Positions 1 through 64,000 of a stretch of DNA of 64,000 bases are shown one piece after another. A program made the position numbers and the translations under genes. The notes beneath the pieces were generated by a model. The model ran no database searches. It saw only the letters and a program-made list of their open reading frames with translations, and was not told the origin of the DNA. How positions within the stretch are numbered: position 1 is the stretch's first letter; every line of letters starts with the position of its first letter. The DNA is taken from contig NZ_CP032096.1 in the NCBI RefSeq assembly GCF_004786015.1, positions 186,001 to 250,000 of the forward strand, written 5' to 3'. Origin of the DNA: Hydrogenovibrio crunogenus (GTDB taxonomy: Bacteria > Pseudomonadota > Gammaproteobacteria > Thiomicrospirales > Thiomicrospiraceae).

Positions 1-860
1 TTAAAGAAAAAGGTTATACCATCGCGCTAGATGACTTTATCTTCAAACAAAAATTGGTGCCTCTGATCAAGTTAGCCGATCTGATTAAGTTTGACGTTCA
101 GTATGTCAAATTAGAGAATTTACCGGTCTTGTTTAATAAAGTTAAAACGGTGACCCGAGCAAAAATCGTGGCTGAGCGGGTAGAGACCAAAGAAATGTTT
201 GCTGCTTGTAAAGAGGCGGGAGCTGATTATTTTCAAGGGTACTTCTTTGCCAAACCGGAAATTATCACGGGGCAGCAACTTAGTGTGAATCAATTGAATT
301 TGATGCAATTGCTCGAAAAAATTGCGGATGAAGACATTAGCTTGGATGACTTGGTCAATGTCATTGAAAAAGATGTGGGGCTGTCGCACAAGTTAATGAA
401 GTTTGCCGAGCAATACCGTAACGCCCGGATGCCAACCTTTTCAAGTTTAAAAGAAGTGATGAGTTTATTTGGATTAAAGCGGGTGCAGTCGTGGGCGACG
501 ATGTTATCGCTGGCCGCATTAAATGATGTCTTACCTGAAGTGTTTAACCTTGCAAGAGTGCGAGCGATTTTTATGCGCCGATTAGCTCAAAATAAAGGCT
601 TAACGAATGTTGACAGTTATTATTTAGCCGGGCTCTTTTCGTTGCTGGATACTCTGATGGGAAAAGCGTTAGAAGAGCTTTTGTCACAGTTACCCATTAA
701 TGATGCAATAAAAATAGGTCTTGTTGAAGGGCAAGGAGTGTACGGAGATCTCTTGGCGACGGCTCAGCGATATGAAAATATCGCTGTAGACATTGAAGAA
801 CCTGGGGTGGCAGCGCTTTATTTTGAGGCGATTGCTGAAGCTTCAAAACAAGCGATTTAA
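1..860 (+). CDS. EAL-HDOD signalling protein, 5' end outside the window
   Basis: The reading frame is open from base 3, so the gene starts upstream of the window. The visible part begins inside an EAL domain: IALDD, then IKFDVQ, AERVETKE and the closing YFQGYFFAKP are recognisable landmarks. An HDOD domain follows (from about DISLDDLVNVIEKDVGLSHKL to the end). This EAL plus HDOD arrangement is known from the YuxH-like family. The EAL half has lost some catalytic spacing (DDFIF where DDFG is usual), so it may sense or bind c-di-GMP and not degrade it. It ends 27 bases before the convergent metH gene. The family call is firm; the activity is inferred. Confidence 0.8.
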   Translation, partial: KEKGYTIALDDFIFKQKLVPLIKLADLIKFDVQYVKLENLPVLFNKVKTVTRAKIVAERVETKEMFAACKEAGADYFQGYFFAKPEIITGQQLSVNQLNLMQLLEKIADEDISLDDLVNVIEKDVGLSHKLMKFAEQYRNARMPTFSSLKEVMSLFGLKRVQSWATMLSLAALNDVLPEVFNLARVRAIFMRRLAQNKGLTNVDSYYLAGLFSLLDTLMGKALEELLSQLPINDAIKIGLVEGQGVYGDLLATAQRYENIAVDIEEPGVAALYFEAIAEASKQAI

Positions 861-887
861 CCTAGGAAGGTATTTAGAGAGGTTAGG

Positions 888-3800
888 TTAATTGGCAAAA
901 TCTTCTGGATCATATCCCAAGTTCGGTGCCAGCCACTTCTCAGTTTCTTCAATTGACCAGCCTTTACGAACTGCATAGTCTTCCACTTGATCTCGGCCAA
1001 TTGATCCGACGCCGAAATAGCGAGATTCTGGGTGGGCGAAATAGGTTCCGGAAACCGCAGCCGTTGGCGTCATCGCAAAACTTTCGGTGATTTCCAACCC
1101 AATTGTCTCATCTGGTTTGATTAAATCCCAGAGAATGCCTTTTTCAGTATGATCTGGGCAGGCTGGGTAACCCGCTGCCGGGCGAATGCCTTGATACCGT
1201 TCACGAATGATGTCTTCGTTTTCAAGCTGTTCATCGGGCGCATAGCCCCAATCTTCCTTACGAACCATTTCATGCAATGTTTCGGCAAAGGCCTCAGCAA
1301 AACGATCTGCCAATGCTTTCAGCATGATCGCATGGTAATCATCATGTTCCTTTTCAAAGCGCTCGACATGTTCATCGATGCCAATACCCGCTGTCACGGC
1401 AAAGAAGCCAATGTAGTCAGCGACGCCACTTTCTTTCGGAGCAATAAAATCGGACAGACAGTTGTTCGCTCCACCGCGTTTTTTCTCCGCTTGTTGACGT
1501 AAATGATGGAAGGTATGAAGCACTTCAGTTCGGCTTTCATCTGTGTAGACTTCAATATCATCCCCAACTCGATTGGCAGGATAGAATCCGTATACGGCTT
1601 TTGCTGTCAGCCAATTTTCATCAATGATTTTGGTCAGCATGGCTTGAGCATCGGCAAACACTTTGCGCGCTTCTTCTCCCACCACTTTGTCGTCTAAAAT
1701 TCTTGGATAAAGACCATGCAACTCCCAAGACTGGAAGAAAGGGGACCAATCAAAGCGTTCCAGTAGTTTGTCTAATGGAAAATTCTCAAGCACTTTGGTG
1801 CCGAGGAAGCTTGGCTTAATAGGTGTGTAATTCTCCCAGGCCTGGTCGTTCAAAGCAGGGTTTAAGCGCGCTTGTTTAATCGGGATGCGCTTGACCTGCT
1901 TGGCGCGTGCTTTACGTTCCTCTCGGACTTGTTCGTATTCGGCTTTGATTTTGGCGGCAAATGTCTCTTTCAAGTCGTTTGAAATTAAGCTTTGCGCGAC
2001 CCCAACCGCACGTGAGGCATCTTTGACATAAACCACCGGATGATCGTATTGCGGTTCGATTTTAACCGCCGTATGTGCTTTGGAAGTAGTGGCGCCACCA
2101 ATCAGCAATGGAAGGTTCATGCCACGCTCTTGCATCAATTTGGCGACATTGACCATTTCTTCAAGAGACGGTGTGATGAGGCCTGATAGCCCGATGACAT
2201 TGGCATTTTGCTCAATGGCGGTATCGAGGATTTTTTCGGCAGGCACCATGACCCCCAAGTCGATGACTTCAAAGTTATTACATTGCAGCACGACGCCGAC
2301 AATGTTTTTACCGATATCATGTACATCCCCTTTCACGGTGGCCATGACAATTTTACCTTGCACCTGTCCTTCTGATTTTTCTGCTTCCAGATAAGGATCA
2401 AGATACGCCACTGCGCGTTTCATGACGCGTGCCGATTTCACCACCTGAGGAAGAAACATTTTCCCGGAACCGAATAAATCTCCGACGACATTCATGCCGT
2501 CCATTAAAGGGCCTTCAATGACATTAATCGGTGCACCTAGCTTTTGATAGGCTTCTTCGGTATCTGCTTCAATATAGTCGGTGATGCCTTTCACCAAAGA
2601 GTGTTCCAGTCGTTTTTCAACCGTCGTCTCTCGCCAGGCGGTATCAGCCACTTTAGTGGCAGCCTGACCGTCGCCACGATATTCTTCGGCCACTTCCAAT
2701 AAGCGTTCGCCTGCCTCAGGGTCTTTATTGAGGATGACGTCTTCAACCGCCACACGCAGTTTTTCGGGAAGATCATCATAAATCGCCATTTGACCGGCAT
2801 TCACAATCCCCATGTCCATGCCTTCTTTGATGGCATAGTATAAAAAGACCGAGTGGATGGCTTCACGTACCGGGTTATTGCCTCGGAAGGAGAAAGAGAC
2901 GTTGGACACCCCGCCGGATACTTTGGCATAAGGCAGATTTTGTTTGATCCAGGTGACGGCATTGATGAAATCTAGACCATAATTATTGTGCTCTTCAATT
3001 CCCGTCGCCACGGCGAAGATGTTAGGGTCAAAAATGATGTCTTGTGGCAAGAAGCCTACTTTTTGAGTCAAGACGTTATAAGAGCGTTCACAAATTTCGA
3101 TTTTTCGTGCTAAGGTGTCGGCTTGGCCGTCCTCATCAAAAGCCATTACAATGGCGGCGGCACCATATTTTTTGACCAGTTTGGCCTGTTTGATAAAAGC
3201 GTCTTCTCCCTCTTTCAAAGAGATGGAGTTCACCACGCCTTTGCCCTGGATACATTTCAGGCCAGCCTCGATGACTTCCCACTTAGAAGAGTCAATCATA
3301 ATCGGAACACGGGAGGCTTCCGGCTCAGAGGCCAGCAGGTTCAAAAACTTCACCATGCAGGCTTTCGCATCCAGCATCCCCTCATCCATATTGACATCGA
3401 TGATTTGAGCGCCGTCTTCTACTTGTTTCACTGCGATATCAATCGCTTCGTTGTAGTTTTCTTCAATGATAAGACGCTTGAACTTCGCAGAGCCGGTGAC
3501 ATTGTTACGCTCACCCACATTAACAAACAAACTGCTGTCATCAATGTTCAGCGGTTCTAAACCGGATAGGCGACAGGCTGGCGAAATTGCAGGCAAGGTT
3601 CGAGCCGGGTGTGCCAATGCGGCATGGGCCATGGCTTCAACATGATCCGGAGTGGTACCACAACAGCCGCCAATAATGTTTAACCACCCTTTTTCGGCCC
3701 AAACGGCGATTTCTTTTGCCATTTGCTCAGGAGTTTCATCATATTCTCCAAATTCATTCGGTAACCCGGCGTTTGGATGCACAGAGACGTAGGCTTCACA

Positions 3801-4607
3801 GACTCGACTCAGCTCTTCAACATATTGACGAAGTTCCTCTGGGCCTAAGGCGCAGTTTAATCCGATGGAAAGCGGTTGTGCATGGGCGACTGCATTGTAG
3901 AATGCTTCGGTGGTTTGGCCTGACAAGGTACGTCCGGAGGCATCCGTGATGGTGCCTGAGAGCATAATCGGGACTTCATACCCGATTTCTTCTTCAACCT
4001 CTTTCACTGCAAAAATAGCGGCTTTAGCATTCAGTGTGTCGAAAATGGTTTCAATCAGAATGACATCTGCGCCGCCTTTTAATAAGGCATGGGTCGCTTG
4101 CTTGTAAGCCGTGACCAGCTCATCAAAGTGGGTATTTCGTTTGCCGGGATCATTTACATCTGGCGAAATCGACGCGGTTCGATTGGTTGGCCCAAGCACA
4201 CCCGCCACAAAACGGGGTTTGCCATCTTCTTTTTCGGCGATTTCACACGCTTCGCGTGCCACGGTAGCTGCCGCAATATTGAGCTCGGTGACGATGTCTT
4301 GCATGTCATAATCCGCTTGAGCGATGGTGGTGGCATTGAATGAATTGGTTTCAATGAGGTCCGCCCCTTGGCGTAGAAAAGCCAAGTGAATGTCTCGAAT
4401 CATTGCCGGTTGTGTCATCGCCAAGATATCATTATTGCCTTTGATATCCATGTGATAGTCGGTAAAGCGTTCTCCTCGAAAATCTTCTTCACTGAGGGTG
4501 AGGTCTTGTACCATTGTTCCCATTGCACCATCCAGCACCACGATGCGCTGACTCAGTAAGCTTCTTAATTGAGCAATTCTTGTAGGACGATTTTCAAATT
4601 CGGACAT
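888..4607 (-). CDS. metH: Cobalamin-dependent methionine synthase MetH
   Basis: Transfers a methyl group from 5-methyltetrahydrofolate through cobalamin to homocysteine, making methionine. About 1239 residues, the normal full length. Domains in order: homocysteine-binding domain with zinc ligands Cys252 (GLNCALG) and Cys315-Cys316 (GGCCGTTP); pterin-binding domain; cobalamin cap and Rossmann domain with the DxHxxG motif (GDVHDIG, His763); C-terminal AdoMet reactivation domain. I chose the ATG at 4607 (MSEFENRP) because GAAGAAGTGTT precedes it and family homology starts there; an in-frame start 29 codons upstream adds unrelated residues. Divergent from trmA across about 280 bases. A 20-bp palindrome lies about 70 bases upstream. 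I see no cobalamin riboswitch consensus. Confidence 0.97.
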
Positions 4608-4676
4608 AACACTTCTTCTAAGGCAATGAAAAAAGCGATATTTTAACATAATTGAAAGGATGGCATCATAAGGAGT

Positions 4677-4696
4677 CAATGACTTTAAAGTCATTG
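4677..4696. promoter_or_regulatory. Perfect 20-bp palindrome upstream of metH
   Basis: CAATGACTTTAAAGTCATTG is self-complementary over 20 bases and lies 70 bases upstream of the chosen metH start, in the metH-trmA intergenic region. It could be an operator for a dimeric regulator of metH. Alternatively it could form a hairpin: on the plus strand it is followed about 12 bases later by a run of T. Which role is real cannot be decided from the sequence. Confidence 0.4.
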
Positions 4697-4725
4697 CTTT
4701 AGTCTGGTTTTTTAATAAAAAATAG

Positions 4726-4735
4726 CCAGGCCTGG
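4726..4735. repeat. CCAGGCCTGG palindrome between metH and trmA
   Basis: This copy, extended to a 12-base palindrome by G and C (GCCAGGCCTGGC), lies about 30 bases trmA-ward of the larger palindrome at 4677-4696 in the divergent intergenic region. Its place between two divergent genes does not fit a simple terminator role. Confidence 0.6.
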
Positions 4736-4886
4736 CTCGTTTTGAAGAAAATGACGCAAAAGGGTATCCCAGGTGTTAATCTCGTTACGCTAGGATAAAT
4801 CATTGAGTCGATTTATTGTTTCGGTGCGGTTTGTTATACTTTGTCGCTAATATCATGCCTTTTATCAATATAAGAAATCATAAAAC

Positions 4887-6011
4887 ATGTTGTGTCAAAC
4901 CTATCCTGAGACTTATGCGGAGCAATTCGCAGAGAAAACCCTTCGTTTAAAACAGTTACTGGGAGAGCTGCCTAATTTTGAAGCGTTTGCTTCCGATCCT
5001 GAACATTATCGCGCTCGCGCCGAGTTTAGAGTTTGGCATGAAGGTGATCAAACCGATTACATTATGTTTGATCAACAAAGCAAAGAAAAGGTAGCCATTC
5101 ATCATTGTCCGATGGCGTTAGAATCCATCGCAACCCTCATGCCTAAATTAATGGCACACATTGTGCAGATACCGGTCTTAAGACAAAAATTATTTCAGGT
5201 GGATTTTCTGGCAACCTTTAGCGGGGAAATGTTGGTGACGCTCATTTATCGAAAGTCTTTACAAACCAAAACGGAGACGGGGGTGGAAAACGATGCTGCT
5301 TGGATTGCAGCGGCGAATGCCCTGCGAGGTGAATTGCCAATCACCCATATTATTGGGCGAGCTCGTAAACAAAAGATCTGTTTAGATAAGGATTATGTGA
5401 TTGAAAAACTTCAAGTCGATCAACAAACCTTTATTTATCAACAGATTGAAAACAGTTTTACCCAGCCGAATGCGAAAATGGCACAGAATATGTTGCATTG
5501 GGCACGAAAGATGGCAGCAAAAGCCAATCCTGATAAAGAGAAGGACCTCATTGAACTGTATTGCGGAAATGGGCACTTTTCAATTGCGTTGTCTGACCAG
5601 TTTCATCGGGTATTAGCGACAGAGATTTCCAAAACCTCCGTGGCCTCAGCGCAGTTTAATATTGAAGCCAATCAGGTTGATAATGTTACCGTTGTGAAAA
5701 TGGCCGCGGAAGAAATTTCTGCCGCCTTACAAGGTGAGACTTTTTTCCGGTTAAAAGACATTGATTTGAACACCTATGCGTTTAATACCATTTTTGTTGA
5801 CCCGCCTCGTTCTGGTTTGGATGATTTAACCCGTCAAATGGTCACCGAATTCGATCATATTATTTATATTTCTTGTAATCCAGAAACGCTGGCGACGGAT
5901 TTGGAAGCGATTCAACAAACCCATGATATTTTGGAAACGGCGTTATTTGACCAGTTCCCTTATACTCATCATATTGAAAGTGGCGTATTTTTAAAAAGGA
6001 AACCTAAATGA
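4887..6011 (+). CDS. trmA: tRNA (uracil-54-C5)-methyltransferase TrmA
   Basis: Makes ribothymidine at position 54 of the tRNA T-loop using S-adenosylmethionine. 374 residues, close to the E. coli enzyme. The N-terminal half ([17 protein letters not shown]) matches the TrmA-specific region. The SAM-binding motif reads [12 protein letters not shown] near residue 225. The catalytic cysteine is Cys330 in [13 protein letters not shown], with [10 protein letters not shown] before it. The stop overlaps the start of the next gene by four bases (ATGA), so the two are probably translated together. No iron-sulfur cluster cysteines of the RlmD type are seen at the N-terminus, which favours TrmA. Confidence 0.95.
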
Positions 6012-6772
6012 TTTTAGCTTGGATTGGAGCTCTCTTTATTGGCTTAAGCCTTGGTTTGTTAGGTTCGGGCGGTTCAATTTTAACCGTGCCGGTATTGGTT
6101 TATGTGGTGGGGCAAGATCCTAAAATCGCCATTGCCGGCTCTTTGATGATTGTCGGTATCATCAGCGTTTTTTCTGCGTTGCCTTACGCTCGACAAGGAC
6201 TGGTGAAATGGCGAACCGTTTTTATTTTTGGGATACCCGGTATGTTAGGCGCCTTTTTGGGTGCTTGGGGCGCACACTATGTTTCAAACGCTATTCAGAT
6301 GCTGATTTTTGCGGCCTTGTTGCTGTCAGCAGCTTACTTGATGTTTCGGCCGGTTAAATTGGATGCAGAAACTCCAACTCAAGAACGTGCCATATATAAA
6401 ATTGCTTTAGATGGGTTGGCAGTGGGGGCCGTGACTGGGCTTGTTGGTGTTGGCGGTGGTTTTTTGATTATTCCAGCGCTGGTATTGCTGGGTGGACTGT
6501 CCATGCGGTTGGCAGTGGGGACCAGCTTGGTGATTATTGCCGCGAAGTCTTTTGTCGGGTTTTACGAATATCTGCATGTTCTGGAGTCGTTGTCGTTATC
6601 AATTGACTGGCATATTATTGGTATTTTTTCCGCCATAGGCGTCGTTGGTGGTTGGCTAGGGCATCGAGTAAGCAGTCATGTTGATCAGGCTTTGTTGAAA
6701 CGGATTTTTGCGTTTTTCCTGGTTATTATGGGCGCGTATATCTTGTATAAAAACATGCCTTCTCTTTTCTAG
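6008..6772 (+). CDS. TSUP-family membrane permease (TauE/SafE-like)
   Basis: 254 residues with about eight hydrophobic segments. Two related halves each carry a glycine-rich loop ([19 protein letters not shown] near the N-terminus and [18 protein letters not shown] near residue 145), the hallmark of the TSUP (sulfite exporter TauE/SafE) family in the inner membrane. Family members move sulfur oxyanions or organosulfonates, but the substrate cannot be read from the sequence. It overlaps trmA by four bases and is followed 12 bases later by the LpxR-like gene, so the three may form one transcription unit. A sulfur-compound role would suit a sulfur oxidiser; that is an inference. Confidence 0.85.
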
Positions 6773-6784
6773 TTGAGTTTGTAG

Positions 6785-7732
6785 ATGAATTGGCGAGTGC
6801 TCATTTTTTGGTTCGGTTTCACTGGTACCTCATTGGTCTCAGCCGGCCAAATCAATGTTCAACTGGATAATGACGTTGTGTTTGGTACGGACCGTCAATA
6901 TACCGGTGGGTTTGAGGTTCGTTGGACAGAGGATCAAATCCCTGTGGTGGACGCACTGCTGTCTCCTTTTGAGTCGTTTTTGCCAAGTAAAAATATTTCT
7001 GGTTTCAAGCAGGTTGACCAACTTGCGGTGTGTACAGAACTCTATACCTTGCAACAAAAAACCGAACACGGTAATGAAGCCGTCAGTAACTCGGCTTGGA
7101 CGCATATCGATTGGCGTCGTTTTTATTGGTATGGTAAAAACCAATCTATTTTGGACTTTCGTGCTGGATGGATTGGACCGAGCAGTGGCGGGCGGCAAAT
7201 TCAAGATGGTGTTCATTCCTTAATAGGAAATGACAATGCGTCGGGATGGGATAAACAGGTTCCAGACCAACCGACTTTACAGGTCGGCTTTGAAAATAGG
7301 CATAGGTTTTTCAGTTCTGAAAATCAGCATTTTAAAGTAGGTCATTCCTTGTCTGGAGCGGTTGGGTCTCCACAAATTTATGCAGCAGCAGGCATCGGTA
7401 TGCAATACGGTGTTGATATGGAAGCGGTGATGAGTTTTAATCGTTTAAACCACCTGATAGTCCCTGAAAAAGGATTTGGTTGGTTGGTCTTCATCGATGC
7501 TTCTGTTCGTTACGAAGCTTACAATGCCTTTCGGGATGGACGTTTGTTTGTCAATGAAAGAACCTCATTGAAACCAGCGAATGACTTTATTCCCTCTGTT
7601 CAGTATGGTGCCGGGTTTGTTTATAATAAAGTCTCAGTCGTTTTGTCGGGCAGCTCTTTTGGTAAGTTTTACCGTGAACAAACCGAAGACGTCTTTCGTT
7701 TTGCCTCTTTGATTGTGTCCTTTCCCGTATAG
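6785..7732 (+). CDS. LpxR-like outer-membrane lipid A 3'-O-deacylase
   Basis: 315 residues with a signal peptide (hydrophobic stretch to Ala20). The mature protein opens with INVQLDNDVVFGTDRQYTGG, matching the first strand of LpxR with its Asn-Asp pair (Asn29, Asp30). Further on, GWIGPSSGG and IQDGVHSLIG (His144) match the catalytic region. LpxR is a 12-stranded outer-membrane barrel that removes the 3'-acyloxyacyl chain of lipid A; this length and pattern fit DUF2219/LpxR. It sits 12 bases after the TSUP gene and ends convergently with the DUF3616 gene. The lipid substrate in this organism is inferred from family only. Confidence 0.85.
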   Translation: MNWRVLIFWFGFTGTSLVSAGQINVQLDNDVVFGTDRQYTGGFEVRWTEDQIPVVDALLSPFESFLPSKNISGFKQVDQLAVCTELYTLQQKTEHGNEAVSNSAWTHIDWRRFYWYGKNQSILDFRAGWIGPSSGGRQIQDGVHSLIGNDNASGWDKQVPDQPTLQVGFENRHRFFSSENQHFKVGHSLSGAVGSPQIYAAAGIGMQYGVDMEAVMSFNRLNHLIVPEKGFGWLVFIDASVRYEAYNAFRDGRLFVNERTSLKPANDFIPSVQYGAGFVYNKVSVVLSGSSFGKFYREQTEDVFRFASLIVSFPV

Positions 7733-7739
7733 CTTTTCT

Positions 7740-8693
7740 TTAATCCAGCAATTTGATTCCACCATTCTTTAAACCATCCTGACCGACCCAAAACAGCAAG
7801 TTTGACTCTTGGTTCAGCCTGTTAACAACAAGTGCTTCAGGCTTGCCGAGGGGGCGATCCAGTGTTTTTAGGTAAGGAAGCGGTGTTAAGTGAGCTTTAC
7901 CGTTCCATACATGAACATGGTAAACATTGGGTATGTTGTTGACGGGGCCTGATAGTAAATAGAGTTTGTCTTCGAAAGCAACCATGTCTCGAATACCCAA
8001 TCCCCCTAAATTAACCAGCTTTAGTTTAGGCGTTTTCACAGAGAATTTTTTGTCCTTAAGTGTCAACTTCAATATCGGAACCAGATTGCCTCTTAAAACC
8101 GGCCCTCTGAAACCGATATATAAATGGTTTTCGCTGACGGCTATCCCTTCAATGTCGATGCCGTTCTCTTTACCTGGCAATGCTGTAAAGGGCTCGAGAA
8201 TAGGGGTATCTTGTATAATAGGCATGAGTGAAAAAGCTTTTATTTGCCGGGCGTTTAGCCGATTATCGAGCTGGATTTGAAACAGCTGGTTGCGCGCAGG
8301 TTCATCATGAATGAGCGTGAGGCGTTTGATATTTTGTTTATTAGAGGCGTCTGATTTTATCTTTTTTCGTTTTTTAGCGTGTGATCCCACGGCATAGAGA
8401 TAAGGCGCTTGCCAAGCCAGTCCTTCAATATCCAGTTCGTCTTTTCCCGGAGTGAGTGTGATTTTATTTCTGGGCAAAGCTATAAATTCATTTCCTTGGC
8501 GCGCTAAAACTTGAATGGCGGTGCCTTCATCGGTTGCCAACGCCATGAAATTTTCTGTGATGACCATGCCACTAATATTGTCAGGGTCAATAGAAAGTTT
8601 TCCTTTGATAGAAATATCAGTAGATGATGCCGAACCCAAGCCTGGAATGAAAAGCCCGAGCACCAAGAAAATAACCATTGAAGGGAAAGTCAT
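7740..8693 (-). CDS. DUF3616 protein, probably exported
   Basis: 317 residues from the ATG at 8693, which gives an N-terminal hydrophobic signal sequence ending near GLGSASS. A longer in-frame start exists at 8807 but puts about 38 residues in front of the signal. The body shows DUF3616 landmarks: DIEGLAWQAPYLYAVGSHAKKRK, a second DIEGIAVSENHLYIGFRGP, and GLGIRDMVAFEDKLYLLSGP. The repeated short strands suggest a beta-propeller-like fold. The function of the family is unknown to me. Ends seven bases from the convergent LpxR-like gene. Confidence 0.8.
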   Translation of the reverse strand: MTFPSMVIFLVLGLFIPGLGSASSTDISIKGKLSIDPDNISGMVITENFMALATDEGTAIQVLARQGNEFIALPRNKITLTPGKDELDIEGLAWQAPYLYAVGSHAKKRKKIKSDASNKQNIKRLTLIHDEPARNQLFQIQLDNRLNARQIKAFSLMPIIQDTPILEPFTALPGKENGIDIEGIAVSENHLYIGFRGPVLRGNLVPILKLTLKDKKFSVKTPKLKLVNLGGLGIRDMVAFEDKLYLLSGPVNNIPNVYHVHVWNGKAHLTPLPYLKTLDRPLGKPEALVVNRLNQESNLLFWVGQDGLKNGGIKLLD

Positions 8694-8781
8694 TGTAATA
8701 GGACCTTTGAGAGAGTCGTTCGTATGAAAAATGATAGAGATTATAGCGGGAAATATGCGATAGGGTGTGTGTTGTGTGTAC

Positions 8782-8823
8782 AAAAAAAGTAGGTGCTCAA
8801 CACTCACAGGAGTGAGGTTGAGC
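8782..8823 (-). terminator. Intrinsic terminator of the ferritin gene
   Basis: On the minus strand an inverted repeat starting GCTCAAC and ending GTTGAGC, with an inner CTCAC/GTGAG stem, is followed by seven T residues. It starts about ten bases past the ferritin stop codon, the expected place for a Rho-independent terminator. Confidence 0.75.
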
Positions 8824-8830
8824 AGAGCAG

Positions 8831-9331
8831 TTAGTCTTTTATAAAGCGCAAATAATTATCCATGATATGCAATTGCTGTCCTGGTTGACCATTGAAACCA
8901 AGCATTTCGGCTTTGCTGATGATTTTTCCAAACAATACTTCTTCTTCATGTTGTTCGGCAATAAACCACTCAATAAAGTTAAAGGTCGTATAATCTTGCA
9001 GCTCAAACGCCGTCTTCGCAAGATGGTTAATCATTTCCGTGACTTTTAACTCATGTTGGTAAGCAGCCTGAATGACATCCATTAAGGTATCGAATTCACT
9101 AGGCGGCTCTTCAATAGAACCAATTTTGACAGGAATACTGCATTCGGACATATAATCAAATATCTTGTCCATATGGGTTCGTTCTTCCATGCTGTGACCA
9201 CGAAAGAAAAGTGCAGCCCCTTCCAGTCCAGCATTTTCACACCAGGCACTGAGCTGTAGATAGACACTTGAGGCATAATACTCAGCATTCACTTGCTTGT
9301 TCAATAGTGTTGCAATTTCAGGTTTAAGCAT
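8831..9331 (-). CDS. ftnA: Ferritin, bacterial FtnA type
   Basis: 166 residues, normal for the 24-subunit bacterial ferritin that stores iron in the cytoplasm. Ferroxidase-site pattern is visible: Glu in NAEYYASSVYLQLSAW, EERTHMDKIFDYM in the second helix, and AEQHEEEVLFGKII in the fourth. The start (MLKPEIATLLNKQVNAEY) is preceded by CAGGAGG. A promoter-like pair and a terminator flank it, so it is probably monocistronic. The heme-uptake genes next door put it in an iron-handling neighbourhood. No heme-binding methionine of the bacterioferritin type is obvious. Confidence 0.95.
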   Translation of the reverse strand: MLKPEIATLLNKQVNAEYYASSVYLQLSAWCENAGLEGAALFFRGHSMEERTHMDKIFDYMSECSIPVKIGSIEEPPSEFDTLMDVIQAAYQHELKVTEMINHLAKTAFELQDYTTFNFIEWFIAEQHEEEVLFGKIISKAEMLGFNGQPGQQLHIMDNYLRFIKD

Positions 9332-9392
9332 GATCTTGCCTCCTGTTGTTTTGCGATGAGGGTTATTTCAGAATTAAAATACCGCTAAATTC

Positions 9393-9422
9393 ATTATAGA
9401 AGACACTTAGGGTCAATTTCAA
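9393..9422 (-). promoter_or_regulatory. Sigma70-like promoter of the ferritin gene
   Basis: On the minus strand TTGAAA (9422-9417) and a perfect TATAAT (9398-9393) are 18 bases apart, upstream of the ferritin start at 9331. No clear Fur box was identified. The assignment is by consensus match only. Confidence 0.5.
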
Positions 9423-9940
9423 ATGGAATCAACACTTTGATTTTTAAAAGAAAATACTTTTTTGATTTGTTCGGGTTCTAATGGATAAGCTTGTCCAAAT
9501 CCTTTGACGTAAAGCCCCGATACAGGGTGAAGTTGGAACAAGTGAAAGTCTGGAAGGGAGCGTAAAGTCTGGATGATTTCACCAAAGTGTGATTCAAATG
9601 TATCCAGTGTCGATTGCCAGAGAGCTTCCTCCCGCGAAATAGGATGGGATTTCATTTGTAGCTGGATTCGCTGTCGAGCAAAAATGGTTTCCGCCTTTTC
9701 TTCCGGTTCCATGATCAAGACACTGGCTTGAGGGTGATTCAGTAAGTTTGAAGTGTGCTGCGCTAATGCTGAAACAAAAATATAAAGGGTTTCTTGAGAC
9801 AGAATAAAAGGTGCATAGCTGGCATGCGGCGTCTTTGGATCACTAAGTGTCGATAATAGAAGACTTTGCTGAGAGTGTATTAATCTAGCACACTGTTGAT
9901 AAGTGCTTGTCGACCAGTTAGGCGATTTAAGTTGCGGCAT
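9419..9940 (-). CDS. HugZ/HutZ-family heme-utilisation protein
   Basis: About 173 residues of the pyridoxamine-phosphate-oxidase-like split-barrel fold: HASYAPFILSQETLYIFVSALAQHTSNLLNHPQASVLI is followed by AETIFARQRIQLQ and a C-terminal FHLFQLHPVSGLYVKGFGQAYPL, all typical of HugZ/HutZ. These cytoplasmic proteins bind heme and take part in its breakdown. The ATG at 9940 is chosen because AGGAAAG precedes it; an in-frame TTG at 9967 is weaker. It is divergent from hmuU-hmuV, supporting a heme-iron role. HugZ enzymes usually have a C-terminal His needed for heme binding; here the tail is short, so heme oxygenase activity is uncertain. Confidence 0.75.
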   Translation of the reverse strand: MPQLKSPNWSTSTYQQCARLIHSQQSLLLSTLSDPKTPHASYAPFILSQETLYIFVSALAQHTSNLLNHPQASVLIMEPEEKAETIFARQRIQLQMKSHPISREEALWQSTLDTFESHFGEIIQTLRSLPDFHLFQLHPVSGLYVKGFGQAYPLEPEQIKKVFSFKNQSVDSI

Positions 9941-10057
9941 AAGCTTTCCTAAGCATAATAAAGTCAAAAGCCATTCTATGATAGAGGATTCTATTAGACG
10001 TGTAAAAGGGTAGAATGGTCTTTAATTTTTTAACTTCAGCAACAAGAGTGTTTTATT

Positions 10058-11089
10058 TTGAATAGGCGTTATCAACCGCTTTCCGTTTTGCTTGGATTAA
10101 GCATCCTGTTAAGTGTCATCGGGTTTTATGCATTGAGCATTGGGCCGATTGAAATTTCTTTTGGGGATCTATTGAAAAGCCTTGTTGGCACGCCGGGATC
10201 AATGCAAGTCGATTTGGTGATTTTTGAAATACGACTTCCACGAATTCTATTGGGTATATTGGTTGGCACCGGTTTAGGGGTTGCAGGCGCTGCCATGCAA
10301 GGGCTGTTTCGAAACCCGTTGGCCGATCCGGCGTTGGTGGGTGTCTCTAGTGGAGCTGCGTTAGCGGCTGTCACGGTGATTGTGTTAGGTCATTCTTTTC
10401 TAAAAGAATGGGTGGGGGTTTTTCAAGGTGCTGCGGTTCCTGCGGCGGCTTTTTTGGGTGGACTTCTGGTTAGCTGGATTATTTATCGGGTCGCGACTAA
10501 AAATGATCACACCGATGTTGGGTTAATGCTGTTGACGGGGGTTGCCGTGAATGCGATTGCTGCTTCGGCAACGGGTTTTCTCACCTATCTGGCGACAGAT
10601 GAAGCACTTCGAAATCTCACTTTTTGGACGATGGGATCAATATCTGGAGCGACTTGGCAGGACTTACTGATGGTCTTTCTGCCAATTTTGGTGGCGTTAA
10701 TCGGTCTGCCTTATTTTGCTCGCGGATTGAATGCGTTTTCTATGGGGGAAGCGGTATCGAACCACATGGGCTTTCAGGTGAATCGGCTAAAGTGGGGCGT
10801 GATTAGCTTGAGCGCTTTAGCGGTGGGTGCAGCCGTGTCTGTCAGTGGTATTATTGGCTTTGTCGGCTTGGTTGCCCCGCACTTAGTGCGACTACTATTG
10901 GGACCGGATCATCGCTGGTTATTATCTGGTAGTGCTCTAATGGGCGCGATGTTAGTTGTATTGTCCGATTTGTTAGCACGTACTTTGCTGTCTCCAGCGG
11001 AAATTCCGATTGGTATTGTGATGTCTGCTATCGGTGGGCCTTTTTTCTTATGGCTGCTGTTACAACGCCGTTCACGAGTCGGTCTTTGA
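10058..11089 (+). CDS. hmuU: FecCD-family ABC permease, probably heme (HmuU)
   Basis: 343 residues with about nine or ten membrane segments and the FecCD signatures RLPRILLGILVGTGLGVAG, MQGLFRNPLADPALVGVSSG and GFVGLVAPHLVR. These form the inner-membrane channel of importers for heme, ferric siderophores or cobalamin. The start is a TTG (MNRRYQPL); no in-frame ATG lies before conserved sequence. It overlaps or abuts the ATPase gene (gap eight bases) and is divergent from a HugZ-like gene, which makes heme the most likely substrate. No periplasmic binding protein gene is adjacent in the window. Confidence 0.8.
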   Translation: MNRRYQPLSVLLGLSILLSVIGFYALSIGPIEISFGDLLKSLVGTPGSMQVDLVIFEIRLPRILLGILVGTGLGVAGAAMQGLFRNPLADPALVGVSSGAALAAVTVIVLGHSFLKEWVGVFQGAAVPAAAFLGGLLVSWIIYRVATKNDHTDVGLMLLTGVAVNAIAASATGFLTYLATDEALRNLTFWTMGSISGATWQDLLMVFLPILVALIGLPYFARGLNAFSMGEAVSNHMGFQVNRLKWGVISLSALAVGAAVSVSGIIGFVGLVAPHLVRLLLGPDHRWLLSGSALMGAMLVVLSDLLARTLLSPAEIPIGIVMSAIGGPFFLWLLLQRRSRVGL

Positions 11090-11097
11090 GGGGGCCT

Positions 11098-11874
11098 ATG
11101 TTAACAGCTAACAAACTATGTGTTGAGCGCCTAGGACATCGTATCTTATCGGATGTGTCCGTTGAGATTTCCCCAGGACAGGTTGTCGCTATTTTAGGGG
11201 CAAATGGTGCTGGGAAATCGACACTTTTGCATTGCTTAAGTGGTGACCTGAACGAAGCAAAACAACACGTATTGCTAAACGGAAAAAACTTAGAATCATA
11301 CACCGCTCAAACTTTGGCGACGGTTAGAGCCGTTATGCCTCAAAGCGTGCAAATGGATTTCGCCTTTTTAGTCTCTGAACTGGTTGAAATGGGGGTGTGG
11401 CAAATCACTCGACAATCAGAGAAACAACAACGAGTGGATGATGCCTTAGCATTATTTGGTATTGAGGCCTTGAAGTCGCGTGATTATCAAACGTTATCGG
11501 GCGGCGAGCAGCAACGAGTGCAGTTAGCTCGGGTGGTTGCTCAAGTACTCGCTCCTATTACTCAAGCTGATGCCCCACGTTATTTGTTGCTAGATGAATG
11601 CACAGCCAATTTAGACTTTGCCCATCAACATCAAGTATTTGAAGTGGTTAAAAAATTAGCAGATAGTTATCAAATAGGCATTGTCGTGGTTTTGCATGAT
11701 ATGAATTTAGCGGCGCAATACGCAGACCACTTAATATTGCTCAAACAGGGAAAAGTGTTGGATCAGGGGTCGGTTGAAACCATGCTGGTTCCGTCCAAAA
11801 TAGAAGAACTGTATGATTTTCCTGTTCAAGTTTTATCACATCCGAAGGGGTGGCCGATGGTTGTTCCAGCTTAA
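11098..11874 (+). CDS. hmuV: Heme ABC transporter ATPase (HmuV-like)
   Basis: 258 residues from the ATG at 11098, preceded by GAGGGGG; a longer frame from 11050 overlaps hmuU and is unlikely. Walker A is GANGAGKST (34-42), the ABC signature LSGGEQQR (133-140), Walker B YLLLDECTANLD with Cys in place of the usual Pro after DE, and the switch His in VVLHDMNLAAQYADH. The insert around QADAPRYLLLDE is typical of HmuV/HemV ATPases. It energises import by the preceding permease on the cytoplasmic face. Confidence 0.85.
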   Translation: MLTANKLCVERLGHRILSDVSVEISPGQVVAILGANGAGKSTLLHCLSGDLNEAKQHVLLNGKNLESYTAQTLATVRAVMPQSVQMDFAFLVSELVEMGVWQITRQSEKQQRVDDALALFGIEALKSRDYQTLSGGEQQRVQLARVVAQVLAPITQADAPRYLLLDECTANLDFAHQHQVFEVVKKLADSYQIGIVVVLHDMNLAAQYADHLILLKQGKVLDQGSVETMLVPSKIEELYDFPVQVLSHPKGWPMVVPA

Positions 11875-11906
11875 TCTTAAACCGTAAAAGACTTTAGGAG
11901 GCTCAT

Positions 11907-12548
11907 ATGCAGGTTGTTTCGGTGAATGTCGGCCAAATTCAATCTTATCCATGGCGGGGAGGAACGCGCTCGGCCATCCATAAAACACCAGTCGACTCTG
12001 CTGTGTTAGTGACAGAAAACGGGTTAGAAGACGATCATCAGGCCGACCTCAAAAATCACGGCGGAGAGGATAAAGCGGTATTAATCATTCCGACGGCAAA
12101 CTATGTCCTTCACGGCGTCAGTCAGCATGCTTTTGGTTTCTTGGGAGAAAATATTTCGCTTTCCGGAGTGGATGAAACCCAAGTCAAGGTTGGAGACCGG
12201 TTTCAAATCGATGATGTGATATTAGAAGTGACTCAGCCTCGTTCTCCTTGTTGGAAACTGGGTGAAATTAACCATTCACAATCGTTTGTTCAAAAATACA
12301 GCGAGTCGGGCCGAGTGGGTTTTTATTGTCGAGTGTTGAACTCAGGAAACATTCAAGCTTCCATGCCTGTTAGACACTTAAGCGCTGGGAGAGGAGCGAA
12401 TATTCAGGCATTATTTTTAGCAAAGTTAAAAGCGTCGACTCTGGAAGCACATAATATCTTGCAAGAAGCATTGGAAAACCCGGCCCTATCGGATGCTTGG
12501 AGTCAAGCCATTAGGCGGAGACTGACTCGTAGGAGCAAAGATCATTGA
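11907..12548 (+). CDS. yiiM: MOSC domain protein, YiiM-like
   Basis: 213 residues. The MOSC core runs from about residue 20 to 160: GLEDDHQADLKNHGGEDKAV is the conserved beta-barrel entry, GENISLSG and VKVGDRF follow, and QPRSPCWKLG carries the cysteine (Cys115) proposed to bind sulfur or the molybdenum cofactor. YiiM-type proteins reduce N-hydroxylated compounds with Moco. A C-terminal helical tail after residue 165 is also typical of YiiM. AGGAGG precedes the ATG. It sits 32 bases after hmuV but a functional link to heme uptake is not evident. Confidence 0.85.
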   Translation: MQVVSVNVGQIQSYPWRGGTRSAIHKTPVDSAVLVTENGLEDDHQADLKNHGGEDKAVLIIPTANYVLHGVSQHAFGFLGENISLSGVDETQVKVGDRFQIDDVILEVTQPRSPCWKLGEINHSQSFVQKYSESGRVGFYCRVLNSGNIQASMPVRHLSAGRGANIQALFLAKLKASTLEAHNILQEALENPALSDAWSQAIRRRLTRRSKDH

Positions 12549-12628
12549 TCCAAGTATTAATTTCCTGCTAAAACGGTTGAGCGTGTAAAATATGTATCAT
12601 AGTTGTTAATAAAGAACCAAAGTAATTC

Positions 12629-13468
12629 ATGTCAAAAATTGAACACACCCCCGAAAATTCTGCCGCATTGGTTGAAGGCATTGCCAGCGACTTAGTGAAT
12701 ACATCGAAAAAGAAAAAAGATTGGATTAAACCACCTAAATCTATCTTGAAATTGGTGGGGCGGGCAGTGGCGCAATACCAGATGATTCGTGAAGGCGACC
12801 GGATCTTATTAGGATTGTCGGGCGGAAAAGATTCGATGGCATTGCTGGTTGTTTTAAAACATTTGCAGCGCCATTCGCCAGTCAAGTTTGAGCTGGCCGC
12901 GTGTACGATTGATCCAGAAATTCCCGGCTTTGATCCATCGCCATTGAAAGAGTGGGTTGCCTCGATGGAGGTGCCTTATTTTTATGAATCTGAGGATTTA
13001 GTGGCTTTAGCCGATGCCCATATGAAAGGCGACTCTTTCTGTAGTTTTTGCGCGCGCCATAAACGGGGCAAACTTTATACGGTTTGTCGCCGAGAAGGTT
13101 ATAACGTGTTGGCTCTGGCTCAGCATTTGGATGATTTGGCAGAGAGTCTTTTGATGTCGGCGTTTAATGCAGGAGAGCTTCGTACGATGAAAGCGCATTA
13201 CTTGAATAATGAAAAAGATATTCGGATTATTCGTCCGTTGGTTCGGGTTCGAGAAAGCCAGACACGTGCCTTTTCAGAAGCCGCAGAGTTGCCGATTATT
13301 CAAGATAACTGCCCAGCTTGCTATTCCAAGCCTCAAGAGCGTCAGCGTATGAAAGAGCTGTTGCTTGAACAAGAAACGCATAATAAACACCTGTACGCTA
13401 ATTTGTGGCGTGCCATGCAACCATTGGTGGCAGATGACAACCATGCTGGTGAAGCAAATTTAAAGTAG
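12629..13468 (+). CDS. ttcA: tRNA 2-thiocytidine(32) synthetase TtcA
   Basis: Adds sulfur to C32 of certain tRNAs using ATP. 279 residues. The PP-loop SGGKDS is at 64-69, and the iron-sulfur cluster cysteines are visible as CSFC (Cys138, Cys141) and a CPAC pair (Cys228, Cys231). The HLDDLAESLLM segment is the family signature. The first 35 residues, rich in Lys, form a variable extension. Six bases separate its stop from the acyltransferase gene, so the two may be co-transcribed. Confidence 0.95.
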   Translation: MSKIEHTPENSAALVEGIASDLVNTSKKKKDWIKPPKSILKLVGRAVAQYQMIREGDRILLGLSGGKDSMALLVVLKHLQRHSPVKFELAACTIDPEIPGFDPSPLKEWVASMEVPYFYESEDLVALADAHMKGDSFCSFCARHKRGKLYTVCRREGYNVLALAQHLDDLAESLLMSAFNAGELRTMKAHYLNNEKDIRIIRPLVRVRESQTRAFSEAAELPIIQDNCPACYSKPQERQRMKELLLEQETHNKHLYANLWRAMQPLVADDNHAGEANLK

Positions 13469-13474
13469 GGTGAT

Positions 13475-14392
13475 ATGGCAGCTCAATCAGAACAACGCTG
13501 GCAAGGCAAAGTCTTTATCGGGCTACTGAAATTTTTTTCTTGGTGGTCTTTGCCAATCAATCATGCCATGGGAAAAGCCATCGGCTATTTATTGTGGTGG
13601 TTTCCCTCTTCTCCCAAACGGATTTCCGAGATTAATTTAAAAATCGCTTTTCCTGAATTGTCTGAAACGGAACGACAAGCCTATTTGAAACAAAGTTTAC
13701 TTGAGCTGGGAAAAACCACGACAGAGCTCGGACCGATATGGTTATGGGATGCAAATCGTGTGTTTGAACTTATTCAGTCGGTACACGGAGCAGAGCTTGT
13801 TGATGCCGCTTTTAAACAGGAAAAAGGGGTGATTATTTTATCGCCTCATATTGGCGCTTGGGAGGTGATGGGGATTTACCTTTCTCGCCATTATCCGATG
13901 ACAACCCTATATCGTCCGCCGAATATTCGCTCGATAGAATCCTTTATGCGACAAGTGAGGCAGCGTTCCGGTTCTACCTTGGTTCCGACGGATTTATCCG
14001 GTGTTAAGGCCCTGCGCAAGGCGTTGAATCACAATGAGATGATAGGCATCTTGCCGGATCAAGATCCTGGAAAGAATGGCAGTACTTATGCTCCATTTTT
14101 CGGTCATCCTGCGCGTACGATGGTATTGGTCTCGAAGCTGGCATCCAAATCCAAAAGTGCCGTGTTTTTCGCTTATGCTAAGCGGCTATCCAAAGGGAAA
14201 GGGTATGAGATTTACTTTATTCCGGCAGATGAACAGGTCGCCGCTTCAGATGAGTTGATGGCAACAACGGCTTTAAATGAAGGTGTTGAGCTGTGTGCTA
14301 AGGCATTACCTTCGCAATATCAATGGAATTACAAACGCTATAAACATCCACCAGAAGGGCGTGAGGATGTGTACAAAAAAGTTCAAAAATAG
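13475..14392 (+). CDS. LpxL-family lipid A acyltransferase
   Basis: 305 residues of the LpxL/HtrB lauroyl-acyltransferase family, inner-membrane enzymes that add secondary acyl chains to lipid A from acyl-ACP. The catalytic H-x4-E motif is SPHIGAWE (His125, Glu130); TTLYRPPN and GILPDQDPGKNGSTYAPFFG are the other conserved blocks. A hydrophobic N-terminal segment (FIGLLKFFSWWSLP) probably anchors it. The exact chain and position transferred cannot be told. The stop codon is directly followed by the CCAGGCCTGG palindrome. An LpxR-like deacylase elsewhere in the window acts on the same lipid class. Confidence 0.85.
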   Translation: MAAQSEQRWQGKVFIGLLKFFSWWSLPINHAMGKAIGYLLWWFPSSPKRISEINLKIAFPELSETERQAYLKQSLLELGKTTTELGPIWLWDANRVFELIQSVHGAELVDAAFKQEKGVIILSPHIGAWEVMGIYLSRHYPMTTLYRPPNIRSIESFMRQVRQRSGSTLVPTDLSGVKALRKALNHNEMIGILPDQDPGKNGSTYAPFFGHPARTMVLVSKLASKSKSAVFFAYAKRLSKGKGYEIYFIPADEQVAASDELMATTALNEGVELCAKALPSQYQWNYKRYKHPPEGREDVYKKVQK

Positions 14393-14402
14393 CCAGGCCT
14401 GG
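14393..14402. repeat. CCAGGCCTGG palindrome after the acyltransferase gene
   Basis: This copy begins directly after the stop codon of the LpxL-type gene and is followed by TCATTTTT. It is 31 bases before thpR. Its position and the T-run fit a short terminator stem. Confidence 0.6.
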
Positions 14403-14433
14403 TCATTTTTAACGGTCTGAAAGGAGAGGCGTG

Positions 14434-14991
14434 ATGCGAACTTTTTTTGCTGTGCCTGTAAATGAAGCTCTGCAAAAGGTTTTGATGGAGCAGATTGAAA
14501 GTCTAAAATCGCTCCCTTGGGCATCAGATGTTCGATGGACGCCAGTGAAAAACTGGCATTTAACATTAAAGTTCTTAGGAGAGCTCCCAACCGAACAAGT
14601 GGATGCCATTGAAAGATCAATGCAAAACTGGTTTGCCGAAGGCATGAGCTATTTTGAAGCCGAAGTGTCCGCTATCAAAGGATTTCCTTTATCCCAATCG
14701 GGCCCTTTTATCGTCGCGACTCTGGATGCCACCTTGCTTTTACAATCATTGGTTCGAGAGATCGAGCAGCAATTGCGCTGTTTTGAGATTCCTAAAGATA
14801 AGCGGGCATTTCGACCTCATATCACTTTAGGTAAGTGGTTAGGAGAGCAAGCTGGTTTTCCTGCACTTGACATGCCTCTTGAAGCGGCATGGTTGCGAGT
14901 GGATCGGTTGAATTTGTATGAAAGTATTCAAGCAGAAGGGAGCCATCAATATAAGCCTTTAGCGACCCACGCATTAGAAACGTATGATTAA
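14434..14991 (+). CDS. thpR: RNA 2',3'-cyclic phosphodiesterase ThpR
   Basis: About 185 residues of the 2H phosphoesterase superfamily, also called 2'-5' RNA ligase-like. Both catalytic motifs are present: HLT at 42-44 (WHLTLKFLG) and HIT at 129-131 (RPHITLGK). Opens RNA 2',3'-cyclic phosphates; the physiological substrate is unclear. Start ATG at 14434 follows AAGGAGAG; the adjacent GTG at 14431 is also possible. Ends shortly before a convergent methyltransferase gene. Confidence 0.9.
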   Translation: MRTFFAVPVNEALQKVLMEQIESLKSLPWASDVRWTPVKNWHLTLKFLGELPTEQVDAIERSMQNWFAEGMSYFEAEVSAIKGFPLSQSGPFIVATLDATLLLQSLVREIEQQLRCFEIPKDKRAFRPHITLGKWLGEQAGFPALDMPLEAAWLRVDRLNLYESIQAEGSHQYKPLATHALETYD

Positions 14992-15002
14992 GCTTTTTTC
15001 AT

Positions 15003-15611
15003 TTATTGACGTTTGACTGGCCGCTTTGTCGCCAGAAGCCAAGCATACCGGTTCTTCGTTTGTGCGTTATCCGCAAGCCAGCCTTCTCCATAAACATTGA
15101 TTTCAAAATCGCGCCAGCTAGGTTCGGTTTTTGGTAACTGGTTTAACTCTCCTGTCTGAAGATAAAAATACGGATTGTTTGGCGCATTTTCTTGAACCGG
15201 GGCCAAAAAAGTTTGAATCAATACTTTGCCATTGGGTTTGAGAGCTTGGGCAATTTGAGGCCAAAGAGCGCGGTTTAAATAACGGCTGATCACTATCACA
15301 TCGTATTGCTGATAAGGAAACAGCATTTGCTCAAAATCACAGATAGTCGGCGTGATCGGCAACCGGTTCACGGCTGCCCAGTTATTGAGGTGAGTAAGCG
15401 CAGTATCGGAAATATCCCACGCATCCACCGTGAGACCGCATTGCGCTAAAAAACGCGCATTACCCCCTAAGCCACAAGCCAAATCAAGTGCTTTGCCTGT
15501 GAGGGGCAGTTGATGGAGATGTTGCTTCAGAGCCCATGCAGGGAGCACCGGTTTTTTAGGATCAATATCGGCATACTTCTGATCCCATTTTTCAGCTAAA
15601 GAAAGGGACAT
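15003..15611 (-). CDS. Class I SAM-dependent methyltransferase
   Basis: 202 residues. Motif I is ALDLACGLGGNARFLA near residue 40, followed by VDAWDIS (motif II acidic residue) and VIVISRYLNRALWPQIAQALKPNGKVLIQTFL (motifs IV-V). The pattern is close to the TehB/small-molecule methyltransferase group; the substrate cannot be assigned. Its ATG overlaps the TGA/TAA region of the trkH gene by one base, so it is probably translated after trkH in a trkA-trkH-methyltransferase unit. Confidence 0.8.
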   Translation of the reverse strand: MSLSLAEKWDQKYADIDPKKPVLPAWALKQHLHQLPLTGKALDLACGLGGNARFLAQCGLTVDAWDISDTALTHLNNWAAVNRLPITPTICDFEQMLFPYQQYDVIVISRYLNRALWPQIAQALKPNGKVLIQTFLAPVQENAPNNPYFYLQTGELNQLPKTEPSWRDFEINVYGEGWLADNAQTKNRYAWLLATKRPVKRQ

Positions 15612-17062
15612 TATTTTCTCCAGAAGCTAGAGGTAAAGAGGACCAGTAATGTGAATATTTCCAAACGGCCCAATAGCATTGTGAAGGTTAAAACCCACTT
15701 AACAGGGTCAGACAAGCTCTGGTAATTGGCGGCAGCTTGCCCTAAGGCGGGCCCTAAGTTGTTAATGGTCGCGGCGACAGTCGAGAAAGCGGTGGTTTGG
15801 TCCAAGCCGAGTGCCATTAACAGTAGCATAATGCCGACGAACGAAACGACATACAGTGAAAAGAACCCCCAAACAGAGGTAATGATTTTATCTGGGATGG
15901 GCTTGCCATTTAATTTAACCGGCATCAAGGCGTTCGGGTGCAGCAGGCGTCGGATTTCGCGACTTCCTTGTTTCGCCAATAAGATAAAGCGGATAACCTT
16001 CATTCCCCCGGCGGTCGACCCAGCTGATCCTCCAATAAAACTCATCATAATCAACATGAAAGGAATGAATATCGGCCATAATGAAAAGTCTGCGTTGGCA
16101 AACCCGGTTGTAGAGGCGAATGAAATGGTTTGAAAGGCCCCATATCGGAAAGCATCTTGCCAGGTTAAATAGACTTCATGGTAATACAAATAGAAACTGC
16201 TAATGACAATGCCAACCAATATCAGCACGGAGAAAACCTTAAATTCAGGGTCTAAAGTGTAGGGGCGTGTTGATAAGTTCCGAAAGGCGGTGAAATGTAA
16301 TGCAAAATTGATGGCAGCCAGGAACATAAAGATCATCGCTATGATTTCGATATGGACATCATCAAAGTGGGCGATGCTGGCATCATGCGTTGAAAACCCA
16401 CCAATAGCAACGGTTGAAAAACTATGGGCAAACGCATCAAACCAGTCCATTCCGGCCAGCCAGTAACCGAGCGCACAAGCAATGGTTAACCCTAGATAAA
16501 TATACCAGAGCGCTTTCGCAGTTTCGGAAATGCGCGGTGCCAGTTTATTGTCTTTGATAGGGCCGGGGGTTTCCGCTCGATAGAGTTGCATTCCTCCAAT
16601 GCCCAGCATCGGTAATATGGCCACCGCCAGAACGATAATCCCCATGCCTCCCAACCATTGCAGTTGTTGACGGTACCATAACATGGAGTGAGGGAGTGCA
16701 TCCAGACCGTTGATTACGGTCGCTCCGGTCGTCGTCAGCCCTGAAAATGATTCAAAAATCGCGTCCGTTAAAGAAATATAAATTGTGGAAGCAAAGTACA
16801 TCGGGACAGCACCTGCAAACCCGAGTACCGTCCAGAACATGACGACAATTAAAAAGCCGTCTCGAATTTTTAAGTCATGATGACTTTTTCGAGAAGGAAA
16901 CCAAAGTAAAAATCCAGTGATAAAAAGCCCAATGGCTGAAAGACCAAAGTCAGACATACCGCCATCTTGGTAAATTAAGGCCATGATAAAGGGCGGAATC
17001 AGCGTTAAGCTGAACACCATCAATAAAATGCCCAGAACTTTTAAAATAATTTTACTGTGCAT
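15611..17062 (-). CDS. trkH: Trk potassium uptake channel subunit TrkH
   Basis: 483 residues, the normal size for TrkH/TrkI, with four repeated membrane-pore-membrane units. Selectivity loops are visible: FSGLTTTGATV (first), FSTVAIGGFSTHD (second), ASTTGFANADFS (third) and STVAATINNLGPALG (fourth). It forms the membrane K+ pathway and needs TrkA, whose gene lies 21 bases upstream on the same strand. The TrkA-TrkH arrangement as one operon supports the assignment. Confidence 0.95.
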   Translation of the reverse strand: MHSKIILKVLGILLMVFSLTLIPPFIMALIYQDGGMSDFGLSAIGLFITGFLLWFPSRKSHHDLKIRDGFLIVVMFWTVLGFAGAVPMYFASTIYISLTDAIFESFSGLTTTGATVINGLDALPHSMLWYRQQLQWLGGMGIIVLAVAILPMLGIGGMQLYRAETPGPIKDNKLAPRISETAKALWYIYLGLTIACALGYWLAGMDWFDAFAHSFSTVAIGGFSTHDASIAHFDDVHIEIIAMIFMFLAAINFALHFTAFRNLSTRPYTLDPEFKVFSVLILVGIVISSFYLYYHEVYLTWQDAFRYGAFQTISFASTTGFANADFSLWPIFIPFMLIMMSFIGGSAGSTAGGMKVIRFILLAKQGSREIRRLLHPNALMPVKLNGKPIPDKIITSVWGFFSLYVVSFVGIMLLLMALGLDQTTAFSTVAATINNLGPALGQAAANYQSLSDPVKWVLTFTMLLGRLEIFTLLVLFTSSFWRK

Positions 17063-17083
17063 AAGGTCGAGACTGTTTAAAAA

Positions 17084-18481
17084 TTAAAACCAACTTCTTT
17101 TTTCCTTTGGCGTAAAGAGTTCTGTAATTTCTGCCGCTTGACTGGGGTCATTCAAGAAAAGAATGACATGATCTTCCGCTTCAATCGTCAGGTCACGATG
17201 TGAAAATAGGACTTCATTTTCACGCACAATACATCCAATGGTGATGCTGGTTGGCCATTGAATTTCACCGATGGTTTTGCCAATAATTTCAGAGGAGTTT
17301 TCACTTCCATGCACAATCACTTCCATGGCCTCTGCAGCGCCTCGCCGCAACGTAAATGCTTTGACGGTATCCCCTTGGCGCATGTAGTGCAATAAACGAC
17401 TGGTGGTAATCTGGTCTGCCGAGATGGCAACATCGATACTGTTGAGCTGAATTAAGTCCACATAAGACTGGTTGTTTACCAGGGCAATGACACGGCGTAC
17501 TCCTAACTTCTTGGCCAGCATGCCTGAAATAATGTTGGCTTCATCGGAGTTCGTCAGTGCCAAAAACAAATCGATTTCATCAATATTTTCTTCAATGAGT
17601 AGAGATTTATCAGAGACATCTCCTCTGATGACAATGGCTTGTTCCAATTGCTCTGAAATTTTCCGAGCTTGCGTCATATTGTGGTCAATGATTTTAACCT
17701 GGTGTTCTTTTTCTAACTCTTTGGCCAGGTTAAAACCGATATTACCTCCCCCTGCGATCATAATGTTTCTGGAAGGGCGGAGTTTATCGCGTCGTAATTC
17801 TTGAACAATTTTTGGGATATTAAAGGGTTCGGCAAGAAAGAAAACTTCATCACCAACTTGAATGGTGACATTACCCGTCGGGATAACGATTTCATCTCGT
17901 CGGTAAATCGCAACAATTCGATGATGGACACCATCCGGTAAATGCTGCTTAATTTCTCGAATTTTTTTGCCCACAATCATGCCGCCTGAGTGAGCTCGGA
18001 TAGCAACCAGTCGCACCTTACCTTCTGAAAAGTCGACCACTTGGAGAGAGCCTGGGTAGTTGATCAGCTGAAGAATATAGTTTTTAACCAATGTTTCCGG
18101 GCTGATAAGCACATTGATAGGAATTGCATCCGTATTCTGCTGTCGATCAAACAATTCAGGGTGGTTCAAGTAACTTTGGCTTCTAACGCGGGCAATCTTA
18201 GTAGGCGTTTTATGCATGATTTGGGCAAGTTGACAGGCCACGATGTTGGTGTCATCTTGATGAGTGGCAGCAATTAACATATCCGCTTCTTCCAGCCCTG
18301 CCTGATTCAGGACATCCGGGTTAGAGGCGTGCCCATTCACCGTTCGAATGTCCAAACGGTCTTGTAACCGTTGAAGGTTGGTTCGATCAAGATCAACCAC
18401 AGTGACATCATTGTTTTCGATGGCAAGCAGTTCTGCAAGGGATGTACCGACTTGTCCGGCACCAAGAATAATTATGTTCAT
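17084..18481 (-). CDS. trkA: Trk potassium uptake regulatory subunit TrkA
   Basis: 465 residues made of two repeated units, each an RCK-N Rossmann domain and an RCK-C domain. The nucleotide-binding glycine motifs are GAGQVGTSLAELLA at the N-terminus and GGGNIGFNLAKELE near residue 240; HASNPDVL and GDVSDKSLL are the matching adenine-side acidic motifs. It is a cytoplasmic gate that binds NAD(H)/ATP and TrkH. First gene of the apparent trkA-trkH operon. Confidence 0.96.
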   Translation of the reverse strand: MNIIILGAGQVGTSLAELLAIENNDVTVVDLDRTNLQRLQDRLDIRTVNGHASNPDVLNQAGLEEADMLIAATHQDDTNIVACQLAQIMHKTPTKIARVRSQSYLNHPELFDRQQNTDAIPINVLISPETLVKNYILQLINYPGSLQVVDFSEGKVRLVAIRAHSGGMIVGKKIREIKQHLPDGVHHRIVAIYRRDEIVIPTGNVTIQVGDEVFFLAEPFNIPKIVQELRRDKLRPSRNIMIAGGGNIGFNLAKELEKEHQVKIIDHNMTQARKISEQLEQAIVIRGDVSDKSLLIEENIDEIDLFLALTNSDEANIISGMLAKKLGVRRVIALVNNQSYVDLIQLNSIDVAISADQITTSRLLHYMRQGDTVKAFTLRRGAAEAMEVIVHGSENSSEIIGKTIGEIQWPTSITIGCIVRENEVLFSHRDLTIEAEDHVILFLNDPSQAAEITELFTPKEKRSWF

Positions 18482-18683
18482 AAGGGCGCGTTATTTAAAT
18501 TTTCCTTAGAAGCTGTCTAAGCATTTTAAATGGTGTTACCTGCACTTTCCAAGTAACAAACTGACTGCAATTCATTTCTTACTGCTACGTATTCTACGCT
18601 GGATTAAACCTGAAATTAACCCTAATTATTGCTTTTATTACAACCGACAAAGCCCTTAAAAGAGGTTGAATAAACCTATCGGG

Positions 18684-20042
18684 TTATTTTGGGTTTTTCG
18701 GGTCAATCTTGAGGGCTTTTAATTTGCGATATAAATTGGTTCGTTCTACACCTGATAAACGTGCAGTTTCTGTAACGTTACCACCCGTTTCACGGAGTAG
18801 CTGACTCAAATAGGCGGCTTCAAATTGTTCTTTGGCCTGTTTTAAGTTAACAGAGGTATTTATGCTAGAAAAAGACACGGTATCGGCATTTTTAGTGTTT
18901 TCAAGTGCACGGCGGATTTCGTCATCATTGACTTCTCCCTCTCCCAGTATCAAGAGGCGTTGGACCAAGTTTTGAAGTTCTCTGTAGTTGCCTGGCCAAC
19001 TATATTGTCGAAGCACGTTTTTGGCGCCGACATTAAATTCACGATATTCCAACCCTTCATGCATAAGAAAGTAATCCAGAAAATAATCAATTAAATCTGG
19101 AATATCCTCTGTGTGCTGACGTAAAGAAGGGATTTCCAAAGGCATAACATTTAAACGCTGAAACAAGTCTTTTCTAAAATGACCACTGTGAGCTAAATCA
19201 TCTAAGCCAATTTTTGTTAAAGCAATGATACGGACATCCAAGGCAATTTTTTTGTTCGAACCTGGACGAACAAAAGAACCGTCAAATAAAAGTTGGCTTA
19301 AAAAGTTTTGGCCCTTGGTGCTGAGTTGCTCGATATCCGAAATAATCAAAGTACCACCAGAAGCATGTATCAACTCACCTGGAAAGGTGTTTTGCTCTGT
19401 TTCCAAACCGAGAATGAGCTCTTCTTGTTCATCAAAATCGGGTGCATGGATTTCGAACAACGGCTGTTCTTTGCGCTCCCCCAGTTTGTGAATGGCTTCG
19501 GCTAAACGGTGTTTACCAGTACCCGGTTCTCCTTTTACCAGAATCGGCATGGAATATTTGGCGAGGCGATTAATCGAGTCTCTCAGTTCGACAATGAGTT
19601 TACTTTTGCCGATCGGTAGGATCTGATCTGGTAATTTTTGTTTTAAATGACGGTTTTCGCTATGAAGGTGGAGGTGTTCCATCGCGCGCTCAGCTGTAAT
19701 GAGAAGTTTCGCAAGCGAGAGCGGTTTTTCTAAAAAATCATACGCACCGAGTTTTGTCGCTTCGATAGCAGTCTCAATCGTACCGTGCCCAGACATCATA
19801 ATGACACTGCTGTGATCGAGAACATTTTCAGCAATCATTTCTTTCAGAAGCGAAATGCCATCAATATCGGGCATCCATATGTCTAGAAAAATTAAGTCGG
19901 GCGCTTTGTTTCGCCAAATGTCTTGCGCTTGTTGCCCATTGGCAGCAACCATGACTTCATACCCCTCTTCAGAAAAAATTTCCTGCATGAGGCTACGAAT
20001 GTCCTTTTCATCATCAACGATCAGTAATTTGCCTGGTTTCAT
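18684..20042 (-). CDS. ntrX: NtrX-like response regulator with degenerate AAA+ domain
   Basis: 452 residues: receiver domain with phospho-acceptor Asp54 (IFLDIWMPDIDG), AAA+ domain with Walker A GEPGTGKH, and a C-terminal Fis-type helix-turn-helix (NVTETARLSGVERTNLYRKLK). The loop that normally carries GAFTGA, the sigma-54 contact, is replaced by a Leu/Glu-rich stretch (LILGLETEQNTFPGE), and Walker B reads LIISDIE where LFLDEI is usual. It may therefore not activate sigma-54 transcription directly. It lies 23 bases after ntrY, the partner kinase, at the end of the def-fmt-rsmB operon. The name follows context and architecture. Confidence 0.85.
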   Translation of the reverse strand: MKPGKLLIVDDEKDIRSLMQEIFSEEGYEVMVAANGQQAQDIWRNKAPDLIFLDIWMPDIDGISLLKEMIAENVLDHSSVIMMSGHGTIETAIEATKLGAYDFLEKPLSLAKLLITAERAMEHLHLHSENRHLKQKLPDQILPIGKSKLIVELRDSINRLAKYSMPILVKGEPGTGKHRLAEAIHKLGERKEQPLFEIHAPDFDEQEELILGLETEQNTFPGELIHASGGTLIISDIEQLSTKGQNFLSQLLFDGSFVRPGSNKKIALDVRIIALTKIGLDDLAHSGHFRKDLFQRLNVMPLEIPSLRQHTEDIPDLIDYFLDYFLMHEGLEYREFNVGAKNVLRQYSWPGNYRELQNLVQRLLILGEGEVNDDEIRRALENTKNADTVSFSSINTSVNLKQAKEQFEAAYLSQLLRETGGNVTETARLSGVERTNLYRKLKALKIDPKNPK

Positions 20043-20065
20043 AGTAGGGTCATTTTATTAGACAG

Positions 20066-22243
20066 CTATACTTTAGTATGTTGCGGTAAGTTTATTATAA
20101 AGCAGGTTCCTTGTTCGAGTTCCGATTCTACATGAATTTGTCCTTGATGTTCGTCGACAATTTTTTTCACGATCGCTAACCCCAATCCAGTTCCTTTCGG
20201 TTTATCAGTGGAATAAGGTTCAAATATCCAGTTTTTTGCTTTTTCGGGAATCCCCGGTCCATTATCACAAATAGAAAAATTAATCTCATCTTGTGCACAA
20301 TCGGTTCGAACTTCAATGCGTGTGTCTGGTCTTTCACCACAGGCTTCAATCGCATTCTTAATCAAGTTATGTAGCAACTGTCTTAGTTTTGAAGCGTCCG
20401 CTGTGATTTTTGGGCATTGTGGGTCTATTTTGTAAGAGACCTTCCAATTTGCTTTAGGGTCTTTATACATACTCACCACATCCTTGATAAGGGTGTTCAA
20501 GTTGAGTTGACTCAGTTCAATTTCAGGGGTATCTGCATACTCGGTAAATGCTTGAACCAAGTTTTGCATGGCTCCAACCTGTTCAATGATGGTATCAGTC
20601 ATTCTTTTAAGGAGCTGTTGGTCAGAAGGCGTCAGCTTATTGTTGAGCTTATAATGTAGTCGTTCTGCAGAAAGCTGGATGGGCGTTAGCGGGTTTTTGA
20701 TTTCATGGGCTAAGCGTTGAGCAACGTCACTCCACGCCGCATGCAATTGTGCTTGTACCAGCTGAGTGATGTCTTCAATGACAATAACAAATCCGCCTAC
20801 TTTCTGATCAAGGCTGGGCAGTGTTGAGCCATGAACCAGTAATATTTTTTGACCTTCTTTACAATCAAAGGTAAGTTGTTCGCTCCAAGGTTTGGCGTCG
20901 TTTCGGAATAAAGGAAAAATGGTGTCAAAAAACTGTTTTAAATGCTGGCTCTCAGGTTGTTTCAAGATTTCATTCAGTGGTTTTCCAAGCTGTTTAAACA
21001 GGTCGGTATTCAGAATACTGTTGGTGGCGTCATTAATGGTTTTTAATCGTAAGTTCATGTCTAAGGTTAGGACGCCACTATTGAGATTTTTGATAATGGC
21101 TTGCAGATAAAGCTTCTGCATTTCAGTTTGCTGGTGCCCAAATTTGATGTCATTTCGTGCTTTTGCAATCTGCTGAATCATGTCGTTAAAAGAGTGAATG
21201 AGTTGTCCCATTTCATCTTCTTGAACGACCGGCATGGAAATGGCGTAATCTCCTTTCGCAACGGCTTCTGTTCCGCGTGCTAATGTTCGAATGGGTCGGG
21301 TAATGTTTTGAATGGTTTTGATTGTGAAAAGTAGAGCACTGATCATGGTTAATAAGAGCACCATGCTTAAAATCACGGTAAAGCTCGTTTTAAGTGGCCC
21401 CTTCAAATAAGACAATTCTTGATATTGGCTAGCCGAAATTCGAACCGTATCGGCTAAGTGGCTTAATTGTTCCGGAATTGAAAAAACGGCTTGTAACGCA
21501 TAGTGTTTGTTGTTGTGTATATCTGTAATCGGCAACATAATCCGGATGATCTGATAAGACGTATTTAACCCAGATTGCGTTTCAATGGCGGCATAGGTTA
21601 ATTTTTTTCGGATCTGTTGAAACAGTCTGGGGGCAGGGGATTTAGGCAAAATATTAACATTATCCTGACTGCTGTACGCGATGAGTTGACCATCGCTTTT
21701 ATAGAGGGCAATTTCTCGAGTATTCAGTTGTTCCCCGAGTTTATTCAGAGTGAGGACGGGCGTAATAAAGAGTTCATCACGATGCAGTTTAAGCGCTTGT
21801 TGAGTGTTGTTCAGGTTACGCCGAGTTTGATCATCCAATGTGATTTGAACCAGCTTGACCGCATTAGCTAAGGCCTCTTCTGTTTTGACATCAAACCATT
21901 GGTTAATCCCTTGATGGACGAAACTCATGGAAAAATAAAAAATAATGGCAAGTGGGATTCCCAACATAAAGCCAATAACGGTTGTTAATCGAACAGTCAA
22001 TCTGAGGCCAGGAATATTGGCCTTGTACTGCTTTCGAAGCTTGTGAAGGGTTCGAGCAAGCATTATGATCAATACAATCATGCCGCCAAATGAAATAAAC
22101 AACAAGGTAGAGTAGGTTTGTGCAAACTGTGAAGCGTTTTGCAGAATCTGGCTCATGACAATCAAGGAAATCAACAAGATGCTGGAAATCGCAATGAGCC
22201 AGCCATATTGTTTGAGGAAACGTGATTGTTGATTTGAAGGCAT
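20066..22243 (-). CDS. ntrY: NtrY-like membrane histidine kinase
   Basis: 725 residues. Two N-terminal membrane segments (IAISSILLISLIVMSQIL and LLFISFGGMIVLIIMLA), a third near TVIGFMLGIPLAIIFYF, a periplasmic region, a fourth segment near residue 290, then HAMP, a PAS domain (ILNTDLFKQLGKPLNEIL), HisKA with the phosphorylated His513 (AHEIKNPLTPIQLSAERL) and a HATPase domain (DNGPGIPEKAKNWIFEPY, GTGLGLAIVKKIV). Senses an unknown signal and phosphorylates the NtrX-like regulator encoded next. Upstream DUF4390 gene is a regular neighbour in gammaproteobacteria. Confidence 0.92.
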   Translation of the reverse strand: MPSNQQSRFLKQYGWLIAISSILLISLIVMSQILQNASQFAQTYSTLLFISFGGMIVLIIMLARTLHKLRKQYKANIPGLRLTVRLTTVIGFMLGIPLAIIFYFSMSFVHQGINQWFDVKTEEALANAVKLVQITLDDQTRRNLNNTQQALKLHRDELFITPVLTLNKLGEQLNTREIALYKSDGQLIAYSSQDNVNILPKSPAPRLFQQIRKKLTYAAIETQSGLNTSYQIIRIMLPITDIHNNKHYALQAVFSIPEQLSHLADTVRISASQYQELSYLKGPLKTSFTVILSMVLLLTMISALLFTIKTIQNITRPIRTLARGTEAVAKGDYAISMPVVQEDEMGQLIHSFNDMIQQIAKARNDIKFGHQQTEMQKLYLQAIIKNLNSGVLTLDMNLRLKTINDATNSILNTDLFKQLGKPLNEILKQPESQHLKQFFDTIFPLFRNDAKPWSEQLTFDCKEGQKILLVHGSTLPSLDQKVGGFVIVIEDITQLVQAQLHAAWSDVAQRLAHEIKNPLTPIQLSAERLHYKLNNKLTPSDQQLLKRMTDTIIEQVGAMQNLVQAFTEYADTPEIELSQLNLNTLIKDVVSMYKDPKANWKVSYKIDPQCPKITADASKLRQLLHNLIKNAIEACGERPDTRIEVRTDCAQDEINFSICDNGPGIPEKAKNWIFEPYSTDKPKGTGLGLAIVKKIVDEHQGQIHVESELEQGTCFIINLPQHTKV

Positions 22244-22294
22244 ATAAATCTGCTTTAAAAAAGTTAAATAAGTAAAGAATTCAGTCGATTAAGG

Positions 22295-22915
22295 TTATAA
22301 CCAACTTTTGGGTGATTGAATTTGGATGTTACTCCAATCACTGTCTAAGTGCCAGTCCGAAGACCATAATGCATCAATAATCAATGGCGTAGGCAGTTGC
22401 CATTTATTCAGCGAAACACGCATCTTGATCGCATAAAGTGTATTAGGGTGTAAATCCGCCAAGTCAGTTATTCGGAAGTTAGAGAGCGTTCCCAGGGTGT
22501 ACAAAGCATCTTTCAAGTTGCTAAAGCTTTGCACCTTTTTGTTACGTTTATTTGAGATGATATACAGTTGGCTGTAACCAAAATATTGCAACTGGGATTG
22601 ATATTGAATGGTGACACGGTTGCGATGCATATTAAATCCTAATAGCGAATGGACTTCATTCAGTTCTATTTCGGTATTAAACGTTAAGGGAATTTCATGT
22701 TGCAACGCGGTGAGAACAGGTTCTTTAAATTGAAAGCGAACGCTAGCATCAAGTACCAGTTGCTGATTATCCTGATAGTCATTTAAATACAGGATTTGGA
22801 TGGAAGAGGGTGGAGTGTCAGCCGCATAAATGAAAGAACTGAATCCTAATGTAATCACTAAGCTTAGGCGTTTGAAAACTGCAAAGATACCCCTGTCAAC
22901 ACCTAGCATTTTCAT
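22295..22915 (-). CDS. DUF4390 exported protein
   Basis: 206 residues with a signal peptide (LSLVITLGFSSFIYAAD). The rest matches DUF4390: an N-terminal LVLDASVRFQFKEPVLTALQHEIPLTF segment, then YQSQLQYFGYSQLYIIS and YAIKMRVSLNKWQLPTPL. It lies three bases after rsmB and 51 bases before ntrY. Its steady location before NtrY suggests a part in signal sensing or envelope function, but no biochemical role is known to me. Confidence 0.85.
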   Translation of the reverse strand: MKMLGVDRGIFAVFKRLSLVITLGFSSFIYAADTPPSSIQILYLNDYQDNQQLVLDASVRFQFKEPVLTALQHEIPLTFNTEIELNEVHSLLGFNMHRNRVTIQYQSQLQYFGYSQLYIISNKRNKKVQSFSNLKDALYTLGTLSNFRITDLADLHPNTLYAIKMRVSLNKWQLPTPLIIDALWSSDWHLDSDWSNIQIQSPKSWL

Positions 22916-22918
22916 GAT

Positions 22919-24232
22919 TTAACAACCTTTCTCAATTAAGCAATAATAAAAGCCGTCCATGCCATCCTGGCCTGGCAGAATCTGTCGCCCGGGGGCGTCT
23001 TTAATCGAAATTCCCCAGTCGGCGTCAATAGGGATTTCTTTCGCATCCGGTGTTTGTTGAAGAAATTGTGACACTTGATCCCGATTTTCCTGCGGTAAGA
23101 CCGAGCAAGTGGCATAGAGTAGTTTTCCGCCCGGTTTTAATCTAGGCCAAATCGACTGTAGGATAGCTGCCTGTAATTCTGTCAATGCCGTAATGTCTTC
23201 GGGGGTTCGATGCCATTTGATATCGGGGTGGCGTCGAATAATGCCCGTGGCGGAACAGGGCGCATCCAATAAAATTTTATCAAATTGAATTTCCGGCCAC
23301 CATTGGTCAGGCTGCGACGCATCGCCAACCTCAATCTCAGCGAACAGGTCTAAGCGATATAAGTTTTCAGACAAACGCTCAATACGCTCGGGCTCCTTTT
23401 CTAAGGCAAACACCTTAGCCTGGTTATCACTCAGTTCTAACAGGTGTGTGGTTTTGCCTCCGGGGGCGGCGCAGGCATCGAGAATAAATTCATTCGGCTG
23501 GGGCGCTAACAAATAAGCCGCTTGTTGCGCCGCTGCATCCTGCACACTGAATCCCCCCTCATCATAAGTCGGCAGTTGCGTAACGTCTAAACTGTTTTTT
23601 AACACGATGCCCTGCGGGGCCTTCGGGTGAATATCCGCCTCCACGTCTTGTTTTGAAAGCAAGTTTAAAAATGCGTCCCGGTTTTGGTGAAGTGGATTGA
23701 CTCGCAAAGTTAACGGAGCGGGTTCATTGTTAGCCGACAAAATCTGCTCCCAATGGTCAGGGTAGGCGTTGCGAATGGTTTTGGTAAACCATTGTGGGTG
23801 TGAATAACGATAAGCCGGTTTTTTATCGACTTCTTCGCAAATGCTGTCTTTGTCCCGAAGAAAAGTTCTTAATACTCCGTTGATGAGACCTCTTGCCCAA
23901 GGCTTTTTCAGTGACTTGGTAAGATTAACAGTTTCAGAAACCGCTGCATGCTCCGGGGTATCCATATACAGAATTTGATAGAGTCCTAACAAGATAAGCT
24001 GATTAACATCTTCATCCTTGGCCTTTAACGGTTTTTTTAATAAATGGCTTCGAATGGCTTCCAACCGGTCTTGCCAACGTAGCGTACCCAACACCAAGTT
24101 TTGAGTAAAAGCGCGTTCTCGTCGATCGCTGAATTGCGCTAAGCCTTCAGCTAACGATTGGCTTAAAGAACGGCCATGTTCAATGACGGTTAAGCAAATT
24201 TTTAAAGCGATATAACGACTGTTAACGGCCAT
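22919..24232 (-). CDS. rsmB: 16S rRNA m5C967 methyltransferase RsmB
   Basis: 437 residues. N-terminal NusB-like RNA-binding domain (HAAVSETVNLTKSLKKPWARGLINGVLR), then a Rossmann methyltransferase domain with VQDAAAQQAAYLL, DACAAPGGKTTHLLEL (SAM), LDAPCSATGIIRRHPDIKW (first catalytic Cys) and LLYATCSVLPQENRDQV (second Cys). Methylates C967 of 16S rRNA. Three bases from fmt upstream; part of the def-fmt-rsmB translation operon. Confidence 0.96.
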   Translation of the reverse strand: MAVNSRYIALKICLTVIEHGRSLSQSLAEGLAQFSDRRERAFTQNLVLGTLRWQDRLEAIRSHLLKKPLKAKDEDVNQLILLGLYQILYMDTPEHAAVSETVNLTKSLKKPWARGLINGVLRTFLRDKDSICEEVDKKPAYRYSHPQWFTKTIRNAYPDHWEQILSANNEPAPLTLRVNPLHQNRDAFLNLLSKQDVEADIHPKAPQGIVLKNSLDVTQLPTYDEGGFSVQDAAAQQAAYLLAPQPNEFILDACAAPGGKTTHLLELSDNQAKVFALEKEPERIERLSENLYRLDLFAEIEVGDASQPDQWWPEIQFDKILLDAPCSATGIIRRHPDIKWHRTPEDITALTELQAAILQSIWPRLKPGGKLLYATCSVLPQENRDQVSQFLQQTPDAKEIPIDADWGISIKDAPGRQILPGQDGMDGFYYCLIEKGC

Positions 24233-24235
24233 GGT

Positions 24236-25174
24236 TTATCCTAATGTTTGGCCAATCAGCTGACGCGCTTGCGCAAAGTCATAAGCGGGCATGGCTTTTT
24301 TACCTGAAGGTTGCACTTGTTTAATCAATAATGACCCTTTGCCAGTGGCGACTTCCATCCCTGCTTTGCTGACAGAAACGACCAGACCTGGTGATTTTTG
24401 GGTTGAAGCATCGCCGATTTCAGCTTGCCAGATACGCAAAGGTTGGCCTTGGTATTGCGTAAACGCAACCGGCCAAGGATTAAAGGCTTGTACTTGACGA
24501 GCTAAAGTCTGTGCGGAGGCCTGCCAATCAATCTCGGCCTCCGCTTTATTGAGCTTTTCAGCATAGGTGACTTGGCTTTCATCTTGTTGGACAGGAGACA
24601 GGTTGCCGGCTTGTAGGTCATTCAATGTTGTCATCAGTGCGTCACATCCTAGCGCACTTAAACGATCATGTAAGGTTTGTGCGGTATCTTCGGGCATGAT
24701 GGGGGTTTTTAAGATGGTGAGCATATCTCCAGTATCCAGTCCCACATCCATTTGCATAATGGTCACACCCGTTTCAGCGTCCCCCATTTGAATTGCACGC
24801 TGAATGGGGGCCGCACCCCGCCATCGAGGTAAAATCGAGGCGTGAATGTTTAAACAGCCATATTTAGGCATGTCTAAAACGGCTTTGGGAAGTATTAGGC
24901 CATACGCCACCACAATCATCACATCGGCCTGAAGCGCTTCTAATTCCGCTTGCGCTTCAGGCGTTTTGAGTGACATAGGTTGGTAAACAGGAATGCCGTG
25001 CTCTAACGCGGTCTGTTTCACGGGGCTGGCAGTGAGTTTCCGACCTCGTCCTGCCGGTCGGTCGGGTTGGGTGTAAACCGCCACCACTTCATGCTCGGAG
25101 TCAATCAAGGTTTTAAGGGGGGGCACCGAAAAGTCCGGCGTGCCGGCGAAAATGATTCTAAGGGGCTGTGTCAT
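24236..25174 (-). CDS. fmt: Methionyl-tRNA formyltransferase Fmt
   Basis: 312 residues. Formylates initiator methionyl-tRNA with 10-formyltetrahydrofolate. The catalytic block is LNIHASILPRWRGAAPIQ, followed by GVTIMQMDVGLDTGDML; the tRNA-binding loop PDRPAGRGRKLTASPVK and a C-terminal OB-like domain (FNPWPVAFTQYQGQPLRIW) complete it. Its start overlaps the end of def by four bases, indicating coupled translation. Confidence 0.97.
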   Translation of the reverse strand: MTQPLRIIFAGTPDFSVPPLKTLIDSEHEVVAVYTQPDRPAGRGRKLTASPVKQTALEHGIPVYQPMSLKTPEAQAELEALQADVMIVVAYGLILPKAVLDMPKYGCLNIHASILPRWRGAAPIQRAIQMGDAETGVTIMQMDVGLDTGDMLTILKTPIMPEDTAQTLHDRLSALGCDALMTTLNDLQAGNLSPVQQDESQVTYAEKLNKAEAEIDWQASAQTLARQVQAFNPWPVAFTQYQGQPLRIWQAEIGDASTQKSPGLVVSVSKAGMEVATGKGSLLIKQVQPSGKKAMPAYDFAQARQLIGQTLG

Positions 25175-25680
25175 GAGTTTGCTTGTACTGCCATTTCTTT
25201 TTTAAATTTTTGAATCGCCCGGGTTCGCTTTAATCCAGAAAGATGATCAATAAACAATTTGCCGTTTAAATGATCAATTTCATGTTGAATGCATACCGCT
25301 AACAGTTCGTTGGCTTCGAATTCGATCGTTTTGCCATCTCGATCCATGCCACGAACCAGTATGTCTGAGGGTCGGTCGACTTTTGCATAAATCCCCGGGA
25401 TAGAAAGACAGCCTTCCTCCCAAGTGATTTTGCCTGCGGTTTTGACGATTTCCGGGTTCAATAAAGCAATGGGTTCGTCTTTGGTTTCAGAGATGTCAAC
25501 CACAATCAAGCGTTGCTGTACGGCTACTTGAGGCGCGGCTAAGCCGATTCCCGGTGCATCATACATGGTGTAAAACATCTCATCTATGAGCTTGTCCAGT
25601 TCGTCTGTCATTTCAGGAACGGGCTTGCAAACCTCTCTTAATCCTTCATCAGGGTAGAGAACAATATCGAGTTTATCCAT
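25171..25680 (-). CDS. def: Peptide deformylase
   Basis: 169 residues. Removes the N-formyl group from nascent proteins. All three signature motifs are intact: GIGLAAPQV (44-52), EEGCLSIPG with metal ligand Cys91, and QHEIDHLNG with ligands His133 and His137 and catalytic Glu134. First gene of the minus-strand operon def-fmt-rsmB-DUF4390-ntrY-ntrX; divergent from dprA across about 66 bases. Confidence 0.97.
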   Translation of the reverse strand: MDKLDIVLYPDEGLREVCKPVPEMTDELDKLIDEMFYTMYDAPGIGLAAPQVAVQQRLIVVDISETKDEPIALLNPEIVKTAGKITWEEGCLSIPGIYAKVDRPSDILVRGMDRDGKTIEFEANELLAVCIQHEIDHLNGKLFIDHLSGLKRTRAIQKFKKEMAVQANS

Positions 25681-25746
25681 AATACAAGGTATACTTTTTT
25701 AACGTTTTGAATGAATGACCCTAAATTATAGCGGATTGAGTCACCT

Positions 25747-26883
25747 ATGTCTGATTTAGACAACTTGCATGACTGGCTTTTATTACACTTTGCGCGCGTC
25801 AATGCAAAGCAATTGCCTCAAATTACATCTTATTTCGGCAGTATCTCACAAGCGATGGCTGCCTCGCAAGCGAGTTGGCAATCGAGTCAATTATTAACGC
25901 CTAAACAGCTTGAGCGTTTGTTCGACCCTGGCAATGACGTTCTTATCTCTGAGGCTGTTACTTGGTCACATCAGCCGGAACAAACCATTTTGACGTTAGA
26001 AGATGCGAGCTACCCTGAGTTACTGAAACGTATTTCAGACCCACCGATTTTGCTTTATGTCAGAGGGGATGTCAGTTTGCTCTCCGAACCTCAATTGGCG
26101 ATTGTCGGCAGTCGGAATGCTTCTAAACAGGGACGCTTAACGGCCATGGACTTTGCACAGTATCTGGCCAGTGTCGGGTTAACAATCACCAGTGGGTTGG
26201 CGTCGGGTATTGATAAAGCGGCTCATGACGGTGCTTTGCAAGCAGAGGCTTCAAACTCGGACGGGATGCAAGGCACAACGGTCGCGGTGGTTGCAACCGG
26301 GCTCGATCGGGTTTACCCAGCAGCAAACCGAGAACTTGCACGTCAAATTGCCCAAAATGGCGCACTTGTATCAGAATACCCTCTGGGCACCAAACCCATG
26401 GCCCATTTTTTTCCACAACGTAACCGTATTATTTCCGGACTCAGCGTCGGCACTTTGGTCGTCGAAGCGGCATTGAAAAGTGGGTCGCTGATTACCGCTA
26501 GAACCGCTGTTGAACAAGATCGGGAAGTGTTCGCCGTGCCGGGTTCTATTAATAATCCCCAGGCAAAAGGATGTCACCAGTTGATTCGACAAGGAGCAAA
26601 ATTGGTGGAATCAGGACAAGACATTTTGGAAGAACTATCCGCCATTTTACAATTATCCTTAAATGCTCCCTCTAATGCGCAAGAGGCACCGTATAACGAA
26701 AAAAATAAAGAGGAAGAACCGGGGAATCTTTTGCGTTATATTGAATTTGATCCTATCGGCTTGGATGAGTTGGCTGTACTCAGTAAGCTTCCTGTATCGG
26801 ATATTCAGAGTCAATTGCTGATGTTGGAATTGGATGGTCGAATAGAGGCCTTATCGGCCGGAAGATGGCGTCGTTTGACTTAA
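25747..26883 (+). CDS. dprA: DNA-processing protein DprA
   Basis: 378 residues. Loads RecA on incoming single-stranded DNA during natural transformation. The Rossmann-type core is clear: LAIVGSRNASKQGRLTAMDFAQYLA, TSGLASGIDKAAHDGAL, VYPAANRELARQIA, SEYPLGTKPMAHFFPQRNRIISGLS and a C-terminal winged-helix DML1-like segment (GLDELAVLSKLPVSDIQSQLLMLEL). It appears intact, whereas comM, another transformation gene, is interrupted. Overlaps the end of the convergent regulator gene by four bases. Confidence 0.95.
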   Translation: MSDLDNLHDWLLLHFARVNAKQLPQITSYFGSISQAMAASQASWQSSQLLTPKQLERLFDPGNDVLISEAVTWSHQPEQTILTLEDASYPELLKRISDPPILLYVRGDVSLLSEPQLAIVGSRNASKQGRLTAMDFAQYLASVGLTITSGLASGIDKAAHDGALQAEASNSDGMQGTTVAVVATGLDRVYPAANRELARQIAQNGALVSEYPLGTKPMAHFFPQRNRIISGLSVGTLVVEAALKSGSLITARTAVEQDREVFAVPGSINNPQAKGCHQLIRQGAKLVESGQDILEELSAILQLSLNAPSNAQEAPYNEKNKEEEPGNLLRYIEFDPIGLDELAVLSKLPVSDIQSQLLMLELDGRIEALSAGRWRRLT

Positions 26884-27782
26884 ATCTTTAACTGGGCGGT
26901 TTTGCAGCTGACCTTACGACCACCTTCCGAATATTCCAGTGCGTCAAAACTCAATTTGTTGGCCATCATGATTCCCCGTCCATGGTTATCCATGGCGCGG
27001 TCAATGGAGAACTCTAAATATTTTTCATAGTCAAACCCAGTGCCCATATCCGTAATCGTGACCGTCAGGTCAGAATCAGAGTGATCTAAGTCGACTGAGA
27101 CATACTTTTTCTGGTTTTCCGGTAAGCTGAGTCGATAAGCAATTTCATCGTGCAGGCGTGCTTCATTGATCAACTGAGTTTTTTCGTCGTAGGTAATGCC
27201 TAAGTTACCATGCTCAACGGCATTGATCATTAATTCTAAATAACCAATCCCGATGCTATCCGGATCCTTGGTAAGAAACGCGATAAAGTTTGACAGATGT
27301 TTGGCTTCATCAAGCGTCTGGAATTGAAAGTGTCCACTTTTCATTAGAGGGAAGGCGGTGTTGATTCCCTCTATGGTGGTAAGCGCTTCCCGATGATTTT
27401 TAAAGTCTTTTAAAGCCGCATTAACAACTGAAATTAAGGTTTCTTTGGTAATTGGCTTAATTAGATAGTAGAATGCGCCAGCATTAATCCCGCGTTGAAT
27501 TTCTGCTTCGCTGTTGGCAGAGGTTTGCAGAATAAACGGAATTTTTTTGTATTCAGGGTCTTCTTTAAGCTCTTCCAGCAACTGAATGCCATCTTTATTT
27601 GGCATTAGATAATCGGAAATGATGCAGTGGAAGAAATCTTTAGGTTTTTGGCGAATGAGATGAGAAGCTTCCTCCCCATCATTGGCAATGTATAAATTAT
27701 AGTTTTCTGTTTTTAGAAAGCTTTGAAGCAGTTTTAAACTGATTAAATCGTCTTCTACAATCAGTAAATTGGCTTGTTTCAT
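26880..27782 (-). CDS. Receiver-domain protein with anti-sigma-type ATPase domain
   Basis: 300 residues. An N-terminal receiver domain has the acidic pair Glu10-Asp11-Asp12, phospho-acceptor Asp57 (CIISDYLMPNKDG) and the conserved Lys in FYLIKPIT. A linker is followed by a HATPase_c_2 domain of the RsbW/SpoIIAB type: ELMINAVEHGNLG (N box), ITDMGTGFDYEKY and NHGRGIMMANKLSFDALEY. No HisKA dimerisation helix is present. Such proteins usually act as phosphorylation-controlled serine kinases or partner-switch regulators. The partner anti-sigma antagonist is not adjacent. Confidence 0.85.
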   Translation of the reverse strand: MKQANLLIVEDDLISLKLLQSFLKTENYNLYIANDGEEASHLIRQKPKDFFHCIISDYLMPNKDGIQLLEELKEDPEYKKIPFILQTSANSEAEIQRGINAGAFYYLIKPITKETLISVVNAALKDFKNHREALTTIEGINTAFPLMKSGHFQFQTLDEAKHLSNFIAFLTKDPDSIGIGYLELMINAVEHGNLGITYDEKTQLINEARLHDEIAYRLSLPENQKKYVSVDLDHSDSDLTVTITDMGTGFDYEKYLEFSIDRAMDNHGRGIMMANKLSFDALEYSEGGRKVSCKTAQLKI

Positions 27783-28043
27783 TACCTTTTATGCCTTTTT
27801 AAAACAATACTATAAGATGGGTTCTATGTCATAAGCTTAACATGTTTATGAATAGCTTCGCTACTCAAAATACAAGCCGAGGCCAAAGACTTGAGAGAAG
27901 CGACGGAATGGATTTGTGTACTAGAACTGAAAGAAAATCCGTCATGTTATGTTGCGCGGATTGATTGAAATAAAAGTTTGCAATTATTAGACTTTTTTTG
28001 CACTCTTTAAAAAATAAACCGACTGAAATAGAGAATAAAGCAT

Positions 28044-30548
28044 ATGACGAATTTGGTGATAGTGGAGTCTCCTGCTAAAGCTAAGACCATTGAAAAATAC
28101 TTGGGCAAAGGGTTTACCGTTCGTTCAAGCTATGGCCATATCCGTGACATCCAGAAAAAAGGGATGGGGATTGATATTGAAAATGGTTTTATGCCGAATT
28201 ACGAAATTTCGCCGGATAAAAAGAAGACCGTTACCGAATTGCGCAAACTAACCAAAGAAGCTGAAACTGTTTGGCTGGCAACGGATGAGGACCGCGAAGG
28301 GGAAGCCATTGCATGGCACCTAGCGGAAGCCTTAAAGCTAGATGTTAATGATACCAAACGTATTGTGTTTCATGAAATTACCAAAACGGCGATACAAAAA
28401 GCCATAGCCGAACCCCGTAAAGTGGATATGGACTTGGTTGAAGCGCAACAAGCCCGTCGTATTCTCGATCGTATCGTCGGGTTTGAGTTATCCCCTATTT
28501 TATGGAAAAAAATTCGAACAGGGTTGTCTGCCGGTCGTGTTCAATCTGTCGCTGTGCGTTTGATTGTTGAGAGAGAAAGAGAAATCGATGCATTTGAGTC
28601 GGATTATGTGTATCGCCTTCAAGGAACGTTGGATATTTTAGATGACAGCCAACAGGTCGTTGGAACGGTTGAGGTGAAGCGAGGCGCTGCCTTTAAGACG
28701 GAAGAAGAAGCGCAAGCCTATTTGGAACAAGCGAAATCGGCGGCATTGACGGTTTCGGCATTGGAAGAAAAACCGGCGAAAAAATCACCGAAAGCTCCTT
28801 TTACAACATCCACCCTGCAACAGGAAGCGTCTTCAAAACTGGGCTTTTCTGTCAAGCAGACCATGATGATTGCACAGCGTTTGTACGAGTCCGGGAAGAT
28901 TACCTATATGCGTACCGACTCAGTCAATCTATCTGAGGAAGCCATTCAGAAGGCACATGATGAAATTGTCTCAGAGTTTGGCAAGTCTTATTCTAAAACG
29001 CGTCGCTATAAAACCAAAAATGCCGATGCGCAGGAAGCGCATGAAGCCATTCGACCGACTGATTTTTCAGTCAAGTCAGTGACGGGGGAACGCAATGAAC
29101 AGCGTCTCTACCAGTTAATTTGGCGACGAGCGATTGCTTCTCAAATGGCAGATGCACAGTTAAAAAGAACCAATGTAGACATTGCTCTTGAAGGCATGCC
29201 TGCTGAAAAGCTGGTGGCGAAGGGTGAAGTCATTACGTTTGACGGTTTTCTGAAAGTTTATAACCTGGATGATGATGCTAAGGAAGGGCAATTACCACCA
29301 TTGAAAGTCGGGCAGGCTTTGAAGTTAGGTGAATTGATTGTGAGACAGAGCTTTTCTAGACCTCCAGCTCGTTATAATGAGGCCAGCTTGGTTCGTACGC
29401 TGGAAGAAATGGGAATTGGCCGTCCTTCTACTTATGCGCCAACCATTGATACCATTCAACAGCGGGGATATGTGGTCAAAGAAGATCGGGAAGGGCGACA
29501 ACGTGAGTATCGTCAATTGTCGCTGACGGCTGATGGTATGGACGTGAATACGCTGACCGAAACGACGGGAACGGAAAAGAATAAGCTCTTTCCAACCGAT
29601 ATCGCCGGGATCGTCACCGACTTTTTGGTGAAACATTTTGGTGATGTACTGGATTATCAGTTTACAGCCTCGGTGGAATCTGAATTCGACATCATTGCGC
29701 AGGGCAAAGAGTCTTGGCAGGAGATGTTGACCAAGTTTTACCAGCAGTTCCACCCTCGAGTGGACGCTGCAGAAGATGTTTCCAGAGAAGAAGCGGGGCA
29801 GTCGCGTGCTTTAGGAGATGACCCAAAAACCGGTAAACCGATGTTCGTTAAAATCGGACGGTTTGGTCCTTATGTGCAATTAGGCGATGGTGAAAATGAA
29901 GAGAAACCGACCTTTGCCAGCTTGATGCCTGGGCAAAAGATGGACACGCTAAAATTAGAAGAAGCATTGGAGCTGTTCAAATTACCGCGTGAAGTCGGTG
30001 AGATGCCGGAGTCGTTTTCCGCCAAAGCGGTTGATGGCACTGAGTTTGCCGTTGAAAAAGGGCAAATGATTATTGCCAAACAAGGCCCTTTCGGTCCGTA
30101 CTTGGAATACGGTCCGAAAAAATATGCGCCAATTAAAGGGTTTGACCCTCTGAGTATTGAACTGGAAGATGCCGTCGCATTGATTGAGTCGAAAATCGTA
30201 ACTGAAGCGGAAAAAATTATTAAGGTTTTCCCTGGAACCGATGTGAAGATTTTAAAAGGTCGGTGGGGGCCTTATATCACAGATGTGACAACGAAAAAGA
30301 ACGCGAAAATCAAAAAAGATGAAGAGGCATTGGAACTTAGCCTAGAAGAGTGTCAAAAACGTTTGGACGAAGCGCCAGAACCGAAAAAACGTGGGCGAGC
30401 GGCGGCGAAAAAGAAAACGCCTGCTAAAAAAGCTACCGCTAAAAAAACCACCACCAAGAAGCCAGCGGCTAAGAAAAAACCGGCGGCGAAAAAAACGCCT
30501 GCTAAAAAACCAGCGCGTAAAACGCCAGCCAAAAAGACGTCTGACTAG
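28044..30548 (+). CDS. topA: DNA topoisomerase I with Lys/Pro/Ala-rich tail
   Basis: 834 residues. Relaxes negative supercoils. TOPRIM domain at the N-terminus (VIVESPAKAKTIEKYLG, ATDEDREGEAIAWHL), then the cap and gate domains; the active-site tyrosine is Tyr288 in ITYMRTDSVNLS. After residue 590 there are topoisomerase C-terminal repeats (GPYVQLGDGE, GPYLEYGPKK, GPYITDVTTKK) without CxxC zinc fingers. The last 50 or so residues are a repetitive histone-H1-like tail of KK, PA and AAKK units, probably for DNA binding. Upstream 27783-28043 holds no gene that I can see. Confidence 0.97.
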   Translation: MTNLVIVESPAKAKTIEKYLGKGFTVRSSYGHIRDIQKKGMGIDIENGFMPNYEISPDKKKTVTELRKLTKEAETVWLATDEDREGEAIAWHLAEALKLDVNDTKRIVFHEITKTAIQKAIAEPRKVDMDLVEAQQARRILDRIVGFELSPILWKKIRTGLSAGRVQSVAVRLIVEREREIDAFESDYVYRLQGTLDILDDSQQVVGTVEVKRGAAFKTEEEAQAYLEQAKSAALTVSALEEKPAKKSPKAPFTTSTLQQEASSKLGFSVKQTMMIAQRLYESGKITYMRTDSVNLSEEAIQKAHDEIVSEFGKSYSKTRRYKTKNADAQEAHEAIRPTDFSVKSVTGERNEQRLYQLIWRRAIASQMADAQLKRTNVDIALEGMPAEKLVAKGEVITFDGFLKVYNLDDDAKEGQLPPLKVGQALKLGELIVRQSFSRPPARYNEASLVRTLEEMGIGRPSTYAPTIDTIQQRGYVVKEDREGRQREYRQLSLTADGMDVNTLTETTGTEKNKLFPTDIAGIVTDFLVKHFGDVLDYQFTASVESEFDIIAQGKESWQEMLTKFYQQFHPRVDAAEDVSREEAGQSRALGDDPKTGKPMFVKIGRFGPYVQLGDGENEEKPTFASLMPGQKMDTLKLEEALELFKLPREVGEMPESFSAKAVDGTEFAVEKGQMIIAKQGPFGPYLEYGPKKYAPIKGFDPLSIELEDAVALIESKIVTEAEKIIKVFPGTDVKILKGRWGPYITDVTTKKNAKIKKDEEALELSLEECQKRLDEAPEPKKRGRAAAKKKTPAKKATAKKTTTKKPAAKKKPAAKKTPAKKPARKTPAKKTSD

Positions 30549-30586
30549 TAAAGAGTTTTCTTACATTAGATGAGGGGTGTCATGGC

Positions 30587-30614
30587 TAAAATCTACCAGG
30601 CCTGGTAGATTTTA
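30587..30614. terminator. 28-bp perfect palindrome between topA and a GGDEF gene
   Basis: A fully self-complementary 28-base sequence centred on CCAGGCCTGG, flanked by A-rich and T-rich arms, lies 38 bases past the topA stop. It overlaps the last codons and stop of the convergent GGDEF gene. It would form a strong hairpin ending in T on either strand and is probably a bidirectional terminator. The GGDEF reading frame uses it to encode its final Y-Q-A-W. Confidence 0.6.
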
Positions 30615-32116
30615 TAACGGCCTTTTCCTGCATTTTTTGCTTGGTACATCGCTTGGTCGGCATGCTTCAGCAAGGTTTCTTTGGTTGAACCGTGATCCGG
30701 GAAAAGGGCGATGCCAATACTGGAACCAATTTTAATTTCATGGTCACCAATTTTGAAGGGCTGACTGAGTAGTTGATTGAGATTGTTACCAATTTCATTG
30801 AGTTGTTCAGGTGTGGTGTAAGCACGGCACAAAATCACAAATTCATCCCCACCTACACGAGCAAATAATGTGTCTTCGGCGATATGTTCAGCGATGAGTT
30901 CGCTCACCGATTTAAGCAGATGATCTCCCGTATCATGTCCCAGAGTATCATTGACAGTTTTGAAGTTATCTAAATCTAAAAACATCAAAGTAAACTTGTT
31001 GCCAGAATTCTTAAAGGCTTGCAGCCATTCATCTAGCGCCTGATAAAAGTAATTTCGGTTCGGTAACCCGGTGACAATGTCTGTATTTGCTAAAAAACTC
31101 AACTCCTGTTGGGTTTGTTTTAATTCCGTAATATCGGTATAAACCAAAGCATAATGCGTTGTCTGAGTGGTTTGGTGAATGACCTTTTGGCAATCCACCA
31201 AACTGGAGCGAGCCAACTCGCCGTTGGTGTGGTGTAGTGTCAATTCACCGCGCCAAGCCAGGTCCTTGTCCACTTGGCTTAAAATGTCCTGTGGTGGTTC
31301 GTCCTGTAAATTATCCAACAGATCTTTGAGCGTCATTTTAGCCAAGTCGGACTGCGTTAAGCCAAACGCGTCATGGAAGGCGGGATTCGTACGAATAAAG
31401 GATAAGTTTTCATTGGTAATCGCAATGGCTTCCTGAGTGTTTTCAAGTAAGATTTTATCTAGCGTCAGCTCTTCTTCCAATTGTTTTTGTTGAGTGATGT
31501 TTAAGCGGACGCAACTTAATTTTTCAACATTGCCGAGCTCATTGGTGATGGTTTGTCCGCGATCATATACCCAAATATACTCTCCATTGACGTCCATGAC
31601 GCGATGAGTGTCTTCGTAATCGGTTATTTGGTGGCTGAGAAGTTTCAGGAGCTTTTTTTGGACCTGTTCTTGATCCAGCGGATGGATACGGGCTTGCCAG
31701 GCGTGTAAGTCTTGCGGAAAGTCATGCTGTGTAAAGCCGATCATGTCTTGCCATAAATCTGAAAAATACGCTTGATTGTTTTTGATGTCCCATTCCCAAT
31801 ACGCTAGGCGCCCACAATCTAAGACGAAAGATAATCGCTTTTTTTCCAATTCATGTTGCCGTTTGAGAGTTCGGAGTTTTTGCTTGGTTTCTTCCGCTTG
31901 TCTTAGGGTGTCTTGGTTGAGTTTTTGGAATCGTTTATAGCCGATAAAAGCGAATAAAAAGAATAACGCGATGGCAATTTGAAAGTACAGATTCCAATTA
32001 ATGTCGACTTCCGTGATCGGGGCAATAGGGTACTGAGAGGCCATAAATAAAAAGCCGAAAACGATCAGAAAAAAAGCAGAAAAGTAGCGAAATGAAGAAG
32101 AATTACCTGTCTTCAT
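30593..32116 (-). CDS. Membrane PAS-PAS-GGDEF diguanylate cyclase
   Basis: About 507 residues from the ATG at 32116; a TTG start 18 bases upstream is possible. Two membrane segments near the N-terminus (FFLIVFGFLFMASQYPI and LYFQIAIALFFLFAFIGY) are followed by a coiled coil, two PAS domains (the first with WEWDIKNNQAYFSDLWQDMIG) and a GGDEF domain with an intact RVGGDEFVIL active site and NRNYFYQAL start. It should make c-di-GMP in response to a signal sensed by PAS. The protein ends in K-I-Y-Q-A-W inside the shared palindrome. No EAL domain is present. Confidence 0.92.
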   Translation of the reverse strand: MKTGNSSSFRYFSAFFLIVFGFLFMASQYPIAPITEVDINWNLYFQIAIALFFLFAFIGYKRFQKLNQDTLRQAEETKQKLRTLKRQHELEKKRLSFVLDCGRLAYWEWDIKNNQAYFSDLWQDMIGFTQHDFPQDLHAWQARIHPLDQEQVQKKLLKLLSHQITDYEDTHRVMDVNGEYIWVYDRGQTITNELGNVEKLSCVRLNITQQKQLEEELTLDKILLENTQEAIAITNENLSFIRTNPAFHDAFGLTQSDLAKMTLKDLLDNLQDEPPQDILSQVDKDLAWRGELTLHHTNGELARSSLVDCQKVIHQTTQTTHYALVYTDITELKQTQQELSFLANTDIVTGLPNRNYFYQALDEWLQAFKNSGNKFTLMFLDLDNFKTVNDTLGHDTGDHLLKSVSELIAEHIAEDTLFARVGGDEFVILCRAYTTPEQLNEIGNNLNQLLSQPFKIGDHEIKIGSSIGIALFPDHGSTKETLLKHADQAMYQAKNAGKGRYKIYQAW

Positions 32117-32348
32117 GTCTTCCAAGCCTGGCAAATTGATAAAAGCATATCACCATTGATAAGTATTTTTTGTAAGTAAATGAGATTATTGAAAAAAAAA
32201 AGCCTCATGTAAAGAAGTAATTTGAAATCAATGACTGAGAGAATGTTCGGAAAAATAATGAATTTATCCAGATTTTATCGGATAGTTGGTTTGAGAAAAG
32301 GTAAAATATGCGGTTAATTTTAAAGAATCAATAAAGAGATCAGTCAGC

Positions 32349-34127
32349 ATGAAGCACCAAGTTGCAGAAATTTTGTCAGAGGTTATCGATCAGTTCAAAC
32401 AGGAGGGGATTTTAGATGCCTCATTTCAACCCCGTGTGAACGTAGAGAATACCCGCGATAAGTCGCACGGTGACTTCGCGACAAACCTTGCGATGATGTT
32501 GACCAAGGTGGTTGGTAAACCTCCTAGAGAGGTTGCTGAAATGATTGTGGCGCGCTTGCCGACATCCGAAGTGATTGAAAAAGTCGAAATTGCCGGCCCA
32601 GGGTTTATTAACTTTTTTGTATTGGACGTGGCCAAGTTTGATGTTTTGTCCTCAATTTTAGAAGCGGGTGACACTTTTGGTGAATGTAATGTCGGGCAAG
32701 GACGTTCGGTGTTGGTGGAATATGTTTCGGCAAACCCAACGGGACCTTTGCATGTTGGTCATGGCCGAGGGGCAGCTTATGGTGCCAGTGTTGCCAGCTT
32801 ATTATCAAAAGCAGGCTTTAGAGTTTCTCGCGAGTATTATGTCAATGATGCCGGGCGTCAAATGGATATCTTGGCCGCTTCAACTTGGCTACGTTACCTT
32901 CAACACTGTGGTGAAGAATTAATTTTCCCGAGCAATGGCTATAAAGGGGACTATATCTTTGATATTGCGCAGTCTTTATATGAAGAAAAAGGCGACGCAT
33001 TGAGACAGTCTGCAGAAAGCGTGTTTGAAGGCGTGGCCGATGATGAAGTGACCAATGCAGAAGGTGAAACCTTAGGCGATAAAGAAAAACATATCGATGA
33101 CTTGATTGAAAAAGCCAAAGCGTTGCTGGGTGAGGAACATTATCGTGTGGTGTTTGATAAAGCGTTAGAGGCGATTCTGGGAGACATCCGCGAGGACCTA
33201 GCCGAGTTCGGCGTCGAGTTTGAAAACTGGTTTTCAGAACGCTCTTTGATGGATTCAGGTGTGATTGATGCGGCTCTTGAAAAATTACAGGCAGCCGGCA
33301 AAATCTATGAAAAGAAAGGGGCTTTGTGGTTTAAGTCGTCGGAGTATGGCGATGAAAAAGACCGCGTGGTGGTGCGCGAGAATGGTTTGAAAACGTATTT
33401 TGCGTCGGATATCGCTTACCATTTCAACAAGCTTGAAAGAGGCTTTGATGTGTTGATTGATATTTGGGGGTCAGATCACCACGGTTATGTCCCACGCGTG
33501 AAAGCAGCGATGCAAGCACTGGATACCAACCCTGACGCTTTAGAAGTACTGCTTGTGCAGTTTGCTGTGCTATACCGTGGCGGTGAAAAGCTTGCCATGT
33601 CGACACGCTCAGGACAGTTTGTGACTTTACGTGAACTACGAGATGAAGTCGGGGCTGATGCGGCACGGTTCTTTTATGTGCAACGTAAGTCCGAGCAGCA
33701 TATGGATTTTGATTTGGATTTGGCAAAATCTAAATCAAATGAGAACCCTGTTTATTATATTCAATATGCCCATGCTCGAATTTGTCAGGTACTGTCTTTG
33801 GCAGAAGAACGAGGCTATCAATTAGATACAGAAATGGGGCTGGCTAACCTGAACCGTTTGACACAAGAGCCTGAAGCTGATTTGGCAACCTTGTTGGCCA
33901 AGTATCCTGAGATTATTGCTCGGGCCGCATTGGCGTATGAGCCCCATCAAATCGCATATTATTTGAAAGAACTTGCACATGGCCTGCATGCGTATTACAA
34001 CTCAACCCAGTTTATCGTTGAGTATGAACCTTTAAGAAATGCACGCTTGACCTTAGTTGTTGCGGTGCGCCAAGTGTTACAGAATGGTTTAAAATTACTA
34101 AGTGTTGCCGCACCGGAAAAGATGTAA
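32349..34127 (+). CDS. argS: Arginyl-tRNA synthetase
   Basis: 592 residues, a class I synthetase. HIGH-type motif: PTGPLHVGHGRGA near residue 130; KMSKS-type motif: KLAMSTRSG near residue 418. The N-terminal additional domain (SHGDFATNLAM) and C-terminal DALR anticodon domain (PHQIAYYLKELAHGLHAYYN) are complete. The start ATG follows AAAGAGATCAG. It is followed by a SPOR-domain gene, a neighbour seen beside argS in many gammaproteobacteria. Confidence 0.97.
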   Translation: MKHQVAEILSEVIDQFKQEGILDASFQPRVNVENTRDKSHGDFATNLAMMLTKVVGKPPREVAEMIVARLPTSEVIEKVEIAGPGFINFFVLDVAKFDVLSSILEAGDTFGECNVGQGRSVLVEYVSANPTGPLHVGHGRGAAYGASVASLLSKAGFRVSREYYVNDAGRQMDILAASTWLRYLQHCGEELIFPSNGYKGDYIFDIAQSLYEEKGDALRQSAESVFEGVADDEVTNAEGETLGDKEKHIDDLIEKAKALLGEEHYRVVFDKALEAILGDIREDLAEFGVEFENWFSERSLMDSGVIDAALEKLQAAGKIYEKKGALWFKSSEYGDEKDRVVVRENGLKTYFASDIAYHFNKLERGFDVLIDIWGSDHHGYVPRVKAAMQALDTNPDALEVLLVQFAVLYRGGEKLAMSTRSGQFVTLRELRDEVGADAARFFYVQRKSEQHMDFDLDLAKSKSNENPVYYIQYAHARICQVLSLAEERGYQLDTEMGLANLNRLTQEPEADLATLLAKYPEIIARAALAYEPHQIAYYLKELAHGLHAYYNSTQFIVEYEPLRNARLTLVVAVRQVLQNGLKLLSVAAPEKM

Positions 34128-34197
34128 GGAGCTAAAAGCTGTTGAAACAAGGTATTTCAAATAACTGGGTTTTGGTTCTTTGCCAAAAGGAACGGGT

Positions 34198-34884
34198 ATG
34201 AAACAGTACACGCGTGATTACCGGCATGGCCATTCATCACGGCAGCCCTTTCAACGCAAATCGCAATTGACGCAAGAGGAAGCCGAGCCGGTTACCTCGG
34301 GATCTTCAAAGTGGATTTGGCTTGTTGCTTTAGGGCTGACAATTGCTTTGATTCTTGGTTTTATCACTGTTCAGCACTTTGCACAAAATGGTGTTAAGTC
34401 GTCTGAAAAGGCGATTCAATCCTCCGTGACAACAACTCAGACACCGAATTTTAACCCTCAAACGTCTACCGCAAAAGTAGCGCAAGAAAAAGTTGTTTCC
34501 GAGCAAAAGCAGCCATTGGTTGTCGAAAGCTTACCTGCGACACCGGAACAGACACAGGAAGAAAAACCGGTGCATTATACTTTTTATGAAGGGTTGGCTG
34601 AGACGGAGGTGATTGTGGATGCCGTTCCTATTTCCGTTGCTTTGGCATCTCCTTATTACATTCAAGCGGGAACCTTTGGGTCGAAAGAAGTCGCGCAGAG
34701 AGAGAAAAATCGATTAAAGTCGCATGGACAGGATTTGACAATTTCTGTACTGAAACAAGATGACCGGGTTTACTATCGGTTACGCGTTGGGCCTTTCAAG
34801 GATCGTTTGGCTATGAATAAAAAGCGAAATGAACTTCGCGCGTTAGGGGTTGATACACTGCTTATTAAAGCGAAATCAAATTAA
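34198..34884 (+). CDS. SPOR-domain membrane protein (FtsN-like)
   Basis: About 228 residues from the ATG at 34198 (MKQYTRDYRHGH); an in-frame TTG at 34180 is less likely. Layout: basic cytoplasmic tail, one membrane segment (WIWLVALGLTIALILGFITV), a Gln/Thr/Pro/Lys-rich linker, and a C-terminal SPOR domain (YYIQAGTFGSKEVAQREKNRLKSHG to YYRLRVGPFKDRLAMNKKRNEL). SPOR domains bind denuded septal peptidoglycan, so a division-site role is likely. It is shorter than E. coli FtsN; the position after argS supports an FtsN-type cell division protein. Confidence 0.85.
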   Translation: MKQYTRDYRHGHSSRQPFQRKSQLTQEEAEPVTSGSSKWIWLVALGLTIALILGFITVQHFAQNGVKSSEKAIQSSVTTTQTPNFNPQTSTAKVAQEKVVSEQKQPLVVESLPATPEQTQEEKPVHYTFYEGLAETEVIVDAVPISVALASPYYIQAGTFGSKEVAQREKNRLKSHGQDLTISVLKQDDRVYYRLRVGPFKDRLAMNKKRNELRALGVDTLLIKAKSN

Positions 34885-34912
34885 CTTTGACTGAACAATA
34901 TACTTCAACCAA

Positions 34913-34922
34913 CCAGGCCTGG
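34913..34922. repeat. CCAGGCCTGG palindrome between two convergent genes
   Basis: A copy of the recurring 10-bp palindrome, extended by AA/TT (AACCAGGCCTGGTT), directly beside the stop codon of the GGDEF gene. A run of T follows on the plus strand, so it may serve as a short terminator stem for the SPOR gene. Confidence 0.6.
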
Positions 34923-35981
34923 TTATTTTAGTGGTTTGGCTGTTTCCAGTTCTTCGTCGGTAATGATTCGGTTTCGCCCTTGGTTTTTTGCTTCATAAAG
35001 CGCATCATCCGCTCGCTTAATCCATTCATCAAGGGTTTCATGTTCTTCGCCTTTGTAGACGGCAAGCCCAAATGAAGCCGTAATTTTTCCTAATGTTTTC
35101 TCTGAGTCTTTACGTTTAAGTTTGGCAATTTCCAAGCTGTGTCGAATCGATTCCGCTCGTTCTTTCGCTTTTTCAAGACTGCTATGGGATAGCAGAATTG
35201 CAAACTCTTCCCCGCCATAACGGCAAACGGTTTCTGTATCGTCTCTGGTTTTTTTCATTAAGTTTGCGAAGTATCTGAGAACGCTGTCGCCAACCAGATG
35301 GCCAAATGTATCGTTAAAACGCTTGAAATGGTCAATGTCAGTTAAAATCAACACTAAGCTTTGAGGATTGTCTTGGGTGCTGTCCGCTAAGTCTTGAATG
35401 GCGTGGTTGAATGCCTTACGGTTTCCAACTTCGGTTAATTCATCGGTTAAGGTTTCTGCCCGCGCTTCAATCAGCTCTTTTCGTAATCGAAGAATTTCCT
35501 CGTTACTGTTGAGCATCTCTTGCTGAAATTCTTCACTGGATTGCTTCATGGATGAAGCGGTGTTTAAGACAGAATGGGTCAGTTCTTTCAATGTCTCCGC
35601 ATCAATATCTTTTGACGCAAGGGAAGTGGTGTATTGATTTAAATCTTGAGTGTGCTTTTCAAGCTTATCGCTCCACACGTTCATCTTTTTGATCACAAGG
35701 TTGATCAGGCGTTTGAAGGCACGGTCAAAGTCATTTCCTGAGTGTTCATCTGAAAAATACTCATCATACAGGCGTCGTCCTAAGCGGTCATTGTAGCCAA
35801 AAGGATCTTGTAACGCATTGTCCATTTCTTGACGGAATTTGGGATGATCCCCTTTGTAATACTGATACCAGATATAGTAATTCAGGGGTGTCGGATTAAT
35901 GTCTTGCTCTTCGAAAATATCAATGAGTTGAACGAAAATGCGCTGAGCTTTTTCGGGGACATCTTTAATATCTATCAACAT
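34923..35981 (-). CDS. Cytoplasmic GGDEF diguanylate cyclase
   Basis: 352 residues. The N-terminal half (INPTPLNYYIWYQYYKGDHPKF) is a helical region shared by a group of soluble diguanylate cyclases, followed by a long coiled coil and a GGDEF domain with TDELTEVGNRKAFNHAI and active site RYGGEEFAILL. An inhibitory RxxD motif was not clearly found. Probably an active c-di-GMP synthase. Converges on the SPOR gene; the CCAGGCCTGG palindrome lies in the 38-base gap next to its stop codon. Confidence 0.9.
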   Translation of the reverse strand: MLIDIKDVPEKAQRIFVQLIDIFEEQDINPTPLNYYIWYQYYKGDHPKFRQEMDNALQDPFGYNDRLGRRLYDEYFSDEHSGNDFDRAFKRLINLVIKKMNVWSDKLEKHTQDLNQYTTSLASKDIDAETLKELTHSVLNTASSMKQSSEEFQQEMLNSNEEILRLRKELIEARAETLTDELTEVGNRKAFNHAIQDLADSTQDNPQSLVLILTDIDHFKRFNDTFGHLVGDSVLRYFANLMKKTRDDTETVCRYGGEEFAILLSHSSLEKAKERAESIRHSLEIAKLKRKDSEKTLGKITASFGLAVYKGEEHETLDEWIKRADDALYEAKNQGRNRIITDEELETAKPLK

Positions 35982-36149
35982 AATCCTTTCCTGTGTTTCA
36001 TTTAGGGTTGGTGTGCGTCAATGTGATGGAACTAACATATTTATACATTTTAGGCGTAATCCCTCGTCGGTTTCATAGAAAAAAACGAGTAGATAGAGTA
36101 TAGTAAATTTTTACCATTCTTGCGTTGAATTTGGTTGTTAGGAGAAAAA

Positions 36150-36401
36150 ATGATTAGCCCACAGCAGATTGAATCGATTGTTGAAACCATTAGTCAAACA
36201 ATCCCACCAGGATTTGGCAAGCTCCCTGAATCGATACAGCTGAATTTAAAGCAAACGTTGGCCAGCACTTTTGAAAAAATGGATTTGGTGTCTCGGCAAG
36301 AATTTGATATTCAGGCCGGCGTGTTGGCGAAAACGCGTGCAAAACTCGAAGCGTTGGAAAAGCAGGTTGCCGCTTTAGAATCCCAACAAAAAGATGACTG
36401 A
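36150..36401 (+). CDS. ubiK: UbiK-family ubiquinone biosynthesis accessory factor
   Basis: 83 residues from the ATG at 36150, which follows TTAGGAG; a TTG 15 bases upstream is in frame but unneeded. The N-terminal helix (QIESIVETISQTIPPGF), the middle LKQTLASTFEKMDLVSRQEFDIQ and a C-terminal coiled coil (LEALEKQVAALESQ) match UbiK/YqiC (BMFP family). UbiK assists the ubiquinone hydroxylation complex under aerobic conditions. It lies just upstream of comM, a usual arrangement. Confidence 0.92.
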   Translation: MISPQQIESIVETISQTIPPGFGKLPESIQLNLKQTLASTFEKMDLVSRQEFDIQAGVLAKTRAKLEALEKQVAALESQQKDD

Positions 36402-37517
36402 TTAACGGATATTGCATGGCAAGCTCTCCAGGACAGTATTCGACTCTATTTTCACGAACCGTTTCTGGAGTTCAGGCTCCTGAAGTACAAGTCGAAGTGC
36501 ACAGCACTAATGGTCTGCCCAGTTTGTCAATTGTCGGGCTTCCTGAAGCATCCGTTAAAGAAAGTCGTGATCGTGTTCGCAGTGCATTGCTCAGCAGCGG
36601 GTTTTCTTTACCCCCAAAACGTATTACCATTAATTTAGCGCCAGCCGATATTCCCAAGCAAGGTGGTCGTTATGATCTCCCGATCGCTTTGGGGATATTA
36701 AAGGCCACTGGGCAATTAAATGCGGTTCGCTCCTTAGCAGAGTATGAGTTTTTGGGCGAACTGGCTTTGAATGGTGACGTTCGTCCTGTGCCAGGTGTCT
36801 TACCTGCCGTGATTCAAGCTAAAAATGTAGCGCGTACTTTGGTTGTCCCGGAATCGAATTTAGAGGAAGCCGGCTTTGTCGATGGTGCCGAAGTTTATGG
36901 CGCGACGACGTTGCTGGAGGTCTGCCAGTTTTTGATGTCACCAGAATCCACTTTGTCACGCCCTTCTACGCTAGATATAACCGCTGCAAACTATGCTGAA
37001 GATATTTCCGATATTAGAGGGCAAATTCAGGCAAAAAGAGTGTTGGAAGTGTGTGCTTCAGGGGGACACTCTTTGTTAATGATGGGCCCTCCCGGATCGG
37101 GTAAAAGTATGTTGGCTTCGCGGTTAGTGACCTTATTGCCTGCGTTAGATTTGAGCCAGGCTATTGATGTTGCGTCAATTCATTCCGTTGCCGGGAAAAC
37201 AATTTCAACGGATCAGTTTTTTCAAAGAAAACTGGTTCAACCCCACCATACCGCCACGGCAGCGGCAATGGTTGGAGGCGGGACAGGAGGGGTGCCCAAA
37301 CCGGGCGCGATTTCTTTAGCGCACCACTCCATTTTATTTTTAGATGAATTGCCGGAATTCAATCGTTCTGTACTGGAAGCTTTGCGAGAGCCTCTTGAAA
37401 CTCGAAGAGTTGAAATCGCCCGGGTCAACCAGAAAGTGACCTACCCGGCTTCTGTGCAATTGGTTTGCGCAATGAACCCAACGCCTTCAGGTTATTTTCA
37501 GGATGATCCCTTGGGGC

Positions 37518-37522
37518 GTTGT
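37518..37522. repeat. Target-site duplication, left copy
   Basis: GTTGT directly precedes the left transposon end and is repeated at 55381-55385 directly after the right end. A 5-bp duplication is the known product of Tn7-type transposition. Removing one copy and the element restores the comM frame. Confidence 0.95.
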
Positions 37523-37587
37523 TGTCAACTCCAAAATTATTTGATAATTACAAAAATAAATGAGAATCTACAAAATTATTTGAGAAT
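37523..37587. repeat. Left transposon end with three contiguous TnsB-type sites
   Basis: After TGTCAACT, three direct repeats of a 20-bp unit follow head to tail: 37529-37548, 37548-37567 and 37568-37587. The third, CTACAAAATTATTTGAGAAT, is closest to a consensus; shared core letters are ACAAAA, T and TGA-AAT. The tight packing resembles the end of Tn7 that carries overlapping TnsB sites. Binding by TnsB is inferred from position and from copies at the opposite end. Confidence 0.8.
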
Positions 37588-37652
37588 AAGGTTCTGTTTT
37601 AATTTGTTTCAAATTTTGCTTCTGTTCAGCCTTTTAAATCAAAGGAGGCTGA

Positions 37653-39455
37653 GTGGCTGAAAAATTCAAATTAAAAAACTTTGCCGAACAGTGTGAACCA
37701 GATAAGTTTTATAGATTAGATATACTGAGGGGCGTTTCTTTTGATGAAGCTTATGACCCTTCAATGCCCTTCCGGACGCTTATAGTCAATTTTTCTTTAT
37801 ATAAACCTTTTTACCAGTCACTAGAAGAAATTAAAGCCATTCCTGCAAAAGATATTTTCAAATCTTTTCAAGTTGAAAATGACGTATTAGAGTTAAAAGT
37901 TGATGTCACTAATCAGATATTTTTGAAGCCAGGTACCGTATGGAAAAATGGTTCTCCTGTTTGGGAACCATCTGAATTTTTTAATGTTTCAATTAATCAA
38001 TCGCAAAGTAAATTTGTAACGTTAAGCTCAGAAAAAAAATCTGGAACGAAGATGCCTTTTATTCAGAATGGGTTGGGTGTTCAGTTCGTAAAATATCCCA
38101 ATTCAAAAATAAATGGGAATACAGTAGATATTCTTATCCCAACTACAGAAATTATTAGATATTACTTCTCTGGCTCAACTTATTTCACTCAGCAGTTATT
38201 TAATGGAGCTTTAAAGTCATTTGAGTATTATCAGCAAGCAAATAAGCTTTTTTATGACTTTAATTTTGATAAAACGACTAAGACGGTTTACATTTGGCTT
38301 AAAAGGCATTGCTATGACTCGGATGCAGTACTGATAGCTCGAGCGTTAGCAGATTCTGAGGCAATGAAAGCAATGAGTTATATTTATGCTTCACTGACTA
38401 ATACCAAGAAAAATTTTAACTTCACAGAAGCATGTCCTAGAACCAACCTACCGTTTTCTGATGGAACTGATATGGAGGTTTTAGGGCAATGGCTCCCTCC
38501 AAGGGATGGTGAAGAAGAATTCACGACCTTCATTGTTCGAACAATCGAAAAATGCGAGCATTCTTTTCCATTTCATCGAGTTGAAATTGAATCACTTGAT
38601 TCCTACAAATCAAGTGGTGCTATTGATAATGAGTCCTCTCCAAAACCATCCTACAAGAAAGAAAGGAAAGATAATTCTGAACAGCCTGAATTAACTCAAG
38701 ATGAAAAGCCGACAAATGGCATTGAAGCTGAAGAGCTGGAGTTTTATCAACAAAGGTTTAGTCACTTACATGGTGATATGATTACGAAAGTAAAAAAAGT
38801 TTCTGAAAAAGAAAAAGTGCGTCGGTTTAAAGAGGAAGAAGACGCTACTGATTCTAATGACGGGAGTTCTTTGCCTGGTGATTATTCAAAAGATAACAAT
38901 CTTCAAGCTTGGCAAAATCGAATCAATGATGCTGAGCCTATTCCTATTTCAGATCGTATTACATCTGTATCTAATGCTGTATCAATAATCCTTAATAAAC
39001 GACAGGATTTATCTGCTCAGGAATTACCGGTTGGTTGTACTGATTATTCATCCCCCTTTAGGCTTTATGATTTTGAACGACCAAAGGGAAAATCAGGCAA
39101 TTATTCTTGGGATACTGTAGTAGGCAGGCAGCGTAAAGCTCTGTTTTTAGCTATTTCAAATCAAAAAGGCCAAACGGTTTATTTATTGGAGATTGAAGGA
39201 AAAGAGAAGGTTGGTTTTTCTTTATTCCTTTTTGGCGGGTACCAAGGAAGGAACTTAGATGAGTCAAATGGTGCCCGATCTTTGTTGTTTCAAATAGCGA
39301 ATAACTCTGGAAATGGTATTGCAAGCAAGGTTCTCAATGACTTTGAATTCATATCCAGCTTGAAACATATCGCTACTGATGATGATAGTTTTGTTGATCG
39401 GGTACATAGAGCGATTAATAGTGTATTTAATGATTTAGATGGTAGGGTTTCTTGA
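37653..39455 (+). CDS. TnsE-like transposition protein
   Basis: 600 residues, somewhat longer than Tn7 TnsE (about 540). GTG start preceded by AAAGGAGG. The N-terminal 300 residues include IPTTEIIRYYFSGSTYFTQQLF and SDAVLIARALADSEAMKAMSYIY, which align in pattern with the middle of TnsE. Residues about 320-430 are a charged, Ser/Glu/Lys-rich linker. The C-terminal part (RKALFLAISNQKGQTVYLLEIEG, then SLFLFGG) resembles the TnsE C-terminal DNA-binding domain. TnsE directs Tn7 to replicating or conjugating DNA through the sliding clamp. Unlike Tn7, this gene is at the end opposite tnsABC. The assignment is by memory of the family, without an alignment. Confidence 0.55.
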   Translation: MAEKFKLKNFAEQCEPDKFYRLDILRGVSFDEAYDPSMPFRTLIVNFSLYKPFYQSLEEIKAIPAKDIFKSFQVENDVLELKVDVTNQIFLKPGTVWKNGSPVWEPSEFFNVSINQSQSKFVTLSSEKKSGTKMPFIQNGLGVQFVKYPNSKINGNTVDILIPTTEIIRYYFSGSTYFTQQLFNGALKSFEYYQQANKLFYDFNFDKTTKTVYIWLKRHCYDSDAVLIARALADSEAMKAMSYIYASLTNTKKNFNFTEACPRTNLPFSDGTDMEVLGQWLPPRDGEEEFTTFIVRTIEKCEHSFPFHRVEIESLDSYKSSGAIDNESSPKPSYKKERKDNSEQPELTQDEKPTNGIEAEELEFYQQRFSHLHGDMITKVKKVSEKEKVRRFKEEEDATDSNDGSSLPGDYSKDNNLQAWQNRINDAEPIPISDRITSVSNAVSIILNKRQDLSAQELPVGCTDYSSPFRLYDFERPKGKSGNYSWDTVVGRQRKALFLAISNQKGQTVYLLEIEGKEKVGFSLFLFGGYQGRNLDESNGARSLLFQIANNSGNGIASKVLNDFEFISSLKHIATDDDSFVDRVHRAINSVFNDLDGRVS

Positions 39456-39758
39456 GTGCCTGCTAAAACAATAGCCATTGCTGCCATAATTGCAGTCAGT
39501 GGTGTCACTAATGACTCTCCAAAGGAGAAAGTCCTTTTTGGTGGCGATATGGACCGTATTGCAACGGAACGCTGCATTGATGATGACAGAGATATTTACA
39601 AGGGTTTTACGCTCACATCCGATTATAAACTAGGATATTTTAAGGTTAACTGTCAGATTCTTGAGACAACAACTGGTGATTATTATGCAGCCAAAGGTGT
39701 GTATCATAAATACTCGGATATTATGAAAACGTTAATTGTATTATTTGAAAAGCGGTAA
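39456..39758 (+). CDS. Small protein of unknown function
   Basis: 100 residues, not recognised. The GTG start directly follows the stop of the TnsE-like gene, with GGTAGGG upstream. Residues 3-16 (AKTIAIAAIIAVSG) are hydrophobic and could be a weak signal or anchor; the rest contains two cysteines (in TERCIDDD and KVNCQILE) that might pair outside the cytoplasm. No catalytic motif is visible. A true gene is likely because of its tight spacing, but the start is uncertain. Confidence 0.5.
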   Translation: MPAKTIAIAAIIAVSGVTNDSPKEKVLFGGDMDRIATERCIDDDRDIYKGFTLTSDYKLGYFKVNCQILETTTGDYYAAKGVYHKYSDIMKTLIVLFEKR

Positions 39759-39774
39759 TTTACGGAGGTTTACA

Positions 39775-40005
39775 ATGTCTAAGAAAAGCACTCATGTGGT
39801 ACCAAATAAAGAACGTGGTGGTTGGGATATTCGGCAGTCTGGTTCAGAGAGGTCGTCCGGTCATTTTGATACTAAAAAAGAAGCTGAATCTCGTGCAAGA
39901 GAAATAAGTCGTAATCAGGAAACTGAATTGATGATTCACAATAAAGATGGAAAAATTGCCGAAAAAGATAGTCATGGCAATGATCCCCATCCTCCGAAAG
40001 GATAA
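39775..40005 (+). CDS. DUF2188 protein
   Basis: 76 residues from the ATG at 39775, which follows ACGGAGG; a longer frame from 39736 is unneeded. It matches DUF2188: HVVPNKERGGWDIRQSGSER, then FDTKKEAESRAREISRNQ and ELMIHNKDGKIAEKDSHGND. These small cytoplasmic proteins are common in mobile and accessory regions; their role is unknown to me. Six bases before the next small gene. Confidence 0.85.
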   Translation: MSKKSTHVVPNKERGGWDIRQSGSERSSGHFDTKKEAESRAREISRNQETELMIHNKDGKIAEKDSHGNDPHPPKG

Positions 40006-40011
40006 AGTTTT

Positions 40012-40356
40012 ATGATGAGTTTTAAAGATTATCTCGCTTGTGATGATGTAAATAAAATTACCGATGTTACTGACCAATTTCATTACGAAGACATTAGTAA
40101 TGAGCATAGAGATGAGGATAGCCAATTAGTTTCTTGTGGTCAGGATGATTCATATAATGAACTCAAGTATATTTATAATCAACATTTGTCTGTCTATGTT
40201 GAGGAAGGAGATATAACTAAGGAACAAGCCATAAAAGCTCTTTGCGAGGTTTGTCATATGTTTGATTCAGAGCGGCGTAATCGTGACGAGTTCTATCATA
40301 AGTTGTCTAGACTTCTAGAGGTGGAAGTTCCATTTCCCGGTTGCAGAGGCAGATAG
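40012..40356 (+). CDS. Acidic small protein of unknown function
   Basis: 114 residues, not recognised. Acidic and soluble; YNELKYIYNQHLSVYVEEGDITKEQAIKAL and RNRDEFYHKLSRLLEVEVPF are probably helical. It starts with two consecutive methionines after AAGGATAAAG and lies six bases after the DUF2188 gene, so the two are probably one transcript. No motif suggests an activity. Confidence 0.6.
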   Translation: MMSFKDYLACDDVNKITDVTDQFHYEDISNEHRDEDSQLVSCGQDDSYNELKYIYNQHLSVYVEEGDITKEQAIKALCEVCHMFDSERRNRDEFYHKLSRLLEVEVPFPGCRGR

Positions 40357-40366
40357 AAAATTTTAC

Positions 40367-40816
40367 ATGTTTTATTTTCATCAGTTTTTTATATTCCTTG
40401 TTTGGAGTATTGGTTCATTAAATACCTCTGTTGCTTCTGAGAAAAGTTATGGTTCGGTTACTGTGGATGAAGTCACTAGTATTTATGATGGTGATACATT
40501 TCGTGTAAACATCCATTCATGGCCTAAAATTGCAGGGAAAAGGATGCCTGTCAGAATAAATGGCATTGATACGCCAGAGTTAAGGGCAAAGTGTCAGTTT
40601 GAAAAAGACCTTGCAGTTAAGGCCAAGCAGTTTACTGTTTCAATGCTTAGATCAGCTAATAAGATTGAGTTGATGAATATTAAGCGAGGGAAGTATTTTC
40701 GAATTATAGCTGATGTTCTGATTGACAGAAAAGATTTGGCTAAAAGTCTAATTGCAAAAGGTTTAGCTGTTAAATATGACGGTGGTACTAAGGTTGATTG
40801 GTGCGAAAAAGACTAA
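40367..40816 (+). CDS. Exported staphylococcal-nuclease-like protein
   Basis: 149 residues with an N-terminal signal (FFIFLVWSIGSLNTSVAS). The SNase core is evident: VTSIYDGDTFRV with calcium ligands Asp41 and Asp43, VRINGIDTPELR with catalytic Arg63 and Glu71, and KYFRIIADVLI with the second catalytic arginine Arg112. Two cysteines (Cys76 and one near the C-terminus) may pair in the periplasm. It should cut DNA or RNA outside the cytoplasm. Possible roles are destroying incoming DNA or nutrient scavenging. The gene is transposon cargo. Confidence 0.88.
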   Translation: MFYFHQFFIFLVWSIGSLNTSVASEKSYGSVTVDEVTSIYDGDTFRVNIHSWPKIAGKRMPVRINGIDTPELRAKCQFEKDLAVKAKQFTVSMLRSANKIELMNIKRGKYFRIIADVLIDRKDLAKSLIAKGLAVKYDGGTKVDWCEKD

Positions 40817-40874
40817 GTTAATTAATGAGTTATTTTAGAATCGAGTTTAATAAAAAATTTTATAGGGTAAGTTT

Positions 40875-41792
40875 GTGACATTTCATATTCCTGACGAAGG
40901 ACATCATTTCTTTGATCAAACTGTTGGTAAAGTTAATACTTTGATTTCCAAAAAGGTATGGGCTGAAATTGAAATGCTTTCTTTTAGTGCTTGGTTAAGA
41001 AACTTTAAAACAGATGAAGAAAAATATTTTGCAGCTCATCTCTTAGACGCACTGATTTTTCGAAGTAATAAAATGATACATTCCAGTTATTTCGATATTT
41101 TCAATCAAAGAATTCCGAAGGCATTAAGAGATAGTGGGCTTCAAAATTTAATAAGAGATTATTCAAATAATTTACGCAGAAATATTGAATTTCCACTAAA
41201 GTTTGTAACTGTAGAAAAAAGCTCTCCTGGCGCCAGTGGCGATTTGTTTATACGTTCTTTTAGAAGGCATTTGAGAATTAAACAACATCATGTAATAAGC
41301 TTAGATACAGCTGTCCAGCAAGCGGATACGATTGATGTTCTGGTTTTCATTGATGATATTACTGGTACAGGGCGTCAGTTTTCAAAGTGCTTGAATAAGG
41401 TGTATGCAAATAGTGATAGAAGTTTGTATGAAATTTTTAGGCATAAACTAATTATTTATTGTCCTCTTATCGGCCACACAAAAGCTATAAACAAAATAGA
41501 TGCTAACTTTCCTTCAGTTCAAACTTTGCCTGTAGAGATATTAAGTGATGAACATGGATTTTTTTATTCAACAAATGGAAAATTCAGGGATGGGGTAAAT
41601 TCCATCGATGATGCTAAAAACTTTTATAAAGACATATTTTATAGACGAGGTTTAAATCCAGGTTATACTTTTGGGTATAAAAAGCAGGCATTAACATGCT
41701 TTTTTTCAAACTTTTCTTCTCCAAATAATAGCCTGCCAATTTTTTATCATGATGAAGATTTAGATAAATGGAACCCTCTTTTTGGACGATAA
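40875..41792 (+). CDS. Phosphoribosyltransferase-like protein of a conflict system
   Basis: 305 residues. A clear PRPP-binding loop, VFIDDITGTGRQ (158-168), follows a hydrophobic strand, as in type I phosphoribosyltransferases. The N-terminal half is helical and unlike biosynthetic enzymes. It resembles the PRTase-CE family, recalled from comparative work on prokaryotic conflict systems where it pairs with an ORC/CDC6-like ATPase, exactly the next gene here. GTG start after AGGGTAAG. Stop and next start are contiguous. It may be the effector, acting on nucleotides or another target; that is inference. Confidence 0.7.
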   Translation: MTFHIPDEGHHFFDQTVGKVNTLISKKVWAEIEMLSFSAWLRNFKTDEEKYFAAHLLDALIFRSNKMIHSSYFDIFNQRIPKALRDSGLQNLIRDYSNNLRRNIEFPLKFVTVEKSSPGASGDLFIRSFRRHLRIKQHHVISLDTAVQQADTIDVLVFIDDITGTGRQFSKCLNKVYANSDRSLYEIFRHKLIIYCPLIGHTKAINKIDANFPSVQTLPVEILSDEHGFFYSTNGKFRDGVNSIDDAKNFYKDIFYRRGLNPGYTFGYKKQALTCFFSNFSSPNNSLPIFYHDEDLDKWNPLFGR

Positions 41793-43811
41793 ATGATGAA
41801 CGAAAATATCAAAGATGCATTCACAAAAAATCGAGCCGAATACTATCCTGATGATGTATATGGTTTGTTTGCAATCCCTCCATTTGTAAAGAATTATAAC
41901 TTTATCAATACAAACCAATCATGGCGGATTGTTGGGGCTAGAGGAACTGGCAAAACGATGTTTTTAAAATCACTTTGTCATGCCACGGTCTTCTCGCCGA
42001 AAAAAAATGATATTAGTTTGGAGTCAATTAAAAATATTGGTATTTATTGGAGGCCTGACACACAGTTGTGTTCTCTAATTACCGATAACTGGCTAGGTTC
42101 GCAATGGAAAATGGCTTTCTTGCATTATTTAACTTTAATTTTATTGGAAGAAATTTATTACTCATTAAAAAGTATTCAGAAATCAAAGCTTGAACTTGAT
42201 GGAAAGGAATTACTCAAGATAGAACTAGATCCAGTTTTAAGTGAATGTTTTGAGCAAACAATTAAATGTATATCTGATTTAAAAGATTTTTGTAACCAAC
42301 AAAAACTAAAGCTATCATTTTGGTTGAATAATTATAATAGTGTTGAGCAGCCAAAGTTTCTATCCCCATTTCCTTTAATTCCGACAATTGTTGATGACAT
42401 TTCTAGGCAAGTAAGTGAGTTGTATGAAATGTCTTATATGGTTTATGTTGATGAATACGAAAATCTTGCTGCTGGTCAGCAAGCATTAATTAATGATTTT
42501 ATTAAGCATAGCAGACCGAGACTTAGATTCAGTTTTGCTATGAAAAAATACGCCGATATTTGTTGGGAAACAAGTGGTACCGAAAAAATAAGTGAGACCC
42601 ATGATTTTAGAACAATAGATCTAGATGGCGAAACTTCTAGTGAAGAATTCAAATTAATGGCAGCTGAGTTTGTTGTTTATAGGTTGAGGCATGTCGGAGC
42701 AATCGACTCAGATCCAGACTATGATAATCCCGAAATTCTTACAGAAGAAAAGCAATTGAGTTTGAGATTGGATGATTATCGAGTTCAAAAATTTGTTGAT
42801 ATAGCATCAAAAATTTTTCCATCATGTAGCTCTAGCGATGTTGCGGCAGAAATTATTAATGATAAGACTTTGAGAAATAAGGTGTTGAGCATAATAAAGC
42901 TAGGCTTGAAAAGTTCTGGCATTCAGGGAAATGCTATTAAACCTCAGGATTTTATTATTGATAGTCAACCAGAAGCATCAATCGTTTCTGCGGCGATCCT
43001 TAATAGAAAAAAACAAGATCCGCAGCAGGTATTGAATGATCTTATCGAGTGGGCAGGTGGCAATAAAGAAAACAATCAGTTTAAAGGGTGGATTGAAAAT
43101 AATATTTTCGGCGTAATTTTTATGATTTACAAATCCTTTCCTAAACGAACTTGTCCCTTGTATGCGGGGTTTGACCGGTTTTGTATTTTGTCTAGAAAAA
43201 ACATGAGACATTTTCAAGAGTTATGTCATGAAGCACTTATTGAGTCATTATCAGAGTCGGGTACTAAGTTTTCTTCAATACCAATTAACATACAAGCGCA
43301 TGCAGCTCGTAGAGTTAGTGAAAAGAATTTGATAGAAGTTGTTCCTAGTCTCGGCCAACATGGTGAAAGCCTAAGAAATTTTGTAGCGAGATTGGGGATG
43401 ATATTTTCCGTAGCTGCAAAAAGATATTCTCAAAGCGAACCAGAAATAAATCACTTTTCTATTAACATTTCTTCAGGATCAAGTTTGCCAATTGAATTGC
43501 AGGATCTGATTCGAAGTGCGAAAGTTTGGAATGTTTTGTTTGAAGAAAATAAAACCAAAAGTAAATCAGATGATATTGCAGATAAAGACTATATTTTAAA
43601 CCCTATTTTTGCGCCCTTTTATGGGATTAGTTACAGAAAAATTCGGAAGATCGATTTTAATGAGAATGAAGTAAATGTTCTTTTTCTTGGAGGTGAAGAG
43701 GAATTTAACAATATTTATAAGCGTTATTTATCACGCTGGAAGAATGCTGAAGTTGAAGTCGAAGTTGAAGTTGGTAAAGTTATTTCTCATCAAGACCAAA
43801 TCGATTTCTAG
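41793..43811 (+). CDS. ORC/CDC6-like AAA+ ATPase
   Basis: 672 residues. Walker A is GARGTGKT (48-55) and Walker B VYVDEYENL (Asp220-Glu221), in a STAND/ORC-CDC6-like layout: IVGARGTGKTMFLKSLCHATVF and SFAMKKYADICWETSGTE (sensor region). Residues about 400-640 form a separate C-terminal domain that I do not recognise. The gene starts directly at the stop of the PRTase-like gene and is followed 11 bases later by an unknown gene. It may act as the sensor or switch of the system. The family name is recalled from descriptions of conflict systems. Confidence 0.7.
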   Translation: MMNENIKDAFTKNRAEYYPDDVYGLFAIPPFVKNYNFINTNQSWRIVGARGTGKTMFLKSLCHATVFSPKKNDISLESIKNIGIYWRPDTQLCSLITDNWLGSQWKMAFLHYLTLILLEEIYYSLKSIQKSKLELDGKELLKIELDPVLSECFEQTIKCISDLKDFCNQQKLKLSFWLNNYNSVEQPKFLSPFPLIPTIVDDISRQVSELYEMSYMVYVDEYENLAAGQQALINDFIKHSRPRLRFSFAMKKYADICWETSGTEKISETHDFRTIDLDGETSSEEFKLMAAEFVVYRLRHVGAIDSDPDYDNPEILTEEKQLSLRLDDYRVQKFVDIASKIFPSCSSSDVAAEIINDKTLRNKVLSIIKLGLKSSGIQGNAIKPQDFIIDSQPEASIVSAAILNRKKQDPQQVLNDLIEWAGGNKENNQFKGWIENNIFGVIFMIYKSFPKRTCPLYAGFDRFCILSRKNMRHFQELCHEALIESLSESGTKFSSIPINIQAHAARRVSEKNLIEVVPSLGQHGESLRNFVARLGMIFSVAAKRYSQSEPEINHFSINISSGSSLPIELQDLIRSAKVWNVLFEENKTKSKSDDIADKDYILNPIFAPFYGISYRKIRKIDFNENEVNVLFLGGEEEFNNIYKRYLSRWKNAEVEVEVEVGKVISHQDQIDF

Positions 43812-43822
43812 GATTTATTTAG

Positions 43823-44785
43823 ATGAAGTTTTTATGTGATCAGAAAGCGATTTCCATTGAAGGAATTAATTTAAGAAGTGATTACGACTGCGTGTTCATT
43901 GGAACTCAAGTTGATTTAGATGACCGTTCGGAGTTGATAAATCGATACATTGTAGATGTCTATTCAGAGCAAAGAATATTTAAGGTTTCATATGAAAGTC
44001 AAACTTTTCAAATGATTATTAATGGAGTTGAATACACTCTTCCGGAAGCAGTTGAATATATAAAAAGTATTTCAGGAAATCGTGTGCTTATTGAATGCAC
44101 AACAATCGACTTTGTTGAACTTACACTCATATTGCGAGAAGTCTACGATAAAGTAGACTCAATTGACTTTTTATATTTAACACCAGATGCTTATGGTAAA
44201 GCCTTATCTCCATCAATTAGTAGACACGATTTTCGCTTAAGTGACTCTTTCAGTAAGTCTATGCCGGTGCCAGGCTTTACCCCAATGCTTGGTTCTCATG
44301 GCAGCAAGGTCAATTTAGTTGCGTTTGTTGGTTTTGAAGGAAGTAGGCTTGGTAGAGTTTTGAATGATGATGAAAATTCAACAATAAAAAAGCTAATGAT
44401 TGCTTTCGCAATTCCCCCATTCCAATCTGGCTGGGAAAATCATTCAATTTTTCAACACACACAATTTCTCGAAAATAATGACTGTGATGAAGCTGAATTC
44501 ATTTCTGCGAACTCTCCTTTATCAACTTATGAGTTTTTATCGAAAAGAGTTGAGCCAACAATAGAAGATAGTGATGTCTTACAGTTAGCTGCCTATGGAA
44601 CTAAACCGTGTTCTATTGGTGCTTCAATTTATGCAGTTGAAAAACTGAATGAGCAGGCTAGTAGAATTGAATCTGGAAATTACTCAATGGGGTTGCAAGT
44701 GTCTTTGCAGTATGATTTTCCGAACAAATCGACAAAAAGATCATCAGGCATTGGACATTATTATTTGTATAGTTTAACGGTTTAA
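43823..44785 (+). CDS. Unknown third gene of the PRTase/ATPase operon
   Basis: 320 residues, not recognised. It starts with alternating strands and helices (YDCVFIGTQVDLDDRSELI, NRVLIECTTIDFVELTLILREV, IDFLYLTPDAYGKAL) that look Rossmann-like; a middle segment NLVAFVGFEGSRLGRVL and a C-terminal SMGLQVSLQYDFP follow. No membrane segment or nuclease motif is visible. Its stop lies within the end of the convergent methyltransferase gene (12-base overlap). A substrate-recognition or nucleotide-sensing subunit is possible but unproven. Confidence 0.6.
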   Translation: MKFLCDQKAISIEGINLRSDYDCVFIGTQVDLDDRSELINRYIVDVYSEQRIFKVSYESQTFQMIINGVEYTLPEAVEYIKSISGNRVLIECTTIDFVELTLILREVYDKVDSIDFLYLTPDAYGKALSPSISRHDFRLSDSFSKSMPVPGFTPMLGSHGSKVNLVAFVGFEGSRLGRVLNDDENSTIKKLMIAFAIPPFQSGWENHSIFQHTQFLENNDCDEAEFISANSPLSTYEFLSKRVEPTIEDSDVLQLAAYGTKPCSIGASIYAVEKLNEQASRIESGNYSMGLQVSLQYDFPNKSTKRSSGIGHYYLYSLTV

Positions 44786-45973
44786 ACCGATTATAGGCAG
44801 GTTTAAGATGTCGCTGTTCGTTAGAAGTTTTGTACAGCTACCTTTTGAGTGAATGTCTCGCCAGCTTTTACTATCTTCGGTTTGTAGAGACTCAAAAACT
44901 ATAGGTGCAATTTTTTTAGGCAAATTTAATCTGAATACAGAATCTGTGATAACAGCATTCCCGTAAGTAATTAGAGCTTGATGTTGATGGCAACTACGGC
45001 CAATTCTTGGAATTAGAATATCGCTTTTTTTAGCAACGTGTTTTGCATTGTACCTTTGCATCAAATCTTCGCAGCCTTCTAGGCTAATGTCTTGAGTTTC
45101 AAATTCTTTAAAGGAGGAGCTATGAAAAAAAACAGTTTTATCATGTTCTAACTGTTTTTTTGTTTTGTTCCCACGGTCTAAAGAATAAATTACTTCCCCA
45201 AGCGAAGTGTATTTTTCTTTTAAAGCTTTGAACCTTTCTATTTGAGATAGGTATTTCACGTCAGCCCTTAAAACAGAATGCTTTTTATCAACGGTTTTGA
45301 TTTTGTTCACTTGACCGTTTTTTGAAATCGTACCAATTTGAATTTTTAAGTCTGGATTAATTGTTTTTTCACCCGACACTAAATATGTTCTGACTTCTGC
45401 TTCATCAAAATATTGCTCGTTAATTTCATAAATTGAGATGTTTCTAAGGTTCTTAAAAATATACGTTCTAACAAAGTCCATTTTCTCATTAGAAATGATT
45501 GACTCAGGAAGTATCAGAGAAACTCTACCCCCAATTTTTGTTGCTTCTATATATTTGGCAATAAAAATAATTTCAGCACGAATACTCGTTCCTATTTTTA
45601 ATATTTTTCCAGAATAGTTTCTTTCACAAATATCTGCTAATTGAGGTGTGACTTTTGTTTTTATAAATGGAGGGTTTCCTAATGAGATGTCGTAAAATTC
45701 TTTCTCAAATTCGTATAGTAGAGAATCTTCATTTCTAACATCCCAAGTGCACTGGGATTGCTTTAAATATTCAATATTTTTTGAATCAATATCATAAGCA
45801 TGAAAATAGCTGTTAACTAACTTCGCTTGAAGGGGTTTAAGTAATGAGCCGTGGCCACATGTCATATCAATAATTTTCAGAGGCTCTTTAGCTTCTGAAG
45901 ATATAACTAGTTCAGACATTAATTCACTGATGTATTCTGGCGTGTAAAATTGACCTAATTTTGATTTTTTCAT
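44774..45973 (-). CDS. N6-adenine DNA methyltransferase
   Basis: 399 residues of the gamma-class N6-adenine type. The X motif GQFYTPEYISELM opens the protein (7-19), SAM motif I is DMTCGHGSLL (36-45) and catalytic motif IV is NPPF (100-103). The C-terminal 170 residues should recognise the target sequence. Its stop overlaps the convergent gene by 12 bases; its start faces an HTH regulator across 93 bases containing an inverted repeat. It probably protects the sites cut by the nearby type IIG enzyme, as separate methyltransferases do in Eco57I-like systems. Confidence 0.88.
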   Translation of the reverse strand: MKKSKLGQFYTPEYISELMSELVISSEAKEPLKIIDMTCGHGSLLKPLQAKLVNSYFHAYDIDSKNIEYLKQSQCTWDVRNEDSLLYEFEKEFYDISLGNPPFIKTKVTPQLADICERNYSGKILKIGTSIRAEIIFIAKYIEATKIGGRVSLILPESIISNEKMDFVRTYIFKNLRNISIYEINEQYFDEAEVRTYLVSGEKTINPDLKIQIGTISKNGQVNKIKTVDKKHSVLRADVKYLSQIERFKALKEKYTSLGEVIYSLDRGNKTKKQLEHDKTVFFHSSSFKEFETQDISLEGCEDLMQRYNAKHVAKKSDILIPRIGRSCHQHQALITYGNAVITDSVFRLNLPKKIAPIVFESLQTEDSKSWRDIHSKGSCTKLLTNSDILNLPIIGLNR

Positions 45974-46000
45974 AAAAAAGCACGTCTTTTCATTTTATTT

Positions 46001-46060
46001 AATATGATTTTATCAAATCTATTATGTATAATCTACTAAAAATTATTATAAAATCATATT
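46001..46060. promoter_or_regulatory. Inverted-repeat operator between methyltransferase and HTH gene
   Basis: AATATGATTTTAT (46001-46013) and ATAAAATCATATT (46048-46060) are perfect 13-bp inverted repeats in the 93-base divergent promoter region. The right half ends six bases before the HTH gene ATG, so its occupancy would block that gene. A dimeric HTH protein encoded next door is the natural ligand. Confidence 0.6.
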
Positions 46061-46066
46061 TTTATT

Positions 46067-46438
46067 ATGCGAAATCATATAGATAAAGAGTCGTTAGAAA
46101 AAATTTGTGATCGCTTTTTGCAGGTCTCTGAAGATTGTTTAGGGTTGAACATGAAAACTCTGGCAGAAAAGCTGGGCTATACCAACCAATCGACGTTAAC
46201 TAAAGTGAGAAAACGAAAAGGATTTATTGGTCCGGATAAACTAAACCAATTTGGATCTTTAACCAATGAAAAGGGACAACATCCGAGCATCCACTTTATT
46301 ATTACTGGAGAAGAGCCGGTTTTTGTTGATAAAAAAATAAAGAGAATTGAAGATGATGAAATTGATTTGCTTCTAAATCGTCTTGTTAGCAAGCTTGGAA
46401 AAAATAAAGCTAAAGCTCTTTTAGAGCTTATTGTATAG
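46067..46438 (+). CDS. HTH regulator of the restriction-modification island
   Basis: 123 residues. An N-terminal helix-turn-helix (TLAEKLGYTNQSTLTKVRKRKGFIGPDKLNQF) is followed by a 50-residue helical tail that may dimerise. It is placed between a divergent methyltransferase gene and the restriction gene 32 bases downstream, like control proteins of type II systems. No good Shine-Dalgarno sequence precedes the ATG, and the operator half-site nearly touches it. The regulatory role is inferred from place and fold. Confidence 0.7.
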   Translation: MRNHIDKESLEKICDRFLQVSEDCLGLNMKTLAEKLGYTNQSTLTKVRKRKGFIGPDKLNQFGSLTNEKGQHPSIHFIITGEEPVFVDKKIKRIEDDEIDLLLNRLVSKLGKNKAKALLELIV

Positions 46439-46470
46439 GCTTAAAGAATAGTACTCTGGATAAAAATATT

Positions 46471-49400
46471 GTGAACAAAATAGAAAAAGCATTTAATCAA
46501 ATAAATACAAAGCGCCAAAAGCCTTGGTCTGGAGAAGAAGAGGTTAGATTAGCTTGGATTCAAGCAATTGAAGGAGCGACAGGGTTACATCTGAATGCCG
46601 AGCGTGATCGAAAAGATGCAAGCCTTAATCATGTCATTGTTGAATTTAAAGCTCCAAGATTATTTAACGGTAAAAAGACTAGCCCTAAATTTATTGAAGC
46701 AACAGAGCAGCGCTTACTTCCATATATTCAAACTGAATCACAAAAGACAGGTATACCTGAATCTGATTTTATCGGGATTGCTATTGATGGTGAACATGTT
46801 TGCTTTGCTCAGGTTGTAAATGGCCAGGTTCATTCTCAGCAACTTATTCCATTTTCTGAGTATGCCGTAGGGATAGTAATTGATGCCTTTATTTCTGACA
46901 CAAGAAAAGCATTAACAACAGAAAACTTGTTAGCTGATTTTGGTCATGGTTCTCCGGGTGCTAAAGAACTAATGCAAAATCTGTCAGATGGTTTGGCTAG
47001 TGAAATTCAGCAGCCAAAAAATAACAAAGTAAAAATGTTATTTGAAGAGTGGAGAACACTTTATGGTCAGGTAGCTGATATGTCAGTTCTTCAAGCTGAA
47101 GCGATTTCTAAAGAAATGTCTTTCACATGGAATGGTAAAGTTGAAGATTCGCTACCTGCAAGACTATTTGTCATCCATACCTATAACTCTCTACTCATAA
47201 AGCTAATTGCAGCTGAAATAGTCTCTGCACATGGATTAACATCTATTGAGTACCCAGCCCAAGCAATGGCTGCAATGCAAGACGATCAAACGCTTGTTAA
47301 TTCATTGGAATTTGAAATTGAGCGTTCCAAAATTTTTGAACAGGCCGGCATAAAAGGGTTCGTTGAAGAGGCAATATTTAGCTGGTATTTGGATATCATT
47401 AAACAGCAATTGGCGGCTAACGAAAACACTTTACTAATCTCATTAAGAAAGGTTTTATCTGTACTTTCTTTTTATAGTTTGACTCAGCTTTCAAACACCA
47501 GAGATGTCTTGAGAGACCTGTACCAAGGTCTTGTACCTGGAAAACTTCGCCAGTCACTTGGTGAGTTTTATACACCTGATTGGCTAGTAGATTTTACGCT
47601 ATCACAGGCAAATAAAGGTTCTTGGCTGGATAAAAGAGTGCTCGATCCAACAGCGGGGTCAGGAGCCTTTTTGATTGCCTTGATTCGCAAAAAAATAGCA
47701 GAAGCAAGAGTTAATAAGTGGAATGACTTGGAAACACTAGAGCATGTTTGTTCAACGGTATGGGGGTTTGATTTAAACCCTCTTGCTGTTCAAACAGCTC
47801 GTGTAAATTTTCTTATGGAGATTTCAGGGCTTTTAAAGTCATGCAAAGGCATAGACATTGAATTACCTGTACTACTGGCCGATGCTATTTACTCACCCGC
47901 ACAAAATCCGAAAGATAGTCAAAAAATTGTGCAGTATAAGATTGGTAGCCAGGTTGCTAAATTAGATATTTTACTTCCATCTGAGCTGGCGCTGAATCGT
48001 GAACGTCTTGATGATGTTTTTGCAAGAATGGGAGAGGATGTCGAATCAGATCTTGAGTTTGATAAGGTAGAAGAAAATTTAGTCAAATACGGTTATGTAT
48101 CAATTGAAGAAATGTCTGATTGGTCAGAGCCTTTATCGTATACCTACAACCAAGTATTAGAATTACATCGAAAACAGTGGAACGGGATTTGGTTCAGAAT
48201 CGTTCGAAATTTCTTTTGGTCTGCAACTGCAGGCGAGTTCGATTGCATTGTAGGTAATCCCCCCTGGGTTCGTTGGTCAAAACTTCCAGGTGCTTATCGC
48301 GATAGGGTGAAGCCAACCTGTGAAGACTACGGTATTTTTTCTAAAACGAAGCGTCATGGTGGTAATGAGTTAGATATTTCGGCCATGATTACATATGCAG
48401 TATCTGATAAATGGTTGAATGATGGGGGTTGCCTTGCATTTGTTATAACTGGTACGCTTTTCAAAAACCCATCATCAGCCGGTTTTAGAACCTTTAAGCT
48501 CGAATCAACTAATCCAGATTCCGCATTTCTTCAACCTATCCATATCGATGACTTTAAAGCACTGAAGCCATTTGAAGATGCTTCAAATCACACTGTTGTA
48601 TCGGTATTCAGAAAAACCAAAGTGCCTGCAGTATACCCCGTCCCGTACACAATATGGAATGCAAAAACGGGCCAGAAAAAAGCTATACCTCCAACAGTTA
48701 GTCTGTCTGATATGACAAATATAATTGAACCAGATTATAAGGAAGCATTTCCTGTTAGTGAAGATGGCTCACCTTGGGCTATTTTGAAGACTGGTAGGTT
48801 TGATGCAATCAAATATTTGTCGTCTGAGTGTAATTGGACACAGGGGAGAAAAGGGATTACAGCAGATTTAAATGGTGTCTATTTCGTTCCTATATTACAA
48901 GATAATGGAAAGCTTGTTGAAATTAGAAGTCGTCCAGAAGCTGGTAGAAAGGACATTGGAGTCGCCAAAACTCAGTGGGTTGAACCTGACTTGCTTTATC
49001 CTCTAATTAAAGGCGCTAGTGATTTTGAGCCGTGTTACCTGAAGCTTAAAGATCCGAAATATAACAAAGAGCGTCTCTATACCTTTGTCCCTAATAATGC
49101 CATTTCAAAAGAAGCGTATCAGGAATGCGAAGATAATTTGAACAGCCCAGTTCTCAAGAAAACTAAAGCTTGGTTTAAAGGATTTGAAACGTTATTGTTA
49201 GATCGTTCAACTTATCGCAGACAAATGAAGAACGCACCGTATCAGGCTGTTTACAATGTTGGTGACTATACCTTTAAACCTTGGAAAGTCGTTTGGCCTG
49301 AGATGTCATCAAGTTTTTACGCTGCCGTTGCAGCTTCTGATGATATGCCGGTAATTGGCGAGAGAGTTTTTATTCCAGATCATAAAGTTTATTTTGCTTC

Positions 49401-49686
49401 ATTTGACAATAAAGAAACGGCTTATTTCTTATGCGGTCTCCTTAATACAGAAACGGTTCGAGAATGGCTTGACAGCCACAATGTATCTATTCAGGTTGCT
49501 AATGTGTTTAAACATTTGTCATTGCCTATTTTTGATGACTCGAACAGTGACCATATCAATCTATCAATTCTTATAGAGCAAGTCCATGGAACGCATGATA
49601 AAAAAGCAAGAAGTAAACTTTTATCTAAGGCACTAAGTCTTGCAGAAAATATTTTATTAAAATGGAGTTCAAGTAAAACGATTTGA
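46471..49686 (+). CDS. Type IIG restriction-modification enzyme
   Basis: 1071 residues, fused nuclease and methyltransferase. An N-terminal nuclease-type domain has Glu58-x-Lys60 in NHVIVEFKAP (PD-(D/E)xK fold). A helical connector is followed by the N6-adenine methyltransferase: LGEFYTPDWLVDF from about residue 363, SAM motif DPTAGSGAF (392-400) and NPPW (596-599). The last 350 residues, including KIYFASFDNKETAYFLCGLLN, should carry target recognition. GTG start with a weak ribosome site. The enzyme cuts unmodified DNA and also modifies one strand; the adjacent N6-adenine methyltransferase may modify the other. Confidence 0.88.
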   Translation: MNKIEKAFNQINTKRQKPWSGEEEVRLAWIQAIEGATGLHLNAERDRKDASLNHVIVEFKAPRLFNGKKTSPKFIEATEQRLLPYIQTESQKTGIPESDFIGIAIDGEHVCFAQVVNGQVHSQQLIPFSEYAVGIVIDAFISDTRKALTTENLLADFGHGSPGAKELMQNLSDGLASEIQQPKNNKVKMLFEEWRTLYGQVADMSVLQAEAISKEMSFTWNGKVEDSLPARLFVIHTYNSLLIKLIAAEIVSAHGLTSIEYPAQAMAAMQDDQTLVNSLEFEIERSKIFEQAGIKGFVEEAIFSWYLDIIKQQLAANENTLLISLRKVLSVLSFYSLTQLSNTRDVLRDLYQGLVPGKLRQSLGEFYTPDWLVDFTLSQANKGSWLDKRVLDPTAGSGAFLIALIRKKIAEARVNKWNDLETLEHVCSTVWGFDLNPLAVQTARVNFLMEISGLLKSCKGIDIELPVLLADAIYSPAQNPKDSQKIVQYKIGSQVAKLDILLPSELALNRERLDDVFARMGEDVESDLEFDKVEENLVKYGYVSIEEMSDWSEPLSYTYNQVLELHRKQWNGIWFRIVRNFFWSATAGEFDCIVGNPPWVRWSKLPGAYRDRVKPTCEDYGIFSKTKRHGGNELDISAMITYAVSDKWLNDGGCLAFVITGTLFKNPSSAGFRTFKLESTNPDSAFLQPIHIDDFKALKPFEDASNHTVVSVFRKTKVPAVYPVPYTIWNAKTGQKKAIPPTVSLSDMTNIIEPDYKEAFPVSEDGSPWAILKTGRFDAIKYLSSECNWTQGRKGITADLNGVYFVPILQDNGKLVEIRSRPEAGRKDIGVAKTQWVEPDLLYPLIKGASDFEPCYLKLKDPKYNKERLYTFVPNNAISKEAYQECEDNLNSPVLKKTKAWFKGFETLLLDRSTYRRQMKNAPYQAVYNVGDYTFKPWKVVWPEMSSSFYAAVAASDDMPVIGERVFIPDHKVYFASFDNKETAYFLCGLLNTETVREWLDSHNVSIQVANVFKHLSLPIFDDSNSDHINLSILIEQVHGTHDKKARSKLLSKALSLAENILLKWSSSKTI

Positions 49687-49709
49687 GCAAAATCTTTACG
49701 GAGTGAAAT

Positions 49710-50351
49710 GTGAATGAATTAGCTGTTTTGATAGGCATAATACTTTTTCCAGGATTTATCTCAGCGATAACTGCTGAAAAAATTACTTCCCATGTTAAGC
49801 CCTGGGGTGCTTTGAAGTATGGGATCTATTCTTTTGTGCTTGGTGTTATGTCCTATGCTGTGATTCAAGCTGTAATATTGATTTGGCAAGTTATATTTGA
49901 GAACCCAGTTCAATATTATTATTTATCAGTCTGGTCTTTTATTTTCGATCCCTCATTAAAATTTGAACTTGCAGATGTTTTTTGGGCTACCATGATCGCA
50001 ATTCCGCTTGGTATATTAGCCGCGGCAATTGTTTATCATAAACGTTTAAATAGAATAGCTAAGTTTTTTAATGCGTCGTTTAAATATGGAGATGAAAATC
50101 TATTTAGTTATTTTTTGAGTGCAGAAGATACTGATTGGATTTATGTAAGAGATAAAGAAAAAGGTTTGACTTATCAAGGAAGGGTTGTGTCTTATTCAGA
50201 AAATGAATCTTTTCAAGAACTAGTTATGATGGATGTGACAGTGTTTGGGTATGATGATTCTGAAGAGTATTACTCCGTTCCAAAGTTATATTTATCAAAA
50301 AAATTGGGCGGTTTCTCTATAGAGTCTATTCCCAATGAGTTATTAGAATAG
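49710..50351 (+). CDS. DUF6338-like membrane protein
   Basis: 213 residues. Three hydrophobic segments: AVLIGIILFPGFISAITA, YSFVLGVMSYAVIQAVILI and FWATMIAIPLGILAAAIVY. The cytoplasmic tail from about residue 110 contains TDWIYVRDKEKGLTYQGRVVSYSENE, which resembles the DUF6338 family. GTG start after ACGGAGTG. It is followed by two tiny genes that end in the same Pro/Lys motif. The family recall is moderate; the function is unknown. Membrane proteins with small partners are common in defence islands, but I see no effector domain. Confidence 0.65.
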   Translation: MNELAVLIGIILFPGFISAITAEKITSHVKPWGALKYGIYSFVLGVMSYAVIQAVILIWQVIFENPVQYYYLSVWSFIFDPSLKFELADVFWATMIAIPLGILAAAIVYHKRLNRIAKFFNASFKYGDENLFSYFLSAEDTDWIYVRDKEKGLTYQGRVVSYSENESFQELVMMDVTVFGYDDSEEYYSVPKLYLSKKLGGFSIESIPNELLE

Positions 50352-50359
50352 GAACAGTC

Positions 50360-50494
50360 ATGAGCGATAAGATAAGACGAAAAGATGGTGGAAGAAACCC
50401 CGTAGATCGAGTGATTAATGGTGTTGATAGAACAAAGCCGACGGATAGGATAAAACCTAATTCACCTCCACCTGCACCAAAACCCAAAAAATGA
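50360..50494 (+). CDS. Lys/Pro-rich microprotein 1
   Basis: 44 residues: starts MSDKIRRKDGGRN, has TKPTDRIKPNS in the middle and ends PPPAPKPKK before TGA. Very basic. AGGAACAGTC precedes the ATG, and the gene starts eight bases after the DUF6338-like gene. It is clearly related to the next microprotein. The shared sequence and spacing make a real gene likely. Function unknown. Confidence 0.65.
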   Translation: MSDKIRRKDGGRNPVDRVINGVDRTKPTDRIKPNSPPPAPKPKK

Positions 50495-50511
50495 GAATTG
50501 GAGATAAGTTA

Positions 50512-50625
50512 ATGAGTGATAAGACAGGTTTTAAAGATGGTCATACAAAGGGTCATACCAAGCCTACTAACAGCGAAAAAGTAAAGCCAAGTTCAGCGCC
50601 TCCGACTCCAAAACCAAAAAAATAG
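50512..50625 (+). CDS. Lys/Pro-rich microprotein 2, paralogue of microprotein 1
   Basis: 37 residues: starts MSDKTGFKDG, has TKPTNSEKVKPSS and ends APPTPKPKK before TAG. TTGGAGATAAG precedes the ATG, a better ribosome site than that of its paralogue. Ends four bases from the convergent tniQ stop. It shares with its neighbour the MSDK start, TKPT block, KP-S and PP-PKPKK end. Function unknown. Confidence 0.65.
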   Translation: MSDKTGFKDGHTKGHTKPTNSEKVKPSSAPPTPKPKK

Positions 50626-50629
50626 AAAG

Positions 50630-51772
50630 TTAATTTGTTTCCCTGAGATTTTTGACAAGTCTCACTGCCTGATTTAGGTTGATCTTCTTTTTTAACCGTG
50701 TTTGAAAATAATTAATGATGTTCTTTTTTTCAGTATCACATGTCAAAAAACGGTGTTCATGGATATTGAAGAAAAATGTGTCAGATACCCAAAATGGAAA
50801 TTCCAAATATGGCGTTTTTATCATGTGGGAGGACGTGTCAGTGATCTTACAAGAATTCACAAAAGTCTCGGGCCAATCCTGTAGCAAATGATAAATCATG
50901 ATGAATCCTGTGCGCCGTAAATTAATACCTAATCTTTCTGGTTCAATATTATGTCCTAGCGCTTCACGATGATGCATTTGTTGCAATTGCAACTCTCTCT
51001 TGAGATGAACAAATAGTCTTTTACCGTTAGAGCTACAAACAACAAATGAGAGTAATCTCCGGATACCCTCAAAGTAAAGATTAGAATAGCAAAAATCTAA
51101 ATTACCAGCTTTCCCGTACCCGGTCGTCGATTGAATAAAATTAACCCGATTGATTCCATACTCTTCTGAAGAAACGTCAATGTATTGAGTTTTTCTAAGG
51201 TCGAACCCACATTTTGAACAATAGGCAATATCCTCTGGGTGGTAAAGAATCTCCCCTTTATGTTTTTGAAGTCTTTTAATGTCGATTGGGTTGTGACATT
51301 TAGGGCATCTGTCATGCATCTGAACAGAATGAAATGGACAGCATGTCATAAAGCCCAGACGCCAGCTTTTTCTAAAATATGGTTGATTTCCATCTTCCGA
51401 TAGGCAACAAGGGCAGTATTGGAGACCAAATGATTTTTTTCGGGTGCGTACTCCCAAAGGCATAACCCATTTTACTTGGGGAGTTTTTTCAGTCTGATTG
51501 TAAAAATAACTGCATGAAGCATAGAAGGTTTGGCTTTGAATTTTATTTTCATCTATGCCTGTATTTTTATTGAGAGTAGTGATTTTTTTAGGGTTTAGAA
51601 AGACATCAATATCTCCCTTCCAAGTATCAGTATCCTCAAAAATCAAAGTGGAAAGTTGGCTTGGTTTTATACCATATTGAAGCGCATTTCTGGCAATCCA
51701 AGACGATACTAGTTCATCATTAAATGGCAGATCGAGTAGGTATCGAATAGTTTTTATCTCATGCGCTTCAAT
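50630..51772 (-). CDS. tniQ: TniQ-family target-selection protein (start uncertain)
   Basis: TniQ proteins link TnsC to a target site; here this should recognise comM. About 380 codons are open if counted from the ATT at 51772. The conserved TniQ start LPFNDELVSSWIARNALQYG lies upstream of the first usable TTG at 51646, so that TTG cannot be the real start. Zinc-finger cysteines are visible: CPCC, then CCPFH and CPKCH, then CSKCG. No in-frame ATG, GTG or TTG occurs between the tnsC overlap and 51646. It may start at ATT (after AGGAAAGAG), at CTG 51730, or be made by -1 frameshifting from tnsC. Confidence 0.85.
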   Translation of the reverse strand: MEAHEIKTIRYLLDLPFNDELVSSWIARNALQYGIKPSQLSTLIFEDTDTWKGDIDVFLNPKKITTLNKNTGIDENKIQSQTFYASCSYFYNQTEKTPQVKWVMPLGVRTRKKSFGLQYCPCCLSEDGNQPYFRKSWRLGFMTCCPFHSVQMHDRCPKCHNPIDIKRLQKHKGEILYHPEDIAYCSKCGFDLRKTQYIDVSSEEYGINRVNFIQSTTGYGKAGNLDFCYSNLYFEGIRRLLSFVVCSSNGKRLFVHLKRELQLQQMHHREALGHNIEPERLGINLRRTGFIMIYHLLQDWPETFVNSCKITDTSSHMIKTPYLEFPFWVSDTFFFNIHEHRFLTCDTEKKNIINYFQTRLKKKINLNQAVRLVKNLRETN

Positions 51773-52665
51773 AACTCTTTCCTTTTTGATGCTGGTACCA
51801 GATTTAATTCGCCAAACACAGAATCATCAATGCAAGGCAAATCATGCTTAATTGCATAAGTAGCCAACTGTTTCATAATGAGTACTACTTCACCAATCAG
51901 GCCGTCACTAAGATAATGCAATTGTTCTATGTAGGGCTTTTTATAAAGATAAGAAGGTTCTTGCAAGGGCAGTCTTGTTTCAATAGATGCAATTAACTGG
52001 GCAAATTTAACCCGATCCCCTTTGTTCTCAAACTTCCACCTTTCAAGTACCTCAACCTGAAAACGATTTGCCAGCTGTGAATCAACTTGGATTGCATGAA
52101 AAGCATCTTCGATACCGGCACCAATAATAGGAATCTTTAAAGTGTTACTTAGGTCTTTAATACTGTTCAAAAATCCTTTTTGAGCATTATAAGAACCCGC
52201 AATGATGTGTTGAATCTCATCAATGATCAACATTCTGGTTTTGCGAGTTTGCATTGCCCTGATTGCCATTTGTCTTTTAACTTCCAAACTGTCGTTTTTG
52301 GCATAAGGAATAATCATTTCTTCGAGCAAGCGAATTAAGAAAGCGTTTTCATCCGGTTTGGCTGGAGCTGAGATGAAAACAATTGGTTGAACATTCGTGT
52401 AAGTATCTTCATCAATTGACATTGGATAACGCTCAGCAAAGCGTTTCAGAATCTGAGTCTTGCCGTTATTGCTGTCACCTACAATTAAAAGATTTGGCAT
52501 TCTTTCTACTTGTGGATAGGAAATGAAGTCTTCTAACCGTTCTAGAATTTGTTGCGCTCTGGGGTATCCTATCCATTTGTCTTCATTAACGTATCTGATG
52601 CGTTCTTCCTTTGAGGCACTCAGTATGTCAAAAGCTTTATCAAGAAGATGGTCGTATTTGCTCAT
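51754..52665 (-). CDS. tnsC: TnsC/TniB-like transposition ATPase
   Basis: 303 residues, an AAA+ regulator that bridges the target selector and the TnsAB transposase. Walker A is GDSNNGKT (63-70) and Walker B MLIIDE (145-150), followed by IQHIIAGSYNAQKGFLNSIKDLSN and the sensor region IPIIGAGIEDAFHAIQVDSQLANRFQ. Its length is close to TniB and the short TnsC of Tn6022-like elements and below Tn7 TnsC (about 555). Its start overlaps the end of tnsB by four bases; its 3' end overlaps the tniQ frame. Confidence 0.93.
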   Translation of the reverse strand: MSKYDHLLDKAFDILSASKEERIRYVNEDKWIGYPRAQQILERLEDFISYPQVERMPNLLIVGDSNNGKTQILKRFAERYPMSIDEDTYTNVQPIVFISAPAKPDENAFLIRLLEEMIIPYAKNDSLEVKRQMAIRAMQTRKTRMLIIDEIQHIIAGSYNAQKGFLNSIKDLSNTLKIPIIGAGIEDAFHAIQVDSQLANRFQVEVLERWKFENKGDRVKFAQLIASIETRLPLQEPSYLYKKPYIEQLHYLSDGLIGEVVLIMKQLATYAIKHDLPCIDDSVFGELNLVPASKRKELLKRMR

Positions 52666-54593
52666 TGGTCAAGCTCCTCAAAAGGCTGAATGTCCTCAAA
52701 ATCTTCATCATCGAAGTCGTTTATACTCGGTGTGACCAAAGAAATTGAATTCTGGTTATTTCTCGCAGACTCTTTTGCAATTGACGGAATTGATTCTTTT
52801 TCTCGGATTGCTTCTTTCTGCTTCATTCTGCGCATATGTTTAGTCTGTTTTAGTGCCTGTTCTGTCAATCGTTTCATTCTAGCTCTGGATTCAAAGATTG
52901 CCTCTTCATCAACCGATTTATATGGATCAGCTTCTTTTGCTTTGCGTTTAAGTTCACGCAATTCCCAAAGAGAAATTGGTGGGTGACTGGTGTCTCGGTA
53001 TGGAACGACAACATAGGCTTTCATATCAGGATCGAAGAAAAAGACCGAACTCAAATCTCTTGGGTCGTATCTAACAATGAATCTCTGAGAACCTTTTCTG
53101 TTTTTATCTGGTTGCTTTATCCACTTGCGTAAAACATCGTGGAAGTAATCAATTCCAAATAATTGAATTCCATATTTCTGGACACTTCTTTCTTCGTAAG
53201 GAAGAAAGTCAATCTTCAATTTAAGTGGGTCGTCAATTTTGGGGGGAAGACCTCTTCCTAGTTGCTCTCCATTTCCAAGAATACCCTGTTTATATTTTTG
53301 GAGGGGCGACATACCTAAATCTGAATGTTTTTCAAGATGATAGTTGTTCACGAGAAATTCTGTGAAATACTGCTCAAATTCAAATAAGGTAAAAATAGCA
53401 TTGTCTTCGGATTGGTATTCCGCCTTATCTTGAACATTAGATTTTGTGGTACCAGGAAGTGTGTGGATTTCTGAATCATTAAAAGTTTTGAATGATCTTT
53501 CAATATGAGGGCCATAACGAGGTGTTTTTGCCGGTCTCTTGATCATATTGAGCTTGTATATCTCACAAGCCCTCTTTAACGATTTCCCGTGAAACTCTTT
53601 TCCGTTATCTGTATGGATAGTGTCCATAAGTCCATAAGCAGGCCAATCTCCTTCAACCTCATGCTCTAGAAGCCATTGCTTTTTATCTAAAATAGCGTGT
53701 GCCAAACAGAGTCCTGTTAATAAAGTGTTCGGCTTTTCCAGTGATATGTAGAATCCCACGACCATTCGGCTGTAAGCATCGATGGCCAGGGTGATTGTAG
53801 GCCTTCCTATATCAAGCCTGTTTTCATCATCAACAATAATTAAGTCTAAAGGAGTATGGTCGATCTGTACTACTTCAAGTGGTTTCTGGGATTGAGGGAA
53901 TTTACCAATCAGCGGTCTAAAATCTTCGCGCCCTTTTCGACCTTTTCTTTTAGAGGCGACTTCTGATGCGGTAAGCTGTGAAATCCGAAACCTAAGGGTG
54001 TTGATGTGAGGGGTAACGAGAAGTTCAAGATTTGAATTTTTTCTTTCCTTGTTTATTTCGTAGATTTCTAATTTCAGATCTCTGTAGATATTGGTAACTC
54101 GCGGCTGAATAGGACTAAGGTAGACACCTATGTACTTCTGTATTAAATCTTCAACCTCCGGTTGTAGGCGACCAGTCTCATTCCGCTTCTTTCTAAGCAG
54201 TGATAAGGGGTTTCCATTCGAGTTCTTGTATTTTTGTAGCTGTCTGTAAGCCGTTGGCTCAGAAATTTCTAACTTATTGGCCACTTCTCTGAGTTGTACT
54301 CTCCTTTCAGCTTCATCATTAATTTGTAAAACTTGGTTGAACAGCATGGCTTTGTTGTTGACCTTAACCCAGTCTTCATCTGGGATCGTTAATAGGTCTG
54401 TGGCTGGTACAATTTCAACAGGTTTTTCTGGATCATCCGGTTTGGATGTCAATTCAGAAACATGCATTTTTTTTACAGTTCCAGTAAATGAACTACGCAC
54501 AGACACGTGCTCTAAATCCAGTACACCAATTACTCTGTAACGAGAGTTGCCGTGAAATACTTCGGAGCCGATTTCAAAATGGGTCTCACTCAT
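52662..54593 (-). CDS. tnsB: TnsB transposase, DDE integrase-core family
   Basis: 643 residues. Binds the end repeats and joins 3' ends to target DNA. The rve core contains Asp245 (VVQIDHTPLD), Asp329 (HTDNGKEFHG) and Glu365 (GPHIERSFK), giving the classic D-D-35-E spacing. An N-terminal helix-turn-helix region (LREVANKLEISEPTAYRQLQKY) precedes it; a Mu-transposase-type C-terminal domain (RYDPRDLSSVFFFDPD) and a charged tail that may contact TnsC follow. Overlaps tnsA by eight bases and tnsC by four, indicating coupled translation. Confidence 0.95.
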   Translation of the reverse strand: MSETHFEIGSEVFHGNSRYRVIGVLDLEHVSVRSSFTGTVKKMHVSELTSKPDDPEKPVEIVPATDLLTIPDEDWVKVNNKAMLFNQVLQINDEAERRVQLREVANKLEISEPTAYRQLQKYKNSNGNPLSLLRKKRNETGRLQPEVEDLIQKYIGVYLSPIQPRVTNIYRDLKLEIYEINKERKNSNLELLVTPHINTLRFRISQLTASEVASKRKGRKGREDFRPLIGKFPQSQKPLEVVQIDHTPLDLIIVDDENRLDIGRPTITLAIDAYSRMVVGFYISLEKPNTLLTGLCLAHAILDKKQWLLEHEVEGDWPAYGLMDTIHTDNGKEFHGKSLKRACEIYKLNMIKRPAKTPRYGPHIERSFKTFNDSEIHTLPGTTKSNVQDKAEYQSEDNAIFTLFEFEQYFTEFLVNNYHLEKHSDLGMSPLQKYKQGILGNGEQLGRGLPPKIDDPLKLKIDFLPYEERSVQKYGIQLFGIDYFHDVLRKWIKQPDKNRKGSQRFIVRYDPRDLSSVFFFDPDMKAYVVVPYRDTSHPPISLWELRELKRKAKEADPYKSVDEEAIFESRARMKRLTEQALKQTKHMRRMKQKEAIREKESIPSIAKESARNNQNSISLVTPSINDFDDEDFEDIQPFEELDQ

Positions 54594-55260
54594 TGATCTT
54601 ATCCTCGAAATGATAGCCCTTTAACCAGGTAAGTTGATTCATATTGAGCGGTATAGATAAGTCCGTTAGGACGAGTTGATTTGCGATTGCATACCAGAGA
54701 GTATTTAGGAATTCCGCTTGTTCCATCTCATTGGTAGAACATAGTGCTAAAAGTTCCTTGATTGACGCAGGTTGCCCTCTGGATAAAATTTTTTGAATGG
54801 TTGCCAGCTGATATTCTTCGTATGGACGGTTTTTGTATGGGAGTAAAAAGGTGACATTTTTTAAAAATGGTGTGTTAATTTCTTGTTCAGTCCATATCTT
54901 AAAGCGCGTGTTAGGTTCTGATTTTAGTTCCTGTATCGCAGCCTTGAATTTTGGCTTTAATTTATCCCAATCTTTTTTAAGATCATTTCTGTATTTAACT
55001 TCGACATACAGTGATAACCCATCTTTGAACTTAATCAAAATATCTGGCGTATAATGTCTTTTTTTACCATTGTGGGTGAATTCAAATCGTCTTGGCTGTG
55101 TTTTGAATTTCTCAACTTGTTCGTCAAATTCACACAAAAGTAGGGCATTGCGTTCAAGGCTAGCTTCAAAGTGAGTATATTCATCACTTTTATCACTGTG
55201 AACATAGCCTGTAATGTTACGATAGTTTAATGGAATTTTTCTTGCAGGCACGGCAAACAT
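54586..55260 (-). CDS. tnsA: TnsA endonuclease
   Basis: 224 residues. Cuts the 5' ends of the element so that, with TnsB, it moves by cut and paste. Catalytic residues fit the restriction-like fold: Glu36 (ASLERNALLL), Asp73 (YTPDILI) and Glu87-Val-Lys89 (LYVEVKYR). The C-terminal helical domain (RGQPASIKELLAL, LNTLWYAIANQLVLTDL) should contact TnsC. A TnsB-type repeat at 55259-55278 touches the start codon, suggesting the operon is controlled by transposase binding. Confidence 0.93.
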   Translation of the reverse strand: MFAVPARKIPLNYRNITGYVHSDKSDEYTHFEASLERNALLLCEFDEQVEKFKTQPRRFEFTHNGKKRHYTPDILIKFKDGLSLYVEVKYRNDLKKDWDKLKPKFKAAIQELKSEPNTRFKIWTEQEINTPFLKNVTFLLPYKNRPYEEYQLATIQKILSRGQPASIKELLALCSTNEMEQAEFLNTLWYAIANQLVLTDLSIPLNMNQLTWLKGYHFEDKINE

Positions 55261-55380
55261 TCTCGTTTAATTTTGTAGAAAAAAGTTTAACATCGAGATC
55301 ATATAAAGTAGATTATCAAATAATTTTGTAGAAAATGACTCATTTACCATCAATATTATCATTTAATTCTGTAGTTGACA
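55259..55380. repeat. Right transposon end with three spaced TnsB-type sites
   Basis: Three copies of the end repeat, inverted relative to those at the left, lie at 55355-55374, 55312-55331 and 55259-55278, with gaps of 23 and 33 bases. The outermost adjoins AGTTGACA. The innermost overlaps the tnsA start codon. In Tn7 the end beside tnsA has packed sites; here the spacing is reversed. Confidence 0.8.
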
Positions 55381-55385
55381 GTTGT
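55381..55385. repeat. Target-site duplication, right copy
   Basis: GTTGT, identical to 37518-37522, directly follows the transposon end. In the intact gene only one copy would be present, encoding the end of Arg-Cys. Confidence 0.95.
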
Positions 55386-55814
55386 CAGGATACGCCGGAA
55401 CAAGTTTTACGTTATCGACGCAAAATATCAGGCCCTTTATTGGATAGGATTGATTGTCATCTAGAAGTGCCGCCTGTTGATTTTGACGCATTAAGTGGTG
55501 AGCGAGAAAAGGGGGCGGAAACAAGTGCTGAAGTGCGCGAACGCGTTATGACATGCCAAACATTGCAAAAAACTCGGCAAGGCTGCCTAAACACCGAACT
55601 CACTCCAAAACAGCTGGAGCAATATGTCACGTTACAGTCAGATTCAAAAAAATTGTTGGAGCAGGCTGTTAATCGTATGGGCATGTCGGCTAGAGGGTAT
55701 CACCGTATTTTGCGTGTCGCGCGTACTTTAGCAGATATGCAGCAACAAGAAGCCGTCCAGATGGCGCATATTGCAGAGTCTATTTCATACCGTTCTTTGG
55801 ATAAGTCGCTTTAA
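55386..55814 (+). pseudogene. comM: comM, 3' part
   Basis: 142 native codons from QDTPEQVLRYRRKISGPLLDRID to the stop, containing the sensor and lid of the ComM AAA+ core (MSARGYHRILRVARTLADMQQQEAVQMAHIAESISYR). The transposon end supplies an ATG at 55335 in frame, so a 159-residue chimera could be made, but it lacks the nucleotide-binding motifs. The stop codon is followed directly by the next gene start. Confidence 0.95.
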
Positions 55815-56507
55815 ATGATGGAATCTATTTATTTAACCGCATTGATGGTTGGTTTGTTGGGTGGGATTCATTGCTTGGGGATGTGTGGCGGTGTCGTTGG
55901 GTCCTTAACCTTTAATCTCAAGCCAGAGGTTCAATTGAGCTGGTGGCGTATGTTTCCTTACCAGCTAAGTTATAACGCGGGACGCTTGACCAGTTATGTT
56001 TTAATTGGTTCATTATTTGGTTTTCTTGGCAATTCCTTGATTTCATTGACTTCTTTCCTGCCGTTGCAACAAACTTTGCAGATAATCGCCGGTTTGTTTA
56101 TGATCGTTTTAGGCTTATATTTAGGTGGCTGGTGGAATGGTATTGTTGCTGTTGAGCGGCTTGGACAGGGAGTTTGGAAGCGTCTGGCTCCGTTGACCAA
56201 AAAGATGATGCCGGTGCAAAATTTCTACCAGGCCTGGCTTTATGGCTTGGTGTGGGGCTGGCTGCCTTGCGGACTGGTTTACAGTATGCTGATTATGGCA
56301 CTCAGTGCTGGCGGCGGACTGGAAGGCGGTCTGGTCATGTTGGCATTTGGGTTAGGCACATTACCAAACCTATTGTTAATGGGAAGTTTTGCTTTTTTCT
56401 TTACCAAGTTAGCCAGAACTTTATGGGTTCGTCGTTTGGCAGGGTTTTTAGTAATTGTAATGGGGGGCGTTCAACTGTATTGGTCCACCACCTTACAGTT
56501 GAGCTAA
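55815..56507 (+). CDS. Sulfite exporter TauE/SafE (UreH-like) membrane protein
   Basis: 230 residues with six hydrophobic segments. The N-terminal GLLGGIHCLGMCGGVVG is the signature of the UreH-like/heavy-metal-associated branch of TauE/SafE proteins; YNAGRLTSYVLIG and YGLVWGWLPCGLVYSML (Cys-Gly-Leu) are the other conserved blocks. Members are proposed to move metal ions or take part in cytochrome oxidase maturation. The pair of ATG codons follows the comM stop with no gap, so they were probably one transcript before the transposon arrived. A CCAGGCCTGG copy lies inside (56228-56237). Confidence 0.85.
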   Translation: MMESIYLTALMVGLLGGIHCLGMCGGVVGSLTFNLKPEVQLSWWRMFPYQLSYNAGRLTSYVLIGSLFGFLGNSLISLTSFLPLQQTLQIIAGLFMIVLGLYLGGWWNGIVAVERLGQGVWKRLAPLTKKMMPVQNFYQAWLYGLVWGWLPCGLVYSMLIMALSAGGGLEGGLVMLAFGLGTLPNLLLMGSFAFFFTKLARTLWVRRLAGFLVIVMGGVQLYWSTTLQLS

Positions 56508-56538
56508 TAATTTATGGATATTCCTCGCATTACATACC

Positions 56539-57864
56539 TTATGGCGTTTCTGAGGATTGAATAAAATCATAATCGATTCCCATGGTATTCAATAAGTGGC
56601 CAGTGGCATTTAAGATACGGTACTTAGCCGTTAGCTGATCCGCTTCACTACTGACTAAGGTATTAAGCCCGTTAATGTATTCATTTTCGGTATTCAATAA
56701 ATCCAATAAAGAGCGCCGTCCCAAACTGAACTGTTTTCGATACCCATTCAGTGTATCTCGTGTCAGTTTGATATGCTGACGCATGTAATCAAGTTGATTG
56801 TTGATGTAAACCTTGGCGTTCCAGGCGTATTTTAAATTCTCAATCACTTGCCGGTGCGTGTTGTTCCGAACTTCGGTCGCTTGTTGAAAATTGCTCGCTG
56901 TTCTTTCTCGGTTGGCACTGTCTCGCCCCCCGTTGTAGAGGTTGTATTTAAAACGCACCATGGCTTGAAGGTATTCGTTGTTGCCTTCAATGCCAGACAA
57001 GTTATTGTCGAACGTCTTTTCAACTTCCAAGTCAACGCGTGGATAGTAGTTGGAACCTGATAAATCATATTGCATTTTAGCCGCAGCGATGTCCGCACTG
57101 GCGGATTTTAAGGTCGGGTGGTTCATCAGGGCAACATTGATGGCCTCTTCTTGTGTTTTAGGCAATGGAAATTCCGCTTTTGGTTCGATTAGGTTGTCTT
57201 CCGGCATTCGTCCCAAGATACGTTGAAATTTAGCTCGGGCATCAAAGAATCTATTTTCGACCGCGCCATAGTTTGATCGAGCTAAAGCTAAACGCGCTTT
57301 GGCTTGGTCGACTTCAACCTGATTCCCGATGCCCGCTTCGGTACGTCGTTCGATTTGGTCTAACAGTTTTAAGTGGGTTTCCAGATTCGTTTGCGCCAAA
57401 TTCAATAATTTTTTTTCTTTTAATAAATTAATATAAGCTTGAATCATTTGTAAGGCGACATCATTTGCTTTGGAAAGCGTTTTGTAGGCTTGTGCATCAA
57501 GACGATATTGCAAGCGTTTGACTTCATCTTGCGTGCCAAACCCTTCGAACAGATTTTGAGTTAATTTAACGGACGTTTCTCTGCGCGTTAAGCCATTGCC
57601 AATGTTGTCGATGCCTGGGCGATCGACTTCCTCATATCCCATCCCGGCATTTAAGTCGAGACTGGGATAATATCCGCCTTTGGCTGCTTTCACTTCAGCT
57701 TCTATGGCTTGGTACGCTTTCACTTCTTGTCGAAATTCAGGGTTATGGAGAACAGCGTCTTCAACGGCTTCTTTTAAATTAATGGCGTAAGCATTAAACG
57801 AAAAAGTAAGTAAAGCCGTACAGGCTATTACCGTCAGTTGTAATGGTTTTTGAGTCGGTGACAT
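56539..57864 (-). CDS. lapE: LapE-like TolC-family outer-membrane protein
   Basis: 441 residues. Signal peptide (LTVIACTALLTFSFNAYA) followed by two TolC-type repeats of long helices: NLKEAVEDAVLHNPEFRQEV, YYPSLDLNAGMGYEEVDRPG, TSVKLTQNLFEGFGTQDEVKR and, in the second half, EEAINVALMNHPTLKSASADI and FSLGRRSLLDLLNTENEYING. It forms the outer-membrane channel of a type I secretion system with LapB and LapC. Last gene of the minus-strand secretion cluster. Confidence 0.9.
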   Translation of the reverse strand: MSPTQKPLQLTVIACTALLTFSFNAYAINLKEAVEDAVLHNPEFRQEVKAYQAIEAEVKAAKGGYYPSLDLNAGMGYEEVDRPGIDNIGNGLTRRETSVKLTQNLFEGFGTQDEVKRLQYRLDAQAYKTLSKANDVALQMIQAYINLLKEKKLLNLAQTNLETHLKLLDQIERRTEAGIGNQVEVDQAKARLALARSNYGAVENRFFDARAKFQRILGRMPEDNLIEPKAEFPLPKTQEEAINVALMNHPTLKSASADIAAAKMQYDLSGSNYYPRVDLEVEKTFDNNLSGIEGNNEYLQAMVRFKYNLYNGGRDSANRERTASNFQQATEVRNNTHRQVIENLKYAWNAKVYINNQLDYMRQHIKLTRDTLNGYRKQFSLGRRSLLDLLNTENEYINGLNTLVSSEADQLTAKYRILNATGHLLNTMGIDYDFIQSSETP

Positions 57865-57882
57865 AGAGTTTTATCTTTTCTG

Positions 57883-58500
57883 TTAGAGTGCATTTTTGTG
57901 CCAATTTTGTATTTTTATGACTAGATTTAAGCGATCTTTGGCATTGAGTTTTTCTAATAAACTGTGAACATGAGCTTTGACAGTTCGTTCACTAATTATC
58001 ATCTGTTCAGCAATTTCATGGTTACTTTTTCCTTGCAGAATCCATTCCATGGTTTCAATTTCCCGAGCAGATAACAATTCTTTCCAGGAATCATTTTGTT
58101 GTGGCTGGCTTGATGAAACTGACTGTATGATGCTCTGCATCACATTTTGTCCAAGCCAAATGTTCCCGGCGAGAATAGTGTTAAGCGCCTGTTCTATTCT
58201 AGAGGGTAGAGCAAACGTATTTAAATATCCTTTTATGCCTTTTTTAAACCAAGCCATGCCTTCTTCCGCTGTGGGTTGGTTTGAAAAAAGTAACACCGTA
58301 TAGCCTTGCAAAAGTGCGTTTTCGATTTCGACATCATTGGCAGGGCTATCGGTCAGTTGTATCATCAATAAATAGTCGGTTACAGGACGAGCTTGAGTGT
58401 CCATTTCTAAGGTATATAAAATTTGTTTTGGCAATGAAGAGACCTTGGACCAGTTTTTGAGTGCATGGGGGTCTTGGACGTATAGGAGTAACTGCTTCAT
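57883..58500 (-). CDS. LuxR-type regulator with a non-standard receiver
   Basis: About 205 residues from the ATG at 58500; a TTG at 58548 is in frame but has no ribosome site. The C-terminal HTH is typical of the NarL/LuxR group: LSAREIETMEWILQGKSNHEI and SERTVKAHVHSLLEKLNAKDR. The N-terminal part folds like a receiver, but the expected phospho-acceptor position has Gln (LLMIQLTDSP) and the acidic pair is missing. It may bind a small molecule such as c-di-GMP, as VpsT does, or be constitutive. Located between lapC and lapE, so it probably controls this cluster. Confidence 0.8.
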   Translation of the reverse strand: MKQLLLYVQDPHALKNWSKVSSLPKQILYTLEMDTQARPVTDYLLMIQLTDSPANDVEIENALLQGYTVLLFSNQPTAEEGMAWFKKGIKGYLNTFALPSRIEQALNTILAGNIWLGQNVMQSIIQSVSSSQPQQNDSWKELLSAREIETMEWILQGKSNHEIAEQMIISERTVKAHVHSLLEKLNAKDRLNLVIKIQNWHKNAL

Positions 58501-58586
58501 ATGCGTGTCTATTTTTTTATAGTCCTTATAGTTTAATTTGTTTATCAAAAATCATTTGCATGAATCAATTAATGCCTCATCAAGCC

Positions 58587-59954
58587 TTAAGACTCTCTGA
58601 GTGCCAAATCTTTAGCTTTGATAATTGGCTTGATTAAATACTCCAATATCGTATGCTTACCGACCACCACATCGACCGTTGCCGTCATGCCAGGTAACAA
58701 AGACAATGGATTTTTTTCTGAGCCAAGGTAGTTCCTATCCGTTTTTATACGGGCGATATAAAAGCTATTTCCTTCTTCATCCAAAATGGTATCGGCTGAA
58801 ATTTTTTCTACCGTGCCATCCAGTCCACCATAAATGGCGAAGTCATAAGCGGTGAATTTTATCTTAGCCTTGAGGCCAGGGTACACAAAACCGATATCGG
58901 CCGGTGAAATTTTGGTTTCAAGCACAAGAGAATCATCCAACGGAACGATTTTAATAATGTCGCTCCCCGGTTGAATGACCTCACCAATGGTGGTCACCAA
59001 CAGTTCGCTGATGGTGCCATTGACCGGTGAGGTAATGCTGGTTCGACGGACCCGGTCTTCCAAAGCCGTTTTAGAGCTTTCAAGCTGGGACAGTTTTGCA
59101 AGCACGGTATTCAATTCCTGTTGTGCTTCATTGCGAAATTTTTGCTTTGCTTCTTGTTTTTTATTAATGGATTCATTGATGATCGATTTTAAACGCGGAA
59201 TTGAGTTCTGGGTTGTCTGTAATTGCGAATAGGCATCATTGGCTTCACGGCGCGTTTTCAACAAATCGACCTCGGAAGCGATCCCTTCTTTGACTAATGG
59301 CTTCATGATTTCGATTTCTTGTTGTAATAAATCATAAGACTTAGACAGTTGTTTGAATTGGTTATAGGCTTCCTTAAGTTCAGAACGGTTCTGTGTGATT
59401 TTTTCGTTTAGAATTTTTTGAGTGGTTTCAAGCTGTTGTAATTGATTTTCATAAAGTTGCTTTTCACGCTCAAAAATGGCTTCGACTTTTGGGTTTTCAG
59501 AAGGGAGGTCGATTTTAAACGGTTTGCCGAATGCTTCCGCAGATAGTCGAGCCGCTTGAGCTCTTAAGTCATAAAGCTGTGCCTCGGTTTCATCATAAGA
59601 GCTGACGAATTGGGTATTATCGAGTTTTAACAAGATTTGACCTTTTTGCACTTTATCACCCGAGTGTACAAAAATGTTTTCAACAATACCGCCTTCTAAA
59701 TTTTGAACCACTTGAATTTTTGAAGAAGGAACCACCTTGCCTTGTCCACGAACAATCTTATCGAGCTCAGCGTAATTGGCCCAAACCAATAACCAGATGA
59801 GTACTAAAAACATGATCCAGACAATCAGCTGAGATTTGATGGTTGGCTTTTCGAGTGCCGCTTGACTCAAGTTCGACATGAACGCCAAATCCTCTTCCGG
59901 GATCGGTGTCTCTTGTGAATGTGGTATTTGAGTCGTGTCTTTTTTGAATATCAT
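58587..59954 (-). CDS. lapC: LapC-like type I secretion adaptor (HlyD family)
   Basis: 455 residues. A short cytoplasmic N-terminus precedes one membrane segment (LIVWIMFLVLIWLLVWANYAE). The lipoyl half-motifs are GKVVPSSKIQVVQNLEGGIV and GDKVQKGQILLKLDNT, with a long coiled-coil hairpin between about residues 150 and 310. The beta-barrel part follows (RRTSITSPVNGTISELLV) and the conserved end LLPGMTATVDVVVGKHTILEYL. Bridges LapB and LapE across the periplasm. Four bases after lapB, so co-translated. Confidence 0.93.
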   Translation of the reverse strand: MIFKKDTTQIPHSQETPIPEEDLAFMSNLSQAALEKPTIKSQLIVWIMFLVLIWLLVWANYAELDKIVRGQGKVVPSSKIQVVQNLEGGIVENIFVHSGDKVQKGQILLKLDNTQFVSSYDETEAQLYDLRAQAARLSAEAFGKPFKIDLPSENPKVEAIFEREKQLYENQLQQLETTQKILNEKITQNRSELKEAYNQFKQLSKSYDLLQQEIEIMKPLVKEGIASEVDLLKTRREANDAYSQLQTTQNSIPRLKSIINESINKKQEAKQKFRNEAQQELNTVLAKLSQLESSKTALEDRVRRTSITSPVNGTISELLVTTIGEVIQPGSDIIKIVPLDDSLVLETKISPADIGFVYPGLKAKIKFTAYDFAIYGGLDGTVEKISADTILDEEGNSFYIARIKTDRNYLGSEKNPLSLLPGMTATVDVVVGKHTILEYLIKPIIKAKDLALRES

Positions 59955-59958
59955 GGGC

Positions 59959-62163
59959 TTATGCTTTGTTAATCCGTCCAGTCTTCAAGGCTTCCAGTAC
60001 GGTTGCTTTTGAACCATCTGCAATCACTTTACCATTACTCATGACGATTAAACGATCGACAAGCTGTAACAAACTCATTTTATGTGTCACTACGATTGTC
60101 GTGTTTTTCAAAGTGCCTTTTTTAAGGCGGTCTATCATGGTTTGTTCGGTATTGGCATCCATTGCATTCGTGGGTTCATCAAATAGATAAATGGGGGTGT
60201 CGAGTAATAAGGCGCGGGCCACCCCGATACTTTGGCGTTGACCACCCGATAAAGATCCACCCCCTTCATTAATTTTTAAACTGTAGCCGGAAGGGTGGGT
60301 TTTAATGAAGTCGTCCACACCTGCTAGTTTGGCTGCTCGTAAAATTTCACTGTCTTCAACGTAAGGTGCTCGATAGGCGATATTTTCACGGACGTCGCCA
60401 CTGAATAAGGTCACATCTTGCGGCACATAGTTTATGTTGCGTCTTAATTCAGCTGGATCGAGCTGAGTGATGTCAATGCCATCAATTAAGATGGAACCGG
60501 AATCGACATGGTAAAAACCGAGAATGAGCTTTTCGACGGTGGATTTTCCAGAACCGATTCGCCCGATAATCCCCAATTTCTCGCCAGGGTTCAGTTTAAA
60601 TGACACGTTATTCAAAGCCGGTTTGGTTTCCCCGGGGTAGGTAAAAGTGACGTCGACAAATTCAATGGTGCCTTCAAAAACAGGGTGCTGAATAAAGCGT
60701 TTACCTGCCGGACGTTCCACTTCTTTTTTCATTAGCTCATTCAGCGAATCCAGAGCGGTTTTGGTTTGTTGATAGGTTGATGTTAAGCTGGCAAATTGTC
60801 CCATCGGGCCAATGGCTCTTTGGCTTAACATGACGGTAGCAATCAACCCCCCCATCGTTAAAAGTCCATCCTTTATCAGGTAAACCCCTACCAGAACAAT
60901 TACAACCGTACTCATTTGTTGCATAAAACCGGTCACGCGGCCAATCGAACTTTGTAGCATCTTAGATTTTAAACTGGCACGTGCAATCTCACCTACCGCC
61001 TGTTCCCATTTCCATTGAGAGTGGGCTTCAACACCAAGTGATTTAATGGTTTCAATGGCGGTTAATGTTTCAATTAAAACAGCGTTTTTTTGTGATGAGG
61101 CTTCATAAGTCGCTTCAACACTACTTTGAATGGGTTTTTTCATGACGATGCTATACACCAGAATTAAGCCGATGATAGCGATTGGAACCAGGACGATTTG
61201 GCCCGCAATAAAGAAAATAACCAATAAGAAAATGATAACAAAGGGGAGGTCGACTAAAGAGGCAATGGTGCCGGAAGTAAAGAAGTTACGAATGCTGTCA
61301 AATTCTTTTAAGTTATTGGCGAAAGCACCAATTGAACCTTGTCGGTTCGCCATGGTCAGTCCAAGGGTTTGTTCAAACAGTTTCGAAGACATGATGACAT
61401 CACTTTTTTTGCCGGCCATTTCTAAGAAATAAGAACGAAGAAATTTCAAAAGAATATCGAACATGTAGACGACACTGATACCGATTGCAAGCACCCAAAG
61501 CGATTCGACGGCATTATTCGGTACAATGCGGTCATACACGTTCATCACAAATAACGGGTTGGCCAACACAAAAATATTGATAATCACCGAGGCGATTAAG
61601 ACATCGCGGTAAATGCCGCGGTTGTCCCAGAAAGTATGCCAAAACCAGTGCCCTTGACCTGTTGAAATCAGGTCTTCTTTTTTAGAGGCTTGTTGAAATT
61701 TTTCAGTAAAGTAAATGGCATAGCCTAAATAGTCTTTTTCCAGTTGGTGTAAATCGACATCGAGGCGGCCATCAGGGGCATCCGAGAGTATTATCGTCGC
61801 TTTTTCAGTATCAAAATCGATTTTTTCTAGTAGGCAGGCCTGGTTATTTTTTAATGTCAGGATACAGGGCATGACTAGGTTGGGAATATCTTGTAAAGCG
61901 CGCTTTTTAAAGCTGGCGACAATATTGGCTCGTTCAGCTGCACGGATAAATAACTCAGGGGTTAAGCGGTCATGGTTTGCTAAAGGTAACCCTGATATTA
62001 GAGCATCTTTGGAAAAGGGGTGCCGATTCAGCTTGGTATAGATCACCAAACAATCCAATAAAGGGTCTTTAAAATCGATTACGGGTTGTCCTAGATCTGC
62101 TGTCGAAGTTTCTGTGTGAACTTCTTCGCTTTGGGGGGCAGCAGAGGCTTGGTCATTTTCCAT
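59959..62163 (-). CDS. lapB: LapB-like type I secretion ABC transporter
   Basis: 734 residues. An N-terminal C39-like domain (DPLLDCLVIYTKLNRHPFSKDAL) recognises the substrate, then six membrane helices and an ATPase domain with Walker A GRIGSGKS, signature LSGGQRQ, Walker B IYLFDEPTNAMD and switch His in VVTHKMSLL. It exports large repeat-containing adhesins. The adhesin gene is not in the window. A CCAGGCCTGG-like copy (61835-61843, nine of ten bases) lies in the coding region. Confidence 0.93.
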   Translation of the reverse strand: MENDQASAAPQSEEVHTETSTADLGQPVIDFKDPLLDCLVIYTKLNRHPFSKDALISGLPLANHDRLTPELFIRAAERANIVASFKKRALQDIPNLVMPCILTLKNNQACLLEKIDFDTEKATIILSDAPDGRLDVDLHQLEKDYLGYAIYFTEKFQQASKKEDLISTGQGHWFWHTFWDNRGIYRDVLIASVIINIFVLANPLFVMNVYDRIVPNNAVESLWVLAIGISVVYMFDILLKFLRSYFLEMAGKKSDVIMSSKLFEQTLGLTMANRQGSIGAFANNLKEFDSIRNFFTSGTIASLVDLPFVIIFLLVIFFIAGQIVLVPIAIIGLILVYSIVMKKPIQSSVEATYEASSQKNAVLIETLTAIETIKSLGVEAHSQWKWEQAVGEIARASLKSKMLQSSIGRVTGFMQQMSTVVIVLVGVYLIKDGLLTMGGLIATVMLSQRAIGPMGQFASLTSTYQQTKTALDSLNELMKKEVERPAGKRFIQHPVFEGTIEFVDVTFTYPGETKPALNNVSFKLNPGEKLGIIGRIGSGKSTVEKLILGFYHVDSGSILIDGIDITQLDPAELRRNINYVPQDVTLFSGDVRENIAYRAPYVEDSEILRAAKLAGVDDFIKTHPSGYSLKINEGGGSLSGGQRQSIGVARALLLDTPIYLFDEPTNAMDANTEQTMIDRLKKGTLKNTTIVVTHKMSLLQLVDRLIVMSNGKVIADGSKATVLEALKTGRINKA

Positions 62164-62256
62164 AAGTTTAGCGGTTTCCTATCCTGTCTCTTTAAGGTGT
62201 TGAGTATAAAATAATTTTACGTTTTTAGTAGAGTATATTTTCCTTACACTTAATTT
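62164..62256 (-). promoter_or_regulatory. Gap between lapD and lapB, possible promoter
   Basis: An A+T-rich 93-base stretch between the end of lapD and the start of lapB. On the minus strand TATACTC and TATAAAAT-like boxes occur, so a promoter for lapBC-luxR-lapE may lie here. No clear -35 and -10 pair with standard spacing was settled. Confidence 0.3.
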
Positions 62257-64000
62257 TTATAAGGTTTTGGGCGCGCCGAAATAATACCCTTGAAAGTGGT
62301 GAATCCCTAATTCTTTAAATGCTTGAAGCTGCGTTTCTGTTTCAATCGACATCGCAATGATCTGAATATCCAAACTTTCGGACATGTCGCACAGGCTGGA
62401 AACGTAATATCGGGTCTGATCGTCTTCTTCAATCGCTTTTGAAAATGACGTATCCAGCTTGATATAGTCCGGGCGGAACTCCTGGATGTAATTCATGTCG
62501 GTAAAACGATTACCAAAATGATCTAGCCCAAAGTGAATGCCGGCGCTTTTAATCTTTTCAATTAGGGAGCGAGCTTCGTTTCTGTTGGCATTGATAATCG
62601 CTTCAGGAATTTCGATTGCAATTTGGTTCGAGTCTACAGTGTCAAGTTGCTGAAATAACCAATCTTGTAATGTTTGATCTCGAATGACACACTGCCCTAA
62701 GTTGATGGCAAGTCGCTCTCCATGGAATAAGCGATGCTTGGATAAATAAGTCACAGCTAAAGAAACAGCGAGTTTATCAATTTCATCCATTTTGTTCAGT
62801 TTTCGGATGGCGGGAATGAAAAAACTGGCTGGGTGTATGGTGTTGTTTTTATCTTTTAACCGCAGCAAGGCTTCTCGGTTGTAAATTTTTCGGTTTTCAT
62901 CATAAGCCGCTTGTTGGAATAAAATAAACCGTTTGTTTTCGATTGCATCGTTCAGCATCTCTTTCCAACGAGTGTCATTTTCAGCATTGACTTTTTCAGG
63001 CTGGTAATAAAAGAATTGGTTTTGTCCAAGTTGGTCGGCTTCCTTGGTGGCAAAGTCCAGTTGGGCTAATAAGTGGCTACGATCATCTCCTGGTGAATAG
63101 TCAAGATAGGCGACAGAGATACTGATTGTTGACTCAGACGCTTTTAAATGACTTAAAACCTTTGGTATGGATTGACATATTTCCGAAACCGGTTTGGATA
63201 ATTTCTTGCCTGAAATGGTTGGCATGATCGTCAGTAATTCCGAGCCATTTAAACGGGCATAAAAACTGTTCTCAAAGTTTAAGTTATGCGTCATTTTATC
63301 GGCTAAGGCTTTGACTAAATTATCCCCGGCCATATAACCGAATTGATCATTTAATTCTTTTAAATGATGAATGCGAATAAGACAAATCGTTCCTGGTGAG
63401 GCTTCAGCTTGTTTGTCTAGCAAGGCATCGATATTCATTTCAAAATGTCGACGGTTACTTAACCCTGTGACGCCGTCCTGATAGGCAAGTTTTTGTAGTT
63501 TTTCAGCGTGTTGTGCATCTCGGTCAAAAACAGTCTTCATTTTATGTACCATGGCATTCATCGCCGAGACCACACGCTTAAATTCAATGGTTCCTGGTAA
63601 GGCGTCCTGTAGAAGGTATTCCTTACGAACAATCGCCTCAGCTTGTTTTTCCATTTTCTTTAAAGGTGCCAGCATGACACGCAAGGCATAGGCTGCAAAT
63701 CCGATGGCAACCCCTGCGGCTATCAAAAACCAAAGCAGCAAAGAGAGAGCCGTTTTCCATAGTTCAATATAGGCATAACCGGGATGACTTTGAACGACCA
63801 GATGTCCGATAGGAACCCAGCCGGATTGAACGAGGGCTTCTGCATCAGGCGCCTCAATTGAAATAAGGTCGATGAACCAGTTTGGTATGCCGTTTATTTT
63901 TTGGGTGTTGTTTTTTTCGTAAATCAGTTTTCCATCCATATCCAACATCGTGATGTGGGAATAATAGCCGCGGTCAAAGACAGCGTTAATCATAGTCTCC
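62257..64000 (-). CDS. lapD: LapD-like c-di-GMP receptor, N-terminus outside the window
   Basis: About 581 codons visible; the frame is open to the window edge. Order: LapD-type periplasmic output domain (NAVFDRGYYSHITMLDMDG, VVQSHPGYAYIELW), a membrane helix (LLLWFLIAAGVAIGFAAYAL), HAMP, a degenerate GGDEF domain (LNGSELLTIMP in place of GGDEF) and a degenerate EAL domain (IAIEIPEAI in place of EAL; LDHFGNRF, IKLDTSF and IAMSIETE follow). Loss of both active sites fits a receptor that senses c-di-GMP and controls the protease LapG. lapG would be expected beyond the window. Confidence 0.92.
   Translation of the reverse strand, partial: ETMINAVFDRGYYSHITMLDMDGKLIYEKNNTQKINGIPNWFIDLISIEAPDAEALVQSGWVPIGHLVVQSHPGYAYIELWKTALSLLLWFLIAAGVAIGFAAYALRVMLAPLKKMEKQAEAIVRKEYLLQDALPGTIEFKRVVSAMNAMVHKMKTVFDRDAQHAEKLQKLAYQDGVTGLSNRRHFEMNIDALLDKQAEASPGTICLIRIHHLKELNDQFGYMAGDNLVKALADKMTHNLNFENSFYARLNGSELLTIMPTISGKKLSKPVSEICQSIPKVLSHLKASESTISISVAYLDYSPGDDRSHLLAQLDFATKEADQLGQNQFFYYQPEKVNAENDTRWKEMLNDAIENKRFILFQQAAYDENRKIYNREALLRLKDKNNTIHPASFFIPAIRKLNKMDEIDKLAVSLAVTYLSKHRLFHGERLAINLGQCVIRDQTLQDWLFQQLDTVDSNQIAIEIPEAIINANRNEARSLIEKIKSAGIHFGLDHFGNRFTDMNYIQEFRPDYIKLDTSFSKAIEEDDQTRYYVSSLCDMSESLDIQIIAMSIETETQLQAFKELGIHHFQGYYFGAPKTL

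Follow-up and report, generated by a model that had tools for sequence, protein, structure and literature searches.

A comM fragment reads in frame through the end of a Tn7-like transposon onto the start of a divergent tnsE in Hydrogenovibrio crunogenus

Why should a Tn7-like transposon keep one of its tns genes apart from the others, at the end that faces the host gene it has cut, and could that gene be read from the host gene? This question is raised by a transposon inserted in comM of Hydrogenovibrio crunogenus. The window, that is, the whole stretch of DNA analysed (64,000 nucleotides, C1:186001-250000 of a 2.45-Mb genome), contains this transposon at 37523..55380, with the ends TGTCAACT and AGTTGACA and the target-site duplication GTTGT (left copy, 37518..37522; right copy, 55381-55385). 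Its TGT...ACA ends and 5-bp target duplication, together with Pfam matches to TnsA N and C, Mu-transpos_C, TniB and TniQ, place it among the Tn7-like elements. The comM gene, which encodes a YifB-type AAA ATPase, is split after codon 369 into a 5' fragment (36416..37522, + strand, 369 codons, frame intact) and a 3' fragment (55386..55814, + strand), and joining both host flanks regains an intact comM frame. An ORF that we take to be ubiK-like ends 14 nt upstream of comM. The genes for the endonuclease TnsA (54586..55260), the transposase TnsB (52662..54593), the TniB-type AAA ATPase TnsC (51754..52665) and TniQ (50630..51646) lie on the minus strand at the right end. tniQ is listed with a TTG start, and on the minus strand of 51646-51754 its conserved N-terminus stays open back into tnsC with no ATG, GTG or TTG; tniQ either uses a rare start codon or is impaired.

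At the left end, the comM frame runs on into the transposon. The ORF 36416-37660 (+ strand) consists of the 369 host codons up to 37522 followed by a read-through extension (37523..37660) of 45 sense codons and a TGA stop (37658-37660). Two exact copies of CAAAATTATTTG, at 37532 and 37571, are presumed TnsB sites. The stop lies over the GTG start of a gene of 600 aa on the + strand (37653..39455), giving an 8-nt overlap, GTGGCTGA, at 37653..37660, and the Shine-Dalgarno (SD) sequence AAAGGAGG stands beside it at 37641..37648. The first-pass annotation had described the 45-codon extension, its stop at 37660, the overlap with a GTG at 37653 and a sequence site next to it, and all of these coordinates are correct. 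A 100-aa ORF (39456-39758) begins directly after the stop of the 600-aa gene and is kept at the same place in G009 with 72% identity.

The same annotation had called the 600-aa protein TnsE-like, and structural comparison bears out the label. Searches of Pfam, NCBIfam, PADLOC and PDB sequences gave no name for it, and the TnsE family was absent among its Pfam matches up to E 5. Four PDB chains, designed proteins by name, matched about 47 residues of the last helix (E 0.0015-0.006) and were taken as chance. However, residues 426-600 gave an AlphaFold model with pLDDT 73 and pTM 0.75, for which the first seven Foldseek matches were all C-terminal domains of Tn7 TnsE (best E 0.008, probability 0.99). 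Compared with solved TnsE structures (PDB 5d16, 5d17, 9d5l), the C-terminal model reached Z scores of 11.4, 11.1 and 10.3, the next row being 6.9, at a sequence identity of 10-15%. The full-length model (pLDDT 43) was too poor for a structure search or for judging N-terminal PriB-like SSB domains. Furthermore, a profile of the window's clade matched the proteins at the tnsE position of ten other elements, including those of A. baumannii and those adjacent to lipA, with a probability of 98.7% and E 3e-16 over residues 81-519. Thus, judged by its modelled C-terminal domain, which has a TnsE-type fold, the 600-aa gene is a divergent tnsE. Its product is presumed to select replicating or conjugal DNA and, by analogy, may act as TnsE of Tn7 does. 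A tblastn search of a plasmid collection with this protein found no relative.

We propose that expression of tnsE is wired to transcription and translation of comM, the left end being built for frame-matched read-through, and we give this reading a probability of about two in three. Homing would fix both the site and the orientation of insertion, so that the reading frame at the left end would be predictable. Ribosomes on the cut comM would then run through the transposon end and terminate over the tnsE start, and TnsE would be made from the comM transcript by termination and reinitiation, that is, by translational coupling. A translated transposon end would shield the transcript from Rho, and the minimum version of the proposal is that a translated, Rho-protected read-through transcript carries tnsE. 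If this is true, control by comM would explain why tnsE is separated from the remaining tns genes and placed at the end facing comM. Two pathways are open to Tn7-like elements, the first leading to a safe chromosomal site and the second to mobile plasmids; with tnsE under the control of the very gene just cut, if that is so, the choice of home site and the control of the exit pathway would be one design.

Relatives of the element were collected by an order search, a genome scan, comM searches and fetched stretches. The scan of genome contigs gave 3 loci only; among the comM matches listed, 26 entries in which comM was split or matched weakly were taken further. Copies of one locus were counted once (L001/L015, L002/L012, L005/L014/L054, L006/L053). 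Left out of the counts were loci at contig ends (L072, L101, L102, L104), L103, in which the frame closes after 14 codons and the contig ends about 90 nt later, L093, whose left end is the same as that of L091, and comM interruptions in which the fetched stretches gave no tns match (L097, L098, L100 and L105, the last, in G239, from one side only). Insertions were found at codon ~369 of comM in the window, G009, G011, G022, G037, G039 and Cycloclasticus (L013), at codon ~289 in the TnsF-type elements of G014, G031, G052, G056 and G218 and also in G034 and G181, an A. baumannii record and a Halomonas record, and at a third site, codon ~314, in G199.

The open frame recurs at two of these sites. 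Among the matches listed, 12 non-redundant left ends have tnsE as the first gene, and in 9 of these comM can be read without a stop as far as the start of tnsE. The upstream stop falls at or over the downstream start by 8 nt in the window, 26 in L012, 8 in L053, 23 in L054, 10 in L068, 8 in L069, 8 in L070, 4 in L071 and 4 in L092. The first-pass annotation had proposed checking whether relatives keep the overlap, and it is kept in 4 of 5 elements that share the window's comM site and in 5 of 7 that use the second. L092 says little, because it is GC-rich and both its right end and one of its alternative frames are open, and tnsE of L071 is frameshifted in a draft contig. The three exceptions have the comM stop 21 nt before the tnsE ATG (Cycloclasticus L013), 11 nt before tnsE (Halomonas L094) and 82 nt before it (A. 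baumannii L091, with an identical left end in L093). The comM 5' fragment is itself stop-free in all nine coupled elements (283-375 codons upstream) and broken in two of the three uncoupled ones (p=0.045; this and the following p-values are post hoc and rough, as rows are related by descent). The fragment is intact in L091, and the A. baumannii elements are examples of a tnsE that has been kept in comM although the overlap is missing.

Several controls were compared with this pattern. Alternative frames of the same segments were open in 1 of 24 cases (p=2e-5); counted by cluster, the comM frame was open in 5 of 7 and alternative frames in 1 of 14 (p=0.0055). When dinucleotides were shuffled, the frame stayed open in 2.45% of trials with the window taken by itself and in 1.2-18% of trials for individual elements, and with one row per cluster (5/7 open) the shuffle test gave p=4e-5. 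At the right ends, 1 of 14 had no stop in the comM frame over 130 nt (p=0.0006); the comM alignment starts early in the window, L055, L064 and L091, which makes the frame there approximate, and the right end of the window element is closed either way, as a TAG occurs in frame some 50 nt in from the end. Left ends in comM with another first gene were never open to that gene (0/4, p=0.019). In L047, tnsE is preceded by 1.4 kb of inserted DNA resembling a toxin-antitoxin pair, and the comM frame stops immediately; in L067 (G014), a cargo ORF comes first and the frame stops in a tandem repeat ahead of it; in L096 (G199), a tnsE fragment match (L106) lies beside tniQ instead and the frame stops after 6 codons; and in L099, a TniQ-like gene comes first and the frame stops after 5 codons. 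The repeats of L067 form a run of TTTTAGAAG-type tandem units that separates the first gene from the transposon end. These tests for an open frame beyond chance are moderate to good support, not proof, and, as far as sequence can tell, the overlap conservation and the frame, end and first-gene controls support the earlier idea of tnsE being fed by translation of comM. We infer that tnsE is in fact expressed more strongly when the upstream frame is translated.

The open frame could instead have arisen by chance and constraint, if presumed TnsB repeats happen to be stop-free in the inserted frame and a short gap to tnsE leaves a functionless overlap. The ends at codon ~369 do have much of their first ~70 nt in common, and beyond these the chance of an open frame in a single element is 0.12-0.64. 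However, the distal segments alone were stop-free in 9 of 11 rows tested (p=0.002), and elements of one site share just 39-69% identity in their distal left-end DNA, so that the open frame has lasted longer than the sequence itself. Elements at codon ~289 have the same pattern with unrelated end sequence, whereas the frame is closed at right ends and at left ends that begin with another gene, and we consider a functionless overlap unlikely. Somewhat more room, although still on the unlikely side, is left for a narrower version of the main reading, in which the open frame merely prevents Rho polarity on a read-through transcript and tnsE starts from its own strong SD. In the window, AAAGGAGG could serve tnsE without coupling, the stops of L094 and L013 fall short of tnsE by the few nucleotides given above, and, of four elements adjacent to lipA, three have a related tnsE on the lipA strand, 42-52 nt downstream of that gene. 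Nevertheless, stop-start overlaps of 4-26 nt in nine elements exceed what polarity relief needs, and so does the predicted SD pairing in several overlapping elements. Structure prediction pairs most of the SD in the window, L012, L053, L069, L070 and L071, and the start in L054; in the window, a predicted mRNA hairpin (37622..37656, + strand, arms 37622-37635 and 37643-37656) covers the ribosome-binding site and the GTG. This hairpin was marginally better than shuffles (p about 0.04-0.05), which was too weak for it to be kept as main evidence. Rfam gave one sub-threshold match, taken as chance.

A promoter within the left end could also drive tnsE independently of comM, and the A. baumannii elements, which keep tnsE with comM stops far upstream, would fit this. 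The first-pass annotation had named a strong terminator or an independent promoter inside 37523-37652 as what would speak against coupling; a scan of 37300-37900 for consensus-type sites found neither a terminator-like site nor, on the + strand, a sigma70-like promoter. By eye, TTGTCA-N15-GATAAT can be read at 37522-37548, with a spacing outside the range of the scan, but the string is absent from some of the five ends at codon ~369. Independence would moreover leave the kept frame unexplained, and a separate promoter is thus improbable. It had further been suggested that natural competence induces comM and, through comM, tnsE, at the time when foreign DNA enters. According to passages of PMC10293859, ComM acts in recombination of transformation-acquired DNA in other species. 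However, nothing found here points to competence regulation of comM, and the TfoX domain (PF04993) had no match in the genome of the window while it matched in 2 of 14 control genomes. Passages of PMC11406308 tie TnsE of canonical Tn7 to replicating conjugal DNA, which it prefers; the DNA of transformation is single-stranded and of another kind. Competence-linked induction of tnsE is therefore unsupported and very unlikely.

If tnsE is coupled to comM, a further possibility, which we raise tentatively, is home-site sensing. tnsE would be translationally silent unless the element sits in comM in the right frame, with the left end serving as a frame-matched adaptor; only the homed chromosomal copy would make TnsE and leave towards conjugating plasmids, while other copies would stay quiet. 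Such an adaptor would have been maintained, or have arisen more than once, at two comM sites. As to the main reading, the position of tnsE behind lipA agrees with a more general tendency for tnsE to follow the gene at the home site. The lipA-adjacent elements (L059-L063, in G008, G012, G028 and G030) form a third Tn7-like group with a related tnsE, and in at least two of them the ORF after tnsE is presumably Vsr-like.

In the three elements of the window's clade with both ends readable (window, G009, G022), tnsA, tnsB, tnsC, tniQ and tnsE are the only genes common to all. An A. baumannii TnsF query found no match in the window element or in genomes G009, G011, G022, G037 and G039, the last four of which are drafts. 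The TnsF-less comM clade comprises the window (50630-55380), L047, L050, L051, L052 and L054, with TniQ proteins of about 340-390 aa. Because this clade is without TnsF, its comM selector would have to be TniQ, TnsE or an unseen factor. The genome of the window has a second, TnsF-type Tn7-like core away from comM (G000 C1, ~863-869 kb; L056, L057), beside short tniQ and tnsA remnants of the window's clade and a transposase-like ORF. In G014, a TnsF-type comM element (L048/L049) has a window-type tnsE and a tniQ fragment, and is either a hybrid or a nested element. As cargo, the window element carries three consecutive genes of PRTase-CE, ORC-CDC6-like and CARF6 type, in the orientation of comM (40875-44785), likely a defence cassette, and a Type IIG restriction-methyltransferase (46471-49686). 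The G022 element has the same PRTase-CE, ORC-CDC6-like and CARF6-type genes and also has a methyltransferase and a small gene in common with the window.

The place of tnsE at the comM left end, and its identity in kind, are already published: passages of Faure et al. (2023, PMC10293859) describe Tn6022-type comM elements with TnsABC-TniQ-TnsF and a divergent TnsE near the left end, and passages of PMC11406308 report TnsE homologues as almost universal in comM-targeting elements and mechanistic information on TnsE as confined to prototypic Tn7. These passages of Faure et al. hold no mention of comM read-through into tnsE, and literature searches, mainly of openly available papers and including passages of PMC10293859, PMC11406308 and PMC8649781, found no report of it. 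Like the Tn6022 type, the window element sits in comM with its tnsA end facing the comM 3' fragment and a divergent tnsE beside the 5' fragment. Unlike that type, its clade is without TnsF and uses codon ~369 rather than ~289 for insertion. The TnsBs of this clade cluster separately, being 56-81% identical to one another and 35-39% identical to those of the TnsF type. In prototype Tn7, tnsE is within the tns operon (passages of PMC10293859), whereas in the window it lies on the opposite strand at the far end, the C-terminal domain fold of its product being like that of the prototype. As for the junction itself, its geometry is that of translational coupling. In bacterial operons, coupling has the upstream stop overlapping the downstream start, and the ribosome-binding site may be in a hairpin. 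Here, in contrast, a host gene cut short serves as the upstream cistron, and stop and start overlap only once the element has inserted at the homing site.

Follow-up and report, generated by a model that had tools for sequence, protein, structure and literature searches.

A tniQ gene without a standard start codon in a clade of comM-inserted Tn7-like elements, and a candidate AUU start inside tnsC

Our analysis of a 64,000-nucleotide stretch of the Hydrogenovibrio crunogenus genome (NZ_CP032096.1, positions 186,001 to 250,000; hereafter the window, in whose numbering positions are given unless another contig is named) revealed that tniQ of an intact Tn7-like element inserted in comM has no standard start codon. 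The N-terminus of TniQ, encoded ahead of the first such codon, is conserved and translated, and the same state persists in three lineages. The most likely route, in which we place moderate confidence on the basis of sequence comparison, is that TniQ is made from an AUU codon inside tnsC, with its synthesis coupled to tnsC translation. An initial annotation of this DNA had proposed either an ATT start or a frameshift out of tnsC; the observation on which it was based is real, and its interpretation was supported in part, the ATT route being better backed than the frameshift.

The tniQ frame and its missing start codon

A codon-by-codon check of the minus strand showed the tniQ frame, which is the -1 frame relative to tnsC, to be open from 51823, where it is bounded upstream by a TGA (51826-51824), to its stop at 50632-50630, with no ATG, GTG or TTG before the TTG at 51646. 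This agrees with the earlier claim that the gene lacks a standard start and that its frame runs open back into tnsC, whose TAA stop occupies 51756-51754. The Pfam TniQ model (PF06527; E 3.8e-22) matches from about residue 33 of the stop-to-stop frame (about 51727), upstream of the TTG. Across the five relatives described below, 17 of the 33 columns for residues 27-59, all preceding the TTG, are invariant, versus 138 of 329 after it; the corresponding values for the no-start lineages only (n = 3) are 18/33 and 166/329. The placement of the conserved TniQ N-terminus upstream of the first TTG, also made in the initial annotation, was therefore confirmed by both the Pfam match and the invariant columns. 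Since the N-terminus matches the remainder of the protein in conservation, the stretch before the TTG is translated, by a non-standard route. The TTG was rejected as the true tniQ start, with which 33 conserved residues would be lost. A gene finder restricted to ATG, GTG and TTG would begin tniQ there and miss the first 42 residues of the protein proposed to start at AUU; a clone begun at the TTG would probably be inactive, and reconstitution of the transposase needs the correct start. The features of the junction and of the element are collected in Table 1; all offsets take the first base of the tnsC stop (51756) as their origin.

Table 1. Positions of the element, its transposition genes and the sites discussed at the tnsC-tniQ junction
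Feature	Position	Strand	Remarks
Whole Tn7-like element	37523..55380	.	17,858 bp; ends TGTCAACT...AGTTGACA; in comM
tniQ as proposed	50630..51772	-	Start at ATT 51772, 380 aa; open frame back to 51823; Pfam match
TTG, first standard start codon of the tniQ frame	51644..51646	-	Inside the conserved TniQ domain
ATT at +8, alternative near-cognate	51746..51748	-	Not conserved
ACT (Thr) codon	51749..51751	-	Site of the L034/L035 ATG (+5); ACT in every no-start copy
tnsC (TniB-type AAA+ ATPase)	51754..52665	-	Pfam TniB, E 2.9e-68; -1-frame overlap with tniQ
ATA overlapping the tnsC stop (ATAA), alternative near-cognate	51755..51757	-	TTA in L033/L037
tnsC 3' end with the tniQ (-1) frame open	51757..51823	-	Unbroken at least as far as -52 in each of the five lineages
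ATT, proposed AUU start codon	51770..51772	-	Offset -16, 16 bases before the tnsC stop
AAGGA, Shine-Dalgarno-like, for ATT 51772	51780..51784	-	Anti-SD duplex -5.6 kcal/mol
A-AAA-AGG, -1 slip site proposed initially	51781..51787	-	Weak A_AAA tetramer only
tnsB (DDE transposase)	52662..54593	-	Pfam Mu-transpos_C; 4-bp ATGA overlap with tnsC
tnsA endonuclease	54586..55260	-	Pfam TnsA N and C domains

Start states among related elements

A search of 63 genomes of the same bacterial family yielded five close relatives carrying both TnsC and TniQ (L033 to L037; TniQ identity, 59-67%), two of them, L033 and L037, from Thiomicrorhabdus MAGs. In all five, tnsA-tnsB-tnsC-tniQ adjoins the 3' part of comM and the frames are intact; counting the window's element, all six have an unbroken operon except for L037/L082, which is cut by a contig end. 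Comparison of the same junction in these relatives, as suggested in the initial annotation, found the no-start state in L033/L037 and L036 as well, but not in L034 and L035, which have an ATG at +5, five bases past the tnsC stop. A standard start before the conserved region is thus absent in three lineages: the window element (L032), L033/L037 and L036. An ordinary start in relatives, which had been named as evidence against a non-standard one, does occur in these two sister elements, but it is derived on the TnsC tree, where L034 and L035 are sisters (SH-aLRT 97), the window element joins next (89), L033/L037 follows and L036 is the most divergent. The simplest history suggested by this tree is one gain of ATG, the state without a standard start being older.

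However far the proteins have diverged, their conserved residues share the same codon in 35-47% of cases. With synonymous positions this near to saturation, each lineage can count as an almost independent observation. The absence of a standard start common to three independent lineages is more than chance. A sequencing error was also considered and rejected, given the same state in three lineages. In all 28 of the more remote TnsC/TniB-TniQ pairs examined, a standard start lies close to the junction, usually at -1 (NTGA) or +5. On the sequences compared, the missing standard start is a trait of one clade, neither an error nor the norm. No further close relatives were found in viral contigs, in a class-wide sample (369 genomes) or in a phylum-wide sample (398 genomes), and plasmids held distant relatives only, with identity below 40%.

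Routes to TniQ

The best start candidate in the window copy, judged from its sequence context, is the ATT at 51772. The ribosome-binding-like sequence that the initial annotation placed just before it was seen as AAGGA at 51784-51780, with good Shine-Dalgarno spacing. Compared with random positions in the window, its duplex energy falls between the 5% (-6.0) and 10% (-4.9) points, and the rival codons reach -0.2 (ATA 51757) and -2.7 (ATT 51748) versus -5.6 at ATT 51772. The codon at -16 is also ATT in L033, L037, L035 and L036 and is GCT in L034; this ATT is the sole ATT/ATC/ATA/CTG codon at a common offset in all three no-start lineages. When synonymous tnsC codons were shuffled, an ATT common to the lineages at any one offset had a p of about 0.005 and any common near-cognate a p of about 0.06. 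The ATT at -16 is partly a product of tnsC Leu codons, with a chance of 14-23% per lineage. The Shine-Dalgarno sequence is not conserved, being weak in L033 and replaced in L036 by a GAGG spaced for another ATT, at -7. The proposed ATT start is thus backed by its recurrence in three no-start lineages and by AAGGA, but not by the Shine-Dalgarno sequences of L033 and L036, and the exact start codon may differ among relatives. Residue conservation of the tniQ frame in the overlap beyond the constraint of tnsC was not detected (p 0.2-0.9), in a test that was uninformative, and extra conservation was not found for the residues encoded from -16 to the tnsC stop.

With initiation at AUU 51772, ribosomes translating tnsC, or 30S subunits recruited by AAGGA, would begin tniQ in the -1 frame and produce a TniQ of 380 residues. 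Rejection of AUU by IF3 would keep TniQ output low, tied to tnsC translation and inversely sensitive to IF3, and scarce TniQ could make the target-site adaptor limiting for transposition. We infer which codon is used, the coupling to tnsC, the low output and the response to IF3, the last two by analogy with known AUU starts. In Tn7-like transposons, TniQ connects the chosen target to the TnsC-TnsAB machinery. Transposition of AjTn6022 is impaired without TniQ (PMC10293859). Kept in three lineages, the non-standard start would give a translational brake, possibly read by IF3, to a group of elements already known to be controlled through target selectors.

The closest precedents for such a start, by analogy, are IS911 orfB and infC. 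In work by Polard in 1991 and Prere in 2011, orfB of IS911 is said to overlap the preceding gene in the -1 frame and to have an AUU start with a Shine-Dalgarno sequence, resembling tniQ as a transposition gene with these proposed features. IS911 has a proven A_AAA_AAG heptamer and a structured stimulator, whereas the tniQ junction has neither a heptamer nor conserved structure, and OrfB of IS3 is unrelated to Tn7-like TniQ. Control of infC through an AUU or AUC start and IF3 is established, and IF3 represses such non-standard starts (PMC5472188); an increase of 3- to 15-fold is reported for non-canonical starts in E. coli with IF3 fidelity mutations (PMC5472188). Like tniQ, infC (AUU/AUC) and sigR (GTC) have a non-standard start kept by selection, with output repressed by IF3 in these two genes (PMC5472188); unlike tniQ, they are host regulatory genes with starts not known inside an upstream gene, and sigR has a very strong Shine-Dalgarno sequence. 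The proposed tniQ start would be a new case of start control of the IS911 and infC kind, unusual in a Tn7-like target selector, and no published report of such a tniQ start was found in the literature searched. The infC locus of the host itself (L077; G000:C1, about 1818620-1818850, minus strand) is without ATG, GTG or TTG: the first standard start in its frame comes only at codon 55, and AGGAG precedes an ATC. From this sequence, host infC evidently starts at AUC, and the host evidently accepts an AUH start.

Termination-reinitiation at the tnsC stop, with TniQ beginning at ATA 51757 or ATT 51748 in the window copy and at other codons in relatives, is an unlikely but serious alternative. The clustering of standard starts at -1 and +5 in the wider family makes reinitiation at the tnsC stop ancestral, and coupling of this kind is well known (PMC6728339). 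A change of TGA to TAA would turn ATG into ATA, so that the ATAA of the window copy could be seen as a decayed ATGA, and the GAGG of L036 suits its ATT at -7. Against this, the -1 codon of L033/L037 is TTA, a very poor start, the codon at +8 is unconserved, and the Shine-Dalgarno signal of the window copy is far weaker at both codons than at ATT 51772.

More doubtful is a programmed -1 frameshift late in tnsC, with a TnsC-TniQ fusion as the sole product or alongside free TniQ. It could account for an open tniQ frame that reaches further upstream than an AUU start requires: to -52 in five of five lineages, with a p of about 0.004 under synonymous shuffling in a test that was picked post hoc and took in two ATG-bearing copies (about 0.04 with the three no-start lineages only), and to -67 in four. 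AUU initiation reportedly occurs together with -1 shifting in IS911. The A-AAA-AGG named in the initial annotation is present, and as TC-A-AAA-AGG it lies in register with tnsC, such that a slip there would give a -1 shift, but it is absent in L036 and is not a canonical site, which has the form X_XXZ_ZZN, A_AAA being among the less efficient tetramers (PMC4066793). Some A_AAA or A_AAG tetramer is found in the overlap of each copy, but a classical heptamer in none, and the tetramers differ in position between lineages. A strong hairpin lies just downstream in L033, but stable downstream structure is missing in most copies, and none is conserved between relatives; among the copies folded, only L033 had a strong hairpin around the junction. 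The tnsC tail shows an ordinary level of synonymous variation (rank 161 of 287 windows), with no suppression at its 3' end, unlike that of typical conserved shift sites, and no natural in-frame TnsC-TniQ fusion was seen among relatives. The earlier suggestion of a fusion therefore keeps the far-upstream open frame in its favor but lacks a common slip site and a constrained tnsC tail. The wider proposition that slippage yields a TnsC-TniQ fusion in the comM-inserted elements of this bacterial family, with or instead of free TniQ, appears slightly less probable still; if true, the target adaptor would be physically loaded on its AAA+ regulator, and the far-upstream open frame would be explained. 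The L033 hairpin itself, restricted to the L033/L037 lineage, lies around the tnsC stop (about 2560-2630 of L033, minus strand) and pairs AGGTAC/GTACCT inside AAACGG/CCGTTT (z -3.2).

It is very improbable that tniQ is decaying or its sequence wrong, with no functional TniQ made: degraded tniQ remnants exist elsewhere in the host genome (L028) and in G412 (L041), but here three lineages share the same state with intact full-length frames, dN is low and dS saturated, the operon is intact, and the element ends and target duplication are perfect. The L028 remnant (G000:C1:862974-863279) is about 51% identical, carries an internal TGA and lies about 2 kb from L031 (G000:C1:865375-865905), where a second, different TniB-TniQ pair is located, possibly reflecting nested Tn7-like elements.

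The element, its classification and its cargo

The element has inverted ends (TGTCAACT) flanked by a 5-bp target duplication, GTTGT (37518-37522 and 55381-55385). It splits comM into 36416-37660 and 55335-55814; when the flanks are joined, the reading frame of comM is whole again. The right end carries multiple transposase-binding-like repeats of 24 nt, with inverted copies at the left end. The operon of TnsA, TnsB, TnsC/TniB and TniQ, the 5-bp duplication and the repeats at both ends identify the element as Tn7-like. As in the Tn6022-type comM elements (AjTn6022), TnsA, TnsB, TnsC and TniQ are combined with insertion in comM (PMC10293859). Tn6022-type elements have tnsF in the operon and tnsE on the opposite strand, whereas no gene follows tniQ in the operon of the window element, and no TnsF or TnsE family match was found among the cargo proteins scanned. 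Because tnsF is neither located after tniQ nor recognised in the cargo, the element was not filed as Tn6022 proper. The text of the AjTn6022 paper mentions neither 'start codon' nor 'frameshift' (PMC10293859).

At the left end of the element, a 600-aa ORF (37653-39455) had no Pfam, NCBIfam, PADLOC or PDB match; it could encode a divergent target selector of the TnsE or TnsF kind. The cargo at 40875-44785 encodes a PRTase-CE, an ORC-CDC6-like ATPase and a CARF-like protein, matched by Pfam and by PADLOC type III-associated PRTase/CARF models, and this cluster is a possible signalling defence module by these matches. Further cargo includes a separate type II-like N6 methyltransferase (44774-45973) and a type IIG restriction-modification fusion (46471-49686; PADLOC E 1.6e-230). 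Beside tniQ, at 50360-50625, two tandem, similar small ORFs (MSDK...PPAPKPKK and MSDK...PPTPKPKK) apparently represent a duplicated short gene.
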